Shown: positions 1-64,000 of the stretch, piece after piece | Numbering within the stretch: the first letter of the stretch is position 1 | Layout of the letters: every line of letters starts with the position of its first letter | NCBI RefSeq assembly: GCF_017573465.1 | Contig: NZ_JAGEPF010000040.1 | Span: forward strand, 1 to 64,000 | DNA length: 64,000 nt | Source: Actinomadura violacea | Lineage (GTDB): Bacteria; Actinomycetota; Actinomycetes; Streptosporangiales; Streptosporangiaceae | Reading direction: 5' to 3' | The notes under the pieces: generated by a model | Database searches by the model: none | What the model was told of the DNA's origin: nothing | The model's input: the letters and a program-made list of their open reading frames with translations, nothing else | Made by a program: the position numbers and the translations under genes

Positions 1-78
1 CTCCCACCCCGCCAGCACCGCCTCCCGCACGCCGCTCCGGACCGCATCCTGCGGCACCCACCGCACCCGCCAACTCAA
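1..78 (-). CDS. possible 5' end of a gene leaving the window
   Basis: A minus-strand frame is open from a TTG codon at 78 to the left edge and reads LSWRVRWVPQDAVRSG at its start, which looks like ordinary protein. A purine-rich GAGAGAGG lies upstream of the TTG. It would diverge from the plus-strand gene at 134. Only about 26 codons are visible, so neither family nor start is certain. Confidence 0.25.
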   Translation of the reverse strand, partial: MSWRVRWVPQDAVRSGVREAVLAGWE

Positions 79-133
79 CCTGGAGCACCTCTCTCGATCA
101 GCTACGACAGGCTAAGTCAATAGGGAAGTCTTC

Positions 134-715
134 GTGTCCATCACCGAGAAACGGTACGTCGACCTCACCACCGTCACCCCCGGCGCCGAGGCGCTGGAAC
201 TGTCCGCCACGACCGGCAAGCCCGCCGAGCTGGTGCAGGTGATCCTCGACTCCTCCGACAGCTACTTCCTCGCCACCGCGAAGGGCCCGATCATCGCCCG
301 GCACCACCTGGGCTACCAGCTCACCTCCGCCGGGATCGACCGCGCCGGCGCCGAGGGCGCATGGCTGCTCCCCGCGGACCCCGACGCGTCCGCCCGCGCC
401 CTGCGCGACGCGCTGGCCACCGCCACCAAGGCGGACGTCGCGGTGGTCATCGCCGACTCCGACGGCCGCGCCGACCGCCGCGGAGCGACCGTCATCTCCA
501 TCGGCGCCGCAGGCATCGCCCCCCTGCGGGTCTCCGAGCACGACGGCAAGCGGCAAGAGGAGACGTTGGTCGACCTGTTGGCGGCCGCAGCCGCGATCAT
601 CCTCGGACAACGCGGCCGAGGCGCCCCTGTTGCTGTACTACGCGGCATCTCCTACAACGGCAGCGACGAAGGCGTCTCGGCGATGCTCCACCACAGCGGT
701 CTTCGCAAGCAGTAG
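134..715 (+). CDS. truncated CofE-like (F420-0:glutamate ligase) protein
   Basis: The 193-residue product resembles the middle and C-terminal part of coenzyme F420-0:gamma-glutamyl ligases (CofE, FbiB N-terminal domain), which add glutamate to F420-0 using GTP. Recognisable blocks are the stretch around GIDRAGAEGAWLLPADPD (about residues 68-85) and IADSDGRADRRG followed by ISIGAAGIAPL (about 107-130). Family members are near 250 residues; here the first 50 or so, holding nucleotide- and metal-binding loops, are missing, because the frame closes with a stop at 113-115 just upstream of the GTG start. It may be a decayed gene or a shortened relative with another job. No other F420 gene is nearby. 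Confidence 0.6.
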   Translation: MSITEKRYVDLTTVTPGAEALELSATTGKPAELVQVILDSSDSYFLATAKGPIIARHHLGYQLTSAGIDRAGAEGAWLLPADPDASARALRDALATATKADVAVVIADSDGRADRRGATVISIGAAGIAPLRVSEHDGKRQEETLVDLLAAAAAIILGQRGRGAPVAVLRGISYNGSDEGVSAMLHHSGLRKQ

Positions 716-761
716 GGCTGCGCGGCGATCTGCGGCGCCGGCGCCGCGGATCGCTAGAACA

Positions 762-1313
762 ATGGTCCGCATGTCTTCATCGAGGTCAAACCGCGTGTTG
801 GTCGTCCTGCGCGGGAACTCCGGTTCCGGTAAGTCCAGCGTCGCGCGCGAGGTGCGTCTGCGCTATGGCCACCGGGATCTGGCGATCGTCTCCCAGGACG
901 TGGTCCGCCGGCAGATCCTGCGGGAGAAGGACGTGCCGGGCGGCGCCAACATCGACCTGCTGGACACCATCGCTCGTTGGAGCTTGCACCGGGGCTACCA
1001 CGTACTACTCGAAGGCATCTTGGACAGCGGCCGGTACGGGGCGATGCTGGAGACGCTGGTCCGCGATCACACCGGGCCGGCCTTTATGTACTACCTGGAC
1101 ATCCCGCTTGCGGAGACCCTGCGGCGCCACGACACCCGTCCGCAACGCCACGAGTTCAGTGCCCAGGACATGACGTCGTGGTACCGCGCGCACGACCTTC
1201 TGCCAGGGGCCGGCGAAACGGTCATCAAGGCCGACCAGAGCCTGGACGCCACCGTCGCGCAGATCCAGGAAGACACCGGCCTCCGCACCCCTATCACCGG
1301 ACGTATTCCCTGA
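762..1313 (+). CDS. small P-loop kinase-like ATPase
   Basis: A 183-residue protein with a Walker A motif GNSGSGKSS near the N terminus, preceded by the beta strand VLVVLR. The rest fits the AAA/zeta-toxin/phosphotransferase type of small kinases: IVSQDVVRR follows the first helix, and a later YYLDIPLAETLRRHDTRP resembles a lid region. Two in-frame ATG codons (762 and 771) are possible starts; the frame is open further upstream but that part looks non-coding. The substrate cannot be deduced. It follows the CofE-like gene on the same strand, with 46 bases between. Confidence 0.7.
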   Translation: MVRMSSSRSNRVLVVLRGNSGSGKSSVAREVRLRYGHRDLAIVSQDVVRRQILREKDVPGGANIDLLDTIARWSLHRGYHVLLEGILDSGRYGAMLETLVRDHTGPAFMYYLDIPLAETLRRHDTRPQRHEFSAQDMTSWYRAHDLLPGAGETVIKADQSLDATVAQIQEDTGLRTPITGRIP

Positions 1314-1447
1314 TCGCAGGGGCAGCGGCTGGAATCCGGCATGGCTCCGCCGATGCGGTAGGCAGACCGCAGGTTGGTCACGGCGAGTGAGGCGGGCGGC
1401 TACCCGAACGATTCCGGCGCCGTCAGAACGCTTGGACGCCGCGGTGT

Positions 1448-1855
1448 TCAGCAGGTCGCAGCGGGCGGTGGCGCGCAGGAGGAGGCAGGGCCTGGACCGC
1501 CGACGGTGTCGGCACCGGAAGGTGGGGCGGCCACGTCACGGGCAGAAACGATTTCGAGCCTCCTGGCCATGTGCGCCTCGGCTTCGTCGACGCCGCCCGC
1601 CAGATCAGCCATCGCCACTGCGACGGTCAGCATGACGTCGGCGAGTTCGTCCAGAACGTCGACTCTGGTCTTATGAATCCCTTTGCGTGGATTTCCACCA
1701 GTCATTCCGATGTAAGCTTCGGCGACTTCGCCAACCTCTTCGGCGATTTTCAACACGAGAGTTTGGGTCGGTACTTCAACAAGGTAGCCGGAGCGGATTC
1801 GGGCAGTATCGGCCCAGAAATCGTGGCACGGCTCGGCCCGTTCAGCGGTCGTCAC
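1448..1855 (-). CDS. MazG-like nucleotide pyrophosphohydrolase
   Basis: The 135-residue product carries the all-alpha NTP pyrophosphatase signature: KIAEEVGEVAEAYIG (residues about 36-50) gives the EExxE metal-binding part, and VDVLDELADVMLT (about 66-78) the DELAD part. Members hydrolyse nucleoside triphosphates to monophosphates and are often house-cleaning enzymes. The start is a GTG at 1855. The last 30 residues are low-complexity Ala/Pro/Gly and may lie outside the domain. It lies downstream of the FxLD remnant on the same strand. Confidence 0.75.
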   Translation of the reverse strand: MTTAERAEPCHDFWADTARIRSGYLVEVPTQTLVLKIAEEVGEVAEAYIGMTGGNPRKGIHKTRVDVLDELADVMLTVAVAMADLAGGVDEAEAHMARRLEIVSARDVAAPPSGADTVGGPGPASSCAPPPAATC

Positions 1856-2005
1856 ACGTCGAGACTAGACGGTGAAAGAGCGCTCATCTCGACTTCCTCG
1901 AACATTTGATCGAGCAGATTCCAGTGACGGCAGAGCCTGGGCCCGACGATCCCGTAGGCAACCGGGGGGCTGGCACGCCGCGCGGAGCGCCAGCAGCTCG
2001 CGGTC

Positions 2006-2226
2006 AGGACGGGTCGTCGAACGTGGAGTTGCACGTGGAGTTGCACGTACTGTCGTTGTCCGAGCAGGTGTTGCCCCTGCCGTCGTCGGTCGGGGCAGTT
2101 CCCGCGGGCCGCCGGTGCTTAGGCGACGAGCACCCTCACGTCCAGGTCGAACTCGTCGAACTCGTCGACCTCGGCGGGCCGCTCGGCCAGCGCCGCGGCG
2201 CCGCCCCGGGTCTGGTCGTGGACCAT
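2006..2226 (-). pseudogene. FxLD-type lanthipeptide precursor, leader and core out of frame
   Basis: From ATG 2226, with a strong GAGGAG Shine-Dalgarno overlapping the stop of the upstream methyltransferase gene, a 35-residue leader ends DEFDLDVRVLVA and stops at TAA 2119-2121. This contains the FxLD motif that names the family. Reading on one base out of frame (from 2120 down to a TGA at 2004-2006) gives a Cys/Ser/Thr-rich tail with TDDGRGNTC and STCNSTCNSTFDDPS, just what an FxLD lanthipeptide core looks like. The tail has no start codon of its own: a stop lies at 2136-2138. A single-base indel, a sequencing error or frameshifting would explain it. No lanthionine synthetase is visible in the window. 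Confidence 0.75.
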
Positions 2227-2239
2227 CTGACCACTCTCC

Positions 2240-3535
2240 TCACAAAACGGGGGTTGCAGAAAGCCCCTGGTCGGCCGCGGCGGTCGCCGACTGCGGCCAG
2301 AAGATCAGAATTCGGCTGTGCGCCTTGTCCACGGCGCGCCCGGCCGGCAGCAGGTCATCGGACGTGCCGGCGGGGTAGATCCGGTACTGCGGGCCGGGGG
2401 CCCTGCGGTACTCCCGGCTCCAGACCCGCAGCTGCTCGGCCACCGACTCGGCGAGCCCGGCGGCGCCGGGACCGTAGGCGTGCACGCCGTACTCCAGCGC
2501 CTTGCGGCCGTCCTCGGTCGCAGGCCGGGTCGTCAGGTAGGCCAGGTTCCCGGCATCGTCGACCACAGCCATCGCGGCGTTGCGCGGCGCGACCACGCCG
2601 GTGTCGCGGTCCTGGTCCACCAAGACCATGCAGAAGCCGGGGAAAGCAGTGGCCAGCCACATCTGCAGGGTGTCCAGGAACTCGCCGAGGCCGATCAGAG
2701 CACCGCTCCACGCCTCCACGCGCGGGGTGTCGAACACGCCCTCCAAAAGGCCCGGGTCGAGGTCGGTCCCGTCGTCGAACCGCAGGGTGACCTCACCGCC
2801 ACGCATCACCAGCAGCGTGGCCTGGTGAGCGCCGGCACCCTGCACGGCCACGAACCCGAACATCTTCGACGCCGTACTGACCAGGTAGCCGTCGGCGCGT
2901 TCGAAGGTGATGACCCGGTGCAGCCCGCGGATACGCAGCGCGGTGGTGAGGCGGCCGCCCTCGGCCAGCTGCGCCGGCCAGGCGGGCGGGATGTCCCACG
3001 CCCCCACGGTGACCAGGATCCGGTCATAGGGCGCGTGCGCGGGCACGCCCGCCTCCGCGTCGGCGAGAACGACGTTCACCCGTGAATACCCGGCCTCATC
3101 GAGCATCCGGCTGGCCCGGTCGGTCACATATGGGTCGATGTCGACCGTGGTGACCGTGCCGGCCGGGCCGACGAGCTCGGCGAGCAGCGCCGCGTTGTAT
3201 CCGCCGCTGCCGATCTCCAGCACGTTCATGCCCGGCTCGATCGCCGCCTGCTCCAGCATGAACGCTTGGACGTGCATGTCGGAGACCGAGCTGAGCGCGT
3301 TGCCTTCCTGGTCTCTCTTGGTGACGACCGCCCGGAACGGCTCGTAGGCATCCCGCGGCGGCACCTCGGGGATGAACAGGTGACGAGGCACGGTCCGCAT
3401 CGCGTCGGCGACGACGCCGGACACGATCGTCCCGTTGCCGATGAGTTGCTCCACGGCGCCCTCGCGCCAGGAGGCGATCTGGCCGCCGCCGGACTCGCCG
3501 GTTCCGATGCTGTCGCTGGACTCGGTCACGAACAT
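2240..3535 (-). CDS. FxLD-system isoaspartyl-methyltransferase-like enzyme
   Basis: A 431-residue protein of the protein-L-isoaspartate O-methyltransferase (PIMT) superfamily. The SAM-binding motif VLEIGSGGYNA is at residues 105-115, and TVDIDPYVTDRA (about 128-139) supplies the acidic end of strand 2. A long C-terminal extension, typical of RiPP-associated PIMTs, follows. It sits 13 bases upstream of an FxLD precursor, the arrangement expected of the FxLD-system methyltransferase, which probably esterifies an Asp in the lanthipeptide and leads to an imide or isoAsp. ATG 3535 is preferred because the protein family begins near MFVTESSD; the frame is open to 3637. Confidence 0.85.
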   Translation of the reverse strand: MFVTESSDSIGTGESGGGQIASWREGAVEQLIGNGTIVSGVVADAMRTVPRHLFIPEVPPRDAYEPFRAVVTKRDQEGNALSSVSDMHVQAFMLEQAAIEPGMNVLEIGSGGYNAALLAELVGPAGTVTTVDIDPYVTDRASRMLDEAGYSRVNVVLADAEAGVPAHAPYDRILVTVGAWDIPPAWPAQLAEGGRLTTALRIRGLHRVITFERADGYLVSTASKMFGFVAVQGAGAHQATLLVMRGGEVTLRFDDGTDLDPGLLEGVFDTPRVEAWSGALIGLGEFLDTLQMWLATAFPGFCMVLVDQDRDTGVVAPRNAAMAVVDDAGNLAYLTTRPATEDGRKALEYGVHAYGPGAAGLAESVAEQLRVWSREYRRAPGPQYRIYPAGTSDDLLPAGRAVDKAHSRILIFWPQSATAAADQGLSATPVL

Positions 3536-3935
3536 TCCCCATCTGCTACTCGAGTGCGGTTTGGTGGATCCCAGCGCGCGGTCGAGGTCCAGCAGCTCCA
3601 CATGGCGGACACCGCCGGCTCCTGACCCGCCCGTCAAAGCCTGTCCGAGATAGCCGGGCGCCGCCTCGCGAACCGCGCTTGCGGGCGCTCAAGAGTGCGA
3701 AAGGCACACCGGGTCGGGACGGTCTCGCTGCCAGCGTCCGCCGCTGGACACCCCGGTCGCGCATCTGGTGGGTTCCCGGAACCGGGGACCTGTTGCAGTG
3801 ACGGGGGCCCGTGGGGCCGGGGCCCGCACGCTCGATCGGCCGGAGCCTCCATGTCGAGGGGCTGGCGGGCGCCACAAGCGGGAGGGAAGCCCAACGGTCC
3901 CTCAACCGAGCTGACCCGAGAGCACGGGGGCCCGG
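3536..3935. other. intergenic region without a gene
   Basis: About 400 bases between the coiled-coil gene (ending at 3936) and the FxLD methyltransferase start. The only clear structure is a GC hairpin near 3804-3828 (GGGCCC arms) that may end transcription of the coiled-coil gene. Open frames here are Arg/Pro/Gly-rich and look like composition artefacts. Confidence 0.5.
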
Positions 3936-5360
3936 CTACGGCTCGTCCGGTGCGGAGCCGCCCTTGCGGCCGGTGCTCTTACTGGAGGCGCCGGGGGACC
4001 GCCGACTACGAGGGCGGGGCTTCGGTCTGGGCTCGGCCGGGGCATCGGCGGTGGAACCTGTTTCAGCGGCGGAGCCCGTGTCGGGACGGCGAGCGGACCG
4101 GGTGGCGTGGTTGAGCTCCTCCTGCAACCGATCGATGTGCTCGTGGAGCGCTTCGAGACGTTCGGCCGCCGCGACCCGCTCGCGGCGTTCGGTGTCCAGG
4201 GCCTGCTCGGCGCGGGTGGTGCTGCGGCGCGCTTCGGTCAGGGCCTGCTCAAGGGCCTGCTTCTCGCCGGCGTGCACGCCGGCGAGAAGCTCGCGGTCAC
4301 GTTCTGCGTCGGCGCGGGCCCGGGTGAGCTGGGCGTCTCGTTCGGAGTTTGCGGCTTCGGCCTGCGCCCGCAACCGCTGCTCGGCTTCATCGCGGATCCG
4401 TTCGGTCTCTGCCCGCGCGGTGGCGACGTCCTCGGCCGCCCGCCGCTGCACCTCGCGCAGTTCCTGGTTAGCACGCTCCCGCTCGGAACGCAGATCCACC
4501 CGCATCTGCTGGCGCTCCTGGTCGGCGGCGTCGCGGACCCGGTCCAACTCGGCTCGCACATCGCTGACCTGCTGGCGAGCGCGCTCGGCGTCGGCTTGGG
4601 CGTCAGTGGCGCGCTGGTCGGCCTGGGCGGCGGCTGTCAATGCCTGGTCCCGCTCGGTCTGCGCGGCGGCAGCCTGCCGCTGAGCGGCAGTAACCCTCTC
4701 GTCAGCCTGGCGGCCGGCCCGCTCGACCGCCTCGTCGCGCTCGGCGCGCGCGGCATCGATCCCGGCCTGGGCGTCGGCCGCGGCCTGCTGGACCAGTCTC
4801 TCGGCCTTGGCACGGGCGGCGGCGGCGTCCTGCTCGGCGCGCTCAGCTCGCTGGTCACTGGCTTCCAGCGCCTGCCGAGCAGCCTCGGCAGCCTCCCAGG
4901 CGGCATCGGCCTCCTCGGCCGCCTCAGCCGCTCCGGCCTCGGCAGTGGACGCCCGAGCCTCGGCGCGGCGCTGAGCGGCCTCGGCGTCAGCGAGCTGGGT
5001 ACGGACCCGGTGGACATCGACCTGGTCCAGATCCCCTCGGATCCGCCGCACCAGAGCCGGAACCTGCCGCACCATCTCCTCCAGCGCCGCCAGCGGGTCC
5101 TGCTCGCTCTCGGCTTCCCGCTCGGCTTCCCGCTCGGCCGCCGCCTCCTCGGGCGAGCCGTATCGGCGCGCGTTGTGGTACTTGGTCGCGTGCTCCGGGC
5201 TGCAGAACAGCCGCTTACGTCCCCGGCGGCCTTCGGCCTCCAGGGGGATCTCATTGAGGCATTCGGGCAGCTTGCAGACCCGCCTCACCGCGGCCTGCGC
5301 GAGCGTATCGGCCGTCGGCCGCGCACTCGGTTCCTTGTCCTGCTGGGGCGTCTCTGTCAC
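3936..5360 (-). CDS. zinc-finger plus long coiled-coil protein (KfrA-like)
   Basis: A 474-residue protein. Residues 29-57 hold a short zinc finger with Cys29, Cys34, Cys53 and His57 (CKLPEC then FCSPEHATKYHNARR). From about 75 to 445 it is an almost unbroken Ala/Glu/Arg/Gln-rich coiled coil with heptads, followed by a basic Pro/Arg/Ser tail. DNA-binding head plus long alpha-helical tail is the plan of KfrA-type plasmid proteins, which autoregulate and help partition. It is transcribed divergently from another gene with the same type of finger, and a perfect palindrome lies between them, probably its operator or a centromere-like site. The start is a GTG at 5360. No sequence-level homology to KfrA is claimed. 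Confidence 0.75.
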   Translation of the reverse strand: MTETPQQDKEPSARPTADTLAQAAVRRVCKLPECLNEIPLEAEGRRGRKRLFCSPEHATKYHNARRYGSPEEAAAEREAEREAESEQDPLAALEEMVRQVPALVRRIRGDLDQVDVHRVRTQLADAEAAQRRAEARASTAEAGAAEAAEEADAAWEAAEAARQALEASDQRAERAEQDAAAARAKAERLVQQAAADAQAGIDAARAERDEAVERAGRQADERVTAAQRQAAAAQTERDQALTAAAQADQRATDAQADAERARQQVSDVRAELDRVRDAADQERQQMRVDLRSERERANQELREVQRRAAEDVATARAETERIRDEAEQRLRAQAEAANSERDAQLTRARADAERDRELLAGVHAGEKQALEQALTEARRSTTRAEQALDTERRERVAAAERLEALHEHIDRLQEELNHATRSARRPDTGSAAETGSTADAPAEPRPKPRPRSRRSPGASSKSTGRKGGSAPDEP

Positions 5361-5374
5361 GGACCCGAGTCTAT

Positions 5375-5428
5375 CATCTTTTCTTTTCTGATCTTATCTT
5401 TTCCACTCGATATGAAAAGAAAATAATT
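5375..5428. promoter_or_regulatory. AT-rich divergent promoter region
   Basis: Directly upstream of the coiled-coil gene lies a pocket of pyrimidine and purine tracts (repeated ATCTTTTC, then GAAAAGAAAATAA) that is strongly AT-rich against its surroundings. It can supply -10-like TATC/GATA elements for the minus-strand gene. An origin-associated melting region is a weaker alternative. Confidence 0.4.
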
Positions 5429-5531
5429 TGGTACCGGTGATGTTGCAGGTCACTCGTAACGCTCCTCCCGGCGGGGCTCGCCGGGAAGGACGCGACGAGC
5501 AATTGAGTGGCGCGTGGCGATGGTGGCGTCT

Positions 5532-5569
5532 GTTACTGGTGACTCGTAACGTTACGAGTCACCAGTAAC
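5532..5569. promoter_or_regulatory. perfect 38-bp palindrome (operator or centromere candidate)
   Basis: The half-site GTTACTGGTGACTCGTAAC is followed at once by its exact reverse complement, with the centre between 5550 and 5551. A related single half-site, GTCACTCGTAACG, occurs at 5448-5460. It sits between divergent zinc-finger genes and about 38 bases before the ATG at 5607. A perfect palindrome this long without a loop or T-tract is better explained as a binding site for a dimeric protein than as a terminator. Confidence 0.8.
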
Positions 5570-5606
5570 CCGTGGGGTTGCAGGAGAGGGAAGGGATCTC
5601 ACGTCA

Positions 5607-6137
5607 ATGGCTCGCTACGCGACGGATCCGCCGATGCCTCCGGTGGAGGAAGTGCTGCGGTGCGGGTTCGAGCCCTGCAGCCTGGTCTGGCGCCGCCTGT
5701 CGAGGCCGGGACCGACGCCGGAGTTCTGCAGCGATCGCTGCAAGCAGGCCGATTACCGGGCCCGGCTGCGGTTGCCGAACAAGCAGGCGCGGGCGGCGCA
5801 TGTGGCCGCTCGCCAGTGCCGACGCCGGAAGTGGGAGCACTTCGAGCGTGAGGAGTGGCTGCGCTTCGAGCGCGACTTCCACGACCAGTCCGGCAGGTTC
5901 TTCAACGAGCCGCCCTGGGGGTCGGCCGGCATGTCGGTTGGGGAGGCCCGGGCGGCGATCTTCAAGCTGGCCGACACGGCCGACGACGGCAGCGTCTCAG
6001 TGGTGCGAGCATACCGGCGGGCGCTTAAGCGCTCTCATACCGACACCGCCGGCGTGTCGACCGAGGAGGCCAAGAAGCTGCTGGCTGAGCTGCAGAAGGC
6101 TCGACAGATCCTGGAGGACGCAGGGGCCTGGCCGTGA
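5607..6137 (+). CDS. zinc-finger protein with J-domain-like C terminus
   Basis: A 176-residue protein. Cys19, Cys24, Cys41 and Cys45 (CGFEPC, then FCSDRCKQADYRAR) form a finger of the same layout as the divergent coiled-coil protein. The C-terminal 60 residues (AYRRALKRSHTDTAG then AELQKARQILED, about 134-172) read like helices II and III of a DnaJ J-domain, but the HPD motif is HTD (144-146), so normal DnaK stimulation is doubtful. A basic/aromatic helix lies between (about 60-100). It is probably a DNA-binding plasmid maintenance protein; the J-domain call is mine and rests on pattern only. Confidence 0.7.
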   Translation: MARYATDPPMPPVEEVLRCGFEPCSLVWRRLSRPGPTPEFCSDRCKQADYRARLRLPNKQARAAHVAARQCRRRKWEHFEREEWLRFERDFHDQSGRFFNEPPWGSAGMSVGEARAAIFKLADTADDGSVSVVRAYRRALKRSHTDTAGVSTEEAKKLLAELQKARQILEDAGAWP

Positions 6138-6210
6138 CGCCCGGCCCCCAGCACTACAGCCGCGGCGATGGAAGCGGCCTTTGCCGACGGGCGTGAACGG
6201 GGCGGCTAGG

Positions 6211-8550
6211 TCATGCGGCGGGGTTCACGGCGGTGGGGGCGGTCGGCTCAAGCCGTTCAGTGCCTAGTAGGCGCAGCGGGTCGACGACGGTGCCAACGTC
6301 GAGCTGGTGCAGCGTGGCAGCCGCGAGCGCGGCGGCTTCCAGCCGGGTCGCTTCGATCATCCAGGCGCGGTCGTGGTCGGGTGTGCCGTCCGGCTGGCGA
6401 GGGTAGGCGCGAGCGGTCGCGGCGAGGCCGGGCAGCGTGGTCTGGTCGGCTGGGGCCCGGCGGCCGCGGACGCGCTTCTCGGGGCGGCTGAGTCTCATCC
6501 AGGCGACTTCGGCCGACCACCACCGGTGTACGGCCCGCTCAACTGCGTAGACCACCGCGCGGTCGACACTGCGGGTCCGATGCCGGTCGGGCAGCTCGCG
6601 CACGGCGTCGGCGACGTCGCGGCCGGTGCGCTGCCAACCGTGTGGTCCCTTGCAGACGAGTCCGTGTCGCGTCAGGCTCGCCAGGTGCTTCGCCGTGGTC
6701 GTCGAGCTGTAGCCGGTGATCCTCTCCATCTCCTGGGCGGTGCGGGGCACGTCGCGCACCGCTTGCAGCGTCCAGGCTGCATGATGACCAAGCATGCCCC
6801 ATAGATCGGAGCGGACCTCCCCCAGTACGATCCGCAGACTGTCAGCCAACTGCCGACCCCCGCCCTTTACGCTGTAAAGATCGGCGCTTGGAAACCTCCC
6901 TAACCCCTCCGGGGGGCGGGCGTTCGCCCTTGTGTCAGACCCGCTATTCCCTATATCGGCAACCGACGAGGACATAGCGCATTCGTGCCGGTGGTGCGTG
7001 TTGCACACGTGGTCGGCGGCCAGGCCGAGCGTGCGGGCCTGGGAGCGGCGCCGGTCCGCCGGCGCCGCCTCGCACAGCCAGCCGTCGGCGATGAGTCGGC
7101 GCATCGCCTCGTTGGCGGTCTGGCGGCTGTAGCCGGTCATCAGCGCAGCGCGGCGGACGTCCAGCGACACCTCCAGCCGGCTCGCGGTCAACATCACCAC
7201 GGCGATCGCTAGCAGCGTCGCTCGGTCGGCCGGGCCACTCGGCCGCGTCCACCGGCCGGTACCGGCGGCATCCATCCGCCGCAGCAGGTCCACCACCGCG
7301 GCGGTGACATCGGGCGCTGGGTCGCGCTCACCGGCGCCGCCCGCGGGCACCCTGGCGGCGGCCTCCACCGCCAGGTCCCACTGGCGCGCCAGCAACGCCG
7401 AGCGGTCCCAGCCCTCCCGCGCGACCCGAAGCGCGGCACCACCGCAGGACCGCGTGGTCCGCAGCCATTCCAAGCCCGGCGAGCGGTCCGGGTCGTTTAC
7501 TAGCTGCACCACCGCGGCGTGCGTGAAACCGGCCAGCGCCAGACCCTTGAGCACTCGGAAGGCGTGCGCGCTGTGGTCCACGGCGGGATCGAGCCGGGCC
7601 TGCAGGGCCTGCTGGGTGGCCTCGCCCGGCGTTCGCAAGCCCAGCTCCAGCCGGAGCCGCCCGCCGGCGTCCCGGGCGATCGGCCGGACCGGCTCGCCGT
7701 GGCGGAAAAGACTGGGCGGTAGCCGCCGGATCCGGCCCGCGCCCGCGTGCCGAGGCTGGTGTTCTCCCACCCGGTGCGTTTGGCCGGGAGGGGCCGGCGT
7801 GGCGGGCCGCCGCGGAGGCATGCGGCCCGCGAGCTGTTCCAGCCGCTCGGCGAGTTGCTTGTAGGCCAGCAAGGGCGCACCCCGGCGCAACACCGCGATC
7901 GCCTCGTCCGGCGAATGCTCCAGCAGCCGGGAGTACCCGCCGTTGCGATGCGGGCTGCCCGGCACCCGCACACACCCCGTCGCCGGGTTGAGCAAAGGAC
8001 CGGCATCCAGCGTGGGGCACAGCGGACGTCGCCCGTCCGCACCGGTCAACGCGGTGACGATCCGCTTGACCAGCGATGCGGGGATCTCATCACGGCACCG
8101 CGTCCACACGTGCCGGCCCGGCCCGGGACCCGAGGCAGCCTTCACCACAGGGATTCCGACGGCGGCGAGCTGCTCGGTCAGGAACTCGACGTCGGGCCCG
8201 ACCAGCTCGGCGACGCCGTCCAGGTCGAACGCGCACAGCCGGAAGCTGCCGGCCGGGCGGCCACGACGACCACCAGGCCCCAGGTACATCGACACCGGCC
8301 GGGACGGCTCGACGTCAACAAGCGCGACCTGCTCGTCGTACTTGTTCGCCCACCCCCCCTCAACCAGGGGGTTGGCGACCCTCGCACGGCTTCTTGGCGA
8401 TAGCGCCGTCAGAAACTGGGTAGCTAGTCGATGAGCCTCCGTTGTGGCAGGTAGGTGCGTACGTTGTTGCGCTGGCAGGGTCCGGGCGGCAGCGTCCGTG
8501 CCTTCCCGGCAATCCGGTGATACGGGACCAGACACGCCGGAAGAAGGCAA
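6211..8550 (-). CDS. prim-pol-like replication initiation protein
   Basis: A 779-residue protein. Its N-terminal part has features of archaeo-eukaryotic primase-type (AEP/prim-pol) proteins: FDLD (108-111) as the metal-binding acidic pair, SGPGPGRHVW (140-149) as the nucleotide-binding SGxGxHxW block, and GCVRVPGSPHRNGG, which matches the usual PGSxHR-GG strand. The C-terminal half contains two or three winged-helix-like stretches (for example RRAALMTGYSRQTANEAMRRL and EMERITGYSSTTTAKHL). This suits initiation by origin binding plus primer synthesis. Start choice is open: TTG 8550 or GTG 8535, neither with a clear ribosome site. A structured plus-strand RNA is encoded just upstream, as for copy-number control. 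Confidence 0.75.
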   Translation of the reverse strand: MPSSGVSGPVSPDCREGTDAAARTLPAQQRTHLPATTEAHRLATQFLTALSPRSRARVANPLVEGGWANKYDEQVALVDVEPSRPVSMYLGPGGRRGRPAGSFRLCAFDLDGVAELVGPDVEFLTEQLAAVGIPVVKAASGPGPGRHVWTRCRDEIPASLVKRIVTALTGADGRRPLCPTLDAGPLLNPATGCVRVPGSPHRNGGYSRLLEHSPDEAIAVLRRGAPLLAYKQLAERLEQLAGRMPPRRPATPAPPGQTHRVGEHQPRHAGAGRIRRLPPSLFRHGEPVRPIARDAGGRLRLELGLRTPGEATQQALQARLDPAVDHSAHAFRVLKGLALAGFTHAAVVQLVNDPDRSPGLEWLRTTRSCGGAALRVAREGWDRSALLARQWDLAVEAAARVPAGGAGERDPAPDVTAAVVDLLRRMDAAGTGRWTRPSGPADRATLLAIAVVMLTASRLEVSLDVRRAALMTGYSRQTANEAMRRLIADGWLCEAAPADRRRSQARTLGLAADHVCNTHHRHECAMSSSVADIGNSGSDTRANARPPEGLGRFPSADLYSVKGGGRQLADSLRIVLGEVRSDLWGMLGHHAAWTLQAVRDVPRTAQEMERITGYSSTTTAKHLASLTRHGLVCKGPHGWQRTGRDVADAVRELPDRHRTRSVDRAVVYAVERAVHRWWSAEVAWMRLSRPEKRVRGRRAPADQTTLPGLAATARAYPRQPDGTPDHDRAWMIEATRLEAAALAAATLHQLDVGTVVDPLRLLGTERLEPTAPTAVNPAA

Positions 8551-8587
8551 TGGTCGACCCGCCCCTTGGCGGGAAGCTATAGTGAAG

Positions 8588-8752
8588 CCTCACAACCCAA
8601 TAAGGGGCTGCCCCGCCCACTAGGTACGTGGACGGGTGACAGTCCGAGGAGATGGGCCCACCAGTCACGTGGCGTGGCAACCGAAGTGGACTGGGGCCCG
8701 ACGGACTCTCGAGTGTTCTTCTGGCCCCGGTGCTTCCGGGGCCTCTCCTTTT
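8588..8752 (+). ncRNA. structured RNA with terminator upstream of the rep gene
   Basis: A TATAGT -10-like box at 8578-8583 precedes about 165 nucleotides of nested complementarity. AGTCCG (8641-8646) pairs with CGGACT (8702-8707), GGGCCC (8654-8659) with GGGCCC (8694-8699), and CCAGTCAC (8661-8668) with GTGGACTGG (8686-8694) apart from one bulge. An upstream hairpin CCCGCCCAC/GTGGACGGG also forms. The RNA ends in a textbook terminator. It lies head-to-head with rep, so it could be complementary to a rep leader transcript and act as a countertranscribed RNA. It matches no RNA family I can name. Confidence 0.55.
8723..8752 (+). terminator. intrinsic terminator of the rep-upstream RNA
   Basis: GGCCCCGG, loop TGCTT, then CCGGGGCC, followed by TCTCCTTTT. 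The T-tract lies on the plus side only, so it ends plus-strand transcription coming from the rep side. Confidence 0.8.
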
Positions 8753-8758
8753 GGAGCG

Positions 8759-9058
8759 TCAGCTCACCAAGGGCAGCTCCTGGCCTGGCTTCATCAGCTT
8801 CTGGAGGTCGGCCTCATACGACGCCCAGTCCAGCGGAGGGTCGTTCGGGCTGGTAGGCATGCGCTCGATGAGCACGATGAGAGCAGCGGCCATGCTGGGG
8901 CGCGGCTCAAGCCGGCCCAGAATTTCATGCAGCTTGTCCGCGGTACGAGGCGGAAAACAGATGCTGGTGCGCCAGTCTCGTCCGCATCCAGGCTCGTAGG
9001 TGCTCCGCCGCGTTCGTTGGCCTCGCGCGGTTCCTCGACCAGGCATGCGAAGGATCAT
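8759..9058 (-). CDS. small hypothetical protein
   Basis: A 99-residue frame from ATG 9058 to a TGA beside the plus-strand terminator. The N-terminal third is Arg-rich; the rest (TADKLHEILGRL, then MAAALIVLIERM) looks like a helical folded domain. Not recognised. Its position between partition and replication genes suggests a plasmid-specific accessory role. Confidence 0.55.
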   Translation of the reverse strand: MILRMPGRGTARGQRTRRSTYEPGCGRDWRTSICFPPRTADKLHEILGRLEPRPSMAAALIVLIERMPTSPNDPPLDWASYEADLQKLMKPGQELPLVS

Positions 9059-9160
9059 GGCACACGACGCCTCGGATCGTTTATTTATCGAACGGCGTGT
9101 TGCGATGCTTGCCCGATCAGTGACCCGAGACGGCAGCCTCTAGGCGGCCGTCTAACCCAA

Positions 9161-9196
9161 ATCGGCGGATACCGGCACATAGCGGTATCCGCCGAT
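9161..9196. terminator. hairpin after the par operon
   Basis: ATCGGCGGATACCG and its exact complement are separated by an 8-base loop, about 70 bases after the stop of the ParB-like gene. Read on the minus strand it is followed by TTGGGTT, a weak T-tract, so a terminator is the likeliest role. Confidence 0.55.
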
Positions 9197-9268
9197 GGTC
9201 TCGCTTAGCGAGCGATGATGCCTCGTTCTGAGGCTGACCTGCAGCGACAGCTCTCTCTGTGGCGGCGG

Positions 9269-10168
9269 TTACATTGACCGGCCCATCGACACCGGGATGT
9301 CGAAGTAGGCGCCCAACGCCAGACGCACGAGGACGGACAGCTTCAGGTTGTGTCGTTTCGCCAGAGCCTGCAGGCTCGGCTTCCATTGGGGCGACAGCTG
9401 GTACTGGACCCGCACGTTGGATGGCTCGTTCCGCCTGGTTCGGCCGGGAGCTCGTTCGATCACCGCAAGGCCGGGGAACAGGCCGCCATCGTGGACTGGT
9501 CCTCTTGCTGCCCGGATGAGATCGGGGAACTGGTCCTGGGCTTGAAGCACGGCGTTCAGGACGATCTTCTCTGCGGAGAGGCCGGTCTGCTGCATCCGCT
9601 TGACTCTGGCGGCGATGCTGACAGGCACGTACGCCTGGTGGGTGACCTTCCCCGCGTGGATCCAGTCCGATTCGTCGTATCCGTCTGTGTCACGGTCCTC
9701 AGCGAGCGATGAATGCGGGTCGGTCGAGACCGTGGGCTCGTCGGCTGAGGGTACTGTCGCGCCGGCTAGGAGGGGCGGATCCGCCCGGAACTCGGCGTCC
9801 AATGGCGCACTAGGCGACGGCACCGTCCGTTCCCGGACTGGCGCAGGCTCCTCAGCCGTAGGTGTTCTCGTCGGCGCAGAGCTGGCGACCTCGCTGATCG
9901 GTTGAGGTGAGACCTTCGGGTCCTGCGACTTGACCTGTGTGGTCTCGAGGTCGGCTTCGGCCGCTTCTTCCGAACTTCCTGACTGCGCTGGTTCGACCTT
10001 CTGGACGGCAGGTTCTCCCCGCCCGGCGGGATCTTGCGAGCTGGATGCTCCGGCAGAGGCCTCGGCGATACGTGCGCCGCGGCGACGTCGACTCCGGCCC
10101 AGCCCTGCGGTGTCAGGTTTCGGAGGAGCCACCGGAGTGTTCCCCGCCGTCTGGGTGGTGTCGGTCAT
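9269..10168 (-). CDS. ParB-like partition partner (disordered N, ribbon-helix-helix-like C)
   Basis: A 299-residue protein whose start overlaps the end of parA by 4 bases, so the two are translationally coupled. About the first 165 residues are acidic, Pro/Ser/Thr-rich and probably disordered. The C-terminal part contains VRVQYQLSPQWKPSLQALAK then LSVLVRLALGAYFDIP (about 250-295), which suggests a ribbon-helix-helix DNA-binding fold. An earlier stretch YVPVSIAARVKRMQQTGL has a similar look. In ParA systems without classical ParB, such small or RHH proteins bind the centromere. The CTAG-rich region at 11.7 kb is a candidate target. No ParB CTPase motif is visible. Confidence 0.7.
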   Translation of the reverse strand: MTDTTQTAGNTPVAPPKPDTAGLGRSRRRRGARIAEASAGASSSQDPAGRGEPAVQKVEPAQSGSSEEAAEADLETTQVKSQDPKVSPQPISEVASSAPTRTPTAEEPAPVRERTVPSPSAPLDAEFRADPPLLAGATVPSADEPTVSTDPHSSLAEDRDTDGYDESDWIHAGKVTHQAYVPVSIAARVKRMQQTGLSAEKIVLNAVLQAQDQFPDLIRAARGPVHDGGLFPGLAVIERAPGRTRRNEPSNVRVQYQLSPQWKPSLQALAKRHNLKLSVLVRLALGAYFDIPVSMGRSM

Positions 10169-11241
10169 ACCGCTGCCTCCTCCTCTTCTCGTTCGATCTC
10201 GGTGATGCGTTTGACGACTTCGACCGTCAGAGACTCGTAGTCTCCGCCGACGGCTTCAGCGCGATCGGTCGGGAGCACAGTGCCGGATTCCCCTCGGGCT
10301 TTCTGCCACCATTTGATCCCATCGGTAGCTTCGCCCACTTCAAAAGTGAGCTGGCCACGATCACGACACCGCACCGCAACCGTCTCGGCGGAGCGGATCA
10401 CCGCGTCGAAGACGGGCGCGTCTGAGCCCGCCTCCTGCAGCAATTGCTCAAGGCGTCGACGAGTTTCTACCCATAGCCCTACCGGCCGCTTCTCCCCCGT
10501 TATCCGGTCCGTCCGGTACCGATGGGTGAATCCGAAAAGCACGGCCCCGAGCAACTCCAGGTCGGGGTTGAGGTCTTCGGTCGACTGGAAGCGGTGGGCG
10601 ACCCCACCGAGCCCGTCGACTGAGGCCTGGTCTCCAGTGGAGACCGGGGTGAGCACCCAGCGAGCTGCGCCGAGGGCCAGCTCCTGCGGCTCCCTGGTGA
10701 CCGGCGGACAGTCAATGACGATCCACCGATAGATATGAGCCAACTTGGCCAGCATGACCGCCAACGACAGCCAGGCGGCTCGTCCGCGCTTGTTGACTAG
10801 CGCAACCATCTGTACCGGGAGCTGCTCCAACTCCACGCCGCTGGGGATCACGTCCAAGAAGGGCCGGACATCCCTAATGATCTTCGGGTCTGTCCCGTAC
10901 TGCAGGGCCATCGCCAGGGATTCGCCGTTGTCGTTGAGGGGGTGTCCCTTGACCCCCAAATCGAGCAATGTGTTGCCCTGAGAGTCCATTTCGAGAACCA
11001 AGACACGTCCGGCGTCCAGTCCTCGCTCAGCCTTATCCTGCTCTGCCTCAGCCAGCAGGCCGGCGACATGAGTGGTGACGCTGGTCTTGCCCTGCCCGCC
11101 CTTGCCGTTGAAGACCGCAATCACACGTCTGAGAGATGGCCGCAGAAGGTCTACCAAGGCGTTGAGCTCGGAGGGGCTGGTCCGTCCGCTGAACTGTTTC
11201 AGATCCAGGTTCAACAGCTGCTCAGGCGCTTGAACGACCAT
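10165..11241 (-). CDS. parA: ParA family partition ATPase
   Basis: A 358-residue ATPase with a deviant Walker A motif KGGQGKTS (47-54), a switch-like VLVLEMDSQGN (about 80-90), and IVIDCPP (about 168-174) as Walker B. These are hallmarks of the ParA/Soj/MinD group, which move cargo DNA by forming gradients on the nucleoid. It is larger than chromosomal ParA and has an unusual Arg/Glu-rich C terminus. It is the first gene of a two-gene operon with the ParB-like gene, and is preceded by 930 bases of non-coding DNA that probably include promoter and centromere. Confidence 0.9.
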   Translation of the reverse strand: MVVQAPEQLLNLDLKQFSGRTSPSELNALVDLLRPSLRRVIAVFNGKGGQGKTSVTTHVAGLLAEAEQDKAERGLDAGRVLVLEMDSQGNTLLDLGVKGHPLNDNGESLAMALQYGTDPKIIRDVRPFLDVIPSGVELEQLPVQMVALVNKRGRAAWLSLAVMLAKLAHIYRWIVIDCPPVTREPQELALGAARWVLTPVSTGDQASVDGLGGVAHRFQSTEDLNPDLELLGAVLFGFTHRYRTDRITGEKRPVGLWVETRRRLEQLLQEAGSDAPVFDAVIRSAETVAVRCRDRGQLTFEVGEATDGIKWWQKARGESGTVLPTDRAEAVGGDYESLTVEVVKRITEIEREEEEAAV

Positions 11242-12172
11242 GACTGCGGCTCTCCCGTACCAACTACCCCGGCTTGCGCGGTCGACGTCAGGCCAGACCG
11301 CCTAGTAGCTCGCGACCCTAGCGCAGAGATCCCTTGCACGCCCATACCTTCGGTACGGCGTGTCGCCGATGGGGGGTCTGCTTCGACGCCCAACCCGACG
11401 CTGCAACGATCGACGTCCTTCACGACAGCTCGTGCACTGGGCTCAACGCATGATCGTTCGATCCGCCGCCCATCACTTCTTGCAGGCGCCCCCAAGGGTG
11501 ATTCGCCAGCGGCCTCTTCGCTGAGCCGATCAGCCGACCCACAAGCGGGATTAGCCTTCGACCCTGCCTAGAGACAAGCGCGCATCAGGACGTTCACCCT
11601 TCCGCCTAAATGTAAGGAGGATCGTGCGTCAGTTATTTCAAGCAACCTATCAAGGAGTTTTGGCAAAGCATTACAAATCGGGCTATGCATGGAACTTAAC
11701 TAAGTCGCTTACGGTAGCCTACTGCTAGATGTCTATCTAGCTATCGAAGCTAGCCTCATATTAGGCAGCGCTAGAGGCATCACATAAGTCGGCATCCATC
11801 TCTTCGCTTGCAGGCTATGCAAGAGACTTCCTCTAGCTCTAGATAGAAGCCTTGATCTAGGACTAACTCAGAGACTAGCTCAACGCTCTGAACTGGGAAA
11901 ACATGACTCACGTCACGTTCAGCACCCGGGGTAGGCGTGACGTGACAACTGCATGTTGGTCGACTCGATGTCGTCCTGCGTTGGGACTTCTTGTTTGGGG
12001 AGCAGAGTCATGAGTGTCAGTACATGTCGTGGCTGAGATGGCACGGTGTTCGTCGCCGGATGACAGGTCGTGCTTGGATCAGGGTCACAGGCCGCATCTC
12101 TTCACCGTGATCTTCGGTGTCTGCGGGTAGTTCAGCGCAGTTCTGGTCGATTGTAGAAGGCCCGGGCGCGGG
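11242..12172. other. long gene-free region, AT-rich centre; candidate centromere or origin
   Basis: No convincing gene in 930 bases. From about 11600 to 11900 the base composition falls well below the surrounding GC level. This part holds eight CTAG tetramers in 155 bases (11724, 11737, 11750, 11771, 11833, 11839, 11857, 11875), the first three exactly 13 bases apart, often within GCTAGA or TCTAGC. CTAG is normally rare in such genomes. Next to parA, iteron-like repeats and easily melted DNA fit a centromere or a replication origin. The remainder (11900-12172) shows no structure I recognise. Confidence 0.55.
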
Positions 12173-13276
12173 TCATCCGTTGCCAGCCGGAGCGGTGAAG
12201 CGGACGCCGCCGCTGAATTCGCTGCGGTAGGTGCCGCTGATGGTGGAGATCCTGACCCAGTCGCCGGTGTGGGGGGCGTGGATCATTTTACCGCCGCCGA
12301 TGTAGATGCTGACGTGGTGGGAGACGTCGTCGGTGGGATGGGTGAAGAACATCAGGTCACCGGGTTGCAGCTGGCCGAAGGAGACGTGCTTGCCGTGGGG
12401 GTCGTTGAACTGGCTGCCGGTGAAGTGCGCGATCTTGATCTTGCCGCCGGTGGCTTGGGCGACGGCGTACATGGTCAGACCGGAGCAGTCGAAGGCTTTG
12501 CCGCACTTGCCGTAGGAGCAGGCGTAGCCGGTGGGGCCGTCCCAGTTGCCGGCGCCCCACTTGTAGGGGGTTCGCAGCCAGCGCATGGCGGCCTGGACGA
12601 TCCGCTGGCCGGTGGGCCCGCCGGCGGTCAGGCCGGTGCCGTCGGGGCAGTCGGCGCCGGTGAGGGAGGCGTCGGCTGAGCCGCCGTTGGGGCCGCCGAC
12701 GGTGAAGTTCCCGGCGGCGTAGCGCTGGGCGAGGGCCATGACCTTGGTGGCGTAGGCCTCGGCCTGGGGTCCGGAGCCGTTGTAGCGGCGGACGGCGGTG
12801 CGGGCGTCGGAGCGGTAGCCCTTGTCCTCGATGAGGATGCGGGCGGCGGTGGGGATGGCGTCGGCGGGGTCGTAGACGTCTTTGTGGCCGTCGCCGTTGC
12901 CGTCGACGCCGCGGCGTTGCCAGGAGGTTCCGGCGGCGCCGCCGATGCCGATCTGCATGGGTCCGGCGGCGCCGGCCCAGTTGGCGCCGTGCCGGACGCC
13001 GGAGCCGGGGTCGCGGCCGTGGTCGGATTCGACCTTGCCGATCGCTGCGAGAACGTTCCAAGGGATGGCGTAGTCGCGGCCGGTCTTCTGGTAGATGGCG
13101 AGGTAGTTGGCGGGGATGTCGCGTGCGTCGCCGGAGGCGGCGGGCTGCCCTGCGGTCGGTGCGCTGCACAGGCCGCCGCTGCCGATGAGGCTGACGGTCA
13201 GCACGATCATCAGCATCCACAGCAGCACGATCGCGGCGCCGACGGCGACGAGCTTGGAGGTCGCCTTGGACAGCAT
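12173..13276 (-). CDS. bifunctional lytic transglycosylase / NlpC-P60 peptidase
   Basis: A 367-residue exported or membrane-anchored cell-wall hydrolase. Residues 8-33 are one hydrophobic segment. A lysozyme-like transglycosylase domain follows, with IGKVESDHG (catalytic Glu83) and GAAGPMQIG. The C-terminal NlpC/P60 domain has FDCSGLTMY (catalytic Cys near 264), HHVSIYIG (catalytic His) and HAPHTGD. Conjugation systems of Gram-positive bacteria use such enzymes to open the wall for the mating channel. It is transcribed divergently from the secretion operon and probably belongs to it functionally. Confidence 0.9.
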   Translation of the reverse strand: MLSKATSKLVAVGAAIVLLWMLMIVLTVSLIGSGGLCSAPTAGQPAASGDARDIPANYLAIYQKTGRDYAIPWNVLAAIGKVESDHGRDPGSGVRHGANWAGAAGPMQIGIGGAAGTSWQRRGVDGNGDGHKDVYDPADAIPTAARILIEDKGYRSDARTAVRRYNGSGPQAEAYATKVMALAQRYAAGNFTVGGPNGGSADASLTGADCPDGTGLTAGGPTGQRIVQAAMRWLRTPYKWGAGNWDGPTGYACSYGKCGKAFDCSGLTMYAVAQATGGKIKIAHFTGSQFNDPHGKHVSFGQLQPGDLMFFTHPTDDVSHHVSIYIGGGKMIHAPHTGDWVRISTISGTYRSEFSGGVRFTAPAGNG

Positions 13277-13358
13277 CGTCCCCCTCGACGCGGCCTGCTA
13301 CCGGGCGCCCGGTGGCGGGCCGGGTGCCCGGTAAATCCCAGTAGTCAATTCCGGCAAC

Positions 13359-13385
13359 TTGCGAGTAATTACATCACTGTATGAT
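13359..13385 (+). promoter_or_regulatory. putative promoter of the conjugation operon
   Basis: TTGCGA (13359-13364) and TATGAT (13380-13385) lie 15 bases apart, 40 bases before the first gene of the operon. The -10 box is good; the spacer is short, so the -35 assignment is tentative. The surrounding 13340-13385 is locally AT-rich. Confidence 0.45.
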
Positions 13386-13424
13386 CTTCGGCACCATCGC
13401 GGCGATCACCCCTGAGGGAGGGCC

Positions 13425-13988
13425 ATGGCGGACACAACCGTCCGCGCGGGCGTTGCGGATCTGGCGCTGCACCAGGCCGGACAGCCGGGCGGACATCCGG
13501 TGATGCGGCCGGTGACCGGGGCCGGTGACCATCCGGGATCCGCGGTGGGCCGACCGGGCTTAGTGGCGATCGGGACGCACGGTGGGGCGGGAGTTTCCAC
13601 GCTGGTACGGCTGCTGGATCCCTCGCGGAGCGGGGCGGTGGTGGAGTGGCAGACCGGCATGGCGGCGGGCGCTGATCGCGTCCCGCTGTTGGTGGCACGT
13701 TCCACCGCGGCGGGGACTATGGCCGCGGCGGGGTGGATCACGCAGTGGCGTCCTGATCTGCCGCGTCCGGTGTTGGTGCTGGTCGCTGATGTGCCGTTCC
13801 GTGCGCCGCCGGTCGTCCGCTACCGGGTCCGTGCTCTGTCGTCCCAGGTCGTGGGTGTGGTCGAGGTGCCGTACATGTTCCTGCTGCGGCATTTTGACGA
13901 TCCGGCCGATGCGCTGACCAACCGGAAGATCATCCGCGCCGTCAAGTCCGTGCACCGTCAGCTCGACAAGCTTTCCGGAGGATCGTGA
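13425..13988 (+). CDS. DUF6668-like protein of the conjugation operon
   Basis: The first gene of the operon encodes 187 residues with GLVAIGTHGGAGVSTLVRLLD (about 44-64), a degenerate P-loop, and later VLVLVADVPFR, giving the look of a reduced SIMIBI-type ATPase. Such proteins precede the membrane components in actinobacterial conjugative elements. Nucleotide binding is doubtful because the loop lacks the usual Lys. Its stop overlaps the start of the next gene. Confidence 0.7.
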   Translation: MADTTVRAGVADLALHQAGQPGGHPVMRPVTGAGDHPGSAVGRPGLVAIGTHGGAGVSTLVRLLDPSRSGAVVEWQTGMAAGADRVPLLVARSTAAGTMAAAGWITQWRPDLPRPVLVLVADVPFRAPPVVRYRVRALSSQVVGVVEVPYMFLLRHFDDPADALTNRKIIRAVKSVHRQLDKLSGGS

Positions 13989-14335
13989 TGTTGCTGTCTG
14001 TCGCCGTACGCCTCACCAACGCCGCCGCGCTGGCGTTCGCCCCATCACCGGCGCCGTCTGGCGGGGGAGGCGGCAAGCTGGACGACCCTGCCCCGAAAGC
14101 GCCCAAGGGGCTGGAGGGCATCGCCAGCGACTGGATCGCGTGGGCCAAGTGGGGTGCCCTGGTGGCGGGCGTGATCGGCCTGATCGTCTCGGGCATCATG
14201 ATGGCGATCGGCCGGCGTAACCGCTCCCATCTGGCGGGTGAGGGTGCGGCCGGTATCCCGTGGGTGGTGGCGGGGTTGTCGCTGGCGGCGATGGCGGTGC
14301 CGATCGCCAACCAGATCATGAGCGCGACGGGCTGA
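13988..14335 (+). CDS. small two-helix membrane protein (pilin-like position)
   Basis: A 115-residue protein with a Gly/Pro-rich linker after a hydrophobic start, then two membrane segments (about 54-73 and 89-107) separated by a short basic loop GRRNRSH. Small proteins of this shape occupy the VirB2/TrbC pilin or channel-subunit place in mating operons. It overlaps the preceding stop (ATG 13988, alternative GTG 13985). Confidence 0.7.
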   Translation: MLLSVAVRLTNAAALAFAPSPAPSGGGGGKLDDPAPKAPKGLEGIASDWIAWAKWGALVAGVIGLIVSGIMMAIGRRNRSHLAGEGAAGIPWVVAGLSLAAMAVPIANQIMSATG

Positions 14336-14344
14336 TCGGCTGAC

Positions 14345-15079
14345 GTGGCTTCTACGCAGCAGATCAAACGCGCCGTCGAGCGTCGCCGGCGGCGCACCTG
14401 GATGTTGTTCATCGCCGTCGGCCTGCTGGTGGTGGTGTTGCTGGTGTCGTTGCTGCTCGGCGGGACGGGTTCTGGCGACAAGGCGACGCCCAAGCCGACG
14501 GCCCCGGCGCCGGGCACCGGCGCGCCTGCGCCAGGCTCAACGGTGACGCTGCCGCAAGCCGGGCAGGTGATCGACCAGAAGTTCCCGGTGAGGTTCCCGC
14601 ACACTCCGGCTGGCGCGGCCGCGGCGATGGCGGCGATGCTCAGCTCCACCTGGACGATGGACGCCGTCAGCAACGCCCAGGCCGCCGACGTCTACGCCCA
14701 GCCGCAGATTCGGTCGGTCGCGCGGCAGGCCGGTGCTCCGGCCGCCGCCGGTCTACGGCAGCGAGTCGGGTTGCCAGTGGGCGGGAAACTCCCCGAGGGC
14801 GCGTATGTGTCGCTAACGCCGACCGGGGTCCGCTGGAAGGTCCTCGGCCCCGACCGGGTCCAGGTCGCGATGATGGTGAACGTCTCCAGCGCCGCCAGCA
14901 CCCAGAACCCGCCCGACAACTGGGTGCACACGATCGGCTCCGGGTGGGTGTGGGACAGCAGCGTCCGCGGCGGCGACTGGGTGTTCACCGGCGACGACGT
15001 CGACGCGATGGTCCCCGACATCGCCACTCCGGGCACGCCGCAGTTCACCAAGCTGGGTTGGCTGGCGATCGCGTCATGA
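14345..15079 (+). CDS. VirB8/TcpC-like conjugation protein
   Basis: A 244-residue protein: basic cytoplasmic start, one membrane helix (about 20-40), a Pro/Ala/Thr linker, then a soluble domain predicted outside. This topology and operon position match the VirB8-like TcpC/TraM family that builds the core of Gram-positive channels. GTG start at 14345; the stop overlaps the next ATG by 3 bases. Confidence 0.7.
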   Translation: MASTQQIKRAVERRRRRTWMLFIAVGLLVVVLLVSLLLGGTGSGDKATPKPTAPAPGTGAPAPGSTVTLPQAGQVIDQKFPVRFPHTPAGAAAAMAAMLSSTWTMDAVSNAQAADVYAQPQIRSVARQAGAPAAAGLRQRVGLPVGGKLPEGAYVSLTPTGVRWKVLGPDRVQVAMMVNVSSAASTQNPPDNWVHTIGSGWVWDSSVRGGDWVFTGDDVDAMVPDIATPGTPQFTKLGWLAIAS

Positions 15080-16875
15080 ACGCCCCGCTCCTCGGCCGGG
15101 TGCGTCGGGCGGGCGTGTTGGTCGCCGCCCTGACCATGGCGGTGCTGGTCGCGGTCCTGGCGGTCCCTGGCATCGCCGGCCAGGCGGCTGCTGATCCGGC
15201 TCCGACCCCGTCCTCGAGCCCATCGGCCACTGCGACACCCGGCGGGGGCCAGAACGGCAAGAACGACAAGAAGAACTGCTGGGGAAAAATCCCCAACCTT
15301 CCGGTTCCGATTCCCAACATCCCGAACCTGCCTGACTGCTCCCGGCAGGCCATCCACGAAGGGGCTCAGCAGGTGGCGGGGGCCGCGTCGGACGCTGTGC
15401 TCACTCCGCTGGCGAACGCGATCGCCAAAACGACGAACCAGCTGGTGTTGGTGACGGTGACGGGGTGGCTGCAGCTGCCCTCGATCCGGCTGACCAAGTC
15501 GGGCATCTACGTGCAGCCCGACCAGTCCCATGCCGGTAAGAAGCTGGCGAACGGGGGCTGCATCAAGCCGCTGCCCAACGCCACGCTGTCTCCCCAGGCC
15601 CCGGGGGCGGATCCGCCGGCTAGCGGTGACGGTTCGGGCGGAGGCGCGACCGGGGATGCGTGCTCGATAGACAGCCCGGCGGTCACCCAGTTCGCCAGCG
15701 CGAAGGTCCAGGCCGTGATGATCAGCGTGGGCACGCTGGTGGCGGTGCTGCTGCTGATCTTCCAGGGGATGCGCACCGCGTTCTCGCGGCGCGGCACCCA
15801 CCTGATGGATGCGCTGCAAGGGCTGATGGTGATGGCCGTGATGGCGGCGATCGGCATCGTGATCCTGGACGGCCTGCTGGTGTTCTCCGACGTGCTGACC
15901 AAGGAGATCTTGCAGGGCTCGATGGGCGACGGGCTGAACAAGCGGGTCACGGCCATGCTGGGGCTGTCGGTGACCACGCTCGGGCCCGGCCCGGTCATCT
16001 TGTTCGGCCTGTTCGTGTTCACCGTCGGCTTGGTCCAGTTGGTCATGTTGTTCATCCGGCAGGCGGCGATCCCGGTGCTGGCGATGCTGATGCCGGTCGC
16101 GGCCGCCGGGCAGGTCGGCGGGCAGATCTCCCGCCAGTGGCTGATCAGGTTGTGGACCAGCCTGTTCGCGATCGTCTTGTACAAGCCGCTGGCGGCGCTG
16201 ATCTTCGCGGTGGGGTTCCTGGAGGTCAACCAGGGTCAGGGGTTCTGGGAGATCGTCCGCGGCCTCACCACCCTGGTGTTGGCGATCATGGCGCTGCCGA
16301 CGCTGATGAAGATCTTCCAGCCGATCGTCGGCGCGGCGGTGTCGATCGGCGAGCACAACGTGACCCTGGCGGGGTTCATCGGCGGCATGGGCGAGGCCGG
16401 GGGGATCATGAGCAACCTGACCGGCCGCGGCGGCGGCGCCTCGGGCGGCAACGGTCAGGACGGTGACGCCGCCCCGGCCAACCCGCAGTCCTACCTGGGC
16501 GGCGGCCTGGGCGGGCGCGGCGGCGCCGAGGCCGGGGCCGGGGCTGCCGGAGGCGGTGCCGCGGCCGCGGTCCCGGCGGCCGGTGCGGCGCTGGCGGTCG
16601 CCGAGACCGGCGAGAAGGTCGGCGACCGCGTCGACCAGGCGGTCGCCAAGGGCGCGGACGCGTTCGTCGGCGGCGACGGCCAACCGGCCCCGCCGACCGC
16701 GGGGACGGGGCTGGGCGGGTCGAGCACCTCCGGTGACGACCGCGGCGCCGGTCCCGGCGGCGACCACCGAGACGACCCGCGTGACGATCCCCGCGATGTG
16801 GGGTTGGACCCGGGCCGGCAGCCGACCGACCAATGGCAGCACGAGCGGCACGACCGTGAGGGGGATGGGCGTTGA
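15076..16875 (+). CDS. VirB6/TrbL-like polytopic membrane protein
   Basis: A 599-residue protein. It begins with a signal-like helix (about 10-36) and an extracytoplasmic Pro/Asn-rich part containing repeats of IPNLP, then a cluster of at least five membrane segments between about 210 and 430, then a Gly/Ala/Asp-rich charged tail. This is the plan of VirB6/TrbL inner-membrane channel components. It overlaps both neighbours (4 bases each side), so the operon is strictly coupled. Confidence 0.8.
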   Translation: MNAPLLGRVRRAGVLVAALTMAVLVAVLAVPGIAGQAAADPAPTPSSSPSATATPGGGQNGKNDKKNCWGKIPNLPVPIPNIPNLPDCSRQAIHEGAQQVAGAASDAVLTPLANAIAKTTNQLVLVTVTGWLQLPSIRLTKSGIYVQPDQSHAGKKLANGGCIKPLPNATLSPQAPGADPPASGDGSGGGATGDACSIDSPAVTQFASAKVQAVMISVGTLVAVLLLIFQGMRTAFSRRGTHLMDALQGLMVMAVMAAIGIVILDGLLVFSDVLTKEILQGSMGDGLNKRVTAMLGLSVTTLGPGPVILFGLFVFTVGLVQLVMLFIRQAAIPVLAMLMPVAAAGQVGGQISRQWLIRLWTSLFAIVLYKPLAALIFAVGFLEVNQGQGFWEIVRGLTTLVLAIMALPTLMKIFQPIVGAAVSIGEHNVTLAGFIGGMGEAGGIMSNLTGRGGGASGGNGQDGDAAPANPQSYLGGGLGGRGGAEAGAGAAGGGAAAAVPAAGAALAVAETGEKVGDRVDQAVAKGADAFVGGDGQPAPPTAGTGLGGSSTSGDDRGAGPGGDHRDDPRDDPRDVGLDPGRQPTDQWQHERHDREGDGR

Positions 16876-18296
16876 GCAGCGGATACGGCGACTGGCGGGT
16901 ATCGCGGTCGATCGGGCTGGGCGGGATGGACACCCGCCAGACCGTGATGGTCGTCGCGTCGGTGATGGTGCCGCTGCTGACGTTCTCGGTCGCCGGGGTG
17001 GTGCCGGGGCTGGTGGTGGCGGTCCCGGCGGTGGTGGTGCTGGCGCTGGCGGTCACTCGCCGCAGCGGGGTGCTGGTGATGGACCTGGCCATCGCGCGGG
17101 TCCGCTGGCAGCGGGCGCACTGGCGCGGCGAGACCTCCTTCAGGGGGCAGGTGTTCGCCGAGCTGCCCCGGGCGTGGGACCTGCCGGGCGTGCTGGCGCC
17201 GTGCAAGCTGGTGGCGGTTGAGGAGCCCGGACGCGGCCCGGTCGGGGTGGTGTGGAACCAGGCGAGTGGGTTGATGTCGGCGACGGTGCTGCTGTCCCCG
17301 GCCGGGGCGCTGCTGAACGACCTGTCGACCATCAACTCCCAGGTGTCGGCGTGGGGGAACCTGCTGGCCTCGCTCGCCGACGACGAGACGATCCGGCATG
17401 CGGCGGTGACGATCGAGCTGGTGCCCGAGGCCGGCACCCGGCTGGCCGACCACGTCGCCGGACGCGCCGACCCGGACGCGCCCCAGCTGTCCAAGGACGT
17501 GCTGGACCAGCTGGTGGCCGCCGCGCCGCGCGGCGCCTCCCAGGTCCGGGCCCGGCTCACCTTGACCTGCGACCCGGCCGCCGGCGGTGGCAAACCCCGC
17601 TCTGCCGCCGCGTCGGCGGCCGAGGTCGCACGGATCCTGGGCGGGCTGTCGATCAGCTCGGCCGGCGCGGACGTGCTGCGCCGCGCCACCCCCGCCGACC
17701 TGGTGCGGATCGTGCGGACCGCGTTCGACCCGGCCGCCGAGGCGGCGCCCGCCACGGCGTGGGATCTGGAGTGGGCGGACGCGGGACCGGTCACCGCCGA
17801 GGACCGGCTGGACCGCTACGAGCACGACGGCGCGCACAGCGTCTCCTACGTGCTGCTGGCCGCGCCCCGCCAGCGCGTCGCGCACGACGTGCTGTTCCCG
17901 CTGTGCAAGCCGGGCAAGTTCCCGCGCCGGGTGACGATCGCCTACCGGACGCTGTCGCGGGACGAGGCGGGCCTGGTGCTGGAACGCGAGGCCAACGTCG
18001 CCGCCGCCCGCGAGTACGCCCGCAAGAAGTCCAGGCGCGATCCGACCGCGCGGGAGAACGCCGACCGCGACCGCGCGCTGCGCGCCGCCCGCCAGGAGGC
18101 CCGCGGCGCCGGGCTAGTGCAGTTCGCGATGTACGTCACCGCGACCTGCAGCGACCCGGCCGAGCTGGACGACGCGCGCCGCGAGGTGGAGCGGGCGGCG
18201 GGCGACTCCAAGCTGAAGCTGCGGGTCGCGCGCGGCGGCCAGGCCGCGGCGTTCGCCGCCGGTCTGCCGGTCGGGATCTTCCCGCCCGACGCCTGA
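16872..18296 (+). CDS. SCO6880-family conjugation protein
   Basis: A 474-residue protein that I recognise as the SCO6880 family, which in Actinobacteria stands directly before the VirB4-like ATPase. Two hydrophobic segments lie at about 22-61, followed by a cytoplasmic alpha/beta region. That arrangement resembles a split VirB4, with a PrgI-like membrane part plus the N-terminal VirB4 domain here and the ATPase motor in the next gene. TTG start at 16872, overlapping the previous stop. Confidence 0.8.
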   Translation: MSSGYGDWRVSRSIGLGGMDTRQTVMVVASVMVPLLTFSVAGVVPGLVVAVPAVVVLALAVTRRSGVLVMDLAIARVRWQRAHWRGETSFRGQVFAELPRAWDLPGVLAPCKLVAVEEPGRGPVGVVWNQASGLMSATVLLSPAGALLNDLSTINSQVSAWGNLLASLADDETIRHAAVTIELVPEAGTRLADHVAGRADPDAPQLSKDVLDQLVAAAPRGASQVRARLTLTCDPAAGGGKPRSAAASAAEVARILGGLSISSAGADVLRRATPADLVRIVRTAFDPAAEAAPATAWDLEWADAGPVTAEDRLDRYEHDGAHSVSYVLLAAPRQRVAHDVLFPLCKPGKFPRRVTIAYRTLSRDEAGLVLEREANVAAAREYARKKSRRDPTARENADRDRALRAARQEARGAGLVQFAMYVTATCSDPAELDDARREVERAAGDSKLKLRVARGGQAAAFAAGLPVGIFPPDA

Positions 18297-18357
18297 CCCG
18301 GGCCGCGTCTGTTCGACGTCCACTCCCGCCCTCGATGCCCGACGGAGGAACCGCAGA

Positions 18358-20001
18358 GTGCGCAGAAAGAACCGCCGTCCCCTCATCGACGAGGCCCTCA
18401 CCGCCGCCCCCGCCCGCACCGGCCGCAAGAACCGCCCATTGACCGGGCCGGCAGCCGCACCGGCAGGCGGGCTGACGGGCGGGCTGACGACCGCGTTGCC
18501 GACGGCGCCGGACGGCGCCGCCGGACTGGGGCAGAGCAGCGATGACGAGCCGGTGGCGCTGCACCGGCGGGTCATCGCGCCGCGGCGCGGATGGCGGGGC
18601 CCCGCCGGCGGCCGCGCCGCCCACGTCGAGGCCGGGTCGGTGTATCTCGGCACGACCAGCGAGGTCGCCGGGCTGTTTCCGTTCTTGCAGGCCAGCGGCT
18701 TGCCGGCGGAAGGCGTGCCCATCGGGCCGGATCTGTTCTCCGGGGAGATGGTGTGCCTGGACCCGGCCGGATGGGTCGGTACGCTCACCAGCAACCCCGG
18801 GGTCTGGATCCAGGGCCAGCCCGGCGTCGGCAAGTCGGCGTTCGCCAAGCGGATGTGCCTGGGGCTGGTCGGCTACGGCTACACGATGCTGTGCCCGGGT
18901 GACGTCAAAGGGGAGTACCGCGATCTGGTGACTGCGCTCGGCGGGCAGGTCGTGCGGATCGGCCGCGGCCTGGACCGCATCAACCCGCTGGACTCGGGGC
19001 CGCTGGGCCGGATGCTGACCACCCTGCCCGCCTCCGAGCAGGAGCGGCTGCTGGCCGAGGTGAACGCGCGCCGCTCCGAACTGGTGCACGCGCTGCTGGC
19101 CACCACGCACGGCCTGGGGCGCCGCCCCAGCGCGACCGAGTCCACCGCGCTGACCACCGCGATCCGGCTGGCGGTACAGGCGTCCCCGGGCGTGGACCCG
19201 ACCATCCCCGACGTGGTCGCCACGCTGCGGACCCCTCCCGCCGAACTGCTGGACAAGCTGCTGGCCTCCACCAGCGAGGAGTACATCGCGCTGACCCGCG
19301 AGCTGATCGCGGCGATGGAGAACCTGTGCGACGGTCCGCTGGCCGGGCTGTTCGACGCGCCGACCTCCACACCTTTGGACCTGGCGGCCCCGGCGGTCAG
19401 CGTGGACCTGTCGGCGCTGCTGACCGCCGGGGACACCGTGGTCGCCGCCGGGCTGCTGGCGACCTGGGCCTACTCCTACTCCGCGCTGGACACCGCGCGG
19501 GCGTTCGGGCTGGCGAACCGGCCGGTGGTGCTGCCGCTGGACGAGCTGTGGCGGGCGCTGCGCGCCGGCCCGGGGATGGTCGATGCGATGGACGCCATCA
19601 CCCGCCTCAACCGGTCCAAGGGCGAGGTGTCGTTGATGCTGACGCACTCGCTGGGGGACCTGCAGGCGCTGCCGACCGCCGAGGACCGCGCCAAAGCGGT
19701 CGGGCTCATGGAGCGCTGCGACACCACGGTGCTGGCCGCGATGCCCTCCTCCGAGCTCGCGCGGTTCTCCGGCCAGAAACCGCTGACCGACCGGGAGCGG
19801 CAGCTGGTCGCCTCCTGGGCGGCGCCGACCGCCACCGGCGTGGACGGCACCACCCAGATCCACCCGGGCCGCGGCCGGTACCTCATCAAGATCGGGCACC
19901 GCGTGGGGATCCCGGCCGCTCTTGAACTCTCCGATGCCGAGCGGACCCTCTACGACACCGACCAGGCCGTTCGGCGGCAGATGAAAGAGACGACCACCTG
20001 A
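18358..20001 (+). CDS. VirB4/TrbE-like ATPase
   Basis: A 547-residue motor ATPase. Walker A is GQPGVGKSA (153-161), followed by CPGDVKGEYRDL, typical of the VirB4/TraC/HerA group. A Walker B-like VVLPLDELWRAL lies at about 391-402. Together with the preceding SCO6880 protein it would energise substrate transfer through the mating channel. GTG start at 18358, 61 bases after the previous stop. Confidence 0.85.
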   Translation: MRRKNRRPLIDEALTAAPARTGRKNRPLTGPAAAPAGGLTGGLTTALPTAPDGAAGLGQSSDDEPVALHRRVIAPRRGWRGPAGGRAAHVEAGSVYLGTTSEVAGLFPFLQASGLPAEGVPIGPDLFSGEMVCLDPAGWVGTLTSNPGVWIQGQPGVGKSAFAKRMCLGLVGYGYTMLCPGDVKGEYRDLVTALGGQVVRIGRGLDRINPLDSGPLGRMLTTLPASEQERLLAEVNARRSELVHALLATTHGLGRRPSATESTALTTAIRLAVQASPGVDPTIPDVVATLRTPPAELLDKLLASTSEEYIALTRELIAAMENLCDGPLAGLFDAPTSTPLDLAAPAVSVDLSALLTAGDTVVAAGLLATWAYSYSALDTARAFGLANRPVVLPLDELWRALRAGPGMVDAMDAITRLNRSKGEVSLMLTHSLGDLQALPTAEDRAKAVGLMERCDTTVLAAMPSSELARFSGQKPLTDRERQLVASWAAPTATGVDGTTQIHPGRGRYLIKIGHRVGIPAALELSDAERTLYDTDQAVRRQMKETTT

Positions 20002-20076
20002 ACGGCCGGCCGGTGGCGGGCCGGACCGGGCAGGCGAACGCACCAGCAGCAACCGAAGCGGGCAGGTGAGGAACCG

Positions 20077-22113
20077 GTGATGGGGGACAGGCAACCACGC
20101 CAGGGCGGCGGCGACGTCGCACCGTGGCTGATCCTGGGCGTGATGGGCGCCGGGCTGGTCGCCCTCGCGGTGATCTGGACCGGCGGCACCCTGGGCGCCG
20201 TGCTCACCGGCGGCGGCTGGCATCCGCCGCCGTTCTCCCTGCACACCCTCGTGCTGTTCTTCACCGGCGGCCCGCCCGCCCTGTGGCCGCAAGCGCCCGC
20301 GGCCGGGCCCGTCATCGGCATGCTCGTCCTGGTCGCCGTCGCCATCGCCGCGGCGGCCGCCGCGGTCCGCAAGATCGGCTGGCGGCGGCGCCCGGACCAC
20401 GGGATGGCCGACGCCCGGCAGATGGCCGAGCTCACCGCCAAGGGCATGCAGGAGCGCGCCCGCGTCCTGCGCCCCGCCCTGGCCACCAGCGCGGACCGGC
20501 TCCCGGGAGAGCAGGTCGGGATCCGGCTCGGTGACCTGCAGCCGTCCGGGCCGAGCCTGTACGCCTCCTGGGAGGACACCCTGCTGGCGCTGATGGGCCC
20601 CCGCTCGGGCAAGACCAGCGCGGTCGCCGCCCCCACCATCCTGCGCGCCCCCGGCCCCGTCGTGGCGACCTCGCTGCGCGAGGACATCTACACCCTCACC
20701 GCCACCGCCCGCGCCCGCCGCCACGGCCCCGACGGGAAGCCCGCGCAGATCTGGGTGCTGGACGCCTCCGGCACCACCTTCCTGCCGCGCGACTGGTGGT
20801 TCGACATCCTCGAGCGCGCCGGTGAGTTCGAGGGCGGCTACCGGCTCGCCGGGCACTTCATCTCCCTGCTGGGCGATGCCGACCGCGTCAACTCCGACTT
20901 CTGGCTGTCGTCGGCGCGCGCGCTGCTGACCGGCATGTTCATGTCAGCGGCGCGTTCACGACGTCCGGTCTCCGACGTGCTGCGCTGGCTGGGCAACCCC
21001 GCCGACACCACCCCGCTGGACGCGCTGCGCGGCCACCCGCTCGGCACCGACCTGCGCAGCCGCATGGACGCCGCCGTCGAAACCCGCGACGGCATCTACC
21101 AGACCGCCCGCGAAGCGGTGTCCTGCCTGCTCGACCCCGACATCCTCGCCTGGATCACCCCGCCGGACCCCGGGGAGGCCGACCGGTACCGCAAGTTCCA
21201 GCCGGACCGGTTCGTCGCCGGCGTCGACAGCCTCTACCTGCTGTCACGCAAGGGCACCGCCTCGGCGGCCGGGGTCGTGGCCGCGCTCACCGACGCGGTG
21301 CTGCGCGCCGCCGAACGCCGCGCCGACCGATCCGCCGGCCGGATGGACCCGCCGCTGACCGTGCTGCTGGACGAGGCCGCCAACATCGGCCGCATCTCCG
21401 ACCTGCCCGACCTGTACTCCTACATGGGCGGCAAGGGCATCAGCCTCACCACGATCATCCAGAACTACCCGCAAGGCGAGTCGGCCTGGGGCAAGACCGG
21501 GATGGCCGCGCTGTGGAGCGCCTCCACCATCAAACTCATCGGCGCCGGCATCGACGACCCCCGCCTGGCCGAGGACCTGTCCAAGCTGATCGGCGAGCGG
21601 GAGGTGATGGTCCGCAGCGTCTCCCACGGATCGGGCCGCTCCACCAGCACCTCCCCGCAACTGCGCCGCATCCTGCCGCCCGACAAGATCCGCGCCCTGC
21701 GCCGCGGCGACGCCGTCCTGTTCGCCTCCGGTCATCCGGTCGCGCCGCTCACCCTGCGCCCCTGGTACCGCGAGCCCGACGCCCCCGACCGCCAAGCCGA
21801 GGTCGCCGAACAACGCCGCCGGCTCCAACACCGCGCCGAGCAGCTCACGCGGACGGCCGAGCAGGACGCACGCAACGACCACACTGACGCCGACGCCGAC
21901 GGCAACGCCGGCGCGGCCGTTCGTTTCGACCCCGACCTGCAGGGCGTCGATCCCGCCGACACGGTCCTGAGGATCCGAGACCGGGCAGCGGACCGGCGCG
22001 GATCGCCCGGCCCCGGGCACAGCCCCGCCGACGATGACCCCTGGCCGCCCGCCCCGCCGCCACCTCCCCTGCGGCCCTCCGACGGGCAGGAACTGCCGGG
22101 GCAGTGGTCGTGA
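20077..22113 (+). CDS. VirD4/TraG-type coupling protein
   Basis: A 678-residue type IV coupling protein that links the relaxase-DNA complex to the channel. Membrane helices lie at about 15-35 and 78-97, the usual N-terminal anchor. Walker A is GPRSGKTS (174-181); Walker B is LTVLLDEAANIG, followed by the conserved Gln of IIQNYPQGE. A Pro/Asp-rich tail closes the protein. It starts at GTG 20077 or ATG 20080 and overlaps the next gene. Confidence 0.92.
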   Translation: MMGDRQPRQGGGDVAPWLILGVMGAGLVALAVIWTGGTLGAVLTGGGWHPPPFSLHTLVLFFTGGPPALWPQAPAAGPVIGMLVLVAVAIAAAAAAVRKIGWRRRPDHGMADARQMAELTAKGMQERARVLRPALATSADRLPGEQVGIRLGDLQPSGPSLYASWEDTLLALMGPRSGKTSAVAAPTILRAPGPVVATSLREDIYTLTATARARRHGPDGKPAQIWVLDASGTTFLPRDWWFDILERAGEFEGGYRLAGHFISLLGDADRVNSDFWLSSARALLTGMFMSAARSRRPVSDVLRWLGNPADTTPLDALRGHPLGTDLRSRMDAAVETRDGIYQTAREAVSCLLDPDILAWITPPDPGEADRYRKFQPDRFVAGVDSLYLLSRKGTASAAGVVAALTDAVLRAAERRADRSAGRMDPPLTVLLDEAANIGRISDLPDLYSYMGGKGISLTTIIQNYPQGESAWGKTGMAALWSASTIKLIGAGIDDPRLAEDLSKLIGEREVMVRSVSHGSGRSTSTSPQLRRILPPDKIRALRRGDAVLFASGHPVAPLTLRPWYREPDAPDRQAEVAEQRRRLQHRAEQLTRTAEQDARNDHTDADADGNAGAAVRFDPDLQGVDPADTVLRIRDRAADRRGSPGPGHSPADDDPWPPAPPPPPLRPSDGQELPGQWS

Positions 22114-22769
22114 GCGACAAGAGCGACACCGACCCGGACCCGCTCTCCGAGGAGGTCAAGAACCTCCAAGCCCAAGTCCGCGGGCTGAAAACCCAGCTCG
22201 GCGAACTCCGCAGACAGATCGACGAGCTCACCACCGACCCGCAGCTGCTCACCGCACCCTTCACCGCGCCGCCTGCCGCGCCAGCGCCACCGCCGCAGCA
22301 GGGCGGCCCCGGGCAGGGCGGCAGCCACGGCACCGGCAGCGACCAGCAAGAAGGAAACCGGCAAGAAGAGGAACAGGCGCCGCCCCCGCACATCTACTGG
22401 GAGAAAGAAGACAGGGACGCCCGCCTCAAGGCCATGCAAGACCTGGCCCACTGGGTCGAGACCTACTTCTTCCCCATCTACGTCGCCGGCCGCGGCGTCA
22501 AACCGGTCACGCCCTGGTGCATCCGCTGGTGGCTGCACCCCGAGGCCGTCGCCCGGCTCGAAGCCCTCTACTGCGCATGGACCGAGCAGGTCATCTCCCC
22601 CAAGGCCAAGCTCACCGGCCGCGCCACCTGGATCACCACCTACCTCGACCCGATCATGGAACAGCTCCGCTCACCCACCGGCCCGTTCATACGCTGCACC
22701 ACCGACCCCGACCGCCCCCAGCACACCGCACCCGAGCACGTCCCCGCCGAGAACTACCCCGGCCCCTGA
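22104..22769 (+). CDS. DUF4913 protein, last gene of the conjugation operon
   Basis: A 221-residue protein. It opens with a heptad-like coiled coil (VKNLQAQVRGLKTQLGELRR), then a Pro/Gln linker, then the DUF4913 domain from about 95, rich in Trp and aromatic residues (HWVETYFFPIY, TPWCIRWWLHPEAVARL, WITTYLDPIM). DUF4913 genes almost always follow coupling proteins in actinobacterial conjugative elements; the function is unknown. Starts at GTG 22104 or 22110, overlapping the coupling-protein gene. Confidence 0.85.
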   Translation: MVVSDKSDTDPDPLSEEVKNLQAQVRGLKTQLGELRRQIDELTTDPQLLTAPFTAPPAAPAPPPQQGGPGQGGSHGTGSDQQEGNRQEEEQAPPPHIYWEKEDRDARLKAMQDLAHWVETYFFPIYVAGRGVKPVTPWCIRWWLHPEAVARLEALYCAWTEQVISPKAKLTGRATWITTYLDPIMEQLRSPTGPFIRCTTDPDRPQHTAPEHVPAENYPGP

Positions 22770-22776
22770 CCGCGGC

Positions 22777-22803
22777 GCGCGGACCGAGCCCGGTCCCCGC
22801 GCG
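22777..22803. terminator. hairpin between convergent genes
   Basis: GCGCGGACCG and CGGTCCCCGCGC pair across a GAGCC... loop (two-base bulge), 8 bases after the DUF4913 stop. It lies between convergent transcription units and lacks a clear T-tract. Confidence 0.45.
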
Positions 22804-22854
22804 ACCAGGGTGTCGCCGGATAGAGCCGCGCCAGCGTGTACGCCTGGGAACAGA

Positions 22855-23544
22855 TCACTGCTCGCGGAGACGTTGCATGTCCGAGCGCGCCCGGTGCGGC
22901 TGCTCGTGCGCGTCCACCGCGTACTCCACCGCGGCCTTGATAACACGGTCGACGCCGCGGCGACGCCATCGGTCGATCGCCATCCGCGCGATGATGCCAC
23001 CGGAGACCCGATAGAACCGCGGCGGGATCCGCCGCTTCGCCAGCTCGGCCTCGAACCAGAGCACGCGCTGCTGCGCCTGCTCGATGGAGGGGAACCGCTG
23101 CTCGGCCTCTTCCTGGACCTCGGCGTACCGGCGGTAATGCTCCACCGCCGCGGCCTCGCGAAGCGCCTCATAGCGCGCCGCCCACTGTCCAGCGAGGTAG
23201 AAGCTGACCGGGCTGAAGCGCGGGAGGTCGTCCCGGGACGATTCGCCGGCCATCTTCACCTGCACCCGGGTCCGGTAGGAGTACCGGGCCACCTCCATCT
23301 CCTCGACGCCCGCCCTCAGCAGATCGACCACGGCCGCAGCAAGAACGTCCGAGCTGGAGGCCGGTGGCCGGTCGTCCAGCCCGAGCAGGCGAAGCGCCTC
23401 CCCCTTCCGCTCCACTCCCGGAAGGGGCCGGTCCTCCTGGAGCCGCTTCCGCCACTTCTCCACGGTCTCCGCCTGCGTACGCGTCATCCTGCCGGTGGAG
23501 TACTGGACCGCAGGGACGTCATCGGCGTCCAAGGAGGAATCCAT
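22855..23544 (-). CDS. hypothetical protein, Arg/Glu-rich
   Basis: A 229-residue, strongly charged protein. The first third may be a helical DNA- or protein-binding region (QAETVEKWRKRLQEDR), the middle contains EEMEVARYSYRTRVQVKM and the end RMAIDRWRRRGVDRVIKAAV. Codon structure supports a real gene; I do not recognise the family. It converges with the conjugation operon. The start could be ATG 23544 or an internal ATG 57 bases downstream. Confidence 0.65.
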   Translation of the reverse strand: MDSSLDADDVPAVQYSTGRMTRTQAETVEKWRKRLQEDRPLPGVERKGEALRLLGLDDRPPASSSDVLAAAVVDLLRAGVEEMEVARYSYRTRVQVKMAGESSRDDLPRFSPVSFYLAGQWAARYEALREAAAVEHYRRYAEVQEEAEQRFPSIEQAQQRVLWFEAELAKRRIPPRFYRVSGGIIARMAIDRWRRRGVDRVIKAAVEYAVDAHEQPHRARSDMQRLREQ

Positions 23545-23659
23545 GTGGAAAGCTCACCGGCTCTGCGCTGCAGCGTCCACCTGGCCTCCCCAGCCGTGAC
23601 CGAATCGTGGCCTGGTCATTCGTCTAGGAAGTCGACGGGGCCGGCGAGTTCGGGATTGA

Positions 23660-23857
23660 CGACGGTGGGCAGGGGGGCCAGCCCTGAAGGCACTAGCGGC
23701 CTGCCGAAACCGCAGCCCCAACAGCGCCCAGCGCTTCCCCACGCGCATCAAGGAGTGCAGCGCCTGCGGGCGCTTCCACCTCACCGATGTGATCAGCAAG
23801 CCCGCGAAGGCGGGGAAGAAGCGGCGGCGCCGCAAGGGCGCGATGGCCTGGAAGTAG
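23660..23857 (+). pseudogene. possible gene remnant with CxxC motif
   Basis: A 65-codon open stretch lacking ATG, GTG or TTG at its beginning. It reads RFPTRIKECSACGRFHLTD then SKPAKAGKKRRRRKGAMAWK before TAG, with one CxxC pair and a basic C terminus typical of DNA-binding tails. It looks like the 3' piece of a truncated gene. The rest of 23545-23978 holds nothing I recognise. Confidence 0.3.
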
Positions 23858-23978
23858 GAGGGGCGGCCGGAGTGCCGTCCCTCTCTGGGGCGGCGCTCCG
23901 GCCGACGCCACCTGCCGGTTCGCTGTCGCACAACATGTTGGCCGCCGGGCGGATGCGGCCTGGGTAGCGTTGTGGTGC

Positions 23979-25016
23979 GTGACCCTTCCTCCAGCCGAGT
24001 ACTACGCCAGCCTGCCCAAGCACATCGCGGGAGCGGGAGCCATCCTGCACGACCCGGAGGGGCGAATCCTGCTCGTTCGCCCCTCCTACCGCGACGACAC
24101 CTGGGAGATCCCTGGCGGCGCGATGAACGTCGGCGAGTACCCGTGGGAGACCGCTCAGCGGGAGACCAAGGAAGAACTCGGCCTCGACCTGCCACCCGGC
24201 CGCCTACTCGTCGTCGACTGGGTCCCGCCGCAGCCGGACGGCCGACCCGCCTTGGCGAACTTCGTTTTCGACGGCGGCCAGATCACGCAGGCCGAGGCCG
24301 AGAAACTCCACCTCCAAGCCGACGAGCTGGCCGACTGGCGGCTCACCGGCCCCACCGAATGGGAACGGCTGCTCGCGCTGCACATGGCGCGGCGCATCGC
24401 CGCCTGCGCCGAGGCACTCAGCACCGGCACCACCCTCTATCTGCAGCACGGCCGACGTCTGAGCGACACGGCCGAGACATCCAAGGACACGCCCGGCGTC
24501 GATGCGCAGCGCGGGCCACTACTGGTAGGTCCGGCGACAGGGTGGTTGCTGGTGGGATTGACAGGGTCGGGCAAGACCACCTTCGCCAAGCGCTTGGAGC
24601 AGCAAGGTGTCGTGCGGTTGTCGGTGGACGAGGAGGTCTTCCGGCGGCACGGCCGCTACGGCGTGGACTTCCACGAGTCGCGGTGGTTCGAACTGGCGGG
24701 CCCGGCGGCAGAGGAGGTCTACCGGCGGCTGGGCGAGCTGGTGAGGTCCGGGCGGGACGTGGTGCTGGACCACGGGCTGTGGACGCGGGAGGACCGGGAC
24801 GCGGCCAAGAAGCTGGTGGAGGAGGCCGGCGGCCGGTGGCGGCTGATCTACTTCAAGGTGGGACGGGACGAACTGATGCGCCGCCTTCAGGCCCGCAATC
24901 AGCGGGCGGACGCCAACGCGCTGCTGGTGACCGAGTCGGCGCTGGAGGACTTCATCGCCCGCTTCGATGGGCCGGACGGTGAGGGCGAAGAGATCTTCGA
25001 CGCCCAGCAGCCGTGA
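23979..25016 (+). CDS. NUDIX hydrolase fused to a P-loop kinase
   Basis: A 345-residue two-domain protein. A complete NUDIX box (GAMNVGEYPWETAQ then RETKEELGL) lies at about residues 48-70. After a linker, a second domain begins with LLVGLTGSGKTTFAKR (Walker A), followed by VDEEVFRRHGRYG and DVVLDHGLW, as in small AAA-type or polynucleotide-kinase-like kinases. The fusion suggests processing of a nucleotide derivative, perhaps in RNA or cofactor repair. GTG 23979 is chosen because the domain starts there; TTG 23970 is also in frame. Not part of an evident operon. Confidence 0.8.
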   Translation: MTLPPAEYYASLPKHIAGAGAILHDPEGRILLVRPSYRDDTWEIPGGAMNVGEYPWETAQRETKEELGLDLPPGRLLVVDWVPPQPDGRPALANFVFDGGQITQAEAEKLHLQADELADWRLTGPTEWERLLALHMARRIAACAEALSTGTTLYLQHGRRLSDTAETSKDTPGVDAQRGPLLVGPATGWLLVGLTGSGKTTFAKRLEQQGVVRLSVDEEVFRRHGRYGVDFHESRWFELAGPAAEEVYRRLGELVRSGRDVVLDHGLWTREDRDAAKKLVEEAGGRWRLIYFKVGRDELMRRLQARNQRADANALLVTESALEDFIARFDGPDGEGEEIFDAQQP

Positions 25017-25034
25017 CGGGCGGATACCGGTTGA

Positions 25035-26153
25035 TCAGCTCGGCGGGAGGACGCGCGCCAGGTCCTTGAGCAGCGGCCGAAGGGCGGGGGCGCGTCGAGG
25101 GTGAGCGGCCAGGGTGTCGCGGAGATCGCCGATCAGGTGACGGCAGCGCGGCGAGGTGATCTGCGGTGCTTGCCGTGCGGCGGCACGCGCCGCACTGCCC
25201 GCTTGGTCGAGGTCTCCGGCGCGGGCGTGAGCGAGGCCCAGCCAGGTGAGGTGGCGCAGGGTGGAGCGCTGGTAGGCGGCGGTGGAGGTCAGTGCCCGGT
25301 CGTGCAGGAGGGTGGTGGCGCTGGCCAGGAGCTTTTGCTGGTGGCGGCCGGTGAGGTGCTCGGCCAGGGTGACCATGCCGCGGCCGGTGATGGCGTCGAG
25401 TTCGGTGCGGGTGACGTAGCGGGCCCACCGGGGAGTCTTGTCGCGGTGGGAGCCGGCGTGGTCGAGGGCCTGCAGGCTCTGGTCTCGGGTGCGCTGGAAG
25501 CCGCTCAGGTCGCCGGCGGCGGCGTAGGCCAGGCTGCTGCGGGCGGCGATGAGTGCTTGCACCGCCGCCGGGGCGCGGGCGGCGGCCTGCTGCGCGGCGG
25601 CCGACAGCTGGAGGGCCTGGCTGGTCTGACCCGGCATACCGGCCAGCTGGTTGCTCATCAGCGCGAGGATGCTGGCCGCCAGCGCGTGATCATTGGCGCT
25701 GTGGGCGGCGTGCAGGGCGGTCAGGTACCAGCGTTGCGCGGCGCCGTCTTGAAGGTTCTCGTACGCCATGAACCCGGCGGTCTGGGCGAGCTGGGCGAGC
25801 GCGGCGCACAGCCGTCGCCCGGTGGCGGTATCGTAGCTGGCCTGGCGCAGCAGCCGGGAGACGCAGGCGAACTGGTCGCTGACGAATCCGGCGCCGGCGG
25901 CGCCGTGCTGGTCGTCCATCTGCTGCGCGGCGGCGACGATGGTGTCGATGACGGTGATGGTCTCTGCCGACACCCGTCCTCCGGTGGCCGCGGTGCGGGC
26001 GATCGTGGTGGGGGCGGGGGCGTCCATCCATTCCCACGCCGACGCCGTCACAGCGGCGCCCGACAGGGCGATGAAGGCGCGTCGTGCCAGCATGGTGTGC
26101 GGCCATCCCTCCAGTAGGCGCAGCAGGCCCTGGTCCGTCCACGGTACGTCCAA
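25035..26153 (-). CDS. TPR-type regulator lacking its DNA-binding head
   Basis: A 372-residue protein made largely of Ala/Leu/Gln helical hairpins in tetratricopeptide style (for example RWYLTALHAAHSANDHALAA and TWLGLAHARAGDLDQAGSAA). It matches the C-terminal part of the large actinobacterial XRE/TPR regulators. The usual N-terminal helix-turn-helix is missing; the frame stays open upstream of TTG 26153 without a good start, so the protein may be a truncated regulator. A complete relative is encoded at 33819-35204. It could sense a peptide or metabolite. Confidence 0.65.
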   Translation of the reverse strand: MDVPWTDQGLLRLLEGWPHTMLARRAFIALSGAAVTASAWEWMDAPAPTTIARTAATGGRVSAETITVIDTIVAAAQQMDDQHGAAGAGFVSDQFACVSRLLRQASYDTATGRRLCAALAQLAQTAGFMAYENLQDGAAQRWYLTALHAAHSANDHALAASILALMSNQLAGMPGQTSQALQLSAAAQQAAARAPAAVQALIAARSSLAYAAAGDLSGFQRTRDQSLQALDHAGSHRDKTPRWARYVTRTELDAITGRGMVTLAEHLTGRHQQKLLASATTLLHDRALTSTAAYQRSTLRHLTWLGLAHARAGDLDQAGSAARAAARQAPQITSPRCRHLIGDLRDTLAAHPRRAPALRPLLKDLARVLPPS

Positions 26154-26248
26154 ACCGTCGTCGATGACCCGGCACTGCGGCCCGCGCGCTCGGGCCAGAC
26201 CTGATGGAAGTCCAGCGGCTGGCCGATGACGACCTGCCGGGCTGCGCG

Positions 26249-26665
26249 TTAGAGCTCGCCTTTGCGCCAGGCCTCTGCTTCAGCGTCGATCTGGTCGACG
26301 TCCGGCGGCGGGATCTCGATGGAGTTGGCCCATGCGCTGATGAGGTCGGCGGCCTGCCTGACGGTGTCGGCATCGACGGCGCCGTGGACGTGGAAGTAGG
26401 TGATGAGCGCCCCGGCCTCCGGCTGGTCGGCGTCGCAGCCCGGGCACAGCACCACCTCGGTCGTTCCGCGGATGACGTGCCCGTCCTGTCGCTCGATGTC
26501 ATGCGGAACGCGGGCCGACAGCAGACCCGGCCCGCCGCAGCGCGGGCAGGCCGGGACATGCAAGGCGGACACCACGTCGATCGGTCGTCTGCTCTGCTCG
26601 CCCGCAGACTCGGGGTCGTCGCGGTCGTCCGACTGGTCGCCGGGCCGTGAGCTGCTGGGGGTCAT
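26249..26665 (-). CDS. DUF6300-like zinc-ribbon protein
   Basis: A 138-residue protein with CPRCGGPG and CPGCDAD, two CxxC knuckles about 35 residues apart forming a zinc ribbon, then a helical acidic C terminus. This layout is that of DUF6300 proteins of actinomycetes, of unknown function. It starts at ATG 26665, overlapping the dnaE stop by 4 bases, so it is probably expressed with dnaE. Confidence 0.75.
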   Translation of the reverse strand: MTPSSSRPGDQSDDRDDPESAGEQSRRPIDVVSALHVPACPRCGGPGLLSARVPHDIERQDGHVIRGTTEVVLCPGCDADQPEAGALITYFHVHGAVDADTVRQAADLISAWANSIEIPPPDVDQIDAEAEAWRKGEL

Positions 26666-29600
26666 TGGATGGCGCTCGCGCCCAGCAGACTCTTGATGTC
26701 GCCGAAGAACGCCGAGTCCGGATTCACCTGGAAGGGCTCCAGGTTGAGCAACGTGCCGCGTCCGCCGTGCGTCATGTACGCCAGGTGGACCGGTGACCCG
26801 CCGGGGTGGGCGGACAGGATCCGCTTGAGTTCCGAGACCGTCCCGGCGTTGATCTTGGTGGCGGGGACGCTGATGACGACCGGCGGTTCGGACCCGCCGG
26901 CGGTGGAGACGTCCAGGACCTCCATTTCCTGGGCGTGCAGGGAGATGGAGCCGTCGCGTTCGTTGATCCGGCCGAGGACGCTGACCACCATGTCGTCGGC
27001 GAGCGTCGTCGAGTACAGCTGGTAGGCCGACGGGAAGAACAGGCACTCGATCGACCCGTCGAGGTCCTCCAGCTTGATGATCGCCCAGGAGTTGCCCGTC
27101 TTGGTGACCTTGCGGGTCAGCCCGGAGATCAGCCCGGCCACCCGCACCATGCCCTGGCGGCCACCGGCACCGACCTCGGCGGTGGTGGCCTCCCGGTTGC
27201 GCTCCAGGATCCGCTCTGCGCCGTCCAAGGGGTGGGAGGAGACGTACAGGCCCAGCATCTCCCGCTCGAAGGCCAGCAGCGTCGCCTTGTCCCACTCCCC
27301 GTCGTCGGGGATGGTCACCGCGAGCGGCGCCGAGCCTCCGTCGTCGGCCAGCCCACCGAACAGGCTGTCCTGGCCGATCGCCTCGGCCTTCTTCTCGCTG
27401 ACCACCGAATCAACGGCCGGTTCGTGGGCGATCAGCAGCCCCCGCCGCGGGTGCCCCAGGCTGTCGAACGCGCCGGCCTTGATCAGCGACTCGATCGCGC
27501 TCTTCTTGCACACCGGCATCGGGACCTTGGTGAGGAAGTCGCCGAAGTCGGTATAGGCGCCCTTTTCTTTGCGGGCGGTGACGATGCCGTCCACGACGGC
27601 CTCACCGACGTTGCGGACCGCACCCAGACCGAACCGGACATCGTCGCCGACAGCGGCGAACATCGCTACCGACTCGTTCACGTCCGGAGGCAGCACCCTC
27701 ACCTTCATCCGCCGGCACTCACCGAGATACACCGCCATCTTGTCCTTGTTGTCGCCGACCGAGGTCAGCAGCGCCGCCATGTACTCGGCGGGGTAGTTCG
27801 CCTTCATGTAGGCGGTCCAGTAGGAGACCATGCCGTATCCGGCGGTGTGGCTCTTGTTGAACCCGTACTGGGAGAACGGCACCAGCACGTCCCATACGGC
27901 TTGGGCGGCTTCGGCGCTGTAGCCCTTGTCGGCCATGCCCTGGGAGAAGATGGCCCATTGCTTGTCCATCTCCTCTTTCTTCTTCTTGCCCATCGCTCGG
28001 CGCAGGATGTCGGCGCCGCCGAGGGTGTAGCCGGCGAGCTGCTGCGCGATCGCCATGACCTGCTCCTGGTACACCACCAGGTGGTAGGTGTTCCCGAGGA
28101 TGGGTTCCAGGGCGTCTTTCAGCTCCGGGTGGATCGGGGTGATCTCCTGCTGCCCGGCCTTGCGGAGCGCGTAGTTGACGTGGGCGTTGGCGCCCATCGG
28201 GCCCGGTCGCCCGAGGGCGAGGACGGCGGACACGTCCTCGAACTCGGTCGGGGCCATCAGCTTGGTGAGATCGCGCATCATCGAGCTGTCCAGTTGGAAG
28301 ACGCCCAGGGTCCAGCCCGCGCGCAGCAGGGCGTAGGTGGGTTCGTCGTCCATCGGGATGTCGGTCAGCTTGACCTCGATCCCCCGGTTGGTTTTGACGT
28401 TGTCGATGGCGTCGCCGAGGATCGTCAGGTTCCGCAGCCCCAGGAAGTCCATCTTCAGCGCGCCCAGCTCCTCGCAGGAGGGGCCGTCGTAGCCGGTGAT
28501 GCGGGCGCCGTCGTCGGGGCGCTGGTGGATCGGCATCACGTCGATGAGCGGCTGGGACGACAGGATGACGCCGGCGGCGTGCACGCCGGTGCCGCGGGTC
28601 AGGCCTTCGATGCCGACCGCGGTGTCCAGGACGCGTTTGACGTCCACGTCTTCCTCGTACAGCTGCCGCAGCGCTGTGGCCTCGGCGTACCGTGGGTCCT
28701 TCTCGTCGAAGATCGCCGAGAGCGAGATCTCCTTGCCGCCGGCGGCGGGCGGGAACGCCTTGGTGATCTTGTCGCCCAGTGCGTAGGGCAGGTCGTTGAT
28801 GCGGCAGGAGTCCTTCACCGCGGCCTTGGCCTTGATGGAGCCGTAGGTGATGATCAGGGAGACGTTGTCCTCGCCGTACCGCTCGTTGACGTAGCGGATC
28901 ATCCGCTCACGGCGACGGTCGTCGAAGTCCAGGTCGACATCGGGCATCGACACGCGTTCGGGGTTGAGGAACCGCTCGAAGATCAGGCCGTGCTCGATCG
29001 GGTCCAGGTCGGTGATGCCGGTGACGTAGGACACCATCGACCCCGTCGCCGACCCGCGTCCCGGGCCCAGCCACACCCCGTTCTCGCGGGCGTAGTTGCA
29101 GATGTCGGCGACGACCAGGAAGTAGCCGGGGAACCCCATCTCGTCGATGACGCCCAGCTCGTAGTTGATCCGTTCGGTGACCTCGGCCGGGACCGGGTCC
29201 CCGAACCGCTTCACCGCGCCGCGCTCGGCTTCCTTGCGCAGCCATGTCGACTCGGTTTCGCCTTCGGGGATGGGGAACTTCGCGGCCAGGTCGCGCCGCT
29301 CGAACACCTCGTCGTACGGCTCGACCATCTCGGCGACCAGCAGGGTGTTGCGGCACCCTTCCAGCCAGGCTTCGGAGGAGTCGATGCCGCGCATCTCCTC
29401 GGCGGTCTTGAGGTAGTAGCCGCTGCCGCTGAACCGGAACCGGTCGGGTTCGGCGAGGCGGGATCCGGTGCCGACGCACAGCAGCGCGTCGTGGGCGGCC
29501 GCCTGGTTCTCGGTCACGTAGTGGGAGTCGTTGGTGACCAGCGGCGGAATGCCGAGGGTGTCGGCGATCTTCAGCAGGTCATCGCGGACCCGCCGCTCCA

Positions 29601-30213
29601 GCGGAAGCCCGTGGTCCATCAGCTCCAGGAAGTAGTTTTCTTTCCCGAAGATGTCCTGGTACTTCGCCGCAGCCTTGAGGGCCTCGTCGAACTGGCCGAG
29701 CCGCAGCCGGGTCTGCACCGCACCGGATGGGCATCCGGTGGTGGCGATGATTCCCTTGCCGTGCTCGGCGAGGAGTTCGTCGTCCATCCGGGGCCACTTG
29801 CGGTAGTGGCCCTCCAGCGAGGCCAGCGACGTCAGCTTGAACAGGTTCCGCAGGCCGGGCGCGTCCTTGGCCCACATCGTCATGTGGAGGTAGGACCCGG
29901 ACGCCGAGACGTCGCCGCCCTCGCCGGTCTGCTCGTTGGTCTTCTTCTGGTGCGGCTCGCCCCACAAGATCGGCTTGCGGACATGCCGGGACTCGGGAGC
30001 CACGTAGGCTTCCACACCCAGGATGGGCTTGATGCCGTTCTTCTTGGCGCCCTTGAAGAACTCGTACGAGCCGAACATGTTGCCGTGGTCGCTCATCGCT
30101 ACCGCGGGCATCCCGAGTTCGGCGGCCTTGCCGATCAGCGGGCTGATCTTCGCGGCACCGTCCAGCATCGAGTACTCGGTGTGAACATGCAGGTGAACGT
30201 ACGAATCAGCCAA
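26662..30213 (-). CDS. dnaE: DNA polymerase III alpha subunit (DnaE)
   Basis: A full-length 1183-residue C-family polymerase. The PHP domain opens with YVHLHVHTEYSMLDG (5-19) and MSDHGNMFG. The polymerase active site shows LGPGRGSATGSMVSYVTG and PDVDLDFDDRRRERM (about 425-440), which carries catalytic Asp residues. A helix-hairpin-helix/beta-binding region with SQYGFNKSHTAGYG follows, then an OB domain (MVRVAGLISGLTRKVTKTG). All key residues are present, so it should be active. Carriage of a dnaE copy is known from large actinobacterial plasmids and phages; here it may help element replication. It heads a two-gene unit with the DUF6300 gene. Confidence 0.95.
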   Translation of the reverse strand: MADSYVHLHVHTEYSMLDGAAKISPLIGKAAELGMPAVAMSDHGNMFGSYEFFKGAKKNGIKPILGVEAYVAPESRHVRKPILWGEPHQKKTNEQTGEGGDVSASGSYLHMTMWAKDAPGLRNLFKLTSLASLEGHYRKWPRMDDELLAEHGKGIIATTGCPSGAVQTRLRLGQFDEALKAAAKYQDIFGKENYFLELMDHGLPLERRVRDDLLKIADTLGIPPLVTNDSHYVTENQAAAHDALLCVGTGSRLAEPDRFRFSGSGYYLKTAEEMRGIDSSEAWLEGCRNTLLVAEMVEPYDEVFERRDLAAKFPIPEGETESTWLRKEAERGAVKRFGDPVPAEVTERINYELGVIDEMGFPGYFLVVADICNYARENGVWLGPGRGSATGSMVSYVTGITDLDPIEHGLIFERFLNPERVSMPDVDLDFDDRRRERMIRYVNERYGEDNVSLIITYGSIKAKAAVKDSCRINDLPYALGDKITKAFPPAAGGKEISLSAIFDEKDPRYAEATALRQLYEEDVDVKRVLDTAVGIEGLTRGTGVHAAGVILSSQPLIDVMPIHQRPDDGARITGYDGPSCEELGALKMDFLGLRNLTILGDAIDNVKTNRGIEVKLTDIPMDDEPTYALLRAGWTLGVFQLDSSMMRDLTKLMAPTEFEDVSAVLALGRPGPMGANAHVNYALRKAGQQEITPIHPELKDALEPILGNTYHLVVYQEQVMAIAQQLAGYTLGGADILRRAMGKKKKEEMDKQWAIFSQGMADKGYSAEAAQAVWDVLVPFSQYGFNKSHTAGYGMVSYWTAYMKANYPAEYMAALLTSVGDNKDKMAVYLGECRRMKVRVLPPDVNESVAMFAAVGDDVRFGLGAVRNVGEAVVDGIVTARKEKGAYTDFGDFLTKVPMPVCKKSAIESLIKAGAFDSLGHPRRGLLIAHEPAVDSVVSEKKAEAIGQDSLFGGLADDGGSAPLAVTIPDDGEWDKATLLAFEREMLGLYVSSHPLDGAERILERNREATTAEVGAGGRQGMVRVAGLISGLTRKVTKTGNSWAIIKLEDLDGSIECLFFPSAYQLYSTTLADDMVVSVLGRINERDGSISLHAQEMEVLDVSTAGGSEPPVVISVPATKINAGTVSELKRILSAHPGGSPVHLAYMTHGGRGTLLNLEPFQVNPDSAFFGDIKSLLGASAIQ

Positions 30214-30343
30214 CGCCGAGCCTTTCTTTACGCGGCCGCCGAGCGGGGGACGGGGCCGGTGGTGCAGACGACCCCATGAGCCTACGGCGATCAGCGTGGC
30301 TCGTGGGACAGGGCAGGCCCATCTCGGTCTTGATCACAATCGA

Positions 30344-30383
30344 GGCCCGGCCGGAGCGCCCTTGGAGGGGCTCCGGCCGGGCC
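30344..30383. terminator. hairpin closing the 30-34 kb operon
   Basis: GGCCCGGCCGGAG (30344-30356) and CTCCGGCCGGGCC (30371-30383) form a perfect 13-bp stem about 90 bases after the last gene of the minus-strand operon and before dnaE. No strong T-tract, but the position suits termination. Confidence 0.55.
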
Positions 30384-30469
30384 GGTGAGCAGCCGTTCCC
30401 TAGGGTGATGCGGCGGGGTCTGTGGGGCCGCTCACCTCAGGGTTCGGCGTGTCGGTCAGGCGATGTCGG

Positions 30470-30679
30470 TCAGGTCGTGGCGGGCAGCGACGTCTTGGCG
30501 TCGTGGCGCAGGGCGTAGTTGTCCTGCATCCCCTTGTCGCACGCCGTGTCCAGGACGATCAGCCCGGCGTCGGTGGCGGCCAGGAACCGGTCGACCTCGG
30601 TGTCGTCGAGGCCGTAGCCGAGGCCGGGGCCCTCCAGCCGGAGGCTGGCCGCGGCCTTCTCCGCGAGCGTCATGGGCAT
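30470..30679 (-). CDS. small peptide, candidate RiPP precursor
   Basis: A 69-residue peptide with an AAGGA ribosome site; ATG 30679 or the ATG two codons on could start it. The N-terminal two thirds (TLAEKAAASLRLEGPGLG, then DDTEVDRFLAATDAGLIVLD) look helical and leader-like. The last 24 residues contain one Cys, several Asp/Asn/Lys and a Ser/Thr end (ACDKGMQDNYALRHDAKTS). It is the last gene of an operon encoding a 2OG oxygenase, its paralogue, an HExxH protein and a methyltransferase-fold protein, which is why I suspect a modified peptide. It could equally be an unrelated small protein. Confidence 0.6.
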   Translation of the reverse strand: MPMTLAEKAAASLRLEGPGLGYGLDDTEVDRFLAATDAGLIVLDTACDKGMQDNYALRHDAKTSLPATT

Positions 30680-30737
30680 CTTCCTTCCATCTCGGTGCCG
30701 GCCCGGTCGGGTCGGCGCGGTGTGGGTTCGCCGGCGG

Positions 30738-31337
30738 TTACCGGACGGATGCGGCGATCGCGACCAGGACGTACTGGCCGTGTTCGAGGGGGACGATGGA
30801 GGAGGTGAGCCAGCCGGGGGCGGCGACGTGCGCGCCGGCCACGGGCCGGATCATCAGCTGACGGCCCCAGGGGAGTCCGGGCATCGCGGTCATCTGGGAC
30901 CCGGCGCGGGGGTCGGAGAAGGCGAGGGCGCCGGACTCGGTGTGGGTGGGGGCGGGGCTGGCGGCCAGGATCCACCAGGCGACCAGGTCGGCGGGGTGTC
31001 CGGTGGCGGGGACGTCGTGGCCGTGCCGCCAGACCTGCACGTCGATGTCGACGCTGCTGATCGGGGGTGCCAGGTCGGGGCCGTAGGCGTCGGCGAGCGC
31101 GTCGAAGGAGGCGCGGAACGCCGTGGCCGCGGTGTCCAGGTCGGTGATGATGTCGCCCGGCGGCAGGGACTCCAGGGGCGGCCCGTCGGCGTCGATGTCG
31201 GCGGCGGCCGCCGACAGCAGCGGGGCCGGGGTGAGTTCGACGACGGTGATGGGCGTTCCCCAGTGCTGCCGCACGGACGGGCCGCCCGTGCTGCAGGGCC
31301 GCCGGTCGGGGGCGGACGTGGTGGTGGTGAGCGTCAT
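30738..31337 (-). CDS. inactive-looking paralogue of a 2OG-Fe(II) oxygenase
   Basis: A 199-residue protein. Its C-terminal half lines up with that of the oxygenase encoded just upstream: SGALAFSDPRAG corresponds to AGYLQMLDPRP, VAAPGWLTSSIVP to MVAFPGWQPHSVKA, and GHPADLVAWWILAASP to HHDSAWSGVLYVAADP. The metal ligands do not survive: HxD becomes HP, the distal His becomes Ser (residue 180), and the 2OG-binding Arg is absent. I infer a non-catalytic partner or a substrate-binding subunit. Its ATG overlaps the oxygenase stop by 4 bases, so the two are probably made together. Confidence 0.65.
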   Translation of the reverse strand: MTLTTTTSAPDRRPCSTGGPSVRQHWGTPITVVELTPAPLLSAAAADIDADGPPLESLPPGDIITDLDTAATAFRASFDALADAYGPDLAPPISSVDIDVQVWRHGHDVPATGHPADLVAWWILAASPAPTHTESGALAFSDPRAGSQMTAMPGLPWGRQLMIRPVAGAHVAAPGWLTSSIVPLEHGQYVLVAIAASVR

Positions 31338-32020
31338 GACATCCGGCTCCAGCGCTCGTGGTAGGCGATGTTCCAGGCGATCGCGATCCGCAGGCGCGAG
31401 TCCGTCGCGGTCGCTTTCACCGAGTGGGGCTGCCAGCCGGGGAATGCGACCATCCGGCCGGGGATCGGGGAGTAGCGGACGACGCCCTGGGAGGCGCTGC
31501 GGCCGACGGCGGCCGGGCGCGGGTCGAGCATCTGCAGGTACCCGGCCTCGCTGTCGCTGCTGGGGTCGGCGGCGACGTACAGCACGCCCGACCACGCCGA
31601 GTCGTGGTGGGTGTGGGGCCGCAGCGACCCGCCGGACCGGTACACCACCGCCCACGCTTCGGCGTTGACGTCGTGGCCGCCGATCTCGTCGGCGGCATCG
31701 CCCAGCACCGCGCGGGTCAAGGTGTCGCCGGCGGCGGCGATCTGGACCTTCAGCCACTCGATCGACGGGTGGTCCCAGGTCAGCATCGTCTGGGACGACT
31801 TGATCGCGTCGATCCCGCCGAAGTTCGCGGCCTGGGTGTCGGTCTTCTCCGCCTGAAGGATCATCTCCCGCAGGACCGGGAGGTGCTCGGCGGCGCCGGG
31901 GCAGTCGGCCTGGTAGGTGGGGGTCCTCCACATCTGCATCACCGGCCGGTCGGTGGGGAACGTCGGCGGGCCGGAGTCCGACGGCGCCGAGCGCGAATGA
32001 GCGGTCACGGTCACAGCCAC
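31334..32020 (-). CDS. 2-oxoglutarate/Fe(II) oxygenase
   Basis: A 228-residue protein of the double-stranded beta-helix oxygenase class (putative 2OG-Fe(II) oxygenase, TIGR02466-like). Ligands visible are His138 and Asp140 (HTHHD), the distal His199 (AFPGWQPHS) and Arg211 for 2-oxoglutarate (RLRIAIAWN). GTG 32020 is chosen because an AGGAAAGG ribosome site stands 5 bases before it. It probably hydroxylates a side chain; in this operon the substrate may be the small peptide encoded at 30470-30679. It lies between the HExxH gene and its own degenerate paralogue. Confidence 0.8.
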   Translation of the reverse strand: MAVTVTAHSRSAPSDSGPPTFPTDRPVMQMWRTPTYQADCPGAAEHLPVLREMILQAEKTDTQAANFGGIDAIKSSQTMLTWDHPSIEWLKVQIAAAGDTLTRAVLGDAADEIGGHDVNAEAWAVVYRSGGSLRPHTHHDSAWSGVLYVAADPSSDSEAGYLQMLDPRPAAVGRSASQGVVRYSPIPGRMVAFPGWQPHSVKATATDSRLRIAIAWNIAYHERWSRMS

Positions 32021-32075
32021 AGTCCTTTCCTCGTTCGGGCATCTCGGGGTTTGCGTCGGGCCCGGCTGCAAGGGG

Positions 32076-32864
32076 TCACCCCACGCGAGCCGGCTCCGGG
32101 CCGGGCAGGTGGGCGGCGATCCGGTCGGCGAGGAGCCGGCCGACCGGGGTCAGGTGCCGGGCGGCGTCCAGGCACCCGGTCCCGTAGTCGGCCAGCAGCC
32201 GCACCCGGTCGTGGTCGCCGGTCGCCTGGTAGAGGCGGATGAGCGCGGCGGCGACGTGCGCGGCGCCCAGCGCCTCGTCCGGGCTTCGCCCGGCGGTCCC
32301 CGACGGCAGGGCGACCGGCGGCGCGTCCGGGGTCTCCAGCCGCCACATCTCCTGGATCAGGTACAGCCATTGGTGAGCGAGTTCGTGCACGAGCTGCTCG
32401 CGCAGCTCGGCCTCGGTGGAGAACGCGGCGTCGGCGAGAAGCACATGCTGCGGCCAGGACCGCGACGACGCCGAGATCGCGCCACGGTCGGGGAACAGCC
32501 GCGCGTACCGAACCGGCAGCCGCAGCAGCGGCCCCCACGCGGGCACCAGCTCCTCGAGTTCGATGAGGCGGCGGCTGATCGCGGCGCGGCGGGCCGAAGC
32601 CAGAGGCCGGGCGGGCATCGGCGGCGAGGTCCGCAGCGCGTAGATCGCAGACGGCATCAGCCACGCCTGCGGAGGCACCGCCCCGCGGGACCCGCTACGC
32701 GGAGCCTGCTCGGCCTGGGCGTGGCGGACGGCGGCGGCGCCGGCCAGCAGGCGCCCGTGCTGGAACCCGTCGTCCAGGAACGGGAGCCCGTCCAGCATCC
32801 GAAGCGGGTCGGCGAAATCTTGGCGGGTCAGCGCCAGTGCGGCGTCGGGGGAGGCAGAAGCCAT
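32076..32864 (-). CDS. HExxH-type putative peptide-modification protein
   Basis: A 262-residue protein with VHELAHQW (HExxH at 160-164) in a helix and a further conserved-looking His203 in AAHVAAALIRLY. HExxH plus a downstream His is the pattern of the 'HEXXH motif' proteins of RiPP clusters, some of which are 2-oxoglutarate-dependent peptide beta-hydroxylases rather than proteases. The family is usually longer, so this may be a compact form. A zinc metalloprotease is the alternative. ATG 32864; 14 bases separate it from the upstream gene. Confidence 0.65.
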   Translation of the reverse strand: MASASPDAALALTRQDFADPLRMLDGLPFLDDGFQHGRLLAGAAAVRHAQAEQAPRSGSRGAVPPQAWLMPSAIYALRTSPPMPARPLASARRAAISRRLIELEELVPAWGPLLRLPVRYARLFPDRGAISASSRSWPQHVLLADAAFSTEAELREQLVHELAHQWLYLIQEMWRLETPDAPPVALPSGTAGRSPDEALGAAHVAAALIRLYQATGDHDRVRLLADYGTGCLDAARHLTPVGRLLADRIAAHLPGPEPARVG

Positions 32865-32878
32865 CACAAGGATCCCTT

Positions 32879-33631
32879 TCAACGGGCGGGCGCAGGGGCG
32901 GGCGCGGGCACGCCTTGGACGTCCAGGAGCGGGTGGTTGCGGAGCGGTGAGTCGTCCAGTCCGAACGCCAGCACCGCGGCGCCGGCGCGGCGTCCGGTCT
33001 GCAGGCACGGCAGCGGCCACGGCGCCTCCGGTCGCGGCGTGAAGTAGACCGCGGGCGGACGCCCCAGCATCGCCAGCACGCCGGGTCCGCAGTCACGACC
33101 GCCGTAGCTGTCGAAGCTGAAGCGGGGGTGGCCGATGTCGAAGTCGTGGACGACCGCGACCGCGCCGCCAGTCGGCGTGCGGGTGGCGAGGAGTTCCAGT
33201 TCCTGCTCCAGCGGCCACGGGTCGCCCCAGTGCGCGTCGAGGAAACACAGCGGCCGGGTGTGGCGGCGGGTGACGTCGGCTATCAGTCGTGGGGAGTCGC
33301 AGCATTCCACGGTGGCGTTGCTGTGCCCGGTGAGGCGCCGGCGGGTGACCGCGACGTGGCGCGGGTCGATGTCGCAGGAGCGCACCGGCAGTTCCGGGTG
33401 CCGGGCCGCCAAGTAGAGGGTGGTGTCGCCGACGAAGGAACCGGTCTCGCAGATCGCGTCGCATCCGAGCATGCCGATCAGCTGGTCCACCAGCAGCGCC
33501 AGGTGGATGTCGAACCCGAAGGGCCCGCCGCCGTCCGATAGGCGGATCTGCCCGGCCCTGGGGATTCGGTAGAACTCCTCGTAGGTCCGTTGGACGTCCG
33601 ACTCGGTCACCACCATCACCGCCTGCTGCAT
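32879..33631 (-). CDS. class I SAM-methyltransferase-fold protein
   Basis: A 250-residue Rossmann-fold protein. ICETGSFVGDTTLYLA (about 60-75) is motif I, RSCDIDPRHVAVTRRRL motif II, and CFLDAHWGDPWPLEQEL motif IV with an acidic pair, as in CmcI/Methyltransf_24-type O-methyltransferases. It begins the minus-strand operon, so it is probably made with the HExxH and oxygenase proteins. Starts at ATG 33631 or at an internal ATG 33616. The C terminus is Pro/Ala-rich. Confidence 0.7.
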   Translation of the reverse strand: MQQAVMVVTESDVQRTYEEFYRIPRAGQIRLSDGGGPFGFDIHLALLVDQLIGMLGCDAICETGSFVGDTTLYLAARHPELPVRSCDIDPRHVAVTRRRLTGHSNATVECCDSPRLIADVTRRHTRPLCFLDAHWGDPWPLEQELELLATRTPTGGAVAVVHDFDIGHPRFSFDSYGGRDCGPGVLAMLGRPPAVYFTPRPEAPWPLPCLQTGRRAGAAVLAFGLDDSPLRNHPLLDVQGVPAPAPAPAR

Positions 33632-33818
33632 GAGTGGTCGCTGCGCCCTCCACACAACGCCCGGCTCTCCGCGGCGGCTAGGGGCTGAGGTGTCTCTCGG
33701 TGTCTCTCCTGAAACCGGCTCCGAGCACGTGCTGCGGCCGCGGCGGGAACCGGCCTCCCGGAAGGGGTGGCTCCGCATCGGCCCCCGCCGGATAGTGGCC
33801 AGGGAGGTGTCAACGACG

Positions 33819-35204
33819 ATGCCGAGGCCGCGTACCAAGCCGATCAGTAACCCGGCGCTGGCCGCCGTGATCCGCCGAGCCGGCGTGACGTACGCCGCCT
33901 TCGCTCAGCAGGTCAATACGGTCGCAGGCGAGAATGGGTATGCCACCCGGTACAACCGAGGGTCCGTCGCGAACTGGCTGACCGGCCGCACCCCGACCCC
34001 GCGCGTGATCCCCTTCGTTGTGGAGGCCGCAGCCCGGTTACTCGGCGCTCCGCAGCTGGGCTCGGCGGATCTGGGCTGGCCCGACTGCGGGGTGGCCCCG
34101 CAGAGCCCGTGGGCGGGTGATCCCGCCACCTGGCTGGACCATCTGGGGAGATGCGACATGACCGACCTCGACCGGCGCTCCGTCCTCAGCGCCGGGGCGT
34201 TCGTGCTCAGTGCCGCGGCGATACCCGCCGCGGGGGTGAAGGGCGCGGGCAGGACCCCGCCCGTCCGGACCGGCGCCGCCGACGCGGCCCGCATCAAGGA
34301 AATGACCGAGACCTTTGCTGGCCTGGACGACCGGTTCGGTGGTGGCCACGCCCGTGCATCGGTTGCCGCGTATCTGACCAGCCATGTCGTTCCGCTACTG
34401 CGCAACGCGTCCTGCAGCAGCGCCGCGGTGTTCGTCGCGGCGGGTGACCTGGCCTACCTCGCCGGGTTCATGGCCAGCGACGCCGGCGCCGCAGGAGCCG
34501 CGCAACGCTACTTCATCCAGGCCGTCCGGCTCGCTGAGCATGCCGGAGACGACCAGGCCGAGGCCGGGCGGTTGCGGGCAACGGCCCTACGCGCCATGTC
34601 GTTGCAGGCGGTGTGGCTCGGCCACCCGGCGCAGGGCCGTGATCTCGCCGACGCCGCCGAGCGCGCATTGCCTGCCGGATGTCCGCTGCGGCTGCGCGCG
34701 TGGGTCAATTCGATGCGCGCCGAAGCCACCGCTGCCGCAGGCGACCCTTACCGGGCACGCGGCCTGCTGCGCACAGCGGAGTGGGACCTCGAACGCGCGT
34801 CATCGGATGGAGCCGTGTGGACCGGCGCTTACACGTGGGCCGCGCTGTCTCACCAGACCGGAACGACTCTCACAGCCGCCGGGGACCTGGCCGCCGCCGA
34901 AGACCACCTCACCGCATCCCTGGACGGACGCCCCGCCCACCAACGGCGGTCCCGCACCCTCATCGGCTCCCGGCTCGCCCACTTACAAGCCCGGCGCGGA
35001 CACCACGACCAAGCCGCCCGCACCATCCAGACCATCGCCGCGGACCTCCCGCTGGTCGACTCGGCCCGCGTCGACCACGAACTCCACGCTCTCCGCGCCG
35101 AATGGCGCCAGGCACACGGCCCATCGGGCGGCGATGTCGCGGAGGCGGACGCGGCCCTCGCCGACGTTCTACGACGCCGGCATCGCAGCCGAACGCTGCT
35201 GTAG
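33819..35204 (+). CDS. XRE-type regulator with TPR domain
   Basis: A 461-residue actinobacterial regulator. Residues 15-60 contain a helix-turn-helix (AAVIRRAGVTYAAFAQQV, then RGSVANWLTGRTPTPRVIP). After a Ser/Ala linker with an LSAGAFVLSAAAIPAAG segment, the rest is a TPR-like array (ERALPAGCPLRLRAWVNSMR, DLAAAEDHLTASLDG). ATG 33819 follows an AGGGAGG at 11 bases; GTG 33807 is possible. It diverges from the modification operon across 187 bases and is the obvious candidate to regulate it. Confidence 0.8.
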   Translation: MPRPRTKPISNPALAAVIRRAGVTYAAFAQQVNTVAGENGYATRYNRGSVANWLTGRTPTPRVIPFVVEAAARLLGAPQLGSADLGWPDCGVAPQSPWAGDPATWLDHLGRCDMTDLDRRSVLSAGAFVLSAAAIPAAGVKGAGRTPPVRTGAADAARIKEMTETFAGLDDRFGGGHARASVAAYLTSHVVPLLRNASCSSAAVFVAAGDLAYLAGFMASDAGAAGAAQRYFIQAVRLAEHAGDDQAEAGRLRATALRAMSLQAVWLGHPAQGRDLADAAERALPAGCPLRLRAWVNSMRAEATAAAGDPYRARGLLRTAEWDLERASSDGAVWTGAYTWAALSHQTGTTLTAAGDLAAAEDHLTASLDGRPAHQRRSRTLIGSRLAHLQARRGHHDQAARTIQTIAADLPLVDSARVDHELHALRAEWRQAHGPSGGDVAEADAALADVLRRRHRSRTLL

Positions 35205-35422
35205 GGGCGCACGGCCAGGGTCTCCGCGCGGGCGGTGCCCGGTTCGAGGTCGGATTCCTAGAACCTGCCCAAGTCAGGAGCCACCGAATTCCTCACCGGA
35301 TACAGGCCACCCGAGCAAGATTGAACGGCTCGTCTGAAGAGCCCCAGGTCGAGTCCGCTTCATGGACCGGCGGGTCCCAGCTGACCTCCACACAGTTCTC
35401 GGAAGATTACTCACCTCGCGGG

Positions 35423-35716
35423 CTATTTCATGGGCTCTGACGGGCTGGAGTTCGAGGGCGGGGTCGTGGTGAAGTCGGCGCGGGGCGCCCAGAAGCAGGG
35501 GGCGTCGGTGAGCGGGAACACCAGGATCTTGTCGCCGTCGATCCGGCCGAAGAATCCTTTGGTGCCGTCTCGTAGGTACAGGGTCTGGCCGGGGAGGGGG
35601 AGCGTTGGTCGGTGGTGAGGGGAGTGCAGTGCGGAGCGGGTGGCTGAGCCGTCCAGGTCGGCGGCGCCGTTGTCGTGGGGGAGTTGGGCGATCCGGAGGT
35701 CGGTTCGCGGGTCCAT
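35423..35716 (-). CDS. small hypothetical protein
   Basis: A 97-residue protein with an AGGAG ribosome site 7 bases before ATG 35716. A beta-rich middle (QTLYLRDGTKGFFGRIDGDKI, split by turns) suggests a small folded domain. No family recognised. It follows the DUF1173 gene on the same strand. The 218 bases between it and the regulator stop show nothing distinct. Confidence 0.6.
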   Translation of the reverse strand: MDPRTDLRIAQLPHDNGAADLDGSATRSALHSPHHRPTLPLPGQTLYLRDGTKGFFGRIDGDKILVFPLTDAPCFWAPRADFTTTPPSNSSPSEPMK

Positions 35717-35950
35717 GGGGTGTGCTCCTGTCCGCCGGGGTGTGAGTGGCCGCCTCGGTTGGCGGCGTGTCGGTGTGCTCGGTCCCGGTGGCAGGTGTCA
35801 TGGGCCGGCGGGGCGCGGCGCGCATGAAGCGGAGCTTGCGGAGCGTTGCGCGGCGCGTCCTGGTGGCCCAGCCTGGTCGCCGGGATCGAGCGCACCGCGG
35901 CTGCTGCGGGGCGGTCGCGGGGCATCGGCCGGCGGGCGGGCTCGTGGTCT

Positions 35951-37423
35951 CTATCGGGTCGGCGGGCGGCGGGGGGCGGCGCTGCGCAGTTTCACTTCGG
36001 GGAGGGGGTCGGTGACGTTCCATTCGATGACGGCGGTGCCGGCGTCGCGGTAGTGCTCTTGTTTGGCGCGTTTGCGTTCGTCGTAGTCGGCGCGGCCGAG
36101 TACGCCGTAGACCTCGACGTAGACGGGGGCGGGTGTGTCGGTGAGGACGAAGTCGGGGAAGACTGCGTCGGCGCCGTCGTAGCGGAGGGGTTTGGTGAAG
36201 CTGCGGCCGGCGGTGATGAGGTGGTCGGCCATGGCCACTTCGTGGGAGGAATCGGCTGGAATCCACCGGTAGTTGGTGAGCATGGCGGCCATGTCCGCGA
36301 CGGCGAGGTAGTTGTTGGGGGTTCGCTCGACCAGGAACAGCCCGATCCGGCGCGGCTGGGTGGAACCCGCAGCGGTAGTGCTGGTGGCGGCTGTGGCGTG
36401 GGGGGTGGACAGCGTGGTGGTGGAGAGCGCGGCCCGGTAGGAGCGGCGGGTTTTGTCGAGCAGGGGGGTGCTGGCGAACAGGGCGCCACGGTGGTGCCGG
36501 AGCGTGAGCCGGGAGCCGTATTTGGTGGGAGTGATGTCCTTGATTTCGCCGAGGATGAGTCCGCGTTGCTGGTGGCGTCCGATGCGGCTCAGCTGGTCGG
36601 TGAAGGTGGTGAACAGTGTGGTGTTGGCGTCGGCGTTGTCGGGCCGGTAGGGCGGTACGACGTACAGCCGGGTGGTGAGGTCGTGTCCGTTGACGGTGCA
36701 GTCGGCGGCTTGGTGGGTGAGGCGGGTGTGGCAGGTGGACCAGCTGCGCCGCCAGGTCGGGTGCCAGAGGTTGAGTTGGGCTTGTTCCCACAGCCAGTGC
36801 AGTAGTCCGAGCAGGCTCATGGTGCGGGCGGTGCCGCTGGTGGTGCGGGCGGGGGTGGTGAGGGCGGGGGCTGCGCGGGTGCCGGTGAGCTGGAGGGGGG
36901 TGGCGAGGCGGATGGTGGTGCCGTCGGTGGTTTCGGTGAGCGCGCCGGCGGTGTATCCGCCGCGTCCGGACAGGTTCGCGGCGGCTTGGTGGAAGGGGCA
37001 TTCGGGGGTGTGCTGGTCGCCTTCGCCGGGCCAGCGGGCGAGGTGGTAGCGGCCGGATCGGGATCGGATGACCAGTTTCAGTGCGGGGGTGCGGCACAGG
37101 CATTCGGCGTGGCCGGTTTCGGCGCGGGCGCGGGCGAGCAGGCGGGTGAAGCGTCCGGGGTCGTGGCGTACGGCGGCCAGGGGCACGAGGTGGTCGGCGA
37201 GCCGGACCTGCCCGGCGGTGCCGTCCTGCTCTGTGAGGGGCGCTGCGGGTTCGCGGTCGGCGCCGGTTGGGGCGCCGGTTGGGGTGGTGGGGAGGGCGCC
37301 GTCCGGTCTGGGTCCGGCTGCCGCGCGGCCTGGCAGGGGGTGTTGGGGCTGCGGTGGGCGCGACATCGTTTCAGGTGTCCTCTCTGGTGCTGGGTGGGCG
37401 GGGGGGACGGGATGCCGGGTCAT
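35951..37423 (-). CDS. DUF1173 family protein of the mobilisation region
   Basis: A 490-residue protein that I place in DUF1173, a family common on conjugative plasmids. A Pro-rich start is followed by a Cys/His set (ECLCRTPALKL, GDQHTPECPFHQ) and a C-terminal part ending with VFPDFVLTDTPAPVYVEVYG then KQEHYRDAGTAVIEWN, which has the look of a PD-(D/E)XK-type nuclease fold (Asp, then ExxG/K-like). ATG 37423 overlaps the relaxase stop by 4 bases, so translation is coupled. Confidence 0.7.
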   Translation of the reverse strand: MTRHPVPPAHPAPERTPETMSRPPQPQHPLPGRAAAGPRPDGALPTTPTGAPTGADREPAAPLTEQDGTAGQVRLADHLVPLAAVRHDPGRFTRLLARARAETGHAECLCRTPALKLVIRSRSGRYHLARWPGEGDQHTPECPFHQAAANLSGRGGYTAGALTETTDGTTIRLATPLQLTGTRAAPALTTPARTTSGTARTMSLLGLLHWLWEQAQLNLWHPTWRRSWSTCHTRLTHQAADCTVNGHDLTTRLYVVPPYRPDNADANTTLFTTFTDQLSRIGRHQQRGLILGEIKDITPTKYGSRLTLRHHRGALFASTPLLDKTRRSYRAALSTTTLSTPHATAATSTTAAGSTQPRRIGLFLVERTPNNYLAVADMAAMLTNYRWIPADSSHEVAMADHLITAGRSFTKPLRYDGADAVFPDFVLTDTPAPVYVEVYGVLGRADYDERKRAKQEHYRDAGTAVIEWNVTDPLPEVKLRSAAPRRPPTR

Positions 37424-40107
37424 CGTCGGGGACCGCCGCGGTGGGGGCCTTGGCGGGGCCGGTTGACCGGCGTTCGGTCGAGGTCGTTGGTGTCGGCGGG
37501 TCGTGGTTTGGTGGGGTTGGCTGCTGGGGCGGCGGGGGTGTTGCGGCGGGCGTTGAGTTGTTCGCGGACCTTCCAGGCCAGTCCGGCGGGTGTCGGTATT
37601 CCAGAGTCGCTGCCTTGGACCGCGGCCTGCACGAGGTCGGCTGCGGAGTGCCCGGCGGTTTCGGCCTGGTGCAGCACTTCGGTCAGCACCGGCCAGGTCG
37701 GGTGGATCTGTAGCGCGATGGCGTTCAGGCCGGGTTGGGCGGTCAGCAGTTCGGTGTAGCGGCGCACGGCGTCGCGGTCGGGCCGGTCGGGATCGGGGGC
37801 GGTGTCCGGCCCGGTCTCGGGGGCGGCGGGGCGGGGCGGGGGCTGCGGCGCTTCCTGCGGCGGCGGGGTTGGGTTCGGTTCGGCTTCGGGGTCGGGCTGT
37901 TGGGGTGCGGGGGGTGTCGGTGGGATGGTTTCTGGGCGGGCTGGTTCAGTGGGGGTCTGGGTGTCGTTGGGGGTGCTTGGCTCGCTGGTTTGTGGGCCGT
38001 CGTGGGGAGGGGGTTGTGGTGGTTGCGGGCGCGGTGGCTGCTCGGTGTGCTCTGGCTGGGGTGGGTCGGGGAAGAGCGTGGATGCCAGGGGCCGGTCGGG
38101 CGGTGGCTGCTGTCCCGGTTCTGCCGGCTGGGGTGCCTCGGTCGGTAGGGGCGGGGGCGGGGGTGGTGCCTGTGTGGGCCAAGGGTTGTCGGAGGCGGGC
38201 GACGGCGGCTCGGGCGTCGGCGTCTGCTGGTGTGTCATCGGGGTTTGGGGGGAGAGCTGCTGCCCGTTGCGGGCCGGTTCGGAGATCAGGGGGGTGTCGC
38301 GGGTCAGGGTGCGCTGGATGCGCCAGGACAGGACTTCGGGGACCGAGTGCGCGTCGCTCAGCGATCGCTCGGCGATGGCGGCGGCGAGGATGCGCTGGGG
38401 GTCGTGTCCGCGGTTTTCGGCTTGGCGGAGTACTGCGGCGAGCCGGGGCCAGTGGGGGTCTTTCAGGATGGTCGCGGGGTCGATTCGGCGGCCGCCGGTC
38501 TGGTTGCTGGCGAGCGCGTTTCGGACGATGGTGTGCAGGCGCTGGTCTTGGGCTGCGACCGAGTCGTAGGGGAAGTTGGGGGAGTGGTTGACGGTCCGCA
38601 GGTTCAGTGCGGTGCGTAGGTGGGCGTTGGCTTCTTGGGCGGCTTGTGCTTGGGGTCGGTGTCCGTGGCCGCGGAGCCAGTGGTAGGCGGCGCGGGTCGC
38701 TACGACGGCGGAGGCGATCAGTAGCCATACGGCGGTGGCGTCGCGGCCGTTGGCGAATGCTCGTCCGGCGGCGCCGAGTGCTCGGGTGGCCAGGCGTAGG
38801 TCGTCGGCGGCTTGGCGGGCGTGCCGTTCGCCGGCGCTCATTTCCTGGTCGTGCGTGTCGGGTTGGGTGTCGGACTGGGGTTCGTCGGGCTGCTGGGTGG
38901 TGGGGATCTGCGCGGCCCGCTGGAAGCTGTGGGCGGCTGCGGCGATCTGGTCGCGCATGGGGGGTGGTGCGTTGTCGGCGGCGATGGTGAGGGCGTCGCT
39001 GAGTGCGCGCATGATGGCGTCGGCGTCGGCGTCGCCGGCTTCGGGCAGCGCGCTGGCCGCATCGGAGATGGCTTCGGCGGCGCGTTCCCAGGTTTGTGCT
39101 CGGTCGTCGGCGCGCGAGGTTTGTTTGTCGGGTGCGGGCCGGTCTTGCGGCTGCGGGCGGGGCGGTTGGGAACCGGGTGGGTGTGGGTTGAGCGGCTGTG
39201 GGTTGGGGGGCTGTTGGCGTGGCCCGAAGGGCGCGGCTTGGGGGGTTTGCCGGTGTTCGGCGTCCTGGTATTCACGCAGGCGCTGGCGGATTTTCGTCAG
39301 CGACAGGTCGGGGGAAAGGGTCGATCCGGAGTACCGGATCGGGGCGCCGTCCTTGTCGCGGTCGCCGGGCATCGCGACGGAGAAGCCGGTGATGTCTCCG
39401 GTGTCGTTGGTGCGTGGGAAGACACGTAGTCCGTAGGACTCCAGGAGTGCGAAGAACTCGCGTTCGTCGGTGGCGTTGATGGACGCTTTGCGGACGAGCG
39501 GTTCCAGGCGTTCGCGCATGGGGATCTCCTCGCCGTGGCGGTGGGATTTGCGTAGTTCTTTGCGGGAGGCGTCGCGGCGGGCGGTGCGGTCGGCGGGCGC
39601 GGTGGAGCGCAGCCCGAGTTCGGTTTCGATTCGCAGGAGTTCGGCGCGGGCGCGCAGGGCGTCGTTGTGGTGGTCGACCCGGTTGCCGTCGGCTCGGGCG
39701 AGGGTCGCCACGATGTGGACGTGGTCGTCGGCGTGCCGGACTGCGATCCATCGGCAGGCGTCAAGGTCGCCGTCGGGGGCGATGCCGGCGGCGGCGACGA
39801 TGCGGCGGCTGATGGTGTTCCACTGCTGGTCGGTCAGGATCGGGTCGGTGGGGGCGGCGCGGACGGGGAAGTGCCAGACCGGGTTGTTCACCGGGCGGCC
39901 CAGGCTGAGCTCGCGCAGCCACAGCGGTTGGTTCATCAGATCCGCGAGCCGCCGCAGGCCGGTTTCCCCGGCGCGGGCCGGGTCGTTCTCGCGGCCGCTC
40001 CATGATGCGATCAGGTGCGGGTCCAGGTGCTCCTCGTGGTCGCCGGGCCCGTACAGGTAGCGCAGCAGTCCGTCGACGCGGGGCCCGCGGATCACCTTCC
40101 CGATCAT
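37420..40107 (-). CDS. MobA-type conjugative relaxase
   Basis: An 895-residue relaxase. The metal-binding His motif HADDHVHIVATL is at 125-136, and the N terminus (MIGKVIRGPRVDGLLRYLYG) is typical of actinobacterial MOBP-like relaxases with catalytic Tyr near residues 17-19. The middle is Pro/Gln-rich. The C terminus carries two copies of a motif HPxWPxLxxVLxQAExxGH (around PHWPRLAAVLRQAENRGH and HPTWPVLTEVLHQAETAGH) followed by PxxLxWxxxxxL. It nicks at oriT, stays bound to the strand, and is handed to the coupling protein. It overlaps MobC and DUF1173 genes by 4 bases each. Confidence 0.88.
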   Translation of the reverse strand: MIGKVIRGPRVDGLLRYLYGPGDHEEHLDPHLIASWSGRENDPARAGETGLRRLADLMNQPLWLRELSLGRPVNNPVWHFPVRAAPTDPILTDQQWNTISRRIVAAAGIAPDGDLDACRWIAVRHADDHVHIVATLARADGNRVDHHNDALRARAELLRIETELGLRSTAPADRTARRDASRKELRKSHRHGEEIPMRERLEPLVRKASINATDEREFFALLESYGLRVFPRTNDTGDITGFSVAMPGDRDKDGAPIRYSGSTLSPDLSLTKIRQRLREYQDAEHRQTPQAAPFGPRQQPPNPQPLNPHPPGSQPPRPQPQDRPAPDKQTSRADDRAQTWERAAEAISDAASALPEAGDADADAIMRALSDALTIAADNAPPPMRDQIAAAAHSFQRAAQIPTTQQPDEPQSDTQPDTHDQEMSAGERHARQAADDLRLATRALGAAGRAFANGRDATAVWLLIASAVVATRAAYHWLRGHGHRPQAQAAQEANAHLRTALNLRTVNHSPNFPYDSVAAQDQRLHTIVRNALASNQTGGRRIDPATILKDPHWPRLAAVLRQAENRGHDPQRILAAAIAERSLSDAHSVPEVLSWRIQRTLTRDTPLISEPARNGQQLSPQTPMTHQQTPTPEPPSPASDNPWPTQAPPPPPPLPTEAPQPAEPGQQPPPDRPLASTLFPDPPQPEHTEQPPRPQPPQPPPHDGPQTSEPSTPNDTQTPTEPARPETIPPTPPAPQQPDPEAEPNPTPPPQEAPQPPPRPAAPETGPDTAPDPDRPDRDAVRRYTELLTAQPGLNAIALQIHPTWPVLTEVLHQAETAGHSAADLVQAAVQGSDSGIPTPAGLAWKVREQLNARRNTPAAPAANPTKPRPADTNDLDRTPVNRPRQGPHRGGPRR

Positions 40108-40562
40108 TGGCCGGTCCGGTAGGGCAGCAGCGCGGAGATCGCTTCGTCGAGGCGGTGCACGGTCTGGTCGAGGTCGGCGAGAGTTCCCGATAGTTGGGTG
40201 TGCGCGGTGCAGGAGGCGGGTTCGCCGTGTGGGTCGCCGCTGAGGCCGGTGGGGTTGCCGGTGAGGTTGCCGGTGGGTGCTTGGGCCAGGGCCTGGTCGA
40301 CGCGCAAGGCGAGGTGTTGGAGTTCGCTGCGCAGGCTCATCAGTTGGCGCAGTGTTTCGTGCTCGTTGCGGGCGTGCGGGCTCACCTCGCCTCGGGCGAC
40401 GGCGGCGGCCGCTGCCGCGACGTAGGCGGAGCGGGCTTGGCCGGCCCGTTGTGCAGCGATGGTCACCCAGGTGAACTCCTGGTCGCTGAAACGGACCGGG
40501 CCGACCCGGTGCGGGCGCGGTGTGGTGTCGCGTCCGCGGCGTCTGGAAATCGACTCTTCCAC
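40104..40562 (-). CDS. MobC-like relaxosome accessory protein
   Basis: A 152-residue protein with an N-terminal ribbon-helix-helix look (VRFSDQEFTWVTIAAQRAG, then QARSAYVAAAAAAV) and a helical C terminus with LRSELQHLALRVDQAL. MobC proteins bind oriT and help the relaxase open DNA. It is the first gene of the mob operon (GTG 40562) and overlaps the relaxase start by 4 bases. Confidence 0.8.
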   Translation of the reverse strand: MEESISRRRGRDTTPRPHRVGPVRFSDQEFTWVTIAAQRAGQARSAYVAAAAAAVARGEVSPHARNEHETLRQLMSLRSELQHLALRVDQALAQAPTGNLTGNPTGLSGDPHGEPASCTAHTQLSGTLADLDQTVHRLDEAISALLPYRTGQ

Positions 40563-40619
40563 GTAGGAAAATCCATCCCTCTATCGAGCTAAATGGCTGC
40601 CCGGTGCCCGCTGGTTTCG

Positions 40620-40720
40620 GTGGCCTGCCTCAGAAGAGGGAGATAAGTCCGACTTAGCATATCTCTCGCTCTATCAAGATCACCTGTTGTGCACTTGTGA
40701 ACAGCGGTGGGGTGCGGATG
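40620..40720. other. candidate origin of transfer (oriT)
   Basis: In the gap between divergent mobC and the gene at 40795 lie two inverted repeats. GAGATAAGTC and GACTTA...TATCTC fold at 40640-40665, and CTGTT...AACAG at 40684-40704, in DNA that is AT-richer than its flanks. Inverted repeats immediately upstream of mobC-relaxase are the usual site of oriT. The nick position cannot be told from sequence. Confidence 0.5.
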
Positions 40721-40794
40721 AAAAGGCGGCCGGGGGGCCGTCTGGTCGTTCCGCCACTTCCTCCGCGAACAAGATCAAACTAGGGTGATCGGTC

Positions 40795-41250
40795 ATGAGC
40801 GATCAAGAGGAGATCCAGGCGCGGGCCCTGGCGGTGCTGAACGTCGATGGGAAGATCGAGGCGGTGCGCAAGCTGGCGGATGTGCAGCGCCGGCGTGCTG
40901 AGCTGGTGGAGGCGCTGGAGGCGGTGGATCGGGAGTACGGGGCTGAGCATGTGGCGGCGGTCCGGGTGGGGTGGTCGGACCAGGAGCTGGGCAAGCTCGG
41001 GTTCGAGGAGCCGACCCGGCGTCCGAAGGGCCGGCCTCGCAGCCGAGGCCGGGGGGCGGGGTCTGCCGGGGCGGCTGGCCGGGGTGGTCAGCAGGGTGAG
41101 GGGACGCCGGAGGCTGGGGTGCGTCCTGGTGATGGGACGCGGGGGCTCGAGGCGGGCGGTGAGGGGCAGGGTGCCGGGGCTTCGGGGGCCGGGGAGATGG
41201 GAGCCGCTGCGGGCGCCGTGGCTGCGGGTCAGGGTGTCGCGGGTGTGTAG
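40795..41250 (+). CDS. small protein with Gly/Ala-rich tail
   Basis: A 151-residue protein. The first 70 residues are helical and charged (QEEIQARALAVLNVDGKIEA, then VQRRRAELVEALEAVDREYG); from RPKGRPRSRGRG the tail is basic and then Gly/Ala-rich and disordered. Diverges from mobC across the oriT candidate, so it may be a transfer accessory protein. Family not recognised. Confidence 0.6.
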   Translation: MSDQEEIQARALAVLNVDGKIEAVRKLADVQRRRAELVEALEAVDREYGAEHVAAVRVGWSDQELGKLGFEEPTRRPKGRPRSRGRGAGSAGAAGRGGQQGEGTPEAGVRPGDGTRGLEAGGEGQGAGASGAGEMGAAAGAVAAGQGVAGV

Positions 41251-41284
41251 GCGACTGGGGTGAGGGGGGCTCGGCGAAGCCGAG

Positions 41285-41578
41285 CCTTTGGGAGGAGGGT
41301 GCCCGGCGAAGCCGGGCTCGACGCGCCGCTTGCGGCGCCGGCGGCCGGAGGCCGCCAAAGAAGGGGCGCGGCCGAAGGCCGCTCCGCGTTGTGGCGGCGG
41401 AGCCGCCGGTGGGGTCGGGCTCGATGCCCGGCCCCACCGTGTGCGTCGCGCAGCGGCGCCGGCGGCCGGAGGCCGCCCGGGAGATGAGCGCGGCCGCAGG
41501 CCGCTCCGCTGCGGGTGGGGTGCGGGGGTTCAGGGCCGCCGGTAGGGGCGGGCTCGATGCCCGTCCCTACCGTTTGCG
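41285..41578. repeat. GC-rich tandem repeat with paired hairpins
   Basis: Two related units with a period of about 121-133 bases fill the gap between the plus gene at 40795 and the ssb gene. Both contain GGCGCCGGCGGCCGGAGG (41334 and 41455) and end with near-identical hairpins: GGTGGGGTCGGGCTCGATG... at 41408-41438 and GGTAGGGGCGGGCTCGATG... at 41541-41571, whose stem changes are compensated. It may act as a bidirectional terminator. Confidence 0.7.
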
Positions 41579-41627
41579 GGTGCGGCGGTGACCGCCCCGG
41601 GCGGGCGGGGCGGTCACCGGGTTCGGG

Positions 41628-42179
41628 TTAGGCGCTCGCCTTGGCGGCGGGCTTCTTGGTGGTGCTCCGCTTGGCGGCGGGCTTGGCGGCGGGCTTGGCC
41701 GGGGCGGGGGCGGCCGGGGCGGGCGCGCTCTCGGGCTCGGCGGCGGGCTCGCTGGCGGGCTCGCTGGCGGGCTCGCTGGCGGGCTCGCTGGCGGGCTCGC
41801 TGGCGGGCTCGGGCTCGGCGGCGGGCGCGGCGTCGCTGGTCTTGACCGGGCGGAACCGCTTGGCGACGCTCTCGGCGGTGGCCTTGATGTCGGCGCCGTA
41901 GTTGCCGGGGTTCTGCTTGCTCTCCCACGCGCGGGTGTACACGTTGTACGCGACGACGGTCACGAGGTCGCGGTCAGCGAACTCGGCGACGACCATTTCG
42001 GCCATCCGGCCCCACACGTCGACCTCGTAGGCAGTGGTGGCGATCGGCTTCCACTCGCCGTTCACGCGGCGAACGGGGTTGTCCAGGATTCGCAGGGTGG
42101 TGACCGGGACCCCGGCGGGGGTGAAGCGGAGTCCGGGGGCCTCGACCAGGATTCCCTCGATGATGATTCGGGTGCTCAT
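41628..42179 (-). CDS. ssb: single-stranded DNA-binding protein
   Basis: A 183-residue SSB. The N-terminal OB fold is recognisable (RIIIEGILVEAPGLRFTPAG, TTAYEVDVWGRMAE, LVTVVAYNVYTRAWES). After residue 115 it carries a low-complexity tail with repeated EPAS (coded by about five 12-bp repeats) and a Lys/Ala end rather than the acidic DDDIPF tip, so contacts with host partners may differ. Such proteins protect transferred single strands during conjugation. ATG 42179 has a GAAGGGACC ribosome site. Confidence 0.85.
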   Translation of the reverse strand: MSTRIIIEGILVEAPGLRFTPAGVPVTTLRILDNPVRRVNGEWKPIATTAYEVDVWGRMAEMVVAEFADRDLVTVVAYNVYTRAWESKQNPGNYGADIKATAESVAKRFRPVKTSDAAPAAEPEPASEPASEPASEPASEPASEPAAEPESAPAPAAPAPAKPAAKPAAKRSTTKKPAAKASA

Positions 42180-42230
42180 TTCGTGGTCCCTTCGTTCGGG
42201 CTGTTGGCGGGGGTTGCGCTCCCCGCCCTG

Positions 42231-42247
42231 GCACTTATAACTATACC
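42231..42247 (-). promoter_or_regulatory. shared promoter element upstream of ssb
   Basis: The 17-mer GCACTTATAACTATACC (minus strand GGTATAGTTATAAGTGC) recurs exactly at 47547-47563, each time about 45-60 bases before a minus-strand gene and followed by similar leader bases and a GAAGG ribosome site. TATAGT can be a -10 box. AT-rich in a GC-rich setting. Confidence 0.6.
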
Positions 42248-42437
42248 GCATTTTCCGGAGTTTGCACCCCTACCGGGGAGGATTTCCCGGATCATTTTTC
42301 GGCCTTCTTGCAGGGTCGCGCCCCTCTTCCGGGTCGGCCGTTGGCGCCGTGGTGCCCGCACCACGCGGCGCGCGGCTGGCGCCCCCGCGTCCCACCGCGA
42401 GACGGCAGCGGCGCGGCACCCCGCAACCTCCTCCCCC

Positions 42438-42600
42438 GCTCCCCCTTTTTCGGCCGAACCGACGACCAGCTTTAGCCAGTGGAGCCCGGCGCCTGTCAAA
42501 GGTCGAGCTTGCTCGATCGCGTAGCGACGCCGAAGGCGCCTTTGACAGGGGCCGGGCGGAACGTACAATCCGACCTCGGCTCGGCTGGAAAAGGGGGAGC
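42438..42600. repeat. long imperfect palindrome with CTGTCAAAGG arms
   Basis: The inner arms GCCCGGCGCCTGTCAAAGG (42484-42502) and its complement at 42539-42557 differ at one base. Outer arms GCTCCCCCTTTTTCGGCC... (from 42438) and ...GGAAAAGGGGGAGC (to 42600) also pair. Of the same size class as the palindromes at 45.8, 49.3 and 52.1 kb, but with another centre. Lies upstream of the ssb transcription unit. The rest of 42180-42784 has no gene. Confidence 0.75.
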
Positions 42601-42784
42601 TTGCGGCCGAAGGCCGCATACCTTCTTTCCCGCGCCGGGCGGGACGTCGGCGGGCGTCCCGGTGTGCGCCGAGGTGGACTGCTCCGGCCGATCGGGCCCG
42701 CCGGCGACCATCAGGCCCGATCGGTGGCGGCCCGGGCGCCGTCGTTCGCGCGGGCACGCGCCGGGTCTCACCAGGCGTCGGGTC

Positions 42785-43258
42785 TCACCACGCGTCGGTG
42801 GCGCAGGCGTGCAGCCACTGCTCGTAGGCGCGTAGGGCGGCTGCGCCGCGTCCATGCGGAGGGGGCGGCGCGAAGTAGGGGATGGAGGCGTTGGCGTCGG
42901 TGAACCGGGTACCGTCGGGCGTCTCGTAAACCGCTCCCGTCACCTGGAGGGTGGCACCGCCGGAGCGAAGGTAGGCGCTCAGCTGCCACCACGGGCCGGA
43001 GCCGATCCGGGATGTACGCCGCCACCCGGCGGAGTGCAGCCGCTCGATCCAGGGGAGCGTCGCCGGAGGCGGCACAACGAGCAGGGTCTGCGTCCCCGGT
43101 GAGGTGCCGGGGACCACGCGGGTGCTCCCCAGTTCGTTGAGGTTCGCGATGGCGATGCCGGGGCGCAGGGTCCAGCGCAGCTCGCCCAGCTCGGGGATGA
43201 TGGCTTGCTGGGCCGCCAGCAGCCCGATGGCATCCGGGGAGGGCGGAACGGTGGTCAT
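42785..43258 (-). CDS. hypothetical protein of the conjugative module
   Basis: A 157-residue protein starting at ATG 43258 with an AGGAAGGAG ribosome site. Mixed alpha/beta pattern, with GELRWTLRPGIAIANL, a Pro-rich VVPPPATLPWIERLHSAGW and WWQLSAYLRSGGATLQVTG. No family recognised. Near its end the DNA GGGTCTCACCA.GCGTCG occurs twice in tandem. Confidence 0.65.
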   Translation of the reverse strand: MTTVPPSPDAIGLLAAQQAIIPELGELRWTLRPGIAIANLNELGSTRVVPGTSPGTQTLLVVPPPATLPWIERLHSAGWRRTSRIGSGPWWQLSAYLRSGGATLQVTGAVYETPDGTRFTDANASIPYFAPPPPHGRGAAALRAYEQWLHACATDAW

Positions 43259-43297
43259 TGATCTCCTTCCTGGCTGCTTTCCGGTCGGTGGGCGCGG

Positions 43298-43519
43298 TCA
43301 GCAGATCGGCACGATGAACACGGCGGGGCTGGCCGTCCGGGGAGTGTGCGGCTCGTCGGAACCGTGGCGTGATCCCTCCCATGTGCTGGCCGGGGTGTAG
43401 AGGGCCAGTTCGATGTCGGCCACCGGACTGTAGTTGTCGCCTTCGCTGTCGCTCTGCACGATCACCAGAAGGGTGTCGGGCAGGTCGGCGAGGGCTGCGC
43501 GGAGTTCGGCGACGGTCAT
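43298..43519 (-). CDS. small hypothetical protein
   Basis: A 73-residue protein with a CGAAGGGA ribosome site. The N-terminal MTVAELRAALADLPDTLLVI pattern (helix, then strand) is common among small actinobacterial element proteins. Overlaps the upstream gene by 4 bases (ATG 43519 against the stop at 43516), so it is co-translated. Confidence 0.65.
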   Translation of the reverse strand: MTVAELRAALADLPDTLLVIVQSDSEGDNYSPVADIELALYTPASTWEGSRHGSDEPHTPRTASPAVFIVPIC

Positions 43520-44133
43520 TTCTCAGGTGTCCCTTCGCTGGCTCGGTCGGCGGCGCGGCATCCTGGACAGCGGCCGGTGCGGGCCTCGGAGGTGAGCCGT
43601 GCGCGGACCTCCAGGCGGGCGCCTGCCGGGTCGTTGGCGGTCACCTGGTAGATGGCCAGCGGGCTCAGGTGGACCTCCCACATTCCGGCGGCGGGCAGGA
43701 TGCGCCACAGCGGCTCGCGCAGCAGCATCTGCCGGGCGTGCAGCGCGTTCCACTCGTAGGAGTGGGTGGGCGACCGCGAGCCGGCGCTGACGCCTTCGCT
43801 TTCGATTTCACGCCGCGCGGTGCAGTACGCGCAGGGCTGCGGGGTCCACCGTTCCTGGTACTGCCCGTCCTGGACGCTGAGGACGAATCGCAGGCGGCGC
43901 CCGTAGGCGTCGGTGTGCTCGGTCCGCGTCCGAGCCAGGACGAGCTCCCCGGCCGCGGCGGCGTCCAGGACGCGCTGGCGTGCGGCCCGGTAGGGCAGGG
44001 ATTCGACACGTTCGACCTCGGCGACGTGCTCGGCGACGTGCTCGGTGCCGTGTTCGGTGCTGTGTTCGCGGGTGCGGTCGGCGGTGGAGTAGGTGATGGC
44101 GTCGTAGCGCATGCGGTGGGTGCTCGCCGTCAC
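43516..44133 (-). CDS. hypothetical protein with two zinc-ribbon Cys pairs
   Basis: A 205-residue protein from GTG 44133, which overlaps the upstream stop by 4 bases. CAYCTARREIE in the middle and CPGCRAADR near the C terminus are CxxC pairs that may bind zinc. A short run of STEHGTEHVAEHVAE near residue 25 is repetitive. The strand-rich part between the pairs (RRLRFVLSVQDGQ, MWEVHLSPLAIYQVTA) suggests a folded core. Not recognised. Confidence 0.65.
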   Translation of the reverse strand: MTASTHRMRYDAITYSTADRTREHSTEHGTEHVAEHVAEVERVESLPYRAARQRVLDAAAAGELVLARTRTEHTDAYGRRLRFVLSVQDGQYQERWTPQPCAYCTARREIESEGVSAGSRSPTHSYEWNALHARQMLLREPLWRILPAAGMWEVHLSPLAIYQVTANDPAGARLEVRARLTSEARTGRCPGCRAADRASEGTPEK

Positions 44134-44840
44134 CGGCCCGCGCTCCTGCCTCGGCCCCCGCAGTCGTGGCGGGATTGGACGGTTTGGATGCGGCGGACGC
44201 TGAGCAGCACCTTGAACATTTTCTCCAGACCTCGGGTCGTGGTCTGGCTGCACTCGTGCGCGGCGGCGCGCAGGGCGGGCAGTTCAGATATCAGGTCGCT
44301 GATGTCGTCTGCCGCTTCTCTGGTGATCAGCTGGCGGAGCCGTTCCAGGGTCGCGCCGTAGCGGTGCACGGCGGGCCCGGCCGAGGCGGCAGGTTGGTCG
44401 AGGCGAACGGCCCGCGGGACGTTGTCCGTGGTGTCGGCGGCTGCGGCCAGTTCGGTGATGTCGATGGTGTTGGCGGCGAGGATGCCGGCGGGGACGTCGT
44501 ACCGATCGGACTGGACGTGGACCAGGGGCCAGTGCGTCAGGAGGGAGAATCCCGTGCTGGCGCACGACAGCCAGACTAGGCCGTTGAGGCGTACCAGGTC
44601 GCCCACGCTCATCGAGCGTCGGGCCAGGCGGTAGTAGGCGCCGCTCAACGGGTCATCTCCGTTGCCGACCCGGTACGCGTGCTCGGCCAGGGCGTGGACG
44701 TCGGCCGGTTCATCGGCGGGCAGGGTGAAGGTGAACACCTTCCTGACCGGATGCTGCGGCTGGTAGCCGAGCAGGCCGGCGCATCGTGCGATGGAGTTCT
44801 CTGCGATGTTGTGGAAGATCTCGATCGTCGTGGTGTTCAT
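44130..44840 (-). CDS. hypothetical protein, first of a three-gene unit
   Basis: A 236-residue protein that begins MNTTTIEIFHNIAENSIARC. Alternating strands and helices (VRKVFTFTLPADEP, ADVHALAEHAYRVGNG, MSVGDLVRLNGLVWLSC), then a helical C terminus. Heads the coupled genes ending at 43298. Similar proteins occur in actinobacterial integrative elements in my recollection, but I cannot name the family. Confidence 0.65.
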   Translation of the reverse strand: MNTTTIEIFHNIAENSIARCAGLLGYQPQHPVRKVFTFTLPADEPADVHALAEHAYRVGNGDDPLSGAYYRLARRSMSVGDLVRLNGLVWLSCASTGFSLLTHWPLVHVQSDRYDVPAGILAANTIDITELAAAADTTDNVPRAVRLDQPAASAGPAVHRYGATLERLRQLITREAADDISDLISELPALRAAAHECSQTTTRGLEKMFKVLLSVRRIQTVQSRHDCGGRGRSAGR

Positions 44841-44910
44841 GTACTCCTCCGTCCCGCCCGTGGGCAGGGCTCGGTGCGGGGATTTTCGTGGTCGTGGACG
44901 GCCGTGGCCG

Positions 44911-45126
44911 TCAGGGGTTGCGGTGCGGGGCTCGAGGCGGGGTTGGTAGCAGGGTGAGGGTGCCCAGAGCGCCGGTCAGTTCCAGGAGCGCGGTGGCCTC
45001 CTCGGCGCGCAGGCCGTGGTCGATGAGCTGGTGGATGGCCTGGGCGCGGGAGAGCCCGGCGCTCTGTGTCGCCGGGGAGCGGGTGAGCCGGTACCGCTTG
45101 TCCGGGGTCGGGGTGATGGTGAGCAC
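44911..45126 (-). CDS. small hypothetical protein
   Basis: A 71-residue protein from GTG 45126 with GGAGGA 8 bases before it. The pattern ITPTPDKRYRLTRSPATQSA, then SRAQAIHQLIDHGLRAEEA, shows a short strand hairpin and two helices. No family recognised. Confidence 0.6.
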   Translation of the reverse strand: MLTITPTPDKRYRLTRSPATQSAGLSRAQAIHQLIDHGLRAEEATALLELTGALGTLTLLPTPPRAPHRNP

Positions 45127-45226
45127 GACGAGTTCCTCCGGGCGTGCAGGCGGTCGGGAGAGCAGCCGGCGGGGGGATGCCGACGGCCGGCGCGCCTCGG
45201 CGCGCCGGCCGGTCCGTGCGGAAGGG

Positions 45227-45394
45227 TCAGATGTCGTCGGCGGCGTTGCGCCGGAGGGCTCGCCGCCAGGTCCTCGCCTCGCGGCGCTTGGCCTTGCGGA
45301 GCGCGTGACGCGTGGGGTTGTACGGGGTGTGCCCGGGGCAGCAGTACCAGGGCGCTGCGGTGACCTTCGCGCGGGTGCCGAGCATGTGCGGCAT
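45227..45394 (-). CDS. very small basic protein with CC/H pattern
   Basis: A 55-residue frame from ATG 45394. It reads MPHMLGTRAKVTAAPWYCC then PGHTPYNPTRHALRKAKRRE, with a highly basic C terminus. It has the same strand and spacing as its neighbours, codon use fits, and its two Cys plus His residues could bind a metal. AGAGGA lies 11 bases upstream. Confidence 0.55.
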   Translation of the reverse strand: MPHMLGTRAKVTAAPWYCCPGHTPYNPTRHALRKAKRREARTWRRALRRNAADDI

Positions 45395-45472
45395 GGAGGC
45401 TGGCGTCCTCTTTTCTTGGAGGCGGTGGACGCGGGGGCCGGCCGGGGTGTGCCCGGCCGGCCGGTGCTCGGG

Positions 45473-45670
45473 TCAGGCCGCGAGCAGGTCCTTGTGCCGG
45501 GGAGCCGGGGCGGTGTTCACGATGGCCTTGATCTCCGCCTCGATGCAGACGTTGTCGACCCAGCCGAGTCCCGGGATCTGGGTCATGACGTCGTAGGTGG
45601 AGGTGAGTCCGCAGACGGGGCAGGTGGTGATGTCGGTCGGCTGGGGGAGGTAGTCCAGGCTCAGCTGCAT
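45473..45670 (-). CDS. small CxxC protein
   Basis: A 65-residue protein from ATG 45670 with a GGAAGGAA ribosome site. CPVCGLTSTYD gives one zinc knuckle near residue 17; a further Cys lies at about 42. Function unknown. It is the first gene after a long palindrome. Confidence 0.65.
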   Translation of the reverse strand: MQLSLDYLPQPTDITTCPVCGLTSTYDVMTQIPGLGWVDNVCIEAEIKAIVNTAPAPRHKDLLAA

Positions 45671-45717
45671 CGCGCGTTCCTTCCGGTGGGCGGGGCCGCT
45701 TGTGCCCCGCGTGGTGT

Positions 45718-45932
45718 TTCCGACGCGAAGGCCACAAGCGGATCCGGCCACGGGCGGCGACTTCCAGCCAGGGCCGCGAAGATGTTTTCGGCGGGGCGGT
45801 TGGGCACGCCCTGCTGGCTGAACCGAAAAGATCTTCGCGGCCCGGTCGCCGCTGCCGCGCCGCGTGCTGTGCGGGATGGCCGACCACAGGTCGCCGCCCG
45901 CGGCCGGATCTGCTTTGCTCGTAGCGACGGAA
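45718..45932. repeat. long palindrome, copy 1 of the AAGATGTTTTC family
   Basis: The inner arm GGGCCGCGAAGATGTTTTCG (45771-45790) pairs with its counterpart at 45824-45843; only one position mismatches (GATG against GATC). Outer arms at 45741-45761 and 45890-45910 pair with one mismatch, and weaker pairing reaches 45718 and 45932. The inner box is shared with copies at 49.3 and 52.1 kb. Lies between an excisionase-like gene and the small CxxC gene. Confidence 0.8.
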
Positions 45933-45946
45933 GCGCCGCGGGGGAC

Positions 45947-46228
45947 ATGTGGCCGTGTCCGCTGGAGACGCGCGGTGCGGTGAGGCTGGACTGGCTCCCT
46001 TCAGACGGCCGGGATCACCCCTGTCCCGGCTGCGGGGTCACCGGCGGCTTCGGTGCCATGGCCCGGAGCACGCGAGGAGGCTGGGCGACACTGCAGCGAG
46101 GTGGTCCAGGCCGAGGGGGACGGTGTCCCGGTTACGCGGCGCAAGGCCGGTTGCCGGGTGGCTCAGCCGCCGGGTGGCGGGCAGGGTCCGGCCGGGTCGC
46201 GCGTCACCGTGTGGTGTCGCCGGGATGA
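45947..46228 (+). CDS. doubtful plus-strand gene
   Basis: A 93-residue frame from ATG 45947 starts plausibly (WPCPLETRGAVRLDWLPSDG, then HPCPGCGVTGGFGAMARS, with a CxxC) but decays into Gly/Arg-rich sequence and overlaps the end of the excisionase-like gene. It may be a remnant or an artefact. Confidence 0.25.
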   Translation: MWPCPLETRGAVRLDWLPSDGRDHPCPGCGVTGGFGAMARSTRGGWATLQRGGPGRGGRCPGYAAQGRLPGGSAAGWRAGSGRVARHRVVSPG

Positions 46229-46893
46229 CCGGTGAAGTCCCACAGGGTGCGGCGCCGCCAGCGGTGCCAGGTTCGGCCACTGGCCTTGGTCTCGGTTTCG
46301 TCGGCCAGCTCGTACAGTTCAGTGGGCAGGCTGGTGTTGGCCGCGTAGCCCAGTACCCGGGCGGCCTCGGTGCTGCCGACCAGTTCGTCGGGATCGCCGG
46401 TGAGGTCCAGGACGCGCGCGCCGGTCGCGTTGCGAGTGCCGGTGGGCGGTCCGCCGCCGCGGCGGGTACCGCGGTCGTCGGCGAACGCCCATGCGGTCGA
46501 TCGCCGCCATTTGCGGCGCGGCCGTTTGCCGGGTTTCTCCTCGACTTCGTCGGCGATCGCCAGCAGGGCGTCGGGGAGTTTGTGGCTGCGGTAGCCCAGG
46601 ACGCGGCGGACCTCGGCGGCGGTGAGCAGGTCCTGGGGATCGCCGCTACGGTCGACGGCGGTCAGGCGCTCCTGCTTGGCCCTCTGCTGGGCGGTGAGGA
46701 AGGCGTCGATGTCCTGCGACCACCACCAGCGCCGCGTCGGCTCACCGGTCGTCTCCGCCGGGATCGGGGCGGGGAACCCGTTGCCGGGACGGTCGCCGTT
46801 CCAGCGGTCCACCGTCGGCAGGGCGGCGCCGGCTCGCTCGGCGACGCCGGTGCGATCCAGCGCCAGTCGGCCGTTGATGTTGCGGGTGGCCAT
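46204..46893 (-). CDS. protein with three excisionase-like helix-turn-helix units
   Basis: A 229-residue protein with three repeated winged-helix (MerR/Xis-like) units: TGVAERAGAALPTVDRWN with FPAPIPAE, then LTAAEVRRVLGYRSHKLPDA, then STEAARVLGYAANTSLPTEL. The later two units each end in a WRRR/W motif (KWRRSTAWAF, HRWRRRTLWDF). A protein with several excisionase folds would bind repeated DNA sites; it may regulate transfer or bind the nearby palindromes. No integrase lies in this window. Confidence 0.7.
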   Translation of the reverse strand: MATRNINGRLALDRTGVAERAGAALPTVDRWNGDRPGNGFPAPIPAETTGEPTRRWWWSQDIDAFLTAQQRAKQERLTAVDRSGDPQDLLTAAEVRRVLGYRSHKLPDALLAIADEVEEKPGKRPRRKWRRSTAWAFADDRGTRRGGGPPTGTRNATGARVLDLTGDPDELVGSTEAARVLGYAANTSLPTELYELADETETKASGRTWHRWRRRTLWDFTGHPGDTTR

Positions 46894-47008
46894 CGCGGTT
46901 GCCCTTCGCCTGCTGGTGGGAGCCGGTACTGGTCGGGGGGATGTCTAGGATGGGCGCCACGGTTCTGGCTGCGGGCCGCCCTTCGCGCCCCGGGCCGGTC
47001 AGAGCCCA

Positions 47009-47059
47009 GACGGCCGGCGGACGTTGCGAACCCCTTGCCTGGGGAGTCCGCCGGCCGTC
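47009..47059. terminator. strong hairpin after the 47.1-kb gene
   Basis: GACGGCCGGCGGAC and its exact complement GTCCGCCGGCCGTC (14-bp stem) flank a 23-base loop that holds a smaller CCCC/GGGG stem. It stands 34 bases after the stop of the gene at 47094 on the minus strand. Confidence 0.65.
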
Positions 47060-47093
47060 GTGCTGTCGGGCGGGGTGACGGTCCTGGAACGGC

Positions 47094-47501
47094 TCAGGGG
47101 TGTTCGTCGTCGAGCAGATCCCGCAGGACCTGGTGGGCGCTGGCCTGCAGCAGCATCGGGTCGGTCTCGGGCATGTGCACGGCCAGGTACCACAGCGCGC
47201 CGATGACCCGCCCGGCGGCTTCGGTGAAGGCGGCCGCGTCGACCTGCTCGGGGGAAACGTCCAGGTCGTCTGGTCCGTGGCCGAGCTGACCGGTGACCGA
47301 GTCGACCGCGTGCCGCTGGACGGCGCGGGCCAGCAGCATCTCTGGGTGGTCGACGACGCCGGCGTAGCTCAGCAGTCCGGTCAGAAGCCGGGAGAGGCGG
47401 TCGGGTCCGTCGCCGGGGTCGAACGCGGCGAGGGCGCGCTCGACCTTGGTCAGCAGTTCGGGAGAGTCGCTGGGATCGGGTTGGCGGGCGGATGCGGGCA
47501 C
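47094..47501 (-). CDS. hypothetical helical protein
   Basis: A 135-residue, acidic, mostly helical protein from GTG 47501 with a GAAGGAACC ribosome site and the shared promoter element upstream. Repeated patterns such as ELLTKVERALAAFDPGD and VIGALWYLAVHMPETDPM suggest a helical bundle. No family recognised. Confidence 0.65.
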   Translation of the reverse strand: MPASARQPDPSDSPELLTKVERALAAFDPGDGPDRLSRLLTGLLSYAGVVDHPEMLLARAVQRHAVDSVTGQLGHGPDDLDVSPEQVDAAAFTEAAGRVIGALWYLAVHMPETDPMLLQASAHQVLRDLLDDEHP

Positions 47502-47546
47502 GGCGGTGGTTCCTTCGCGGTTGTTGGGGCTTGCAGGCTGCGAACT

Positions 47547-47563
47547 GCACTTATAACTATACC
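47547..47563 (-). promoter_or_regulatory. second copy of the shared promoter element
   Basis: Exact copy of the 17-mer found before ssb (42231-42247), 46 bases before GTG 47501. On the minus strand it gives TATAGT as a possible -10. The bases between the element and the gene are also similar in the two places. Confidence 0.6.
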
Positions 47564-47622
47564 CCTTTTATTGATCGGGTGGGCCCTGTGGGCGGAGAGA
47601 TTCGGGGAACCCTCCGCGCCTG

Positions 47623-47820
47623 TCAGCAGGCGCAGTGCGGCTCGCTGAGGATCACCTCTAGCGGCCCGTCGAGGGGGATCTGCTCGGCGTGAAGCTCGGC
47701 GTTCTCTATCCAGTCTCGTACCTCGTCAATCGCCTCGGCTGCCGATTGTGCCCGGACCACGAATGCCCTGCGGTCCCCCAGCTCGTAGTTGTCGGTGCGG
47801 TGAAGCAGCCAGATGCTCAT
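47623..47820 (-). CDS. small hypothetical protein
   Basis: A 65-residue protein from ATG 47820 with AGGAAGGAA upstream. Its pattern SIWLLHRTDNYELGDRRAF, then VRAQSAAEAIDEVRDWI, is a strand, strand, helix arrangement like small ferredoxin-like or toxin-antitoxin scale domains. It ends with EPHCAC, a possible metal or disulfide site. Confidence 0.65.
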   Translation of the reverse strand: MSIWLLHRTDNYELGDRRAFVVRAQSAAEAIDEVRDWIENAELHAEQIPLDGPLEVILSEPHCAC

Positions 47821-47944
47821 TAGAGATTCCTTCCTGGTGCTGCGGATCCGCTCGGGTGAACCGGACGTTGCGGGAGGTGGCCGAAGCGGTTCCGGTGCAC
47901 CCGGTGGGAGGGCGGCGGCCGGCGGGCGTTGTCCTGGCTGGGGG

Positions 47945-48220
47945 TCAGTCGCCGCGCGGTGGTTCGGCGGGGATCCGCCGGAGGCTGAGGGCGAAGCGGG
48001 CGGTGTAGCCGAACTGTTCGTCGGTCACCTGGAAGACGATGCCCTGGTCGGGCCCCTGGTCGGGCGGTTCCGCCTCCGGGGCCTGATCCGGCGTGTACGC
48101 CTGGACGTGGGTGCTGGGCAGTAGGGAGCGGTGGAGTTCGGCTACGAACCGGGCGTCGCCCAGGTGGCGGACGAGCGCATTCTGGACGGCATCGGTCCAG
48201 CGGAGGGGGTCGGCGGACAT
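47945..48220 (-). CDS. small hypothetical protein
   Basis: A 91-residue protein. ATG 48220 has a GAGAGGAG ribosome site. DPLRWTDAVQNALVRHLGDA is a helix, the middle is acidic and Pro/Gln-rich, and GIVFQVTDEQFGYTARFALS closes with strands. Not recognised. Confidence 0.6.
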   Translation of the reverse strand: MSADPLRWTDAVQNALVRHLGDARFVAELHRSLLPSTHVQAYTPDQAPEAEPPDQGPDQGIVFQVTDEQFGYTARFALSLRRIPAEPPRGD

Positions 48221-48325
48221 GGGTGCATCTCCTCTCGCAACGGGCACCGAGCGGACGAGGACCGAGGCCGCGGGAAGACCCGCGGCCTCGGCGAGGTGAA
48301 GGGCGGCGTGGGATGGACCGACCGG

Positions 48326-48613
48326 CTACGCCGCGGTGATGCGGGGCCTGGGCGCATGGCCTGGTCGGCCGTGCGCGGTGGAGTAGTGGTCGGCGGGGAT
48401 GCGTACCGCGGTGGCCCGGCCCCGCCGGTAGCTGGTGGTGAAGCAGTGGCCGGCGGGCGTGCGCCGGACGATGGTCACCGTGCCGGGCCGGGCGTCCTCG
48501 GCGCTGACGTCGACGACGTAGTCCCAGCTGTCCCCGGTCCAGACGGTCTGGGTCGGGCGGACCTCGCCCATCGAGGCGGGGATGGCGGTCGGAGGCTGGT
48601 GGTAGATCGGCAT
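48326..48613 (-). CDS. small hypothetical protein
   Basis: A 95-residue beta-rich protein from ATG 48613 with GGAAGGGA upstream. Aromatic and strand-rich parts (TVWTGDSWDYVVDVSAEDAR, then HCFTTSYRRGRATAVRI) suggest an OB- or SH3-like fold, perhaps nucleic-acid binding because of the basic end. No family recognised. Confidence 0.6.
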   Translation of the reverse strand: MPIYHQPPTAIPASMGEVRPTQTVWTGDSWDYVVDVSAEDARPGTVTIVRRTPAGHCFTTSYRRGRATAVRIPADHYSTAHGRPGHAPRPRITAA

Positions 48614-48705
48614 GCGGGCGTCCCTTCCGCGGCTGGGATGGCTTCCTGATCGCCTGGGCCCCGCGGTGGGGACGGAGTCGGTTCCGTCCCCACCGCAGGG
48701 TGCCG

Positions 48706-49146
48706 TCAGGCGGCCTGCGGGACGCTGTTGAGGTCGGGCAGCAGCGCGGGGACCAGCTCGTCGTTGCCGGGGGCGACGCCCCACAGCTCCGGGCGGGTCA
48801 GCGACCGGAACCCGATGATCGTGTACTTCATCATCGAGGAGGGCCGGGTGTTCTGCCGGTTGGTCTCGCGGGTGTAGGCGTAGGAGTCGATGTCGGCGAC
48901 GACGACCTGCAGCCGCTCGTTCACCATCAGCTCGCAGTCGGCGATGCTGTTGGCGAGGTTGCCCTCGGTGGCGATGTAGACCCGCCGGGTGTGCTGGTTG
49001 ATGAGCTTGACCCCGAGGGTGGCCTGCGGGACGTCCACCTCGAAGGTGAAGCCGGCGCGCTGCCAGGGGTTGCCCTTCACCGGGGTGATCTTGGGCGCGC
49101 CGGCGATCTGGCCGCGGACGGTGAAGGGGAACGAGAGCTCGAACAT
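48706..49146 (-). CDS. hypothetical strand-rich protein, possibly OB-fold
   Basis: A 146-residue protein from ATG 49146 with an AAGGAG ribosome site. The series FPFTVRGQIAGAPKITPV, RAGFTFEVDVPQATLGVKLI, MVNERLQVVVADIDSYAYTR and MMKYTIIGFRSLT is mainly beta and could be a single-stranded-DNA-binding OB fold; that guess is weak. A long palindrome stands just upstream. Confidence 0.6.
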   Translation of the reverse strand: MFELSFPFTVRGQIAGAPKITPVKGNPWQRAGFTFEVDVPQATLGVKLINQHTRRVYIATEGNLANSIADCELMVNERLQVVVADIDSYAYTRETNRQNTRPSSMMKYTIIGFRSLTRPELWGVAPGNDELVPALLPDLNSVPQAA

Positions 49147-49209
49147 GTGCTGCTCCTTGTCGGAGTGCGCCTGGCGGGATGGCCGCCTTTCTGGCGGCCG
49201 GGGGATCCC

Positions 49210-49401
49210 GTTCCGGCTGGAGCAGACACAGCCGTGCGGAGGCCGGGGCGGCAACCGCGCGCCCTGCTCGGGGCCAAGATGTTTTCGCCGCTCTTGCGAA
49301 AAGATCTTGGCCCCGAGCAGGATGGCGGCCGGGGTCACGCAGGAGGCAAGCGCGTGGTTGCCGTTCCGGGTGCAGCGCGGCACAGTCGGCCCGGCCGGAA
49401 C
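49210..49401. repeat. long palindrome, copy 2 of the AAGATGTTTTC family
   Basis: The inner arms CTGCTCGGGGCCAAGATG... (49264-49287) and ...CTTGGCCCCGAGCAG (49297-49320) are 24 bases with one mismatch, at the same GATG/GATC place as copy 1, across a 9-base loop. Outer arms GGCAACCGCGCG (49250) with CGCGTGGTTGCC (to 49362), and GTTCCGGCTGG (49210) with CCGGCCGGAAC (to 49401), extend the element to 192 bp. Confidence 0.8.
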
Positions 49402-49877
49402 GGGAACTTCGGCCGCCCGGAGGCGGTCGACCGTCAGGCGTGCTCGGGTCAAGGAGCAGGCCCTGTTCTCGGCTACCGGACCCTCTTCCGCTCGCGGCCG
49501 GATCGGCGGCGCGTTCGACCGGCACGGTCCGGTGAGGTGCCAGACGGTCACAGCGCACCGGACTCGTCGTGCGGCCCTGCACGCCCTTGCTGCGGATGAG
49601 AGGCCGGCGGGCGAGTGGTAGCGTGCGCCCTTCTGAGCAGACACAAAACGCAGGCGTGAGTCGGTCGATGCCAACAACGTGGCGTTTCCGAAAAGGTCAC
49701 CGCTGGACATGGTTGCCCGGGGTGCTATCTCGCCCGGGGGGCAGCACTCGACTACCGTGTGGGTATTGACCCAGAGCGCCGATTACAATCCTGGTTTCAG
49801 CAGCCATATCTCACGTTGTCGGAGGGCGCGGTGGCCACTGATCAAGCCGCTCTCGCCGCCGGGGAGAGGGTGTCCGC
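49402..49877. other. intergenic region without a gene
   Basis: About 475 bases between the palindrome and the DUF6624 gene. A TTGACC at 49766 and a TACAAT at 49784 are only 12 bases apart, so they do not make a normal promoter. I see no other feature. Confidence 0.4.
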
Positions 49878-50387
49878 GTGACTGATGACCATTTGGCCGA
49901 GGAACTGGCACGCCGGGCTGCTTTGGACCAGGAGGTGCTGCAACGGCGTTCCGCCGAGAAGGAGTCGACGCGCAAGAGCGGTGCAGGCGGGACCGGTGAG
50001 TGGGAGTTGGTCCGCCAGGACAACACCGAATGGTTGAAAGCGGTCATCGCCGAGCATGGTTGGCCGGGCCGGACGCTGGTGGGTGATCACGCGGCGGAGG
50101 CGGCCTGGCTGCTGGCGCAGCACTCCGACCAGCAGCCGGAGTTCCAGCGTCATTGCGTGCGTCTGCTGCGGCAGGCCGTCCAGGAGGATCAGGCGCCGGC
50201 CTGGTGTCTGGCGTATCTGGACGATCGGGTTCGTGTCGCCGAAGGCAGAACTCAGTTGTACGGAACCCAGTATCGCGATGGGGTGCCCTATCCGGTCGAA
50301 GACCCCGATGGGCTCGATGAACGTCGAGTAGCTGTTGGTCTGGAGCCGCACGCCGACTACGACCGTCTGATGCGGAAGTCCGGCTGA
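49878..50387 (+). CDS. DUF6624 family protein
   Basis: A 169-residue protein from GTG 49878. LAEELARRAALDQEVLQRR, then WLKAVIAEHGWPGRTLVGDH and AWLLAQHSDQQPEFQRHCV, then LAYLDDRVRVAEGRTQLYGT, match the helical DUF6624 family, of unknown function, widespread in bacteria and often carried as a solitary gene. It is one of few plus-strand genes here and converges with the ATP-grasp gene. Confidence 0.8.
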   Translation: MTDDHLAEELARRAALDQEVLQRRSAEKESTRKSGAGGTGEWELVRQDNTEWLKAVIAEHGWPGRTLVGDHAAEAAWLLAQHSDQQPEFQRHCVRLLRQAVQEDQAPAWCLAYLDDRVRVAEGRTQLYGTQYRDGVPYPVEDPDGLDERRVAVGLEPHADYDRLMRKSG

Positions 50388-50596
50388 TCAACGCCGGCGC
50401 GGCTTTGAGGAAGAACTGTCGAAGGTAGCCACCGACGTACGGTGACCGGCCCCTCGGCTGGGCCGGCATGCATGGCAGGAACGCCAGGCAGGCGCTCGCG
50501 GGTATGCCTACTGAAGGAACCCGGTGGCTTTGTGCGGTGACGGTCCGAGGCCGCCCCTTGCGACCTGCACGGCCATACGCATCGCATGGTGGCTGG

Positions 50597-50639
50597 TGTT
50601 GCTCACTCACAAGGCGCACGGCCGCGTGAGTGAGCAACA
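50597..50639. terminator. hairpin between convergent genes
   Basis: TGTTGCTCACTCAC and its exact complement GTGAGTGAGCAACA (14-bp stem, 15-base loop) lie between the DUF6624 stop and the ATP-grasp stop (10 bases away). It can serve both strands. Confidence 0.65.
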
Positions 50640-50648
50640 GCCTGGAGG

Positions 50649-51656
50649 CTACGGGAGAGGGGCGGGGAGACCGGTACCGGTCTCCAGGGGGCTCAGGAGG
50701 GGGCGGCGCTTGTCATACAGATGCGCGGCGATCGCGTCAGTGATGGCAAGCCCGCATTTGATCTCCACGAACCCGTACATGCCGGAGGGGTTGCACTCCA
50801 GGAAGACCCATCCGTCAGGGCCATCGATGAAGTCGAACGCGCCGTACTCCAGGCCGTAGGAGCGCATGTACTTCAGCACCGATCGGGCGATGCCGGCGGG
50901 GACCTCGACCTGGTCGTAGGTCAGCTGGTCCTGAACCGGTCGCCAATCCAACTCGCCGTCCAGGTCGTCGCTGCCGTTCATGCGGACGGCGAACAGGTCC
51001 TCTCCCACGACGGTCAGCCGGATGCTGGGGCCGGGAATGACCTGCTGGAAGCTGGTGGCGGCACCGAGCTCGTCGGGGATGGCGGCCGGGTCGGCCCGGC
51101 GCGCGATCACCATGTTGTCGGGGTCAACGCCCTGGGCGTGGAAGGCTTTGGAGAGGACGTCGCGGCCGGAAGCCCAGGCACGGGCCTTGCGGCCTCCGGT
51201 GGTGATGACGGTGTCGGGGATGGCCATGCCGCATGCGGCGGCGGTGAGAAGCTGCCCGGGCTTGTCGTTGGCGATCTCGAATCGGCTCGGGTGATTGAGC
51301 CATCGCACCGGCAGCGTCTTCAGGACGCCGTACAGCGCCAGACGGTCCTCGCGGGCGGCCCAGGCCCGTGCTGCGGGGTCGGTGATGGCCGGATGTCCGG
51401 CCGGAGGCGTGGGCCAGCGCCACAGCACCCCCACGACGTTCTCCAGCTGGGCCGTGTGGTGGTCGTCTCCGATCCTCCCCTGCCAGGCCATCCGGTCCTG
51501 GTCGAGGGTCACCTCCATGTGGAAAGGACCGGATCCGGGGTCCAGGCGCACGACGGGCACCCTGCGGCGGTGCAGGGCCGAGACGATCAGGTCGCTGGTG
51601 TGGTCGTCGCGGTCGGTGAGGATGAGGACGGTGTCGCTGGTGGGCGCGTGAGCCAT
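50649..51656 (-). CDS. ATP-grasp ligase of a graspetide (RiPP) system
   Basis: A 335-residue ATP-grasp enzyme of the peptide-maturase group that joins Thr/Ser/Lys side chains to Asp/Glu in a precursor, forming omega-ester or amide crosslinks. The N-terminal VLILTDRDDHTSDLIVSAL and RVPVVRLDP are the pre-ATP-grasp domain. FQQVIPGPSIRLTVVGEDLF and YGAFDFI, followed by WVFLECNPSG with the metal-binding Glu and Asn, form the active-site half. ATG 51656 has GAAGGAG upstream. The precursor gene lies 110 bases upstream, in the usual order. A PIMT gene is nearby but separated by terminator-like hairpins. Confidence 0.9.
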   Translation of the reverse strand: MAHAPTSDTVLILTDRDDHTSDLIVSALHRRRVPVVRLDPGSGPFHMEVTLDQDRMAWQGRIGDDHHTAQLENVVGVLWRWPTPPAGHPAITDPAARAWAAREDRLALYGVLKTLPVRWLNHPSRFEIANDKPGQLLTAAACGMAIPDTVITTGGRKARAWASGRDVLSKAFHAQGVDPDNMVIARRADPAAIPDELGAATSFQQVIPGPSIRLTVVGEDLFAVRMNGSDDLDGELDWRPVQDQLTYDQVEVPAGIARSVLKYMRSYGLEYGAFDFIDGPDGWVFLECNPSGMYGFVEIKCGLAITDAIAAHLYDKRRPLLSPLETGTGLPAPLP

Positions 51657-51766
51657 CGTTCTCCTTCGGCTGGGGGTGAACCGGGCGCAGACCAAAGAGG
51701 CGGCCCGCAGCGGAGGGCTGCGGGCCGCCTCGAATCTCACTCAGTGGCGGACGCGGGAGTTACCGG

Positions 51767-52000
51767 TCAGCCGTTGTCGTCGGTCTTGTTGTCCTTGTGG
51801 GTGGTGCCCCACGTCACGGTGAACTGGATCATCAGGTCCCGCTGGTCGGCCAGCGGGACGCCCTGGTGCAGGTTGACCTGGCGGTCGGGGTCGAAGACCA
51901 GCGGCGGGATGGCGGTGACCGCCGGACGCAGACCGACCTGGTTGCGCAGGCCGTAGGGGCGGAACTCCGACTCGGCGACCGGAGCGGTGAGCACGGGCAT
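51767..52000 (-). CDS. graspetide precursor peptide
   Basis: A 77-residue peptide of the GRASP_targ type. Leader features are FRPYGLRNQ (13-21) and VFDPDRQVNLHQGVPL (35-50), the conserved motifs recognised by the ligase. The C-terminal core FTVTWGTTHKDNKTDDNG (60-77) carries Thr61, 63, 66, 67 and 73 and Asp70, 74 and 75, suitable partners for Thr-Asp side-chain ester crosslinks. An Asp-Asn or Asp-Gly-like environment (Asp70-Asn71, Asp75-Asn76) could also be imidated. ATG 52000 has CAGGAG upstream. It is transcribed with the ligase gene. Confidence 0.88.
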   Translation of the reverse strand: MPVLTAPVAESEFRPYGLRNQVGLRPAVTAIPPLVFDPDRQVNLHQGVPLADQRDLMIQFTVTWGTTHKDNKTDDNG

Positions 52001-52055
52001 CTTCTTCTCCTGACGCCGGGCAGGGTCGGCCACCTCGGCTGGTGGCCTTTGGGTT

Positions 52056-52247
52056 CACGGTCTGTCCCCGTCCCGACGGGCCGACCCCAGCCGTGCGACG
52101 CACGGCGCGGTCAACCGGTCCGGCCCTGGATTCCAAGATGTTTTCGACGAAGGAGAAAAGATCTTGGAATCCAGGATCAGCCGGCCGGTTGACCGCGATG
52201 GGTGGCGTGCGGCACCGTCAGAGCCCGCGGGACAGGGACAGACCGTG
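52056..52247. repeat. long palindrome, copy 3 of the AAGATGTTTTC family
   Basis: CCTGGATTCCAAGATGTTTT (52125-52144) pairs with its partner at 52156-52175, mismatching only at the GATG/GATC place. Further arms: CGCGGTCAACCGGTCCGG (52106) with the segment ending 52197, and CACGGTCTGTCCCCGTCCCG (52056-52075) with 52228-52247. The element is 192 bp, as copy 2. Lies directly upstream of the graspetide precursor. Confidence 0.8.
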
Positions 52248-52440
52248 ACGCTCAAGGGCGCCGACCTGGCCGTCCCCTGGAGAGGGCAATCCAGCGCTGC
52301 CCCTTCCGAGCCCCGACACGGAGCGTGCTATGGCACACCGTCGTCGCGCCCGGCAGGCTCGGGAAGCGGGCGCGGTCCGGGGCCGCCGCTGCAGGAGGTC
52401 GTCGTAGGCGTGTCTGCCGCCTGCCTCTAGTGAAGCCGCG

Positions 52441-52498
52441 CCGGCGGCGGGTCCACAAGGCGAGTCCCCTCTGGGGTGCCTTGCGGACCCGCCGCCGG
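52441..52498. terminator. hairpin ending the lasso-methyltransferase operon
   Basis: CCGGCGGCGGGTCCACAAGG (52441-52460) and GCCTTGCGGACCCGCCGCCGG (52478-52498, split here only for description) form a 21-bp stem with one mismatch. It stands 56 bases after the stop of the PIMT gene and separates it from the graspetide genes. Beyond these structures, 52001-52553 has no gene. Confidence 0.7.
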
Positions 52499-52553
52499 TG
52501 TGGCAGGTCTGTCGCAGGCGGCGGCGCGCCGGCCTGCGGTCTTTGGTTGTGGT

Positions 52554-53678
52554 TCAGCGGGTGGTGTGCCAGTTGGCCGGGGCGTGGACGGGCTGGCTGG
52601 TGGGGCCGATAGGTTCCAGGGGGGTGGTCCAGTCGCTGATGGCGTGGCGGCCGGTGTCGGTCCAGGCGGTGACGAGTTCGGCGAGTTGGTCGAGGAGGGA
52701 CGGGTCGCCGGTGTGGTGGGCGGTGCCGTCGTGATGGATCCAGGCGGTTGCGGTGGTGTCGGGGTCGTGGAGGGCGCAGAGCCCGTGTGCGGGGTCGATG
52801 CCGTCGGTCCAGGCGCGGGTGGCGCGGGGGTCGTGGGCGGCCAAGTGGAACCAGAGAGCCTGGTAGTCGGTGTCGTCCAGTTCGGGTCCGACGTCGTGGG
52901 TGAGGGCGAGCGCGTCGGCGGGGACGGCTCGGGTGGGAGTGCGGGTGCGGTGGGCCGGCCAGTAGTAGAGGGGACCGGCGGCGGTCATGAAGTCGGCGTG
53001 AGAGACGGCGCGCGCGGTCGGGGCGGGGCCCGGCTGGGTGATGGCCAGGAGGGGATGTTGCCCGCCGTGCGCGGTGGGGACCAGGGCGAGCCCGCTGGGG
53101 GCGAGCTGGTCGAGCCAGTGGGGTGAGGCGCCGGTGACGCCGCAGGTGACGATGATGCGGTCGTAGGGGCCGGCGTCGGGGTGACCGAGGTAGCCATCGG
53201 CGTGCAGGGCGGTGACGCGGTCGATCCCGGCGCGGTCCAGGGCGGCGGCGGCCTCGGCCGCGACCGCCTGGGAGACGTCGATGGTGACGACGGGTGCGTC
53301 GGTGATGGTGGCGATCAGCGCGGCGTTGTAGCCGGTCCCGGCGCCGACCTCCAGCACCCGCATCCCGGGCTCCAGGTCGAGCGCTTCGAGCATCTTGGCG
53401 ACCAGGGACGGCTGGGACGCCGAGCTGTAACCGCCGGCCTCGTCGTCGGGAACGTGGGTCATCAGCGACCGGTCGGAGTAGATCCGGTCCAGGACCTCGC
53501 CATCTGGTTCCTCGCCGACCTGGACCCGTTCGCGGCCCTGATAGATGGTGTTGAGGAACAGGTGCCGCGGGACGGCGGCGAAGGCGCTGGCGACGTGCTC
53601 GCTGCGGATGGCACCCTTGCCGGTCAGGTCGGCGGCGTAGGCGGTGAGCCGGTCGGCGATGGTGTCGGTGGCGGTCAT
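52554..53678 (-). CDS. RiPP-associated isoaspartyl-methyltransferase-like enzyme
   Basis: A 374-residue PIMT homologue: SSASQPSLVAKML (85-97) is the PIMT substrate/SAM-loop region, VLEVGAGTGYNA (108-119) SAM motif I, and VVTIDVS motif II. The long C-terminal extension (about 230-374) is absent from repair PIMTs and is typical of RiPP enzymes. Known homologues methylate an Asp that then closes to aspartimide, in lasso peptides (cellulonodin-2, lihuanodin) and in graspetides (fuscimiditide). Spacing (40 bases after B2) puts it in the lasso operon, yet graspetide genes lie downstream, so it could act on either. ATG 53678 is preferred to the longer open frame. Confidence 0.88.
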   Translation of the reverse strand: MTATDTIADRLTAYAADLTGKGAIRSEHVASAFAAVPRHLFLNTIYQGRERVQVGEEPDGEVLDRIYSDRSLMTHVPDDEAGGYSSASQPSLVAKMLEALDLEPGMRVLEVGAGTGYNAALIATITDAPVVTIDVSQAVAAEAAAALDRAGIDRVTALHADGYLGHPDAGPYDRIIVTCGVTGASPHWLDQLAPSGLALVPTAHGGQHPLLAITQPGPAPTARAVSHADFMTAAGPLYYWPAHRTRTPTRAVPADALALTHDVGPELDDTDYQALWFHLAAHDPRATRAWTDGIDPAHGLCALHDPDTTATAWIHHDGTAHHTGDPSLLDQLAELVTAWTDTGRHAISDWTTPLEPIGPTSQPVHAPANWHTTR

Positions 53679-53718
53679 GGTTCGGTCCCCGTTCCTGGCG
53701 GTCTGGTCGAAGGAGCGT

Positions 53719-54183
53719 TCAGCGGTCGTGGCGGCTGGCGCCGCCGGTGGTGGTGGTGGAGTGCGCGGTGATGGTGATGGTCGGGGTGTAGGTGGCGATG
53801 AGGTGCGCGGGTTCGCCGACGGGACGGCCGTCGACCTCGATCCAGGCGTGCGAGTGCAGGGGCGGGTAGCGCACTCCGCTGCGCCAGGTCGGCCAGGTCC
53901 CGGCGGTGCGGCAGAACATCGCGACGGCGATCGAGCGCAGCAGGCAGCCGGTGTCGCCTCCGCAGCGCGGGTGCAGGATGGTGATGACGGTGAAGGCGCG
54001 TTCGGCTTGCGCGCGACCGGCGGGACGGGCGACGGCATAGGGGGTCAGCGCGCGCCTGAGCGGGCCGGGCCGCGCGTTGGTCGCGGTCAGGATGACCCGG
54101 GCCGCGGCCAGCGCGGTCAGCCCCCGCAGGCGTTCACCGAGGGTGAGGGCGGCCGGTGGGGGCAGCGCGACGATGGAGCTCAC
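53719..54183 (-). CDS. lasso peptide leader peptidase (B2)
   Basis: A 154-residue transglutaminase-like cysteine peptidase that removes the leader peptide. Catalytic residues visible are Cys80 (GDTGCLLRSIAVAMF), His112 (SHAWIEVDG) and Asp118. A basic N-terminal region precedes the domain, as in other actinobacterial B2 proteins. ATG 54183 overlaps the stop of B1 by 4 bases. Confidence 0.9.
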   Translation of the reverse strand: MSSIVALPPPAALTLGERLRGLTALAAARVILTATNARPGPLRRALTPYAVARPAGRAQAERAFTVITILHPRCGGDTGCLLRSIAVAMFCRTAGTWPTWRSGVRYPPLHSHAWIEVDGRPVGEPAHLIATYTPTITITAHSTTTTGGASRHDR

Positions 54184-54446
54184 CGGCCGTCCTCCAGCAG
54201 CAGGCCGCTGTTGTTCAGCTCGACGACCAGGGCGAGGACGTCGGCGCGGGCTCGTCCGGAGTCGATCTGGAAGCGGCCGGCCAGGGTGTCGGCCAGGTGA
54301 GCGGCGGTGGCGCCGGTGGTGAGCTGGTCGATCAGTGTGGCGGCGGAGGGGTTCAGGGCGTAGTAGCCGCCGTCGCGCTGGTCGAGCAGCAGGTGCTGCT
54401 CGCCGGTGCGGACGTGCTGGACTTCAGGGTGCAGGCGGACGATCAT
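54180..54446 (-). CDS. lasso peptide PqqD-like recognition protein (B1)
   Basis: An 88-residue PqqD-fold protein (RiPP recognition element). VRTGEQHLLLDQRDGGYYAL (16-35) followed by NPSAATLIDQLTTGAT and then TLAGRFQI is typical. It binds the YxxP...G-F leader motif and hands the precursor to the peptidase and cyclase. The start overlaps the cyclase stop by one base pattern (TGATG). Confidence 0.9.
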   Translation of the reverse strand: MIVRLHPEVQHVRTGEQHLLLDQRDGGYYALNPSAATLIDQLTTGATAAHLADTLAGRFQIDSGRARADVLALVVELNNSGLLLEDGR

Positions 54447-56398
54447 CACGCGGCCCCGCTCGTGCTCTGAGTGGTGGTGTGGTGGTGTGCTTTCAGCCAG
54501 GTCTCGCAGGCCAGGGTCTCGTTGAGGAACGAGGGCGGGATCCGGCCGTGTTCGGCGTCGCCGATCGCGCGGCGGATCCGGGTGTCGTCGATGAGTCCGA
54601 GCCCGGCCAGCGCCGATCCGTCGAACATCTCCAGCAGCGCCTCGCGGTGGGTGGCCAGGCCGTGCAGGATGTCGTGGTTGTAGTGGCCCTTGGTGCGCCG
54701 GTCGGGCAGCACCGGCCCCAGGGCGGGGCCGAGCGCGGCGTGCAGGAGCGGTTTCGGCTGCCAGGGGTCGGTGCGCTGGGCGGGGTGGACGGCAAGGCAG
54801 GCGTGAAGGACGGCGCGGTCGAAGAACGGGAACCGCGCCGTGACGCCGAGGGCCTCCAGCGCGTCGCGGTAGAGACCCGCGCGGCGGGCCATCGCGCGGA
54901 CGCGGACCAGTTCGTAGTGCCGCGACGCCGTCGCGGCCAGCGGGACGGCCTGCGCCGCGGCGCCGCGGAGCTGCTCGCGCAGCATCGCCTCGGCGTCGCC
55001 CGTCGCCCAGGGCGGCAGCAGCACCGGCGCCTCCCATCCGGCCATTTCCCCCACCCGGTCCCGGTCCCGGCGGCCGGGCCGGTAGGTCAGGTCGCCGGCG
55101 GCCAGACCGGCGAGCCAGGACCGGTAGGAGGGGTTGGTGGTCATCGCGGCCAGCAGGTGCCGGGCCGCGACCCCCGACAGGGCGGCGTGCCCGCGGACGC
55201 GCCGCAGCGCGTCCCGCGGCGCCTGACGCAGGTGGTCGCGCAGATAGCCGACCGGCGCGGTCAGCACCTCGTCTCCGCCCTGCCCGTTGAGATGGACCCG
55301 GGCGCCGCTCGCGGTCACCACCTGCGCAAGATGGCATATCCGGGCCGCCGACGCGGCGAACGGCGCGGGCTCGTCCAGCAGCGGCAGTCCCGGGTCGGCC
55401 GGCGCGAAGAACGCCGGATGCTCACCCGGTTCCAGGACGCGATGCCGGATGCGGCACCCGGCTCCGGGCAGGTTCGCCGCGACACGGCGGGCCCAGAACA
55501 CATCGTCGTTGGCGGCCGTCACCGACGCGGCGGTGACCAGCAGCATCGGCCGCCCCGGCTGCTGGGCGGCCAGGCCCGCCAGCGCGGCCGAGTCCAGTCC
55601 GCCCGACAACTGGCAGCTCACCATCCCCGCGCCGATCCCGGTGGGGCCGGTGGTGGTGTGGGTGGTCGCGTCGGTGACGGCGCCGGTGAGCGCGTCGGCC
55701 AGCCGCCCGGCGGCCTCGCCGAAGTCGATGTGCCCATCGGAGCCGGGCGGCGTCCAGTAACCCGCGACCGTGACGGGCGTGCGGGTTGCGGGCGTGCGGT
55801 CGAGGGTGATGCGGTGCCCGGGAGGGACCGTGTGGATTGCGGTGTAGGGGGCGGCGGTGGCCGCAGCCGCCGACACCAGTTCCGGGCAGGCCAGCCGGGC
55901 CGCCAGCCACCGGGTGTCGATGGCGGCGCCGGTCAGCTCGGCCAGCAGGGCGGCGCGGTCGCTGATCAGCACCTGGTCGTGGTGGCGGGTGTGGAACAGG
56001 CGGCGCAGCCCGGCCGGGTCGGTGTAGCCGTGAACGGCGTCCGGGCTGCTGACCAGGAGCAGGAAGTCGCCGGGCAGCCGGGTCAGGGCGTCGATGGTGC
56101 CGCAGGCGACGGCCCGCTCGACGCGGCCGCGCAGGGCACTGTCAGGCAGCGGGCAGTGGCCGAACAACGCGACCCGGACGCTCCCGGCGGCGACCACCCG
56201 CCAGTCCTGCGTTCCGGGATCACCGGCCAGCCAGAGCCGCCCGCATGCGTGCCGGGCGGTGCGGACCGCCCGCCGCCCCAGCAGCTGCTCCGCCTGCCCG
56301 AGGCCGACCTCATCAGGGGCCGTCTGGCCAGGGCCGATGCCGGGCAGCATGCAGACCCAGGAGGGACCGCGGCTGCGGGGGCGGCGGGGGATCACCAT
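54446..56398 (-). CDS. lasso peptide cyclase (asparagine-synthetase-like)
   Basis: A 650-residue protein. The N-terminal part resembles the glutaminase-like domain of asparagine synthetases without its catalytic Cys; the C-terminal part is the ATP-dependent synthetase with QLSGGLDSAALAG (PPi loop near 262-274). It adenylates the ring Asp or Glu side chain and closes the macrolactam with the amine of core Gly1. In the standard actinobacterial order A-C-B1-B2. Translationally coupled to B1. Confidence 0.92.
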   Translation of the reverse strand: MVIPRRPRSRGPSWVCMLPGIGPGQTAPDEVGLGQAEQLLGRRAVRTARHACGRLWLAGDPGTQDWRVVAAGSVRVALFGHCPLPDSALRGRVERAVACGTIDALTRLPGDFLLLVSSPDAVHGYTDPAGLRRLFHTRHHDQVLISDRAALLAELTGAAIDTRWLAARLACPELVSAAAATAAPYTAIHTVPPGHRITLDRTPATRTPVTVAGYWTPPGSDGHIDFGEAAGRLADALTGAVTDATTHTTTGPTGIGAGMVSCQLSGGLDSAALAGLAAQQPGRPMLLVTAASVTAANDDVFWARRVAANLPGAGCRIRHRVLEPGEHPAFFAPADPGLPLLDEPAPFAASAARICHLAQVVTASGARVHLNGQGGDEVLTAPVGYLRDHLRQAPRDALRRVRGHAALSGVAARHLLAAMTTNPSYRSWLAGLAAGDLTYRPGRRDRDRVGEMAGWEAPVLLPPWATGDAEAMLREQLRGAAAQAVPLAATASRHYELVRVRAMARRAGLYRDALEALGVTARFPFFDRAVLHACLAVHPAQRTDPWQPKPLLHAALGPALGPVLPDRRTKGHYNHDILHGLATHREALLEMFDGSALAGLGLIDDTRIRRAIGDAEHGRIPPSFLNETLACETWLKAHHHTTTQSTSGAA

Positions 56399-56484
56399 TA
56401 ACGCTCCTTTCCAAGCCGGGGATCAGTGCGCCGAGCCGGAGCTCAGAGCGCGCAGGTCAAGACGTGCGGATCAGGACGTGCAGG

Positions 56485-56712
56485 TCAGGGCGTGTAGTAC
56501 TGGCCGGCGTCGGAGTCGTCGCTGTTGCCGACGCTGACGCTGCCGTGGGTGTCGGCGCCGAACTCCCCGACGCGGGTGACCGACGGCGGCTGGTAGGCCG
56601 GGCCGCCGGCCCCGACGGTGGTGCCGGTCGCGGCGGTCTCGGGGGCGTCGACGGCCGGAACGCCGCGGGGGACGCGGTGGGAACCGCTGGGCTGGTTGAT
56701 GCCGTGCTTCAT
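56485..56712 (-). CDS. lasso peptide precursor (A)
   Basis: A 75-residue precursor. YQPPSVTRVGEFGADTHG (40-57) is the leader motif Y-xx-P-x-[LV]-xxx-G-x-F plus the Thr at -2, so cleavage is expected after His56. The core would be GSVSVGNSDDSDAGQYYTP (19 residues). Gly1 to Asp9 gives a 9-membered ring; Asp10 and Asp12 and the bulky Tyr16-Tyr17 lie in the loop and tail. ATG 56712 has a CCAGGAG ribosome site 7 bases before it; a longer frame reaches 56745. Unusually rich in Pro/Ala/Thr upstream of the recognition motif. A TTGACA -35-like box lies at 56816-56821. Confidence 0.92.
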   Translation of the reverse strand: MKHGINQPSGSHRVPRGVPAVDAPETAATGTTVGAGGPAYQPPSVTRVGEFGADTHGSVSVGNSDDSDAGQYYTP

Positions 56713-56923
56713 GTCGTTTCTCCTGGTGGCGCCTGTTCCGGTCAATGGTTGCCGCTGGGCAACCCGGTCGCGTCATCCTCCTTCCTGCCTTGACCTTCAG
56801 CGGGCCGGGGCGGGCTGTCAACGAACGCCTCGCGGCCCCGCGTGAGGTTCTGGCGGTGGCGGTGGCCGCGGCGGCTAGGGACTCCAAGCGCGTGTTTGGT
56901 TCGTCGGCCTGGCCGCCGCGGGG

Positions 56924-57346
56924 TCAGGGGAGTTCCAGCTGCTCGCCGTCTGGTCCTCCGGCTGGTTCCGCACCTGGTTCCGCGCTGGGGCGGTCGGAGC
57001 CGGTCACCCGCCGCCAGCGGTCGTATTGGGTCCAGAGGTTCAGCTGGCCGGTGATCGTCTCGTCCAGCAGCGCGACCGCCCGCCGGGACGCCGCCGCCTG
57101 CCCGGCTAGGCCCGCGCGGCGAACCTGATCACGGGTCTGCGCCGCCGCCCGGTCCGCTTGAGCGGCGTGGCCGGCCAGAGTCGCGCGGACCTTGGTGAAG
57201 GTGTCGGCGATCGCTTCCAGCACGTCGGTGTCAGTGATGCCGTCCGGCAAGATGAGCACCAGGTCGGCGGCGGGAACCGGCGGTCGCGCGGACAGGTTCG
57301 GCGACCTGTTGGGGATCGGGGTGGAGCGTGCCCGGCCATCGCTCAT
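56924..57346 (-). CDS. hypothetical protein coupled to an anti-sigma-like gene
   Basis: A 140-residue protein; ATG 57346 overlaps the previous stop by 4 bases. VLILPDGITDTDVLEAIADT, then KVRATLAGHAAQADRAAAQT and VALLDETITGQLNLWTQYDR suggest two long helices, perhaps a coiled coil. Family not recognised. It may work with the ATPase encoded just upstream. Confidence 0.65.
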   Translation of the reverse strand: MSDGRARSTPIPNRSPNLSARPPVPAADLVLILPDGITDTDVLEAIADTFTKVRATLAGHAAQADRAAAQTRDQVRRAGLAGQAAASRRAVALLDETITGQLNLWTQYDRWRRVTGSDRPSAEPGAEPAGGPDGEQLELP

Positions 57347-57978
57347 CGGGCCAGGTCCCACCATGCGATCACAGCCTTTCCGCCCGCCGGGCTGGGATAG
57401 GACGCCCAGCGGCTGGCCAGCGAGGCGATCAACCCCAGGCCGCGGCCGCTCTCCGCAAGATCCTCCAGCGCCAGATCAGCCCGAGCCGGATCGCCGGGGG
57501 CCGGAGAGTCCGGCTCGTGCGGGCGCGCGGGGACCGGCGGGACGGGGCTGGGGTCCCAGACCTCGCAGAGCAGCCGCCGGACGGTCAGCCGCAGCTGAAG
57601 CGTGATGACCGGCGGGGTGTGATCGTGCAGGGCGGCGTAGTCGCCGGGAATGGTGTCCGAACCGACCTCGACGATCGCGTTGGTGACCAGCTCGCTGGTC
57701 ACCAGAGCGACGTCGTCGGTGAGCGGTCCCAGACCCCATTTGCGCAGCTGCGCCGCCGCGAACCGGCGGGCCGTCGCGGCCGCGGACGGCAACGCCGCCA
57801 GCTTCAGCGCCTCGCAGTCCCGATCGGGGTCGCGCGGGTCCCGGGTGAACAACGGCGGCCGCTTCGGCGAAGGGCGCACCGACCGCTGCATCGGCGCGGA
57901 CGGCTGCGCGGACGGCTGGGAGGGCTGGAACGCAGAGGGCGGCATCTGGGCCTGACATGGGACGGGGAGCACGGTCAT
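57343..57978 (-). CDS. anti-sigma-factor-like HATPase
   Basis: A 211-residue protein. After a Pro/Ser-rich start, residues 75-205 form a GHKL ATPase of the RsbW/SpoIIAB type: VALVTSELVTNAIVEVG is the N box (ELVTNA), and SGRGLGLIASLASRW the G1/G2 region. This family phosphorylates or binds anti-sigma antagonists; in actinomycetes many stand-alone copies act in stress or development control. ATG 57978 has CAGGAG upstream. Confidence 0.8.
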   Translation of the reverse strand: MTVLPVPCQAQMPPSAFQPSQPSAQPSAPMQRSVRPSPKRPPLFTRDPRDPDRDCEALKLAALPSAAATARRFAAAQLRKWGLGPLTDDVALVTSELVTNAIVEVGSDTIPGDYAALHDHTPPVITLQLRLTVRRLLCEVWDPSPVPPVPARPHEPDSPAPGDPARADLALEDLAESGRGLGLIASLASRWASYPSPAGGKAVIAWWDLAR

Positions 57979-58451
57979 CGCGATGGGCTCCTGGCTGTGT
58001 GGACGGCTGCCCCCGCGTGCGGGGTGGCCGCCCAGGCCGAGCGTCTGTTGAAGGTCCAGGCCGGGCGGCCGCTGTCGTGGTGGCCGGGGCCGAGCCCCAA
58101 CCAGGTAGCCTGTCCGGGATTCGCCGATCTTCGGGATTCCCGAACTTGCTTCCCGCCCGTGAGTATGTGGCGTGTGGCACAAAGGCGGCAAGGGGAACGG
58201 CGGCGTGCGAGGTCGCGCCGCCGGGCGCGAACGCGACGAAAGGGCCGGAGCAAGGCTCCGGCCCTCAGGCATTTCGGCTGGTCAGCGTCGTTGTGAACGG
58301 GATATGTGCGGCCTGACGGCCGTCGCAGGTTGGGCCCGTTGCGGGCCTGCATGATGACCTACTCCGGCCCGACCGGATCACCGGACCGGCCCGTCGGTCA
58401 GCTCGGCGGGCAGTGCAGCCCCCGGCCCCGGCTCGCGGCGGTTCGCCGGGT
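57979..58451. other. intergenic region with a short hairpin
   Basis: About 470 bases without a gene. AGGGCCGGAGC (58241-58251) and GCTCCGGCCCT (58255-58265) form an 11-bp stem with a 3-base loop, probably a terminator between the DUF397 gene and the anti-sigma-like gene. Nothing else is apparent. Confidence 0.5.
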
Positions 58452-58679
58452 TCAGGGCAGGTCGTGGGAGCCGTTCCTCACCTGCTGCAGGAACCGGTGC
58501 CAGGTCGCCGGGGACAGTGCCAGGACCGGGCCAAGGCCGTGCTGCTTGGAGTCTCGGACACCGATGCCCCGGCCCGGCCGGATGCCGGCCGCGACCTCGA
58601 CGCACTCGGCGCTGTCCTTGCTGCGGCTGGACTTGCGCCAGCCGGCGTACTCGTCCGGGGAAGGGACTGCGGTGGCCAT
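58452..58679 (-). CDS. DUF397 protein
   Basis: A 75-residue DUF397 protein: WRKSSRSKDSAECVEVA, then IGVRDSKQHGLGPVLALSP and WHRFLQQVR. Pairs of XRE/DUF5753 regulator and DUF397 protein are common in actinomycetes, and the upstream neighbour is such a regulator, 13 bases away. Confidence 0.9.
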   Translation of the reverse strand: MATAVPSPDEYAGWRKSSRSKDSAECVEVAAGIRPGRGIGVRDSKQHGLGPVLALSPATWHRFLQQVRNGSHDLP

Positions 58680-58692
58680 GGGCGTGCTCTCT

Positions 58693-59556
58693 CTATCTGG
58701 ACGGCAGCGCGTCGGCTGCCCGGATCAGGAACTCGCGGCTGCTCTCGACTGGCAGTGCCACCTGGTTCAGTGCCTCGAAGGTCGCGGCATAGCGGCCGAC
58801 CTGCTCGCCATCGGTCGAGACCATGTCGGTGAACGCGGCGTCGATCCCGACGACCATCGGGTCGCCGGAGTCTGGATAGGTATAGAGGGAGAACGAGGAG
58901 AACGGCAGAAAGCCGCCGACCTCGGCCTCGATCGGCAGCACCCGGACCCTGGTGGGCCCGTCGGCATCGATGACGCCGACCAGGTGCAGCAGCTGCCCGC
59001 GCAGCACCTCCGGCGGCGCCGACCGCCGCCGGATCGCGTACTCATCGATCAGTGCCTCGTAACGCGGGCCGCCCTCGCGGTTCAGCATCCGCTGCCGACC
59101 CGCCCGGCCCTTCAGGACGCCCTCCAGGGTCAGCCCGGACGTCAGCGGCCAGGGCGAGGACTCGATCCCCGCCTGGGTGAATTCCGGCGTCTGCAGCAGG
59201 CCCGGGATCACCGTCTGCTGATACTCACGGATCGTGGCCGCGCCCGCCTCCAGGTTCGCAAACAGCGCCTGCCGCTCGCCCATCGAGCGGGAGTTGGACT
59301 CCCACCAGCCTCGCTCGGCCGCCTCCCGGGCGATCGTCATCAGCTCGTTCCAGCGTTTGCCCTCGACGCCCAGGACCTCCAGAATCTGCATGATGTCGTC
59401 CAGATCCGGGGCGATCTGCCCGAGCTCGTAACGGGAGATCTGCTGGCGGGACGGATCGACCTGAGCCGCCAGCTTGTCCAGCGTGACCCCGGCCGCCGCC
59501 CGCAGTGCTTTGAGCTCCGAACCGAGACGCTTGCGGCGAACGTAAGGACTGAGCAT
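58693..59556 (-). CDS. XRE-family regulator with DUF5753
   Basis: A 287-residue regulator. The helix-turn-helix is ELKALRAAAGVTLDKLAAQ then SRQQISRYELGQIAPDLDD (14-52). The C-terminal DUF5753 domain includes YQQTVIPGLLQTPEFTQAG and RRRSAPPEVLRGQLLHLV. These pairs with DUF397 proteins control development and antibiotic production in Streptomyces relatives. Likely target: its own operon or the RiPP genes upstream; not shown by sequence. Confidence 0.9.
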   Translation of the reverse strand: MLSPYVRRKRLGSELKALRAAAGVTLDKLAAQVDPSRQQISRYELGQIAPDLDDIMQILEVLGVEGKRWNELMTIAREAAERGWWESNSRSMGERQALFANLEAGAATIREYQQTVIPGLLQTPEFTQAGIESSPWPLTSGLTLEGVLKGRAGRQRMLNREGGPRYEALIDEYAIRRRSAPPEVLRGQLLHLVGVIDADGPTRVRVLPIEAEVGGFLPFSSFSLYTYPDSGDPMVVGIDAAFTDMVSTDGEQVGRYAATFEALNQVALPVESSREFLIRAADALPSR

Positions 59557-59754
59557 TCCCGCACTCCTGGAATCGAGTCATCCCGGGCAGGTGGCTTTCT
59601 CGGGAAGTCACAGTATCCGGGAAACCACTTGGCCGGTGCGGAATCCAGAGGATCAGCAGCAGGGCGGTGAGCCGAATCGCCCGTCATGCCATCGCCAGCA
59701 GTCCGAACTCCAGGCGCAAGTTGTTGGCCGGGGCAGGGAGCGGCCGACGGCACG

Positions 59755-60243
59755 TCAGCCCCACCAGTCGGCGTCCTGACGTTCGACTTCCCGCGCCCGC
59801 CGTAGTAGCCATACCTCCGCGGATAGCGGTACTCGCTCCGCGGCGGCGGGCGCCACCCGCACCGCCGCCTGCTCCCACCGGAGCGAATCGGCCTCCGCAT
59901 CTTCCCGATCCGAATTCGGCGCGGTCATGGCCCGCACGTACGCGGCGCGGAACGCGTTGACGGCCGGCCAGCGCGAGGCGACCTGGACGTCGTCGGGGTG
60001 CGGCAACGTCGCCTCGAGCGGCTCGGTTTCGCTCAGCATCTCCTCGCCCCGGTCGGCGGCCAGTGCGAGCGTGGCCGGGGTCTCGCAGGCGGTGAATCTG
60101 CGGGCGACCAGCACACCGGCGGTCTCGGCCATATCGGCGTCCAGCGCCAGCGCGACGTCCGCGGGGTGGGGGGCCGCGGACACCAGGACGTTGAACCGGG
60201 CAGATGCGGTGCTGGACCGCGAGGTCGTCCGTTGTCGCGTCAA
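59755..60243 (-). CDS. hypothetical protein coupled to DUF6573
   Basis: A 162-residue protein. TTG 60243 overlaps the previous stop (TTGA), so it is co-translated. ARFNVLVSAAPHPADVALA, then ETAGVLVARRFTACE, and later EVWLLRRAREVERQDADWW. Family not recognised. The 198 bases after it are empty. Confidence 0.6.
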   Translation of the reverse strand: MTRQRTTSRSSTASARFNVLVSAAPHPADVALALDADMAETAGVLVARRFTACETPATLALAADRGEEMLSETEPLEATLPHPDDVQVASRWPAVNAFRAAYVRAMTAPNSDREDAEADSLRWEQAAVRVAPAAAERVPLSAEVWLLRRAREVERQDADWWG

Positions 60244-60854
60244 CGCTCCCCTGGCTGCATGATCGTGACGCAGGGCGCTCCGTCCTGGTCCGCGCCGAGC
60301 ACGATCCATAGCCTGACCTCGGTCGGTTCGACTCCGTCCTCGCCGGGGACGGCGTCTCGCGCGACCCGGCACACCGTGAACGGGATCGGGGTGTCATCGG
60401 TCGGGCGGGCGCGCCGCGCGGCCTGCATACCCATCCAGACGACGTCGACCAGCCGGCCGTCCTGGTCCTGGATCGCGCCGGTCCGCGCGGCGTCCTCGGC
60501 CGTCCAGGCGACGCAGCCTTCCCACGCCGCGCGGGTCAGCGCGGTCGGCACCGCGATCCCGGCGTGCCGGCGGATGTCCTCGGGCACTTCGAACAGGGTG
60601 CCGTCGGCGATCGCGTCCGCGCGGGTGTAGAGGTCGATCGGATCGCCGAACACGTCGGTGATGTCGACCCGATCAGTGCCCAGGTCGGGGTCGAGATCGG
60701 TGTCCGGGTCGGTGCCGAGGTCGGTGGGTCCGTTCGGGGCGGCCCGCATCGCGTCCGGGCTGACGGTGCGGTCGCGTCCGGTGCGCCCGGTGATCAGCGC
60801 GTCGATCTCGGCGATGGTCTCGGCACTGGTCTTGGCGGGACGGTTCTTCTCCAT
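60240..60854 (-). CDS. DUF6573 family protein
   Basis: A 204-residue protein; the second half matches DUF6573: YTRADAIADGTLFEVPEDI, GIAVPTALTRAAWEGCVAW, and RLVDVVWMGMQAARR. These proteins occur on actinobacterial conjugative elements and phages; function unknown. The N-terminal part has DTDLDPDLGTD acidic repeats. ATG 60854. Confidence 0.8.
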   Translation of the reverse strand: MEKNRPAKTSAETIAEIDALITGRTGRDRTVSPDAMRAAPNGPTDLGTDPDTDLDPDLGTDRVDITDVFGDPIDLYTRADAIADGTLFEVPEDIRRHAGIAVPTALTRAAWEGCVAWTAEDAARTGAIQDQDGRLVDVVWMGMQAARRARPTDDTPIPFTVCRVARDAVPGEDGVEPTEVRLWIVLGADQDGAPCVTIMQPGER

Positions 60855-61047
60855 CCGCGTGGTCTCCTTTCAGTAGGGGGCGGCACCCGCACCGGGCTGG
60901 TTCCGGGCGGGCTCGGCAGCGGTCGTGACTCCGGGCGCGCCGGGAGCTCGACGAGCCGGTGCGGATGGGTGTGGCGGTGTCGGCGCGGTTGGCAGGCGCC
61001 CGCCCAGCGGCTGACCGAGCAGGCTGGGCGGACGCCGGCGCGAGGTG

Positions 61048-61434
61048 TCACGGGGCGGGTTCGCCGCCGCTGTCGGGGCTGGTTTCCGGGCCCGTGGTCC
61101 GGCCCAGGTCCTTCGCCGCTTCGGCCAGGGCGGACGCGAGGGCCGGTAGGACGTCCTGAATCTGGGGGACGGCGGCGCGGATGGCACGGATGTCCTGGGC
61201 GATCGAGACCAGCGCGTAGCGGGCGGCGTCATCGAGCAGGACGGCCTGCTTGCGGCCGGTCCCGTTGACGATCGCCTGCAGGCGCAGGTCGGCGGCTCGT
61301 TCCTCGGCGCCGGCCTGATGCGCTGCCCGGATCGGCTCGCTGAGCCGGCGGAGCGCAGCGAGGCTGTTCCGCGCCATCCGCAGGGGGTCCGGCTCCTCGC
61401 CCGGCAGGCCCTGGTCCTGGTGTCCGCCGGTCAC
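61048..61434 (-). CDS. hypothetical helical protein
   Basis: A 128-residue helical protein. GTG 61434 overlaps the upstream stop (GTGA). MARNSLAALRRLSEPIRAAH, then AVLLDDAARYALVSIAQDI and QIQDVLPALASALAEAAKDL. Probably functions with the upstream gene product; family not recognised. Confidence 0.65.
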   Translation of the reverse strand: MTGGHQDQGLPGEEPDPLRMARNSLAALRRLSEPIRAAHQAGAEERAADLRLQAIVNGTGRKQAVLLDDAARYALVSIAQDIRAIRAAVPQIQDVLPALASALAEAAKDLGRTTGPETSPDSGGEPAP

Positions 61435-62123
61435 CGCTCGCCCTCCGTACGGTCGGGTCGCTGGGCGGTGGGGGCGGTCTTGTTGCGGGCGGCGCGGCGG
61501 GCCTGGCTCACCCATGCGTTCCGCTGCGGGAAGGCGTTCAGCAGCAGTACCGCCGGGCGGGTCTCTTCCGGCATCTCCAGCCGCAGGTGCTCGACCGCGA
61601 GTTCGAGCAGCGTGCGGTAGAGCTGGTCTGCCTGGCCGGCGACGGCACGGAGCTGCGCCGGGTTCAGCTCCGCGTGGGTCGTGTGTCCCTCGGCGGTGAT
61701 GTAGGCGGCGGCGATCGCCGCGACCAGCCGGTCGGCGGCGGCGGCGTTCCCTTGCGGCTCGGTTGTGGTCGGCTCGGCAGGGGGCGCGTCCGGGGAGGTG
61801 AGCGCGCGTCTCACCTGGTCCTCAAGGTCGCGCATGAGGTCCATCGCGTACCCGTGGAGTGCCGCCTTGGACGCGGCGGGATGCGTGCGGTTGGTCTCGG
61901 CGACGATGATCTGCCGGGTCCGGATGCGCAGCGAGGCGGCCGCGCCTTGGATGACCCCTCTGGCCAGCTTGGAGGTGGTGTCGCGGGCCTGGGCGGAGGC
62001 GCGGAGCCGCTCGGCGATCAGTACGCGGAGCAGACGCGCGTAGCGGTCTGGCTGCGGGCCGTCCGAACCGCTCCGGTCGGTGCGGGGCGGCCGGCCGGGT
62101 TCCGGCGGTGGCGGCTGGTGCAT
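61431..62123 (-). CDS. hypothetical protein with helical domains
   Basis: A 230-residue protein from ATG 62123 with an ACAGGAGA ribosome site. YARLLRVLIAERLRASAQAR, IRTRQIIVAETNRTHPAAS, and QADQLYRTLLELAVEHLRLE are helical; the latter part ends basic. I do not recognise it. It forms a coupled pair with the next gene. Confidence 0.65.
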   Translation of the reverse strand: MHQPPPPEPGRPPRTDRSGSDGPQPDRYARLLRVLIAERLRASAQARDTTSKLARGVIQGAAASLRIRTRQIIVAETNRTHPAASKAALHGYAMDLMRDLEDQVRRALTSPDAPPAEPTTTEPQGNAAAADRLVAAIAAAYITAEGHTTHAELNPAQLRAVAGQADQLYRTLLELAVEHLRLEMPEETRPAVLLLNAFPQRNAWVSQARRAARNKTAPTAQRPDRTEGER

Positions 62124-62319
62124 CTGGATGGATCTCCTGTTCTGGGGAGCGAGAGGGGCAATGGCAATGCCTTGCGGCGGCTCTTGCGGCGGCACGGCTT
62201 GACCGGGCGGGCCGGCGGGCAGGTCGGTGGGGCGGGTTGGCGGGGCGGGGCGCCTGCCGCGGTTCCGATACCGGCCGGCCGGGCGGGTGTGGTGGAGAAT
62301 CTGCTGGTAGGAGGCCCGG

Positions 62320-63189
62320 TCACCAGAGGGTCTGGGGTTCGGCGGCCGGCGAGGGCGGGTGAGCCGGAGGGAGGCCGGCGGTGCGGGCGTGGGCGCCGGG
62401 CTGGGCCCTGCTGGCGCGGACGCGCTGGGGCGCGGCGGGGACGGGTGCCCGCTGGGTGAAGTCGCAGCGGACGATCTCGACCGTGGGAGTGACGCCGCGC
62501 CACTGGTGGGCGTAGCAGGAGGTTTCGAGCCCGATGCTGGCCTCCAGCGTGATACCGGTCTCGGCCTCGAACCGGTCATACTCGCGGCGGCGGATCTCCT
62601 GGTAGTACGGGCGGCCGCTCCACGCGAACGGCGCGCTGGTCTGCGGGATGATGAAGGCGCCCTGGTCGCCGAGGTCAGCGGCCAGGTCGATGACGTGGTA
62701 CTCCATCAGCGGGCCGCGGTAGCGGGGCCCGGCGCCATCCCGGCGGACACGCCCGTAAGGCGGATTGGCGATCACGGTGTCGAATCGGCCGAGGCCCAGC
62801 CCGGGGACGTCGAAGACGTCCGCGCAGATCCAGGTCGCCTCCGGTAGGAGCTTGCGGCCCACCTCGACGTAGGCGGGATCGCGTTCCACGCACACCAGCT
62901 CGCGCGGCGGCTTGCGGGTCCAGCGGCGGATCACCGTCTCCTGGCAGCCGATCGCCAGGTGGCCGATTCCCGCGCACAGATCCAGCACCCGATCCCCGTA
63001 GACGTGCAACCGCATCGTCTGCGCCAGGCCGATCGGGGTGAAGAACGCGCCGTCGAGCACGTTGCGGGAGGTGGAGGACTCTTGCCAGTGATCGAGGACG
63101 AATTCCCGGTCGTCTTCGGTAATGGGGGAGTGGTCGAGGATCTGGCAGGCCCGCTGATGCGCGGCGCTCTGCGCCTTGGTGAGTTTCAA
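62320..63189 (-). CDS. N6-adenine DNA methyltransferase (orphan)
   Basis: A 289-residue methyltransferase with SAM motif I VLDLCAGIGHLA (68-79) and catalytic NPPY (142-145, VIANPPYG). The N-terminal FFTPIGLAQTMRLHV resembles the start of type I/II N6 methylases (FxTP). No restriction enzyme lies beside it, so it is probably a solitary methylase, as plasmids use to modify their DNA against host restriction. A basic Pro-rich tail follows. Confidence 0.85.
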   Translation of the reverse strand: MKLTKAQSAAHQRACQILDHSPITEDDREFVLDHWQESSTSRNVLDGAFFTPIGLAQTMRLHVYGDRVLDLCAGIGHLAIGCQETVIRRWTRKPPRELVCVERDPAYVEVGRKLLPEATWICADVFDVPGLGLGRFDTVIANPPYGRVRRDGAGPRYRGPLMEYHVIDLAADLGDQGAFIIPQTSAPFAWSGRPYYQEIRRREYDRFEAETGITLEASIGLETSCYAHQWRGVTPTVEIVRCDFTQRAPVPAAPQRVRASRAQPGAHARTAGLPPAHPPSPAAEPQTLW

Positions 63190-63367
63190 AGCCGGCTCCG
63201 CTTGGTCATGAGAGGGGCGAACGGCGGCGGCACGGACGCGCCCGCCGACGATGGGTCCGTCGGCGGGCGCGTGAAGGATCGTGCTGCTGCCCGGGACGGC
63301 TCCGGTGGACGCCGTCGCAATCGGGAAGAAGGCCCACAGGGCCGGGATCGTCTTGAACCGGTTGGTG

Positions 63368-63646
63368 TCACTCGGGGTCCCACCGCTCTCCGGCGTCCAT
63401 CGGGTCCCAGTCGCCGGGCGGCAGGACGGGGTAGCGGCGGCGGAGTTCCAGCTCGCGGTTCCACGATCGGGCCATGTGCGCGGCGCACTCGTAGATCATC
63501 TGGCCGGTGCCGCCGAACGACTCCCGGCCGGAAACCTCGCCCTGGCAGCCGTCGGGGCCGCGCAGGCACGGCTCGACAGCGGCCTCGCGATCAGGACCCG
63601 CGGCCGCACCCTCCGGCGGCTCGTCAGCGTGCGCACGTCGGGGCAT
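63368..63646 (-). CDS. small hypothetical protein
   Basis: A 92-residue protein from ATG 63646. EPCLRGPDGCQGEVSGRESFGG and MIYECAAHMARSWNREL, with Cys residues and His that could bind metal, are the most distinctive parts. No family recognised. Its coding direction fits the neighbours. Confidence 0.6.
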   Translation of the reverse strand: MPRRAHADEPPEGAAAGPDREAAVEPCLRGPDGCQGEVSGRESFGGTGQMIYECAAHMARSWNRELELRRRYPVLPPGDWDPMDAGERWDPE

Positions 63647-63681
63647 GAGGTGACCTCCAGAAAGCTGTAGCGCGGCGACCA

Positions 63682-63723
63682 GGCCGCGGGGGAACTTTCA
63701 ATATGGAAAGTTCCCCCGCGGCC
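63682..63723. terminator. 18-bp inverted repeat
   Basis: GGCCGCGGGGGAACTTTC and its exact complement GAAAGTTCCCCCGCGGCC surround AATATG. It lies 16 bases past the stop of the gene at 63739 (minus strand). It can be a terminator, but the AT-rich centre and perfect arms are also typical of an operator. Confidence 0.6.
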
Positions 63724-63738
63724 CAGCTGAGTGGGTGG

Positions 63739-64000
63739 CTACTCGGCGGGGACGCAGGTTTCCAGGGGCACCCGGAGGACGTAGTCCTTGGTGCTCGGCG
63801 GGAGGTTCTTGCCGCGCGGGGTCAGGCGCAGGTTCTCGGTGGACTTCTCGTCCAGCTGGATGGTGCAGGCCGCACCCTCCAGCTCGATGACCTTGCCCGT
63901 CATGCCGGCGAGGTACTTGGGCCGGATGTTGTCGATCCGCACCGTGGACCCGACCTTGACCGAAGCCGCGCGGAGCCTGCGCAGGTCCCCGCGGCGGTCG
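63739..64000 (-). CDS. 3' part of a small conserved-looking protein (cut by the edge)
   Basis: The frame is open through the right edge (RGDLRRLRAASVKVGSTVRI...). A GTG at 63942 could start it, but the coding look continues upstream, so the true start is probably outside the window. VRIDNIRPKYLAGMTGKVIE then GAACTIQLDEKSTENLRL resembles a small KOW/Tudor-like beta barrel. Family not recognised. Confidence 0.6.
   Translation of the reverse strand, partial: DRRGDLRRLRAASVKVGSTVRIDNIRPKYLAGMTGKVIELEGAACTIQLDEKSTENLRLTPRGKNLPPSTKDYVLRVPLETCVPAE

Follow-up and report, generated by a model that had tools for sequence, protein, structure and literature searches.

A lasso peptide cluster and a graspetide cluster adjoin on the minus strand of the window, the 64,000-nucleotide stretch of Actinomadura violacea DNA analysed here, and a gene for a PIMT-like methyltransferase (M) lies between them. 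The two RiPP clusters are very probably independent: a lasso operon of the order A-C-B1-B2-M, in which M would act on the lasso peptide to give an aspartimide, and a separate graspetide cluster with no PIMT in its operon.

Gene content of the locus

Using family scans and RNA folding, we assigned the following features, given in their order along the minus strand:

56712-56487, minus strand: lasso precursor A, 75 aa (NF033521, 19.1 bits; cut-off 19)
56398-54446, minus strand: lasso cyclase C, asparagine-synthase-like (PF00733, 104.9 bits; cut-off 21)
54446-54180, minus strand: lasso B1, PqqD-like leader-binding protein (PF05402, 52.6 bits; cut-off 23.4)
54183-53719, minus strand: lasso B2, leader protease (NF033537, 82.4 bits; cut-off 33; PF13471 also above cut-off)
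53678-52554, minus strand: PIMT-like Asp O-methyltransferase M, 374 aa (PF01135, 114.6 bits; cut-off 20.3)
52504-52435, minus strand: 27-base-pair stem, 49 bases past the stop codon of the PIMT gene (-63.5 kcal/mol for a 91-base fold)
about 52247-52056, no strand assigned: near-palindrome, about 190 bases long, 5' of the graspetide precursor (folding)
52000-51767, minus strand: graspetide precursor, 77 aa, ending in TVTWGTTHKDNKTDDNG (TIGR04186, 16.5 bits; below the cut-off of 25)
51731-51697, minus strand: 15-pair hairpin separating the graspetide precursor from its ligase (folding and scan)
51656-50649, minus strand: ATP-grasp graspetide ligase, 335 aa (TIGR04187, 272.8 bits; below the cut-off of 350)

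The precursor, B1, B2 and cyclase C that make up a lasso cluster are thus all present together, with 88 bases between A and C, overlaps between C and B1 and between B1 and B2, and 40 bases between B2 and the PIMT gene. Cyclase C scored 251.8 bits against its best NCBIfam model, NF033561 (below the cut-off of 300), and B1 scored 69.1 bits against NF033530 (below the cut-off of 70). On the graspetide side, the ATP-grasp ligase adjoins a precursor in which Thr residues would be the donors and Asp residues the acceptors; the NCBIfam cut-offs are not reached and the cross-links are predicted. Across the whole genome the scans gave some context for these families: there are two lasso B2 genes, 15 PF01135 matches (seven at ≥87 bits), and one full-length TIGR04187 ligase match plus a second, partial one (E 6e-4), neither above cut-off.

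These coordinates and scans bear out the initial annotation, which had read lasso genes, a PIMT 40 bases 3' of B2, a strong hairpin, and then a graspetide precursor and ligase; the hairpin proved to be two structures, both within a gap of 553 bases between the PIMT and the graspetide precursor that holds no assigned gene. The first, the 27-base stem, is possibly the end of the lasso transcript. The second, the near-palindrome, has an inner 101 bases that fold at -67 kcal/mol (z -10.7), a value equalled in none of 200 shuffles. Together they would be expected to hinder read-through. Neither is followed by a T run and a sigma-70 scan found no promoter, so separate transcription of the lasso and graspetide genes is something that we infer. 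The 15-pair hairpin further downstream may lower expression of the ligase; a terminator scan around it was near chance (2 found, 1.1 expected). We also considered the near-palindrome as a repeated mobile element and rejected this, as it occurs in a single copy in its own genome and, across the 298 family genomes, 21 others match only stretches of 22-112 bases.

The PIMT groups with lasso operons

The first search for PIMT relatives covered 298 family genomes, 100 of which, A. violacea included, had a match at E ≤ 1e-30. Only four family PIMTs besides the window's own reached ≥45% identity over nearly the full length (67, 53, 47 and 45%); after these the score fell from 254 to 132 bits, and other long alignments (for example, over residues 8-348) did not exceed 39%. 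Each of the four genes stands 3' of lasso A, C and B2 and shares their strand; B1 was detected at three of these loci. A second search, using an alignment of the window PIMT and these four against 394 class genomes (E ≤ 1e-60), yielded five further PIMTs, three of them in lasso operons: one with A, C, B1 and B2 (L108), one with A, C and B2 (L110), and one with part of C, plus B2 (L109). For the other two, L111 has no lasso genes in the 7,983 bases upstream and a PIMT nearly identical to that of the lasso locus L110, while at L112 no lasso genes were seen and the PIMT is divergent and partly masked. A scan of genome contigs with the PIMT returned one locus, from Bailinhaonella thermotolerans, which was counted once together with the G025 locus. 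In total, seven of the nine PIMT relatives lie in lasso operons. Searching with five ligases, we found an ATP-grasp gene near none of the nine (440 to 10,078 bases per side in reach).

A phylogenetic tree agreed with this synteny. From 50 extracted PIMTs, 47 rows were used after three broken-frame rows (L097 twice, L098 once) had been dropped; two short pieces were also dropped at extraction. The window PIMT falls within a clade of ten rows, eight from lasso loci and two without lasso context, with support of 100/99. The 14 graspetide PIMTs lie across branches supported at 100/99, together with 9 unlabelled rows, and 13 of the 14 group together (81/80). Forcing the window PIMT to the graspetide side cost 62.7 log units and was rejected (p-AU 2.6e-8, for groups defined with the tree already in view). 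Two other AU tests gave p values of 0.035 and 0.09, under a constraint that is also satisfied if the other seven lasso PIMTs simply form the sister group of the window PIMT. When the tree was extended by three more graspetide PIMTs and a single lasso PIMT of group 1, the window PIMT stayed in the lasso clade (100/99). A test of whether lasso PIMTs of groups 1 and 2 share one origin gave a p-AU of 0.127, with the lone group 1 row on a long branch.

The initial annotation had left three options unranked, namely that the PIMT is part of the lasso operon, goes with the graspetide or serves both, and had proposed a tree to look for clear grouping with one class. That grouping is seen, and it is with the lasso enzymes. 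Ownership by the graspetide, with the position 3' of B2 a matter of chance, draws some support from the NCBIfam scan, where the best-scoring model for the PIMT is TIGR04188 (ATP-grasp peptide system methyltransferase; 187.9 bits, cut-off 380). The FxLD model comes second at 168.1 bits, and from the scores we read the PIMT as distant from both curated families. Ligases of the wider family do adjoin a PIMT in all 15 loci taken, but there the PIMT follows the ligase rather than preceding the precursor. Given also the lasso synteny, the lack of ATP-grasp genes near the nine relatives, the tree with its AU test, and the operons of the graspetide relatives described below, we rejected this reading, which we regard as almost certainly wrong.

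Relatives of the graspetide carry a GNAT-like gene

We then compared the window graspetide with its own relatives. The five ligases most similar to the window's in the 298 family genomes (identities of 63 to 45%) each follow a precursor resembling that of the window; because ligase and precursor adjoin in five other genomes, the pair is not a chance association. Beside the window's own ending, three of these precursors read SVTWGTTDKDNKTDAGG, TVTWGTTDRDNKTDNGG and SVTYGTPNRDNKTDDGG, and two are more divergent. In none of the five is there a PIMT in the ligase operon. Instead, a GNAT-like gene lies 3' of the ligase in all five (L082-L086). A Pfam acetyltransferase model scored above cut-off in the three such genes tested (L082, L084 and L085); the L083 gene shares 65% identity with one of these three, and at L086 the match spans just 51 residues. 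Conversely, in 15 of 15 more distant graspetide loci, picked from a longer match list, a PIMT lies directly 3' of the ligase (two in broken frames) and none has the GNAT-like gene. An acetyltransferase is mentioned for group 7 graspetides (PMC13097080).

One of the five, L083, does have a PIMT about 2.2 kb from the graspetide and was considered as a counter-example. It is on the opposite strand, beyond a regulator-like gene, and directly 3' of a frame that, read by eye, is rich in Gly, Lys and Asp and imiditide-like; we therefore did not count it as part of a graspetide operon. Judged from gene content, the window graspetide is a separate cluster, in a branch without an operon PIMT.

The window locus itself lacks the GNAT-like gene; outside it, the top match in this genome has 36% identity. 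This bears on a further explanation, that the PIMT serves both peptides: the lasso by descent and the graspetide in trans, after a graspetide cluster lacking its own tailoring gene came alongside. The two gene sets adjoin on one strand, the graspetide core has several Asp residues, and RiPP PIMTs can act without a leader (PMC13001092). The same source, however, describes characterised RiPP PIMTs as highly specific for their own folded substrate, the relatives of the window graspetide do without an operon PIMT, and two strong hairpins separate the PIMT from the graspetide genes. Moreover, a lasso-type PIMT and a ligase of the window type, each at ≥45%, occur together in no other of the 298 family genomes. 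The present analysis gave no positive evidence for a shared enzyme, which we consider very unlikely.

Conserved residues of the lasso core and a proposed pathway

Taking M as a lasso enzyme, we examined its likely substrate. The lasso core was read as GSVSVGNSDDSDAGQYYTP, following Thr(-2)-His(-1). Positions 6-9 are GNSD, so the ring motif D(T/S)AD is absent. Across the seven precursor cores read, Gly1, Asp9, Asp10 and Tyr16 are identical in all; residue 11 is Ser in six and Gly in one, and Asp12 is kept in six.

These residues suggest a pathway in which B1 and B2 would cut off the leader after Thr(-2)-His(-1) and cyclase C would join Gly1 to Asp9 in a nine-residue ring. M would then methylate one Asp of the folded lasso, in keeping with the report that characterised lasso PIMTs work on the finished lasso (PMC13001092). 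The predicted site is Asp10, just outside the ring in the Asp10-Ser11 step, because, with the ring closed through Asp9, the loop begins at Asp10 and no other free Asp is conserved in all seven cores. Asp12 is the next candidate after it. Collapse of the methyl ester would leave an aspartimide, a net change of -18 Da.

The end product could instead be isoAsp or restored Asp, with no stable aspartimide, an outcome that we think possible, if on the unlikely side. Aspartimides of other RiPPs are reported to hydrolyse chiefly to isoAsp (PMC13001092), and in place of the Thr that is said to favour Asp in lihuanodin, the cores have Ser or Gly at residue 11. An isoAsp in the loop would leave the ring no wider and so might be tolerated. 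Against this, the two aspartimide lasso peptides that have been characterised both carried the imide when obtained (PMC13001092), and the aspartimide is the product that we favour.

Relation to known PIMT-associated RiPPs

We compared the locus with three described groups. Group 2 PIMT/PAMT-associated lasso clusters (Lee et al. 2023, PMC10787088), also described as lassimiditides group 2 by Zhu and Link 2026 (PMC13001092), share with the window a lasso cluster plus a PIMT homologue, the absence of D(T/S)AD at core positions 6-9 and an Asp that is strongly conserved in the putative loop; set against the published description in words, the window shows no known difference. Its PIMT, in which the PCMT match covers residues 85-214 of 374 and about 160 further residues follow, is likewise a homologue with a C-terminal extension of >100 residues within a lasso operon, as expected of this group. 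With no DTAD in the core and Asp9-Asp10 conserved in seven of seven, the locus thus fits a group that is published but uncharacterised, and an aspartimide is predicted at loop Asp10. The WXXXGXP motif is not intact in the window PIMT, which has WTDTGRH, without the Pro, and the strict motif is present in three of five aligned lasso-clade PIMTs; a review describes WXXXGXP near the C-terminus as found in most RiPP-associated PIMTs, hence not strictly defining. Since 67 lasso clusters over groups 1 and 2 are already in print as predictions (PMC10787088), the window locus is a probable further member of group 2.

Group 1 lassimiditides (cellulonodin-2 and lihuanodin) likewise have a PIMT homologue 3' of the lasso genes and a ring-closing Asp at position 9. 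They differ in having DTAD at positions 6-9, with the ring Asp6 modified (PMC13001092), where the window has GNSD, and the PIMT of a group 1-like DTAD locus (L164) is far from that of the window (tblastn, 30% over 169 residues). Group 13 graspetides (the graspimiditides fuscimiditide and amycolimiditide) resemble the window in that its ligase and precursor score best against TIGR04187 and TIGR04186, both below cut-off. A PIMT belonging to the graspetide operon, the mark of group 13, is not seen in the window, whose branch has a short core and, in five of five relatives, the GNAT-like gene in place of an operon PIMT.

Lasso and graspetide enzymes have been combined by engineering (PMC13003496). 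In the open-licence literature available to us, we found neither a natural PIMT common to two RiPP classes nor a characterised group 2 lasso peptide. Were the PIMT shared after all, it would be such a natural enzyme, with the GNAT-like gene of the graspetide lost or never present. On the reading that we prefer, the PIMT serves the lasso peptide, and its pairing with a graspetide is peculiar to this strain among the 298 family genomes. The seven precursors give the PIMT-bearing lasso group a compact motif (Gly1, Asp9-Asp10-Ser/Gly and Tyr16) that points to the residue to test, and the graspetide branch with a GNAT-like gene in the usual place of the PIMT provides a second lead.

Genes next to the graspetide and lasso loci

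The window's graspetide has five nearest relatives, and in every one of them a GNAT acetyltransferase-like gene comes after the ligase gene.

GNAT acetyltransferase-like genes after the ligase
L082: 9330-9872
L083: 5079-5639
L084: 9157-9735
L085: 9188-9745
L086: 9538-9690

The same place is occupied by a PIMT in each of the 15 more distant graspetide loci taken, and no GNAT-like gene was found in the window. Other features noted in the window were:

52056-52247: near-palindrome of ~190 bases
57343-59556: HATPase and HTH-DUF5753 regulator region, sharing the strand of lasso A and lying upstream of it
58693-59556: the HTH-DUF5753 regulator
10165-11241: ParA-like ATPase gene
26662-30213: DNA polymerase III alpha subunit gene

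The near-palindrome is single-copy in its own genome, with short parts matched in 21 of the 297 other family genomes. The HATPase (PF13581 match) and the HTH-DUF5753 gene are possible regulators. The ParA-like ATPase and polymerase genes perhaps hint at an integrated plasmid-like element.

PIMT homologues at other loci

Further PIMT homologues were found in the window, elsewhere in its genome and in related genomes:

L111:441-1517: PIMT
Window 2240-3637: FxLD-system methyltransferase, the window's second PIMT homologue
L117:6996-8260: PIMT homologue, own genome, contig 11
L044:3762-4961: second PIMT homologue, ~2.5 kb before a lasso-PIMT operon

The PIMTs of L111 and of lasso locus L110 are nearly identical, and the frame preceding the L111 PIMT resembles, by eye, the beginning of the L110 precursor frame. 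No lasso genes lie in the 7,983 bases upstream of the L111 PIMT; the arrangement looks as if A-C-B1-B2 had been lost by deletion.

The FxLD-system methyltransferase (TIGR04364, 510.9 bits; cut-off 320) suggests a third RiPP cluster in the window. At L117, the small frame MGKHDNTGDTHRPRQPIPPDKKDDDNTGGGGKRGK preceding the PIMT homologue appears imiditide-like by eye. At L044, a small frame after the second homologue carries two CXXCXGXG motifs and seems, by eye, cysimiditide-like. L044 would comprise two adjoining RiPP clusters with one PIMT apiece.
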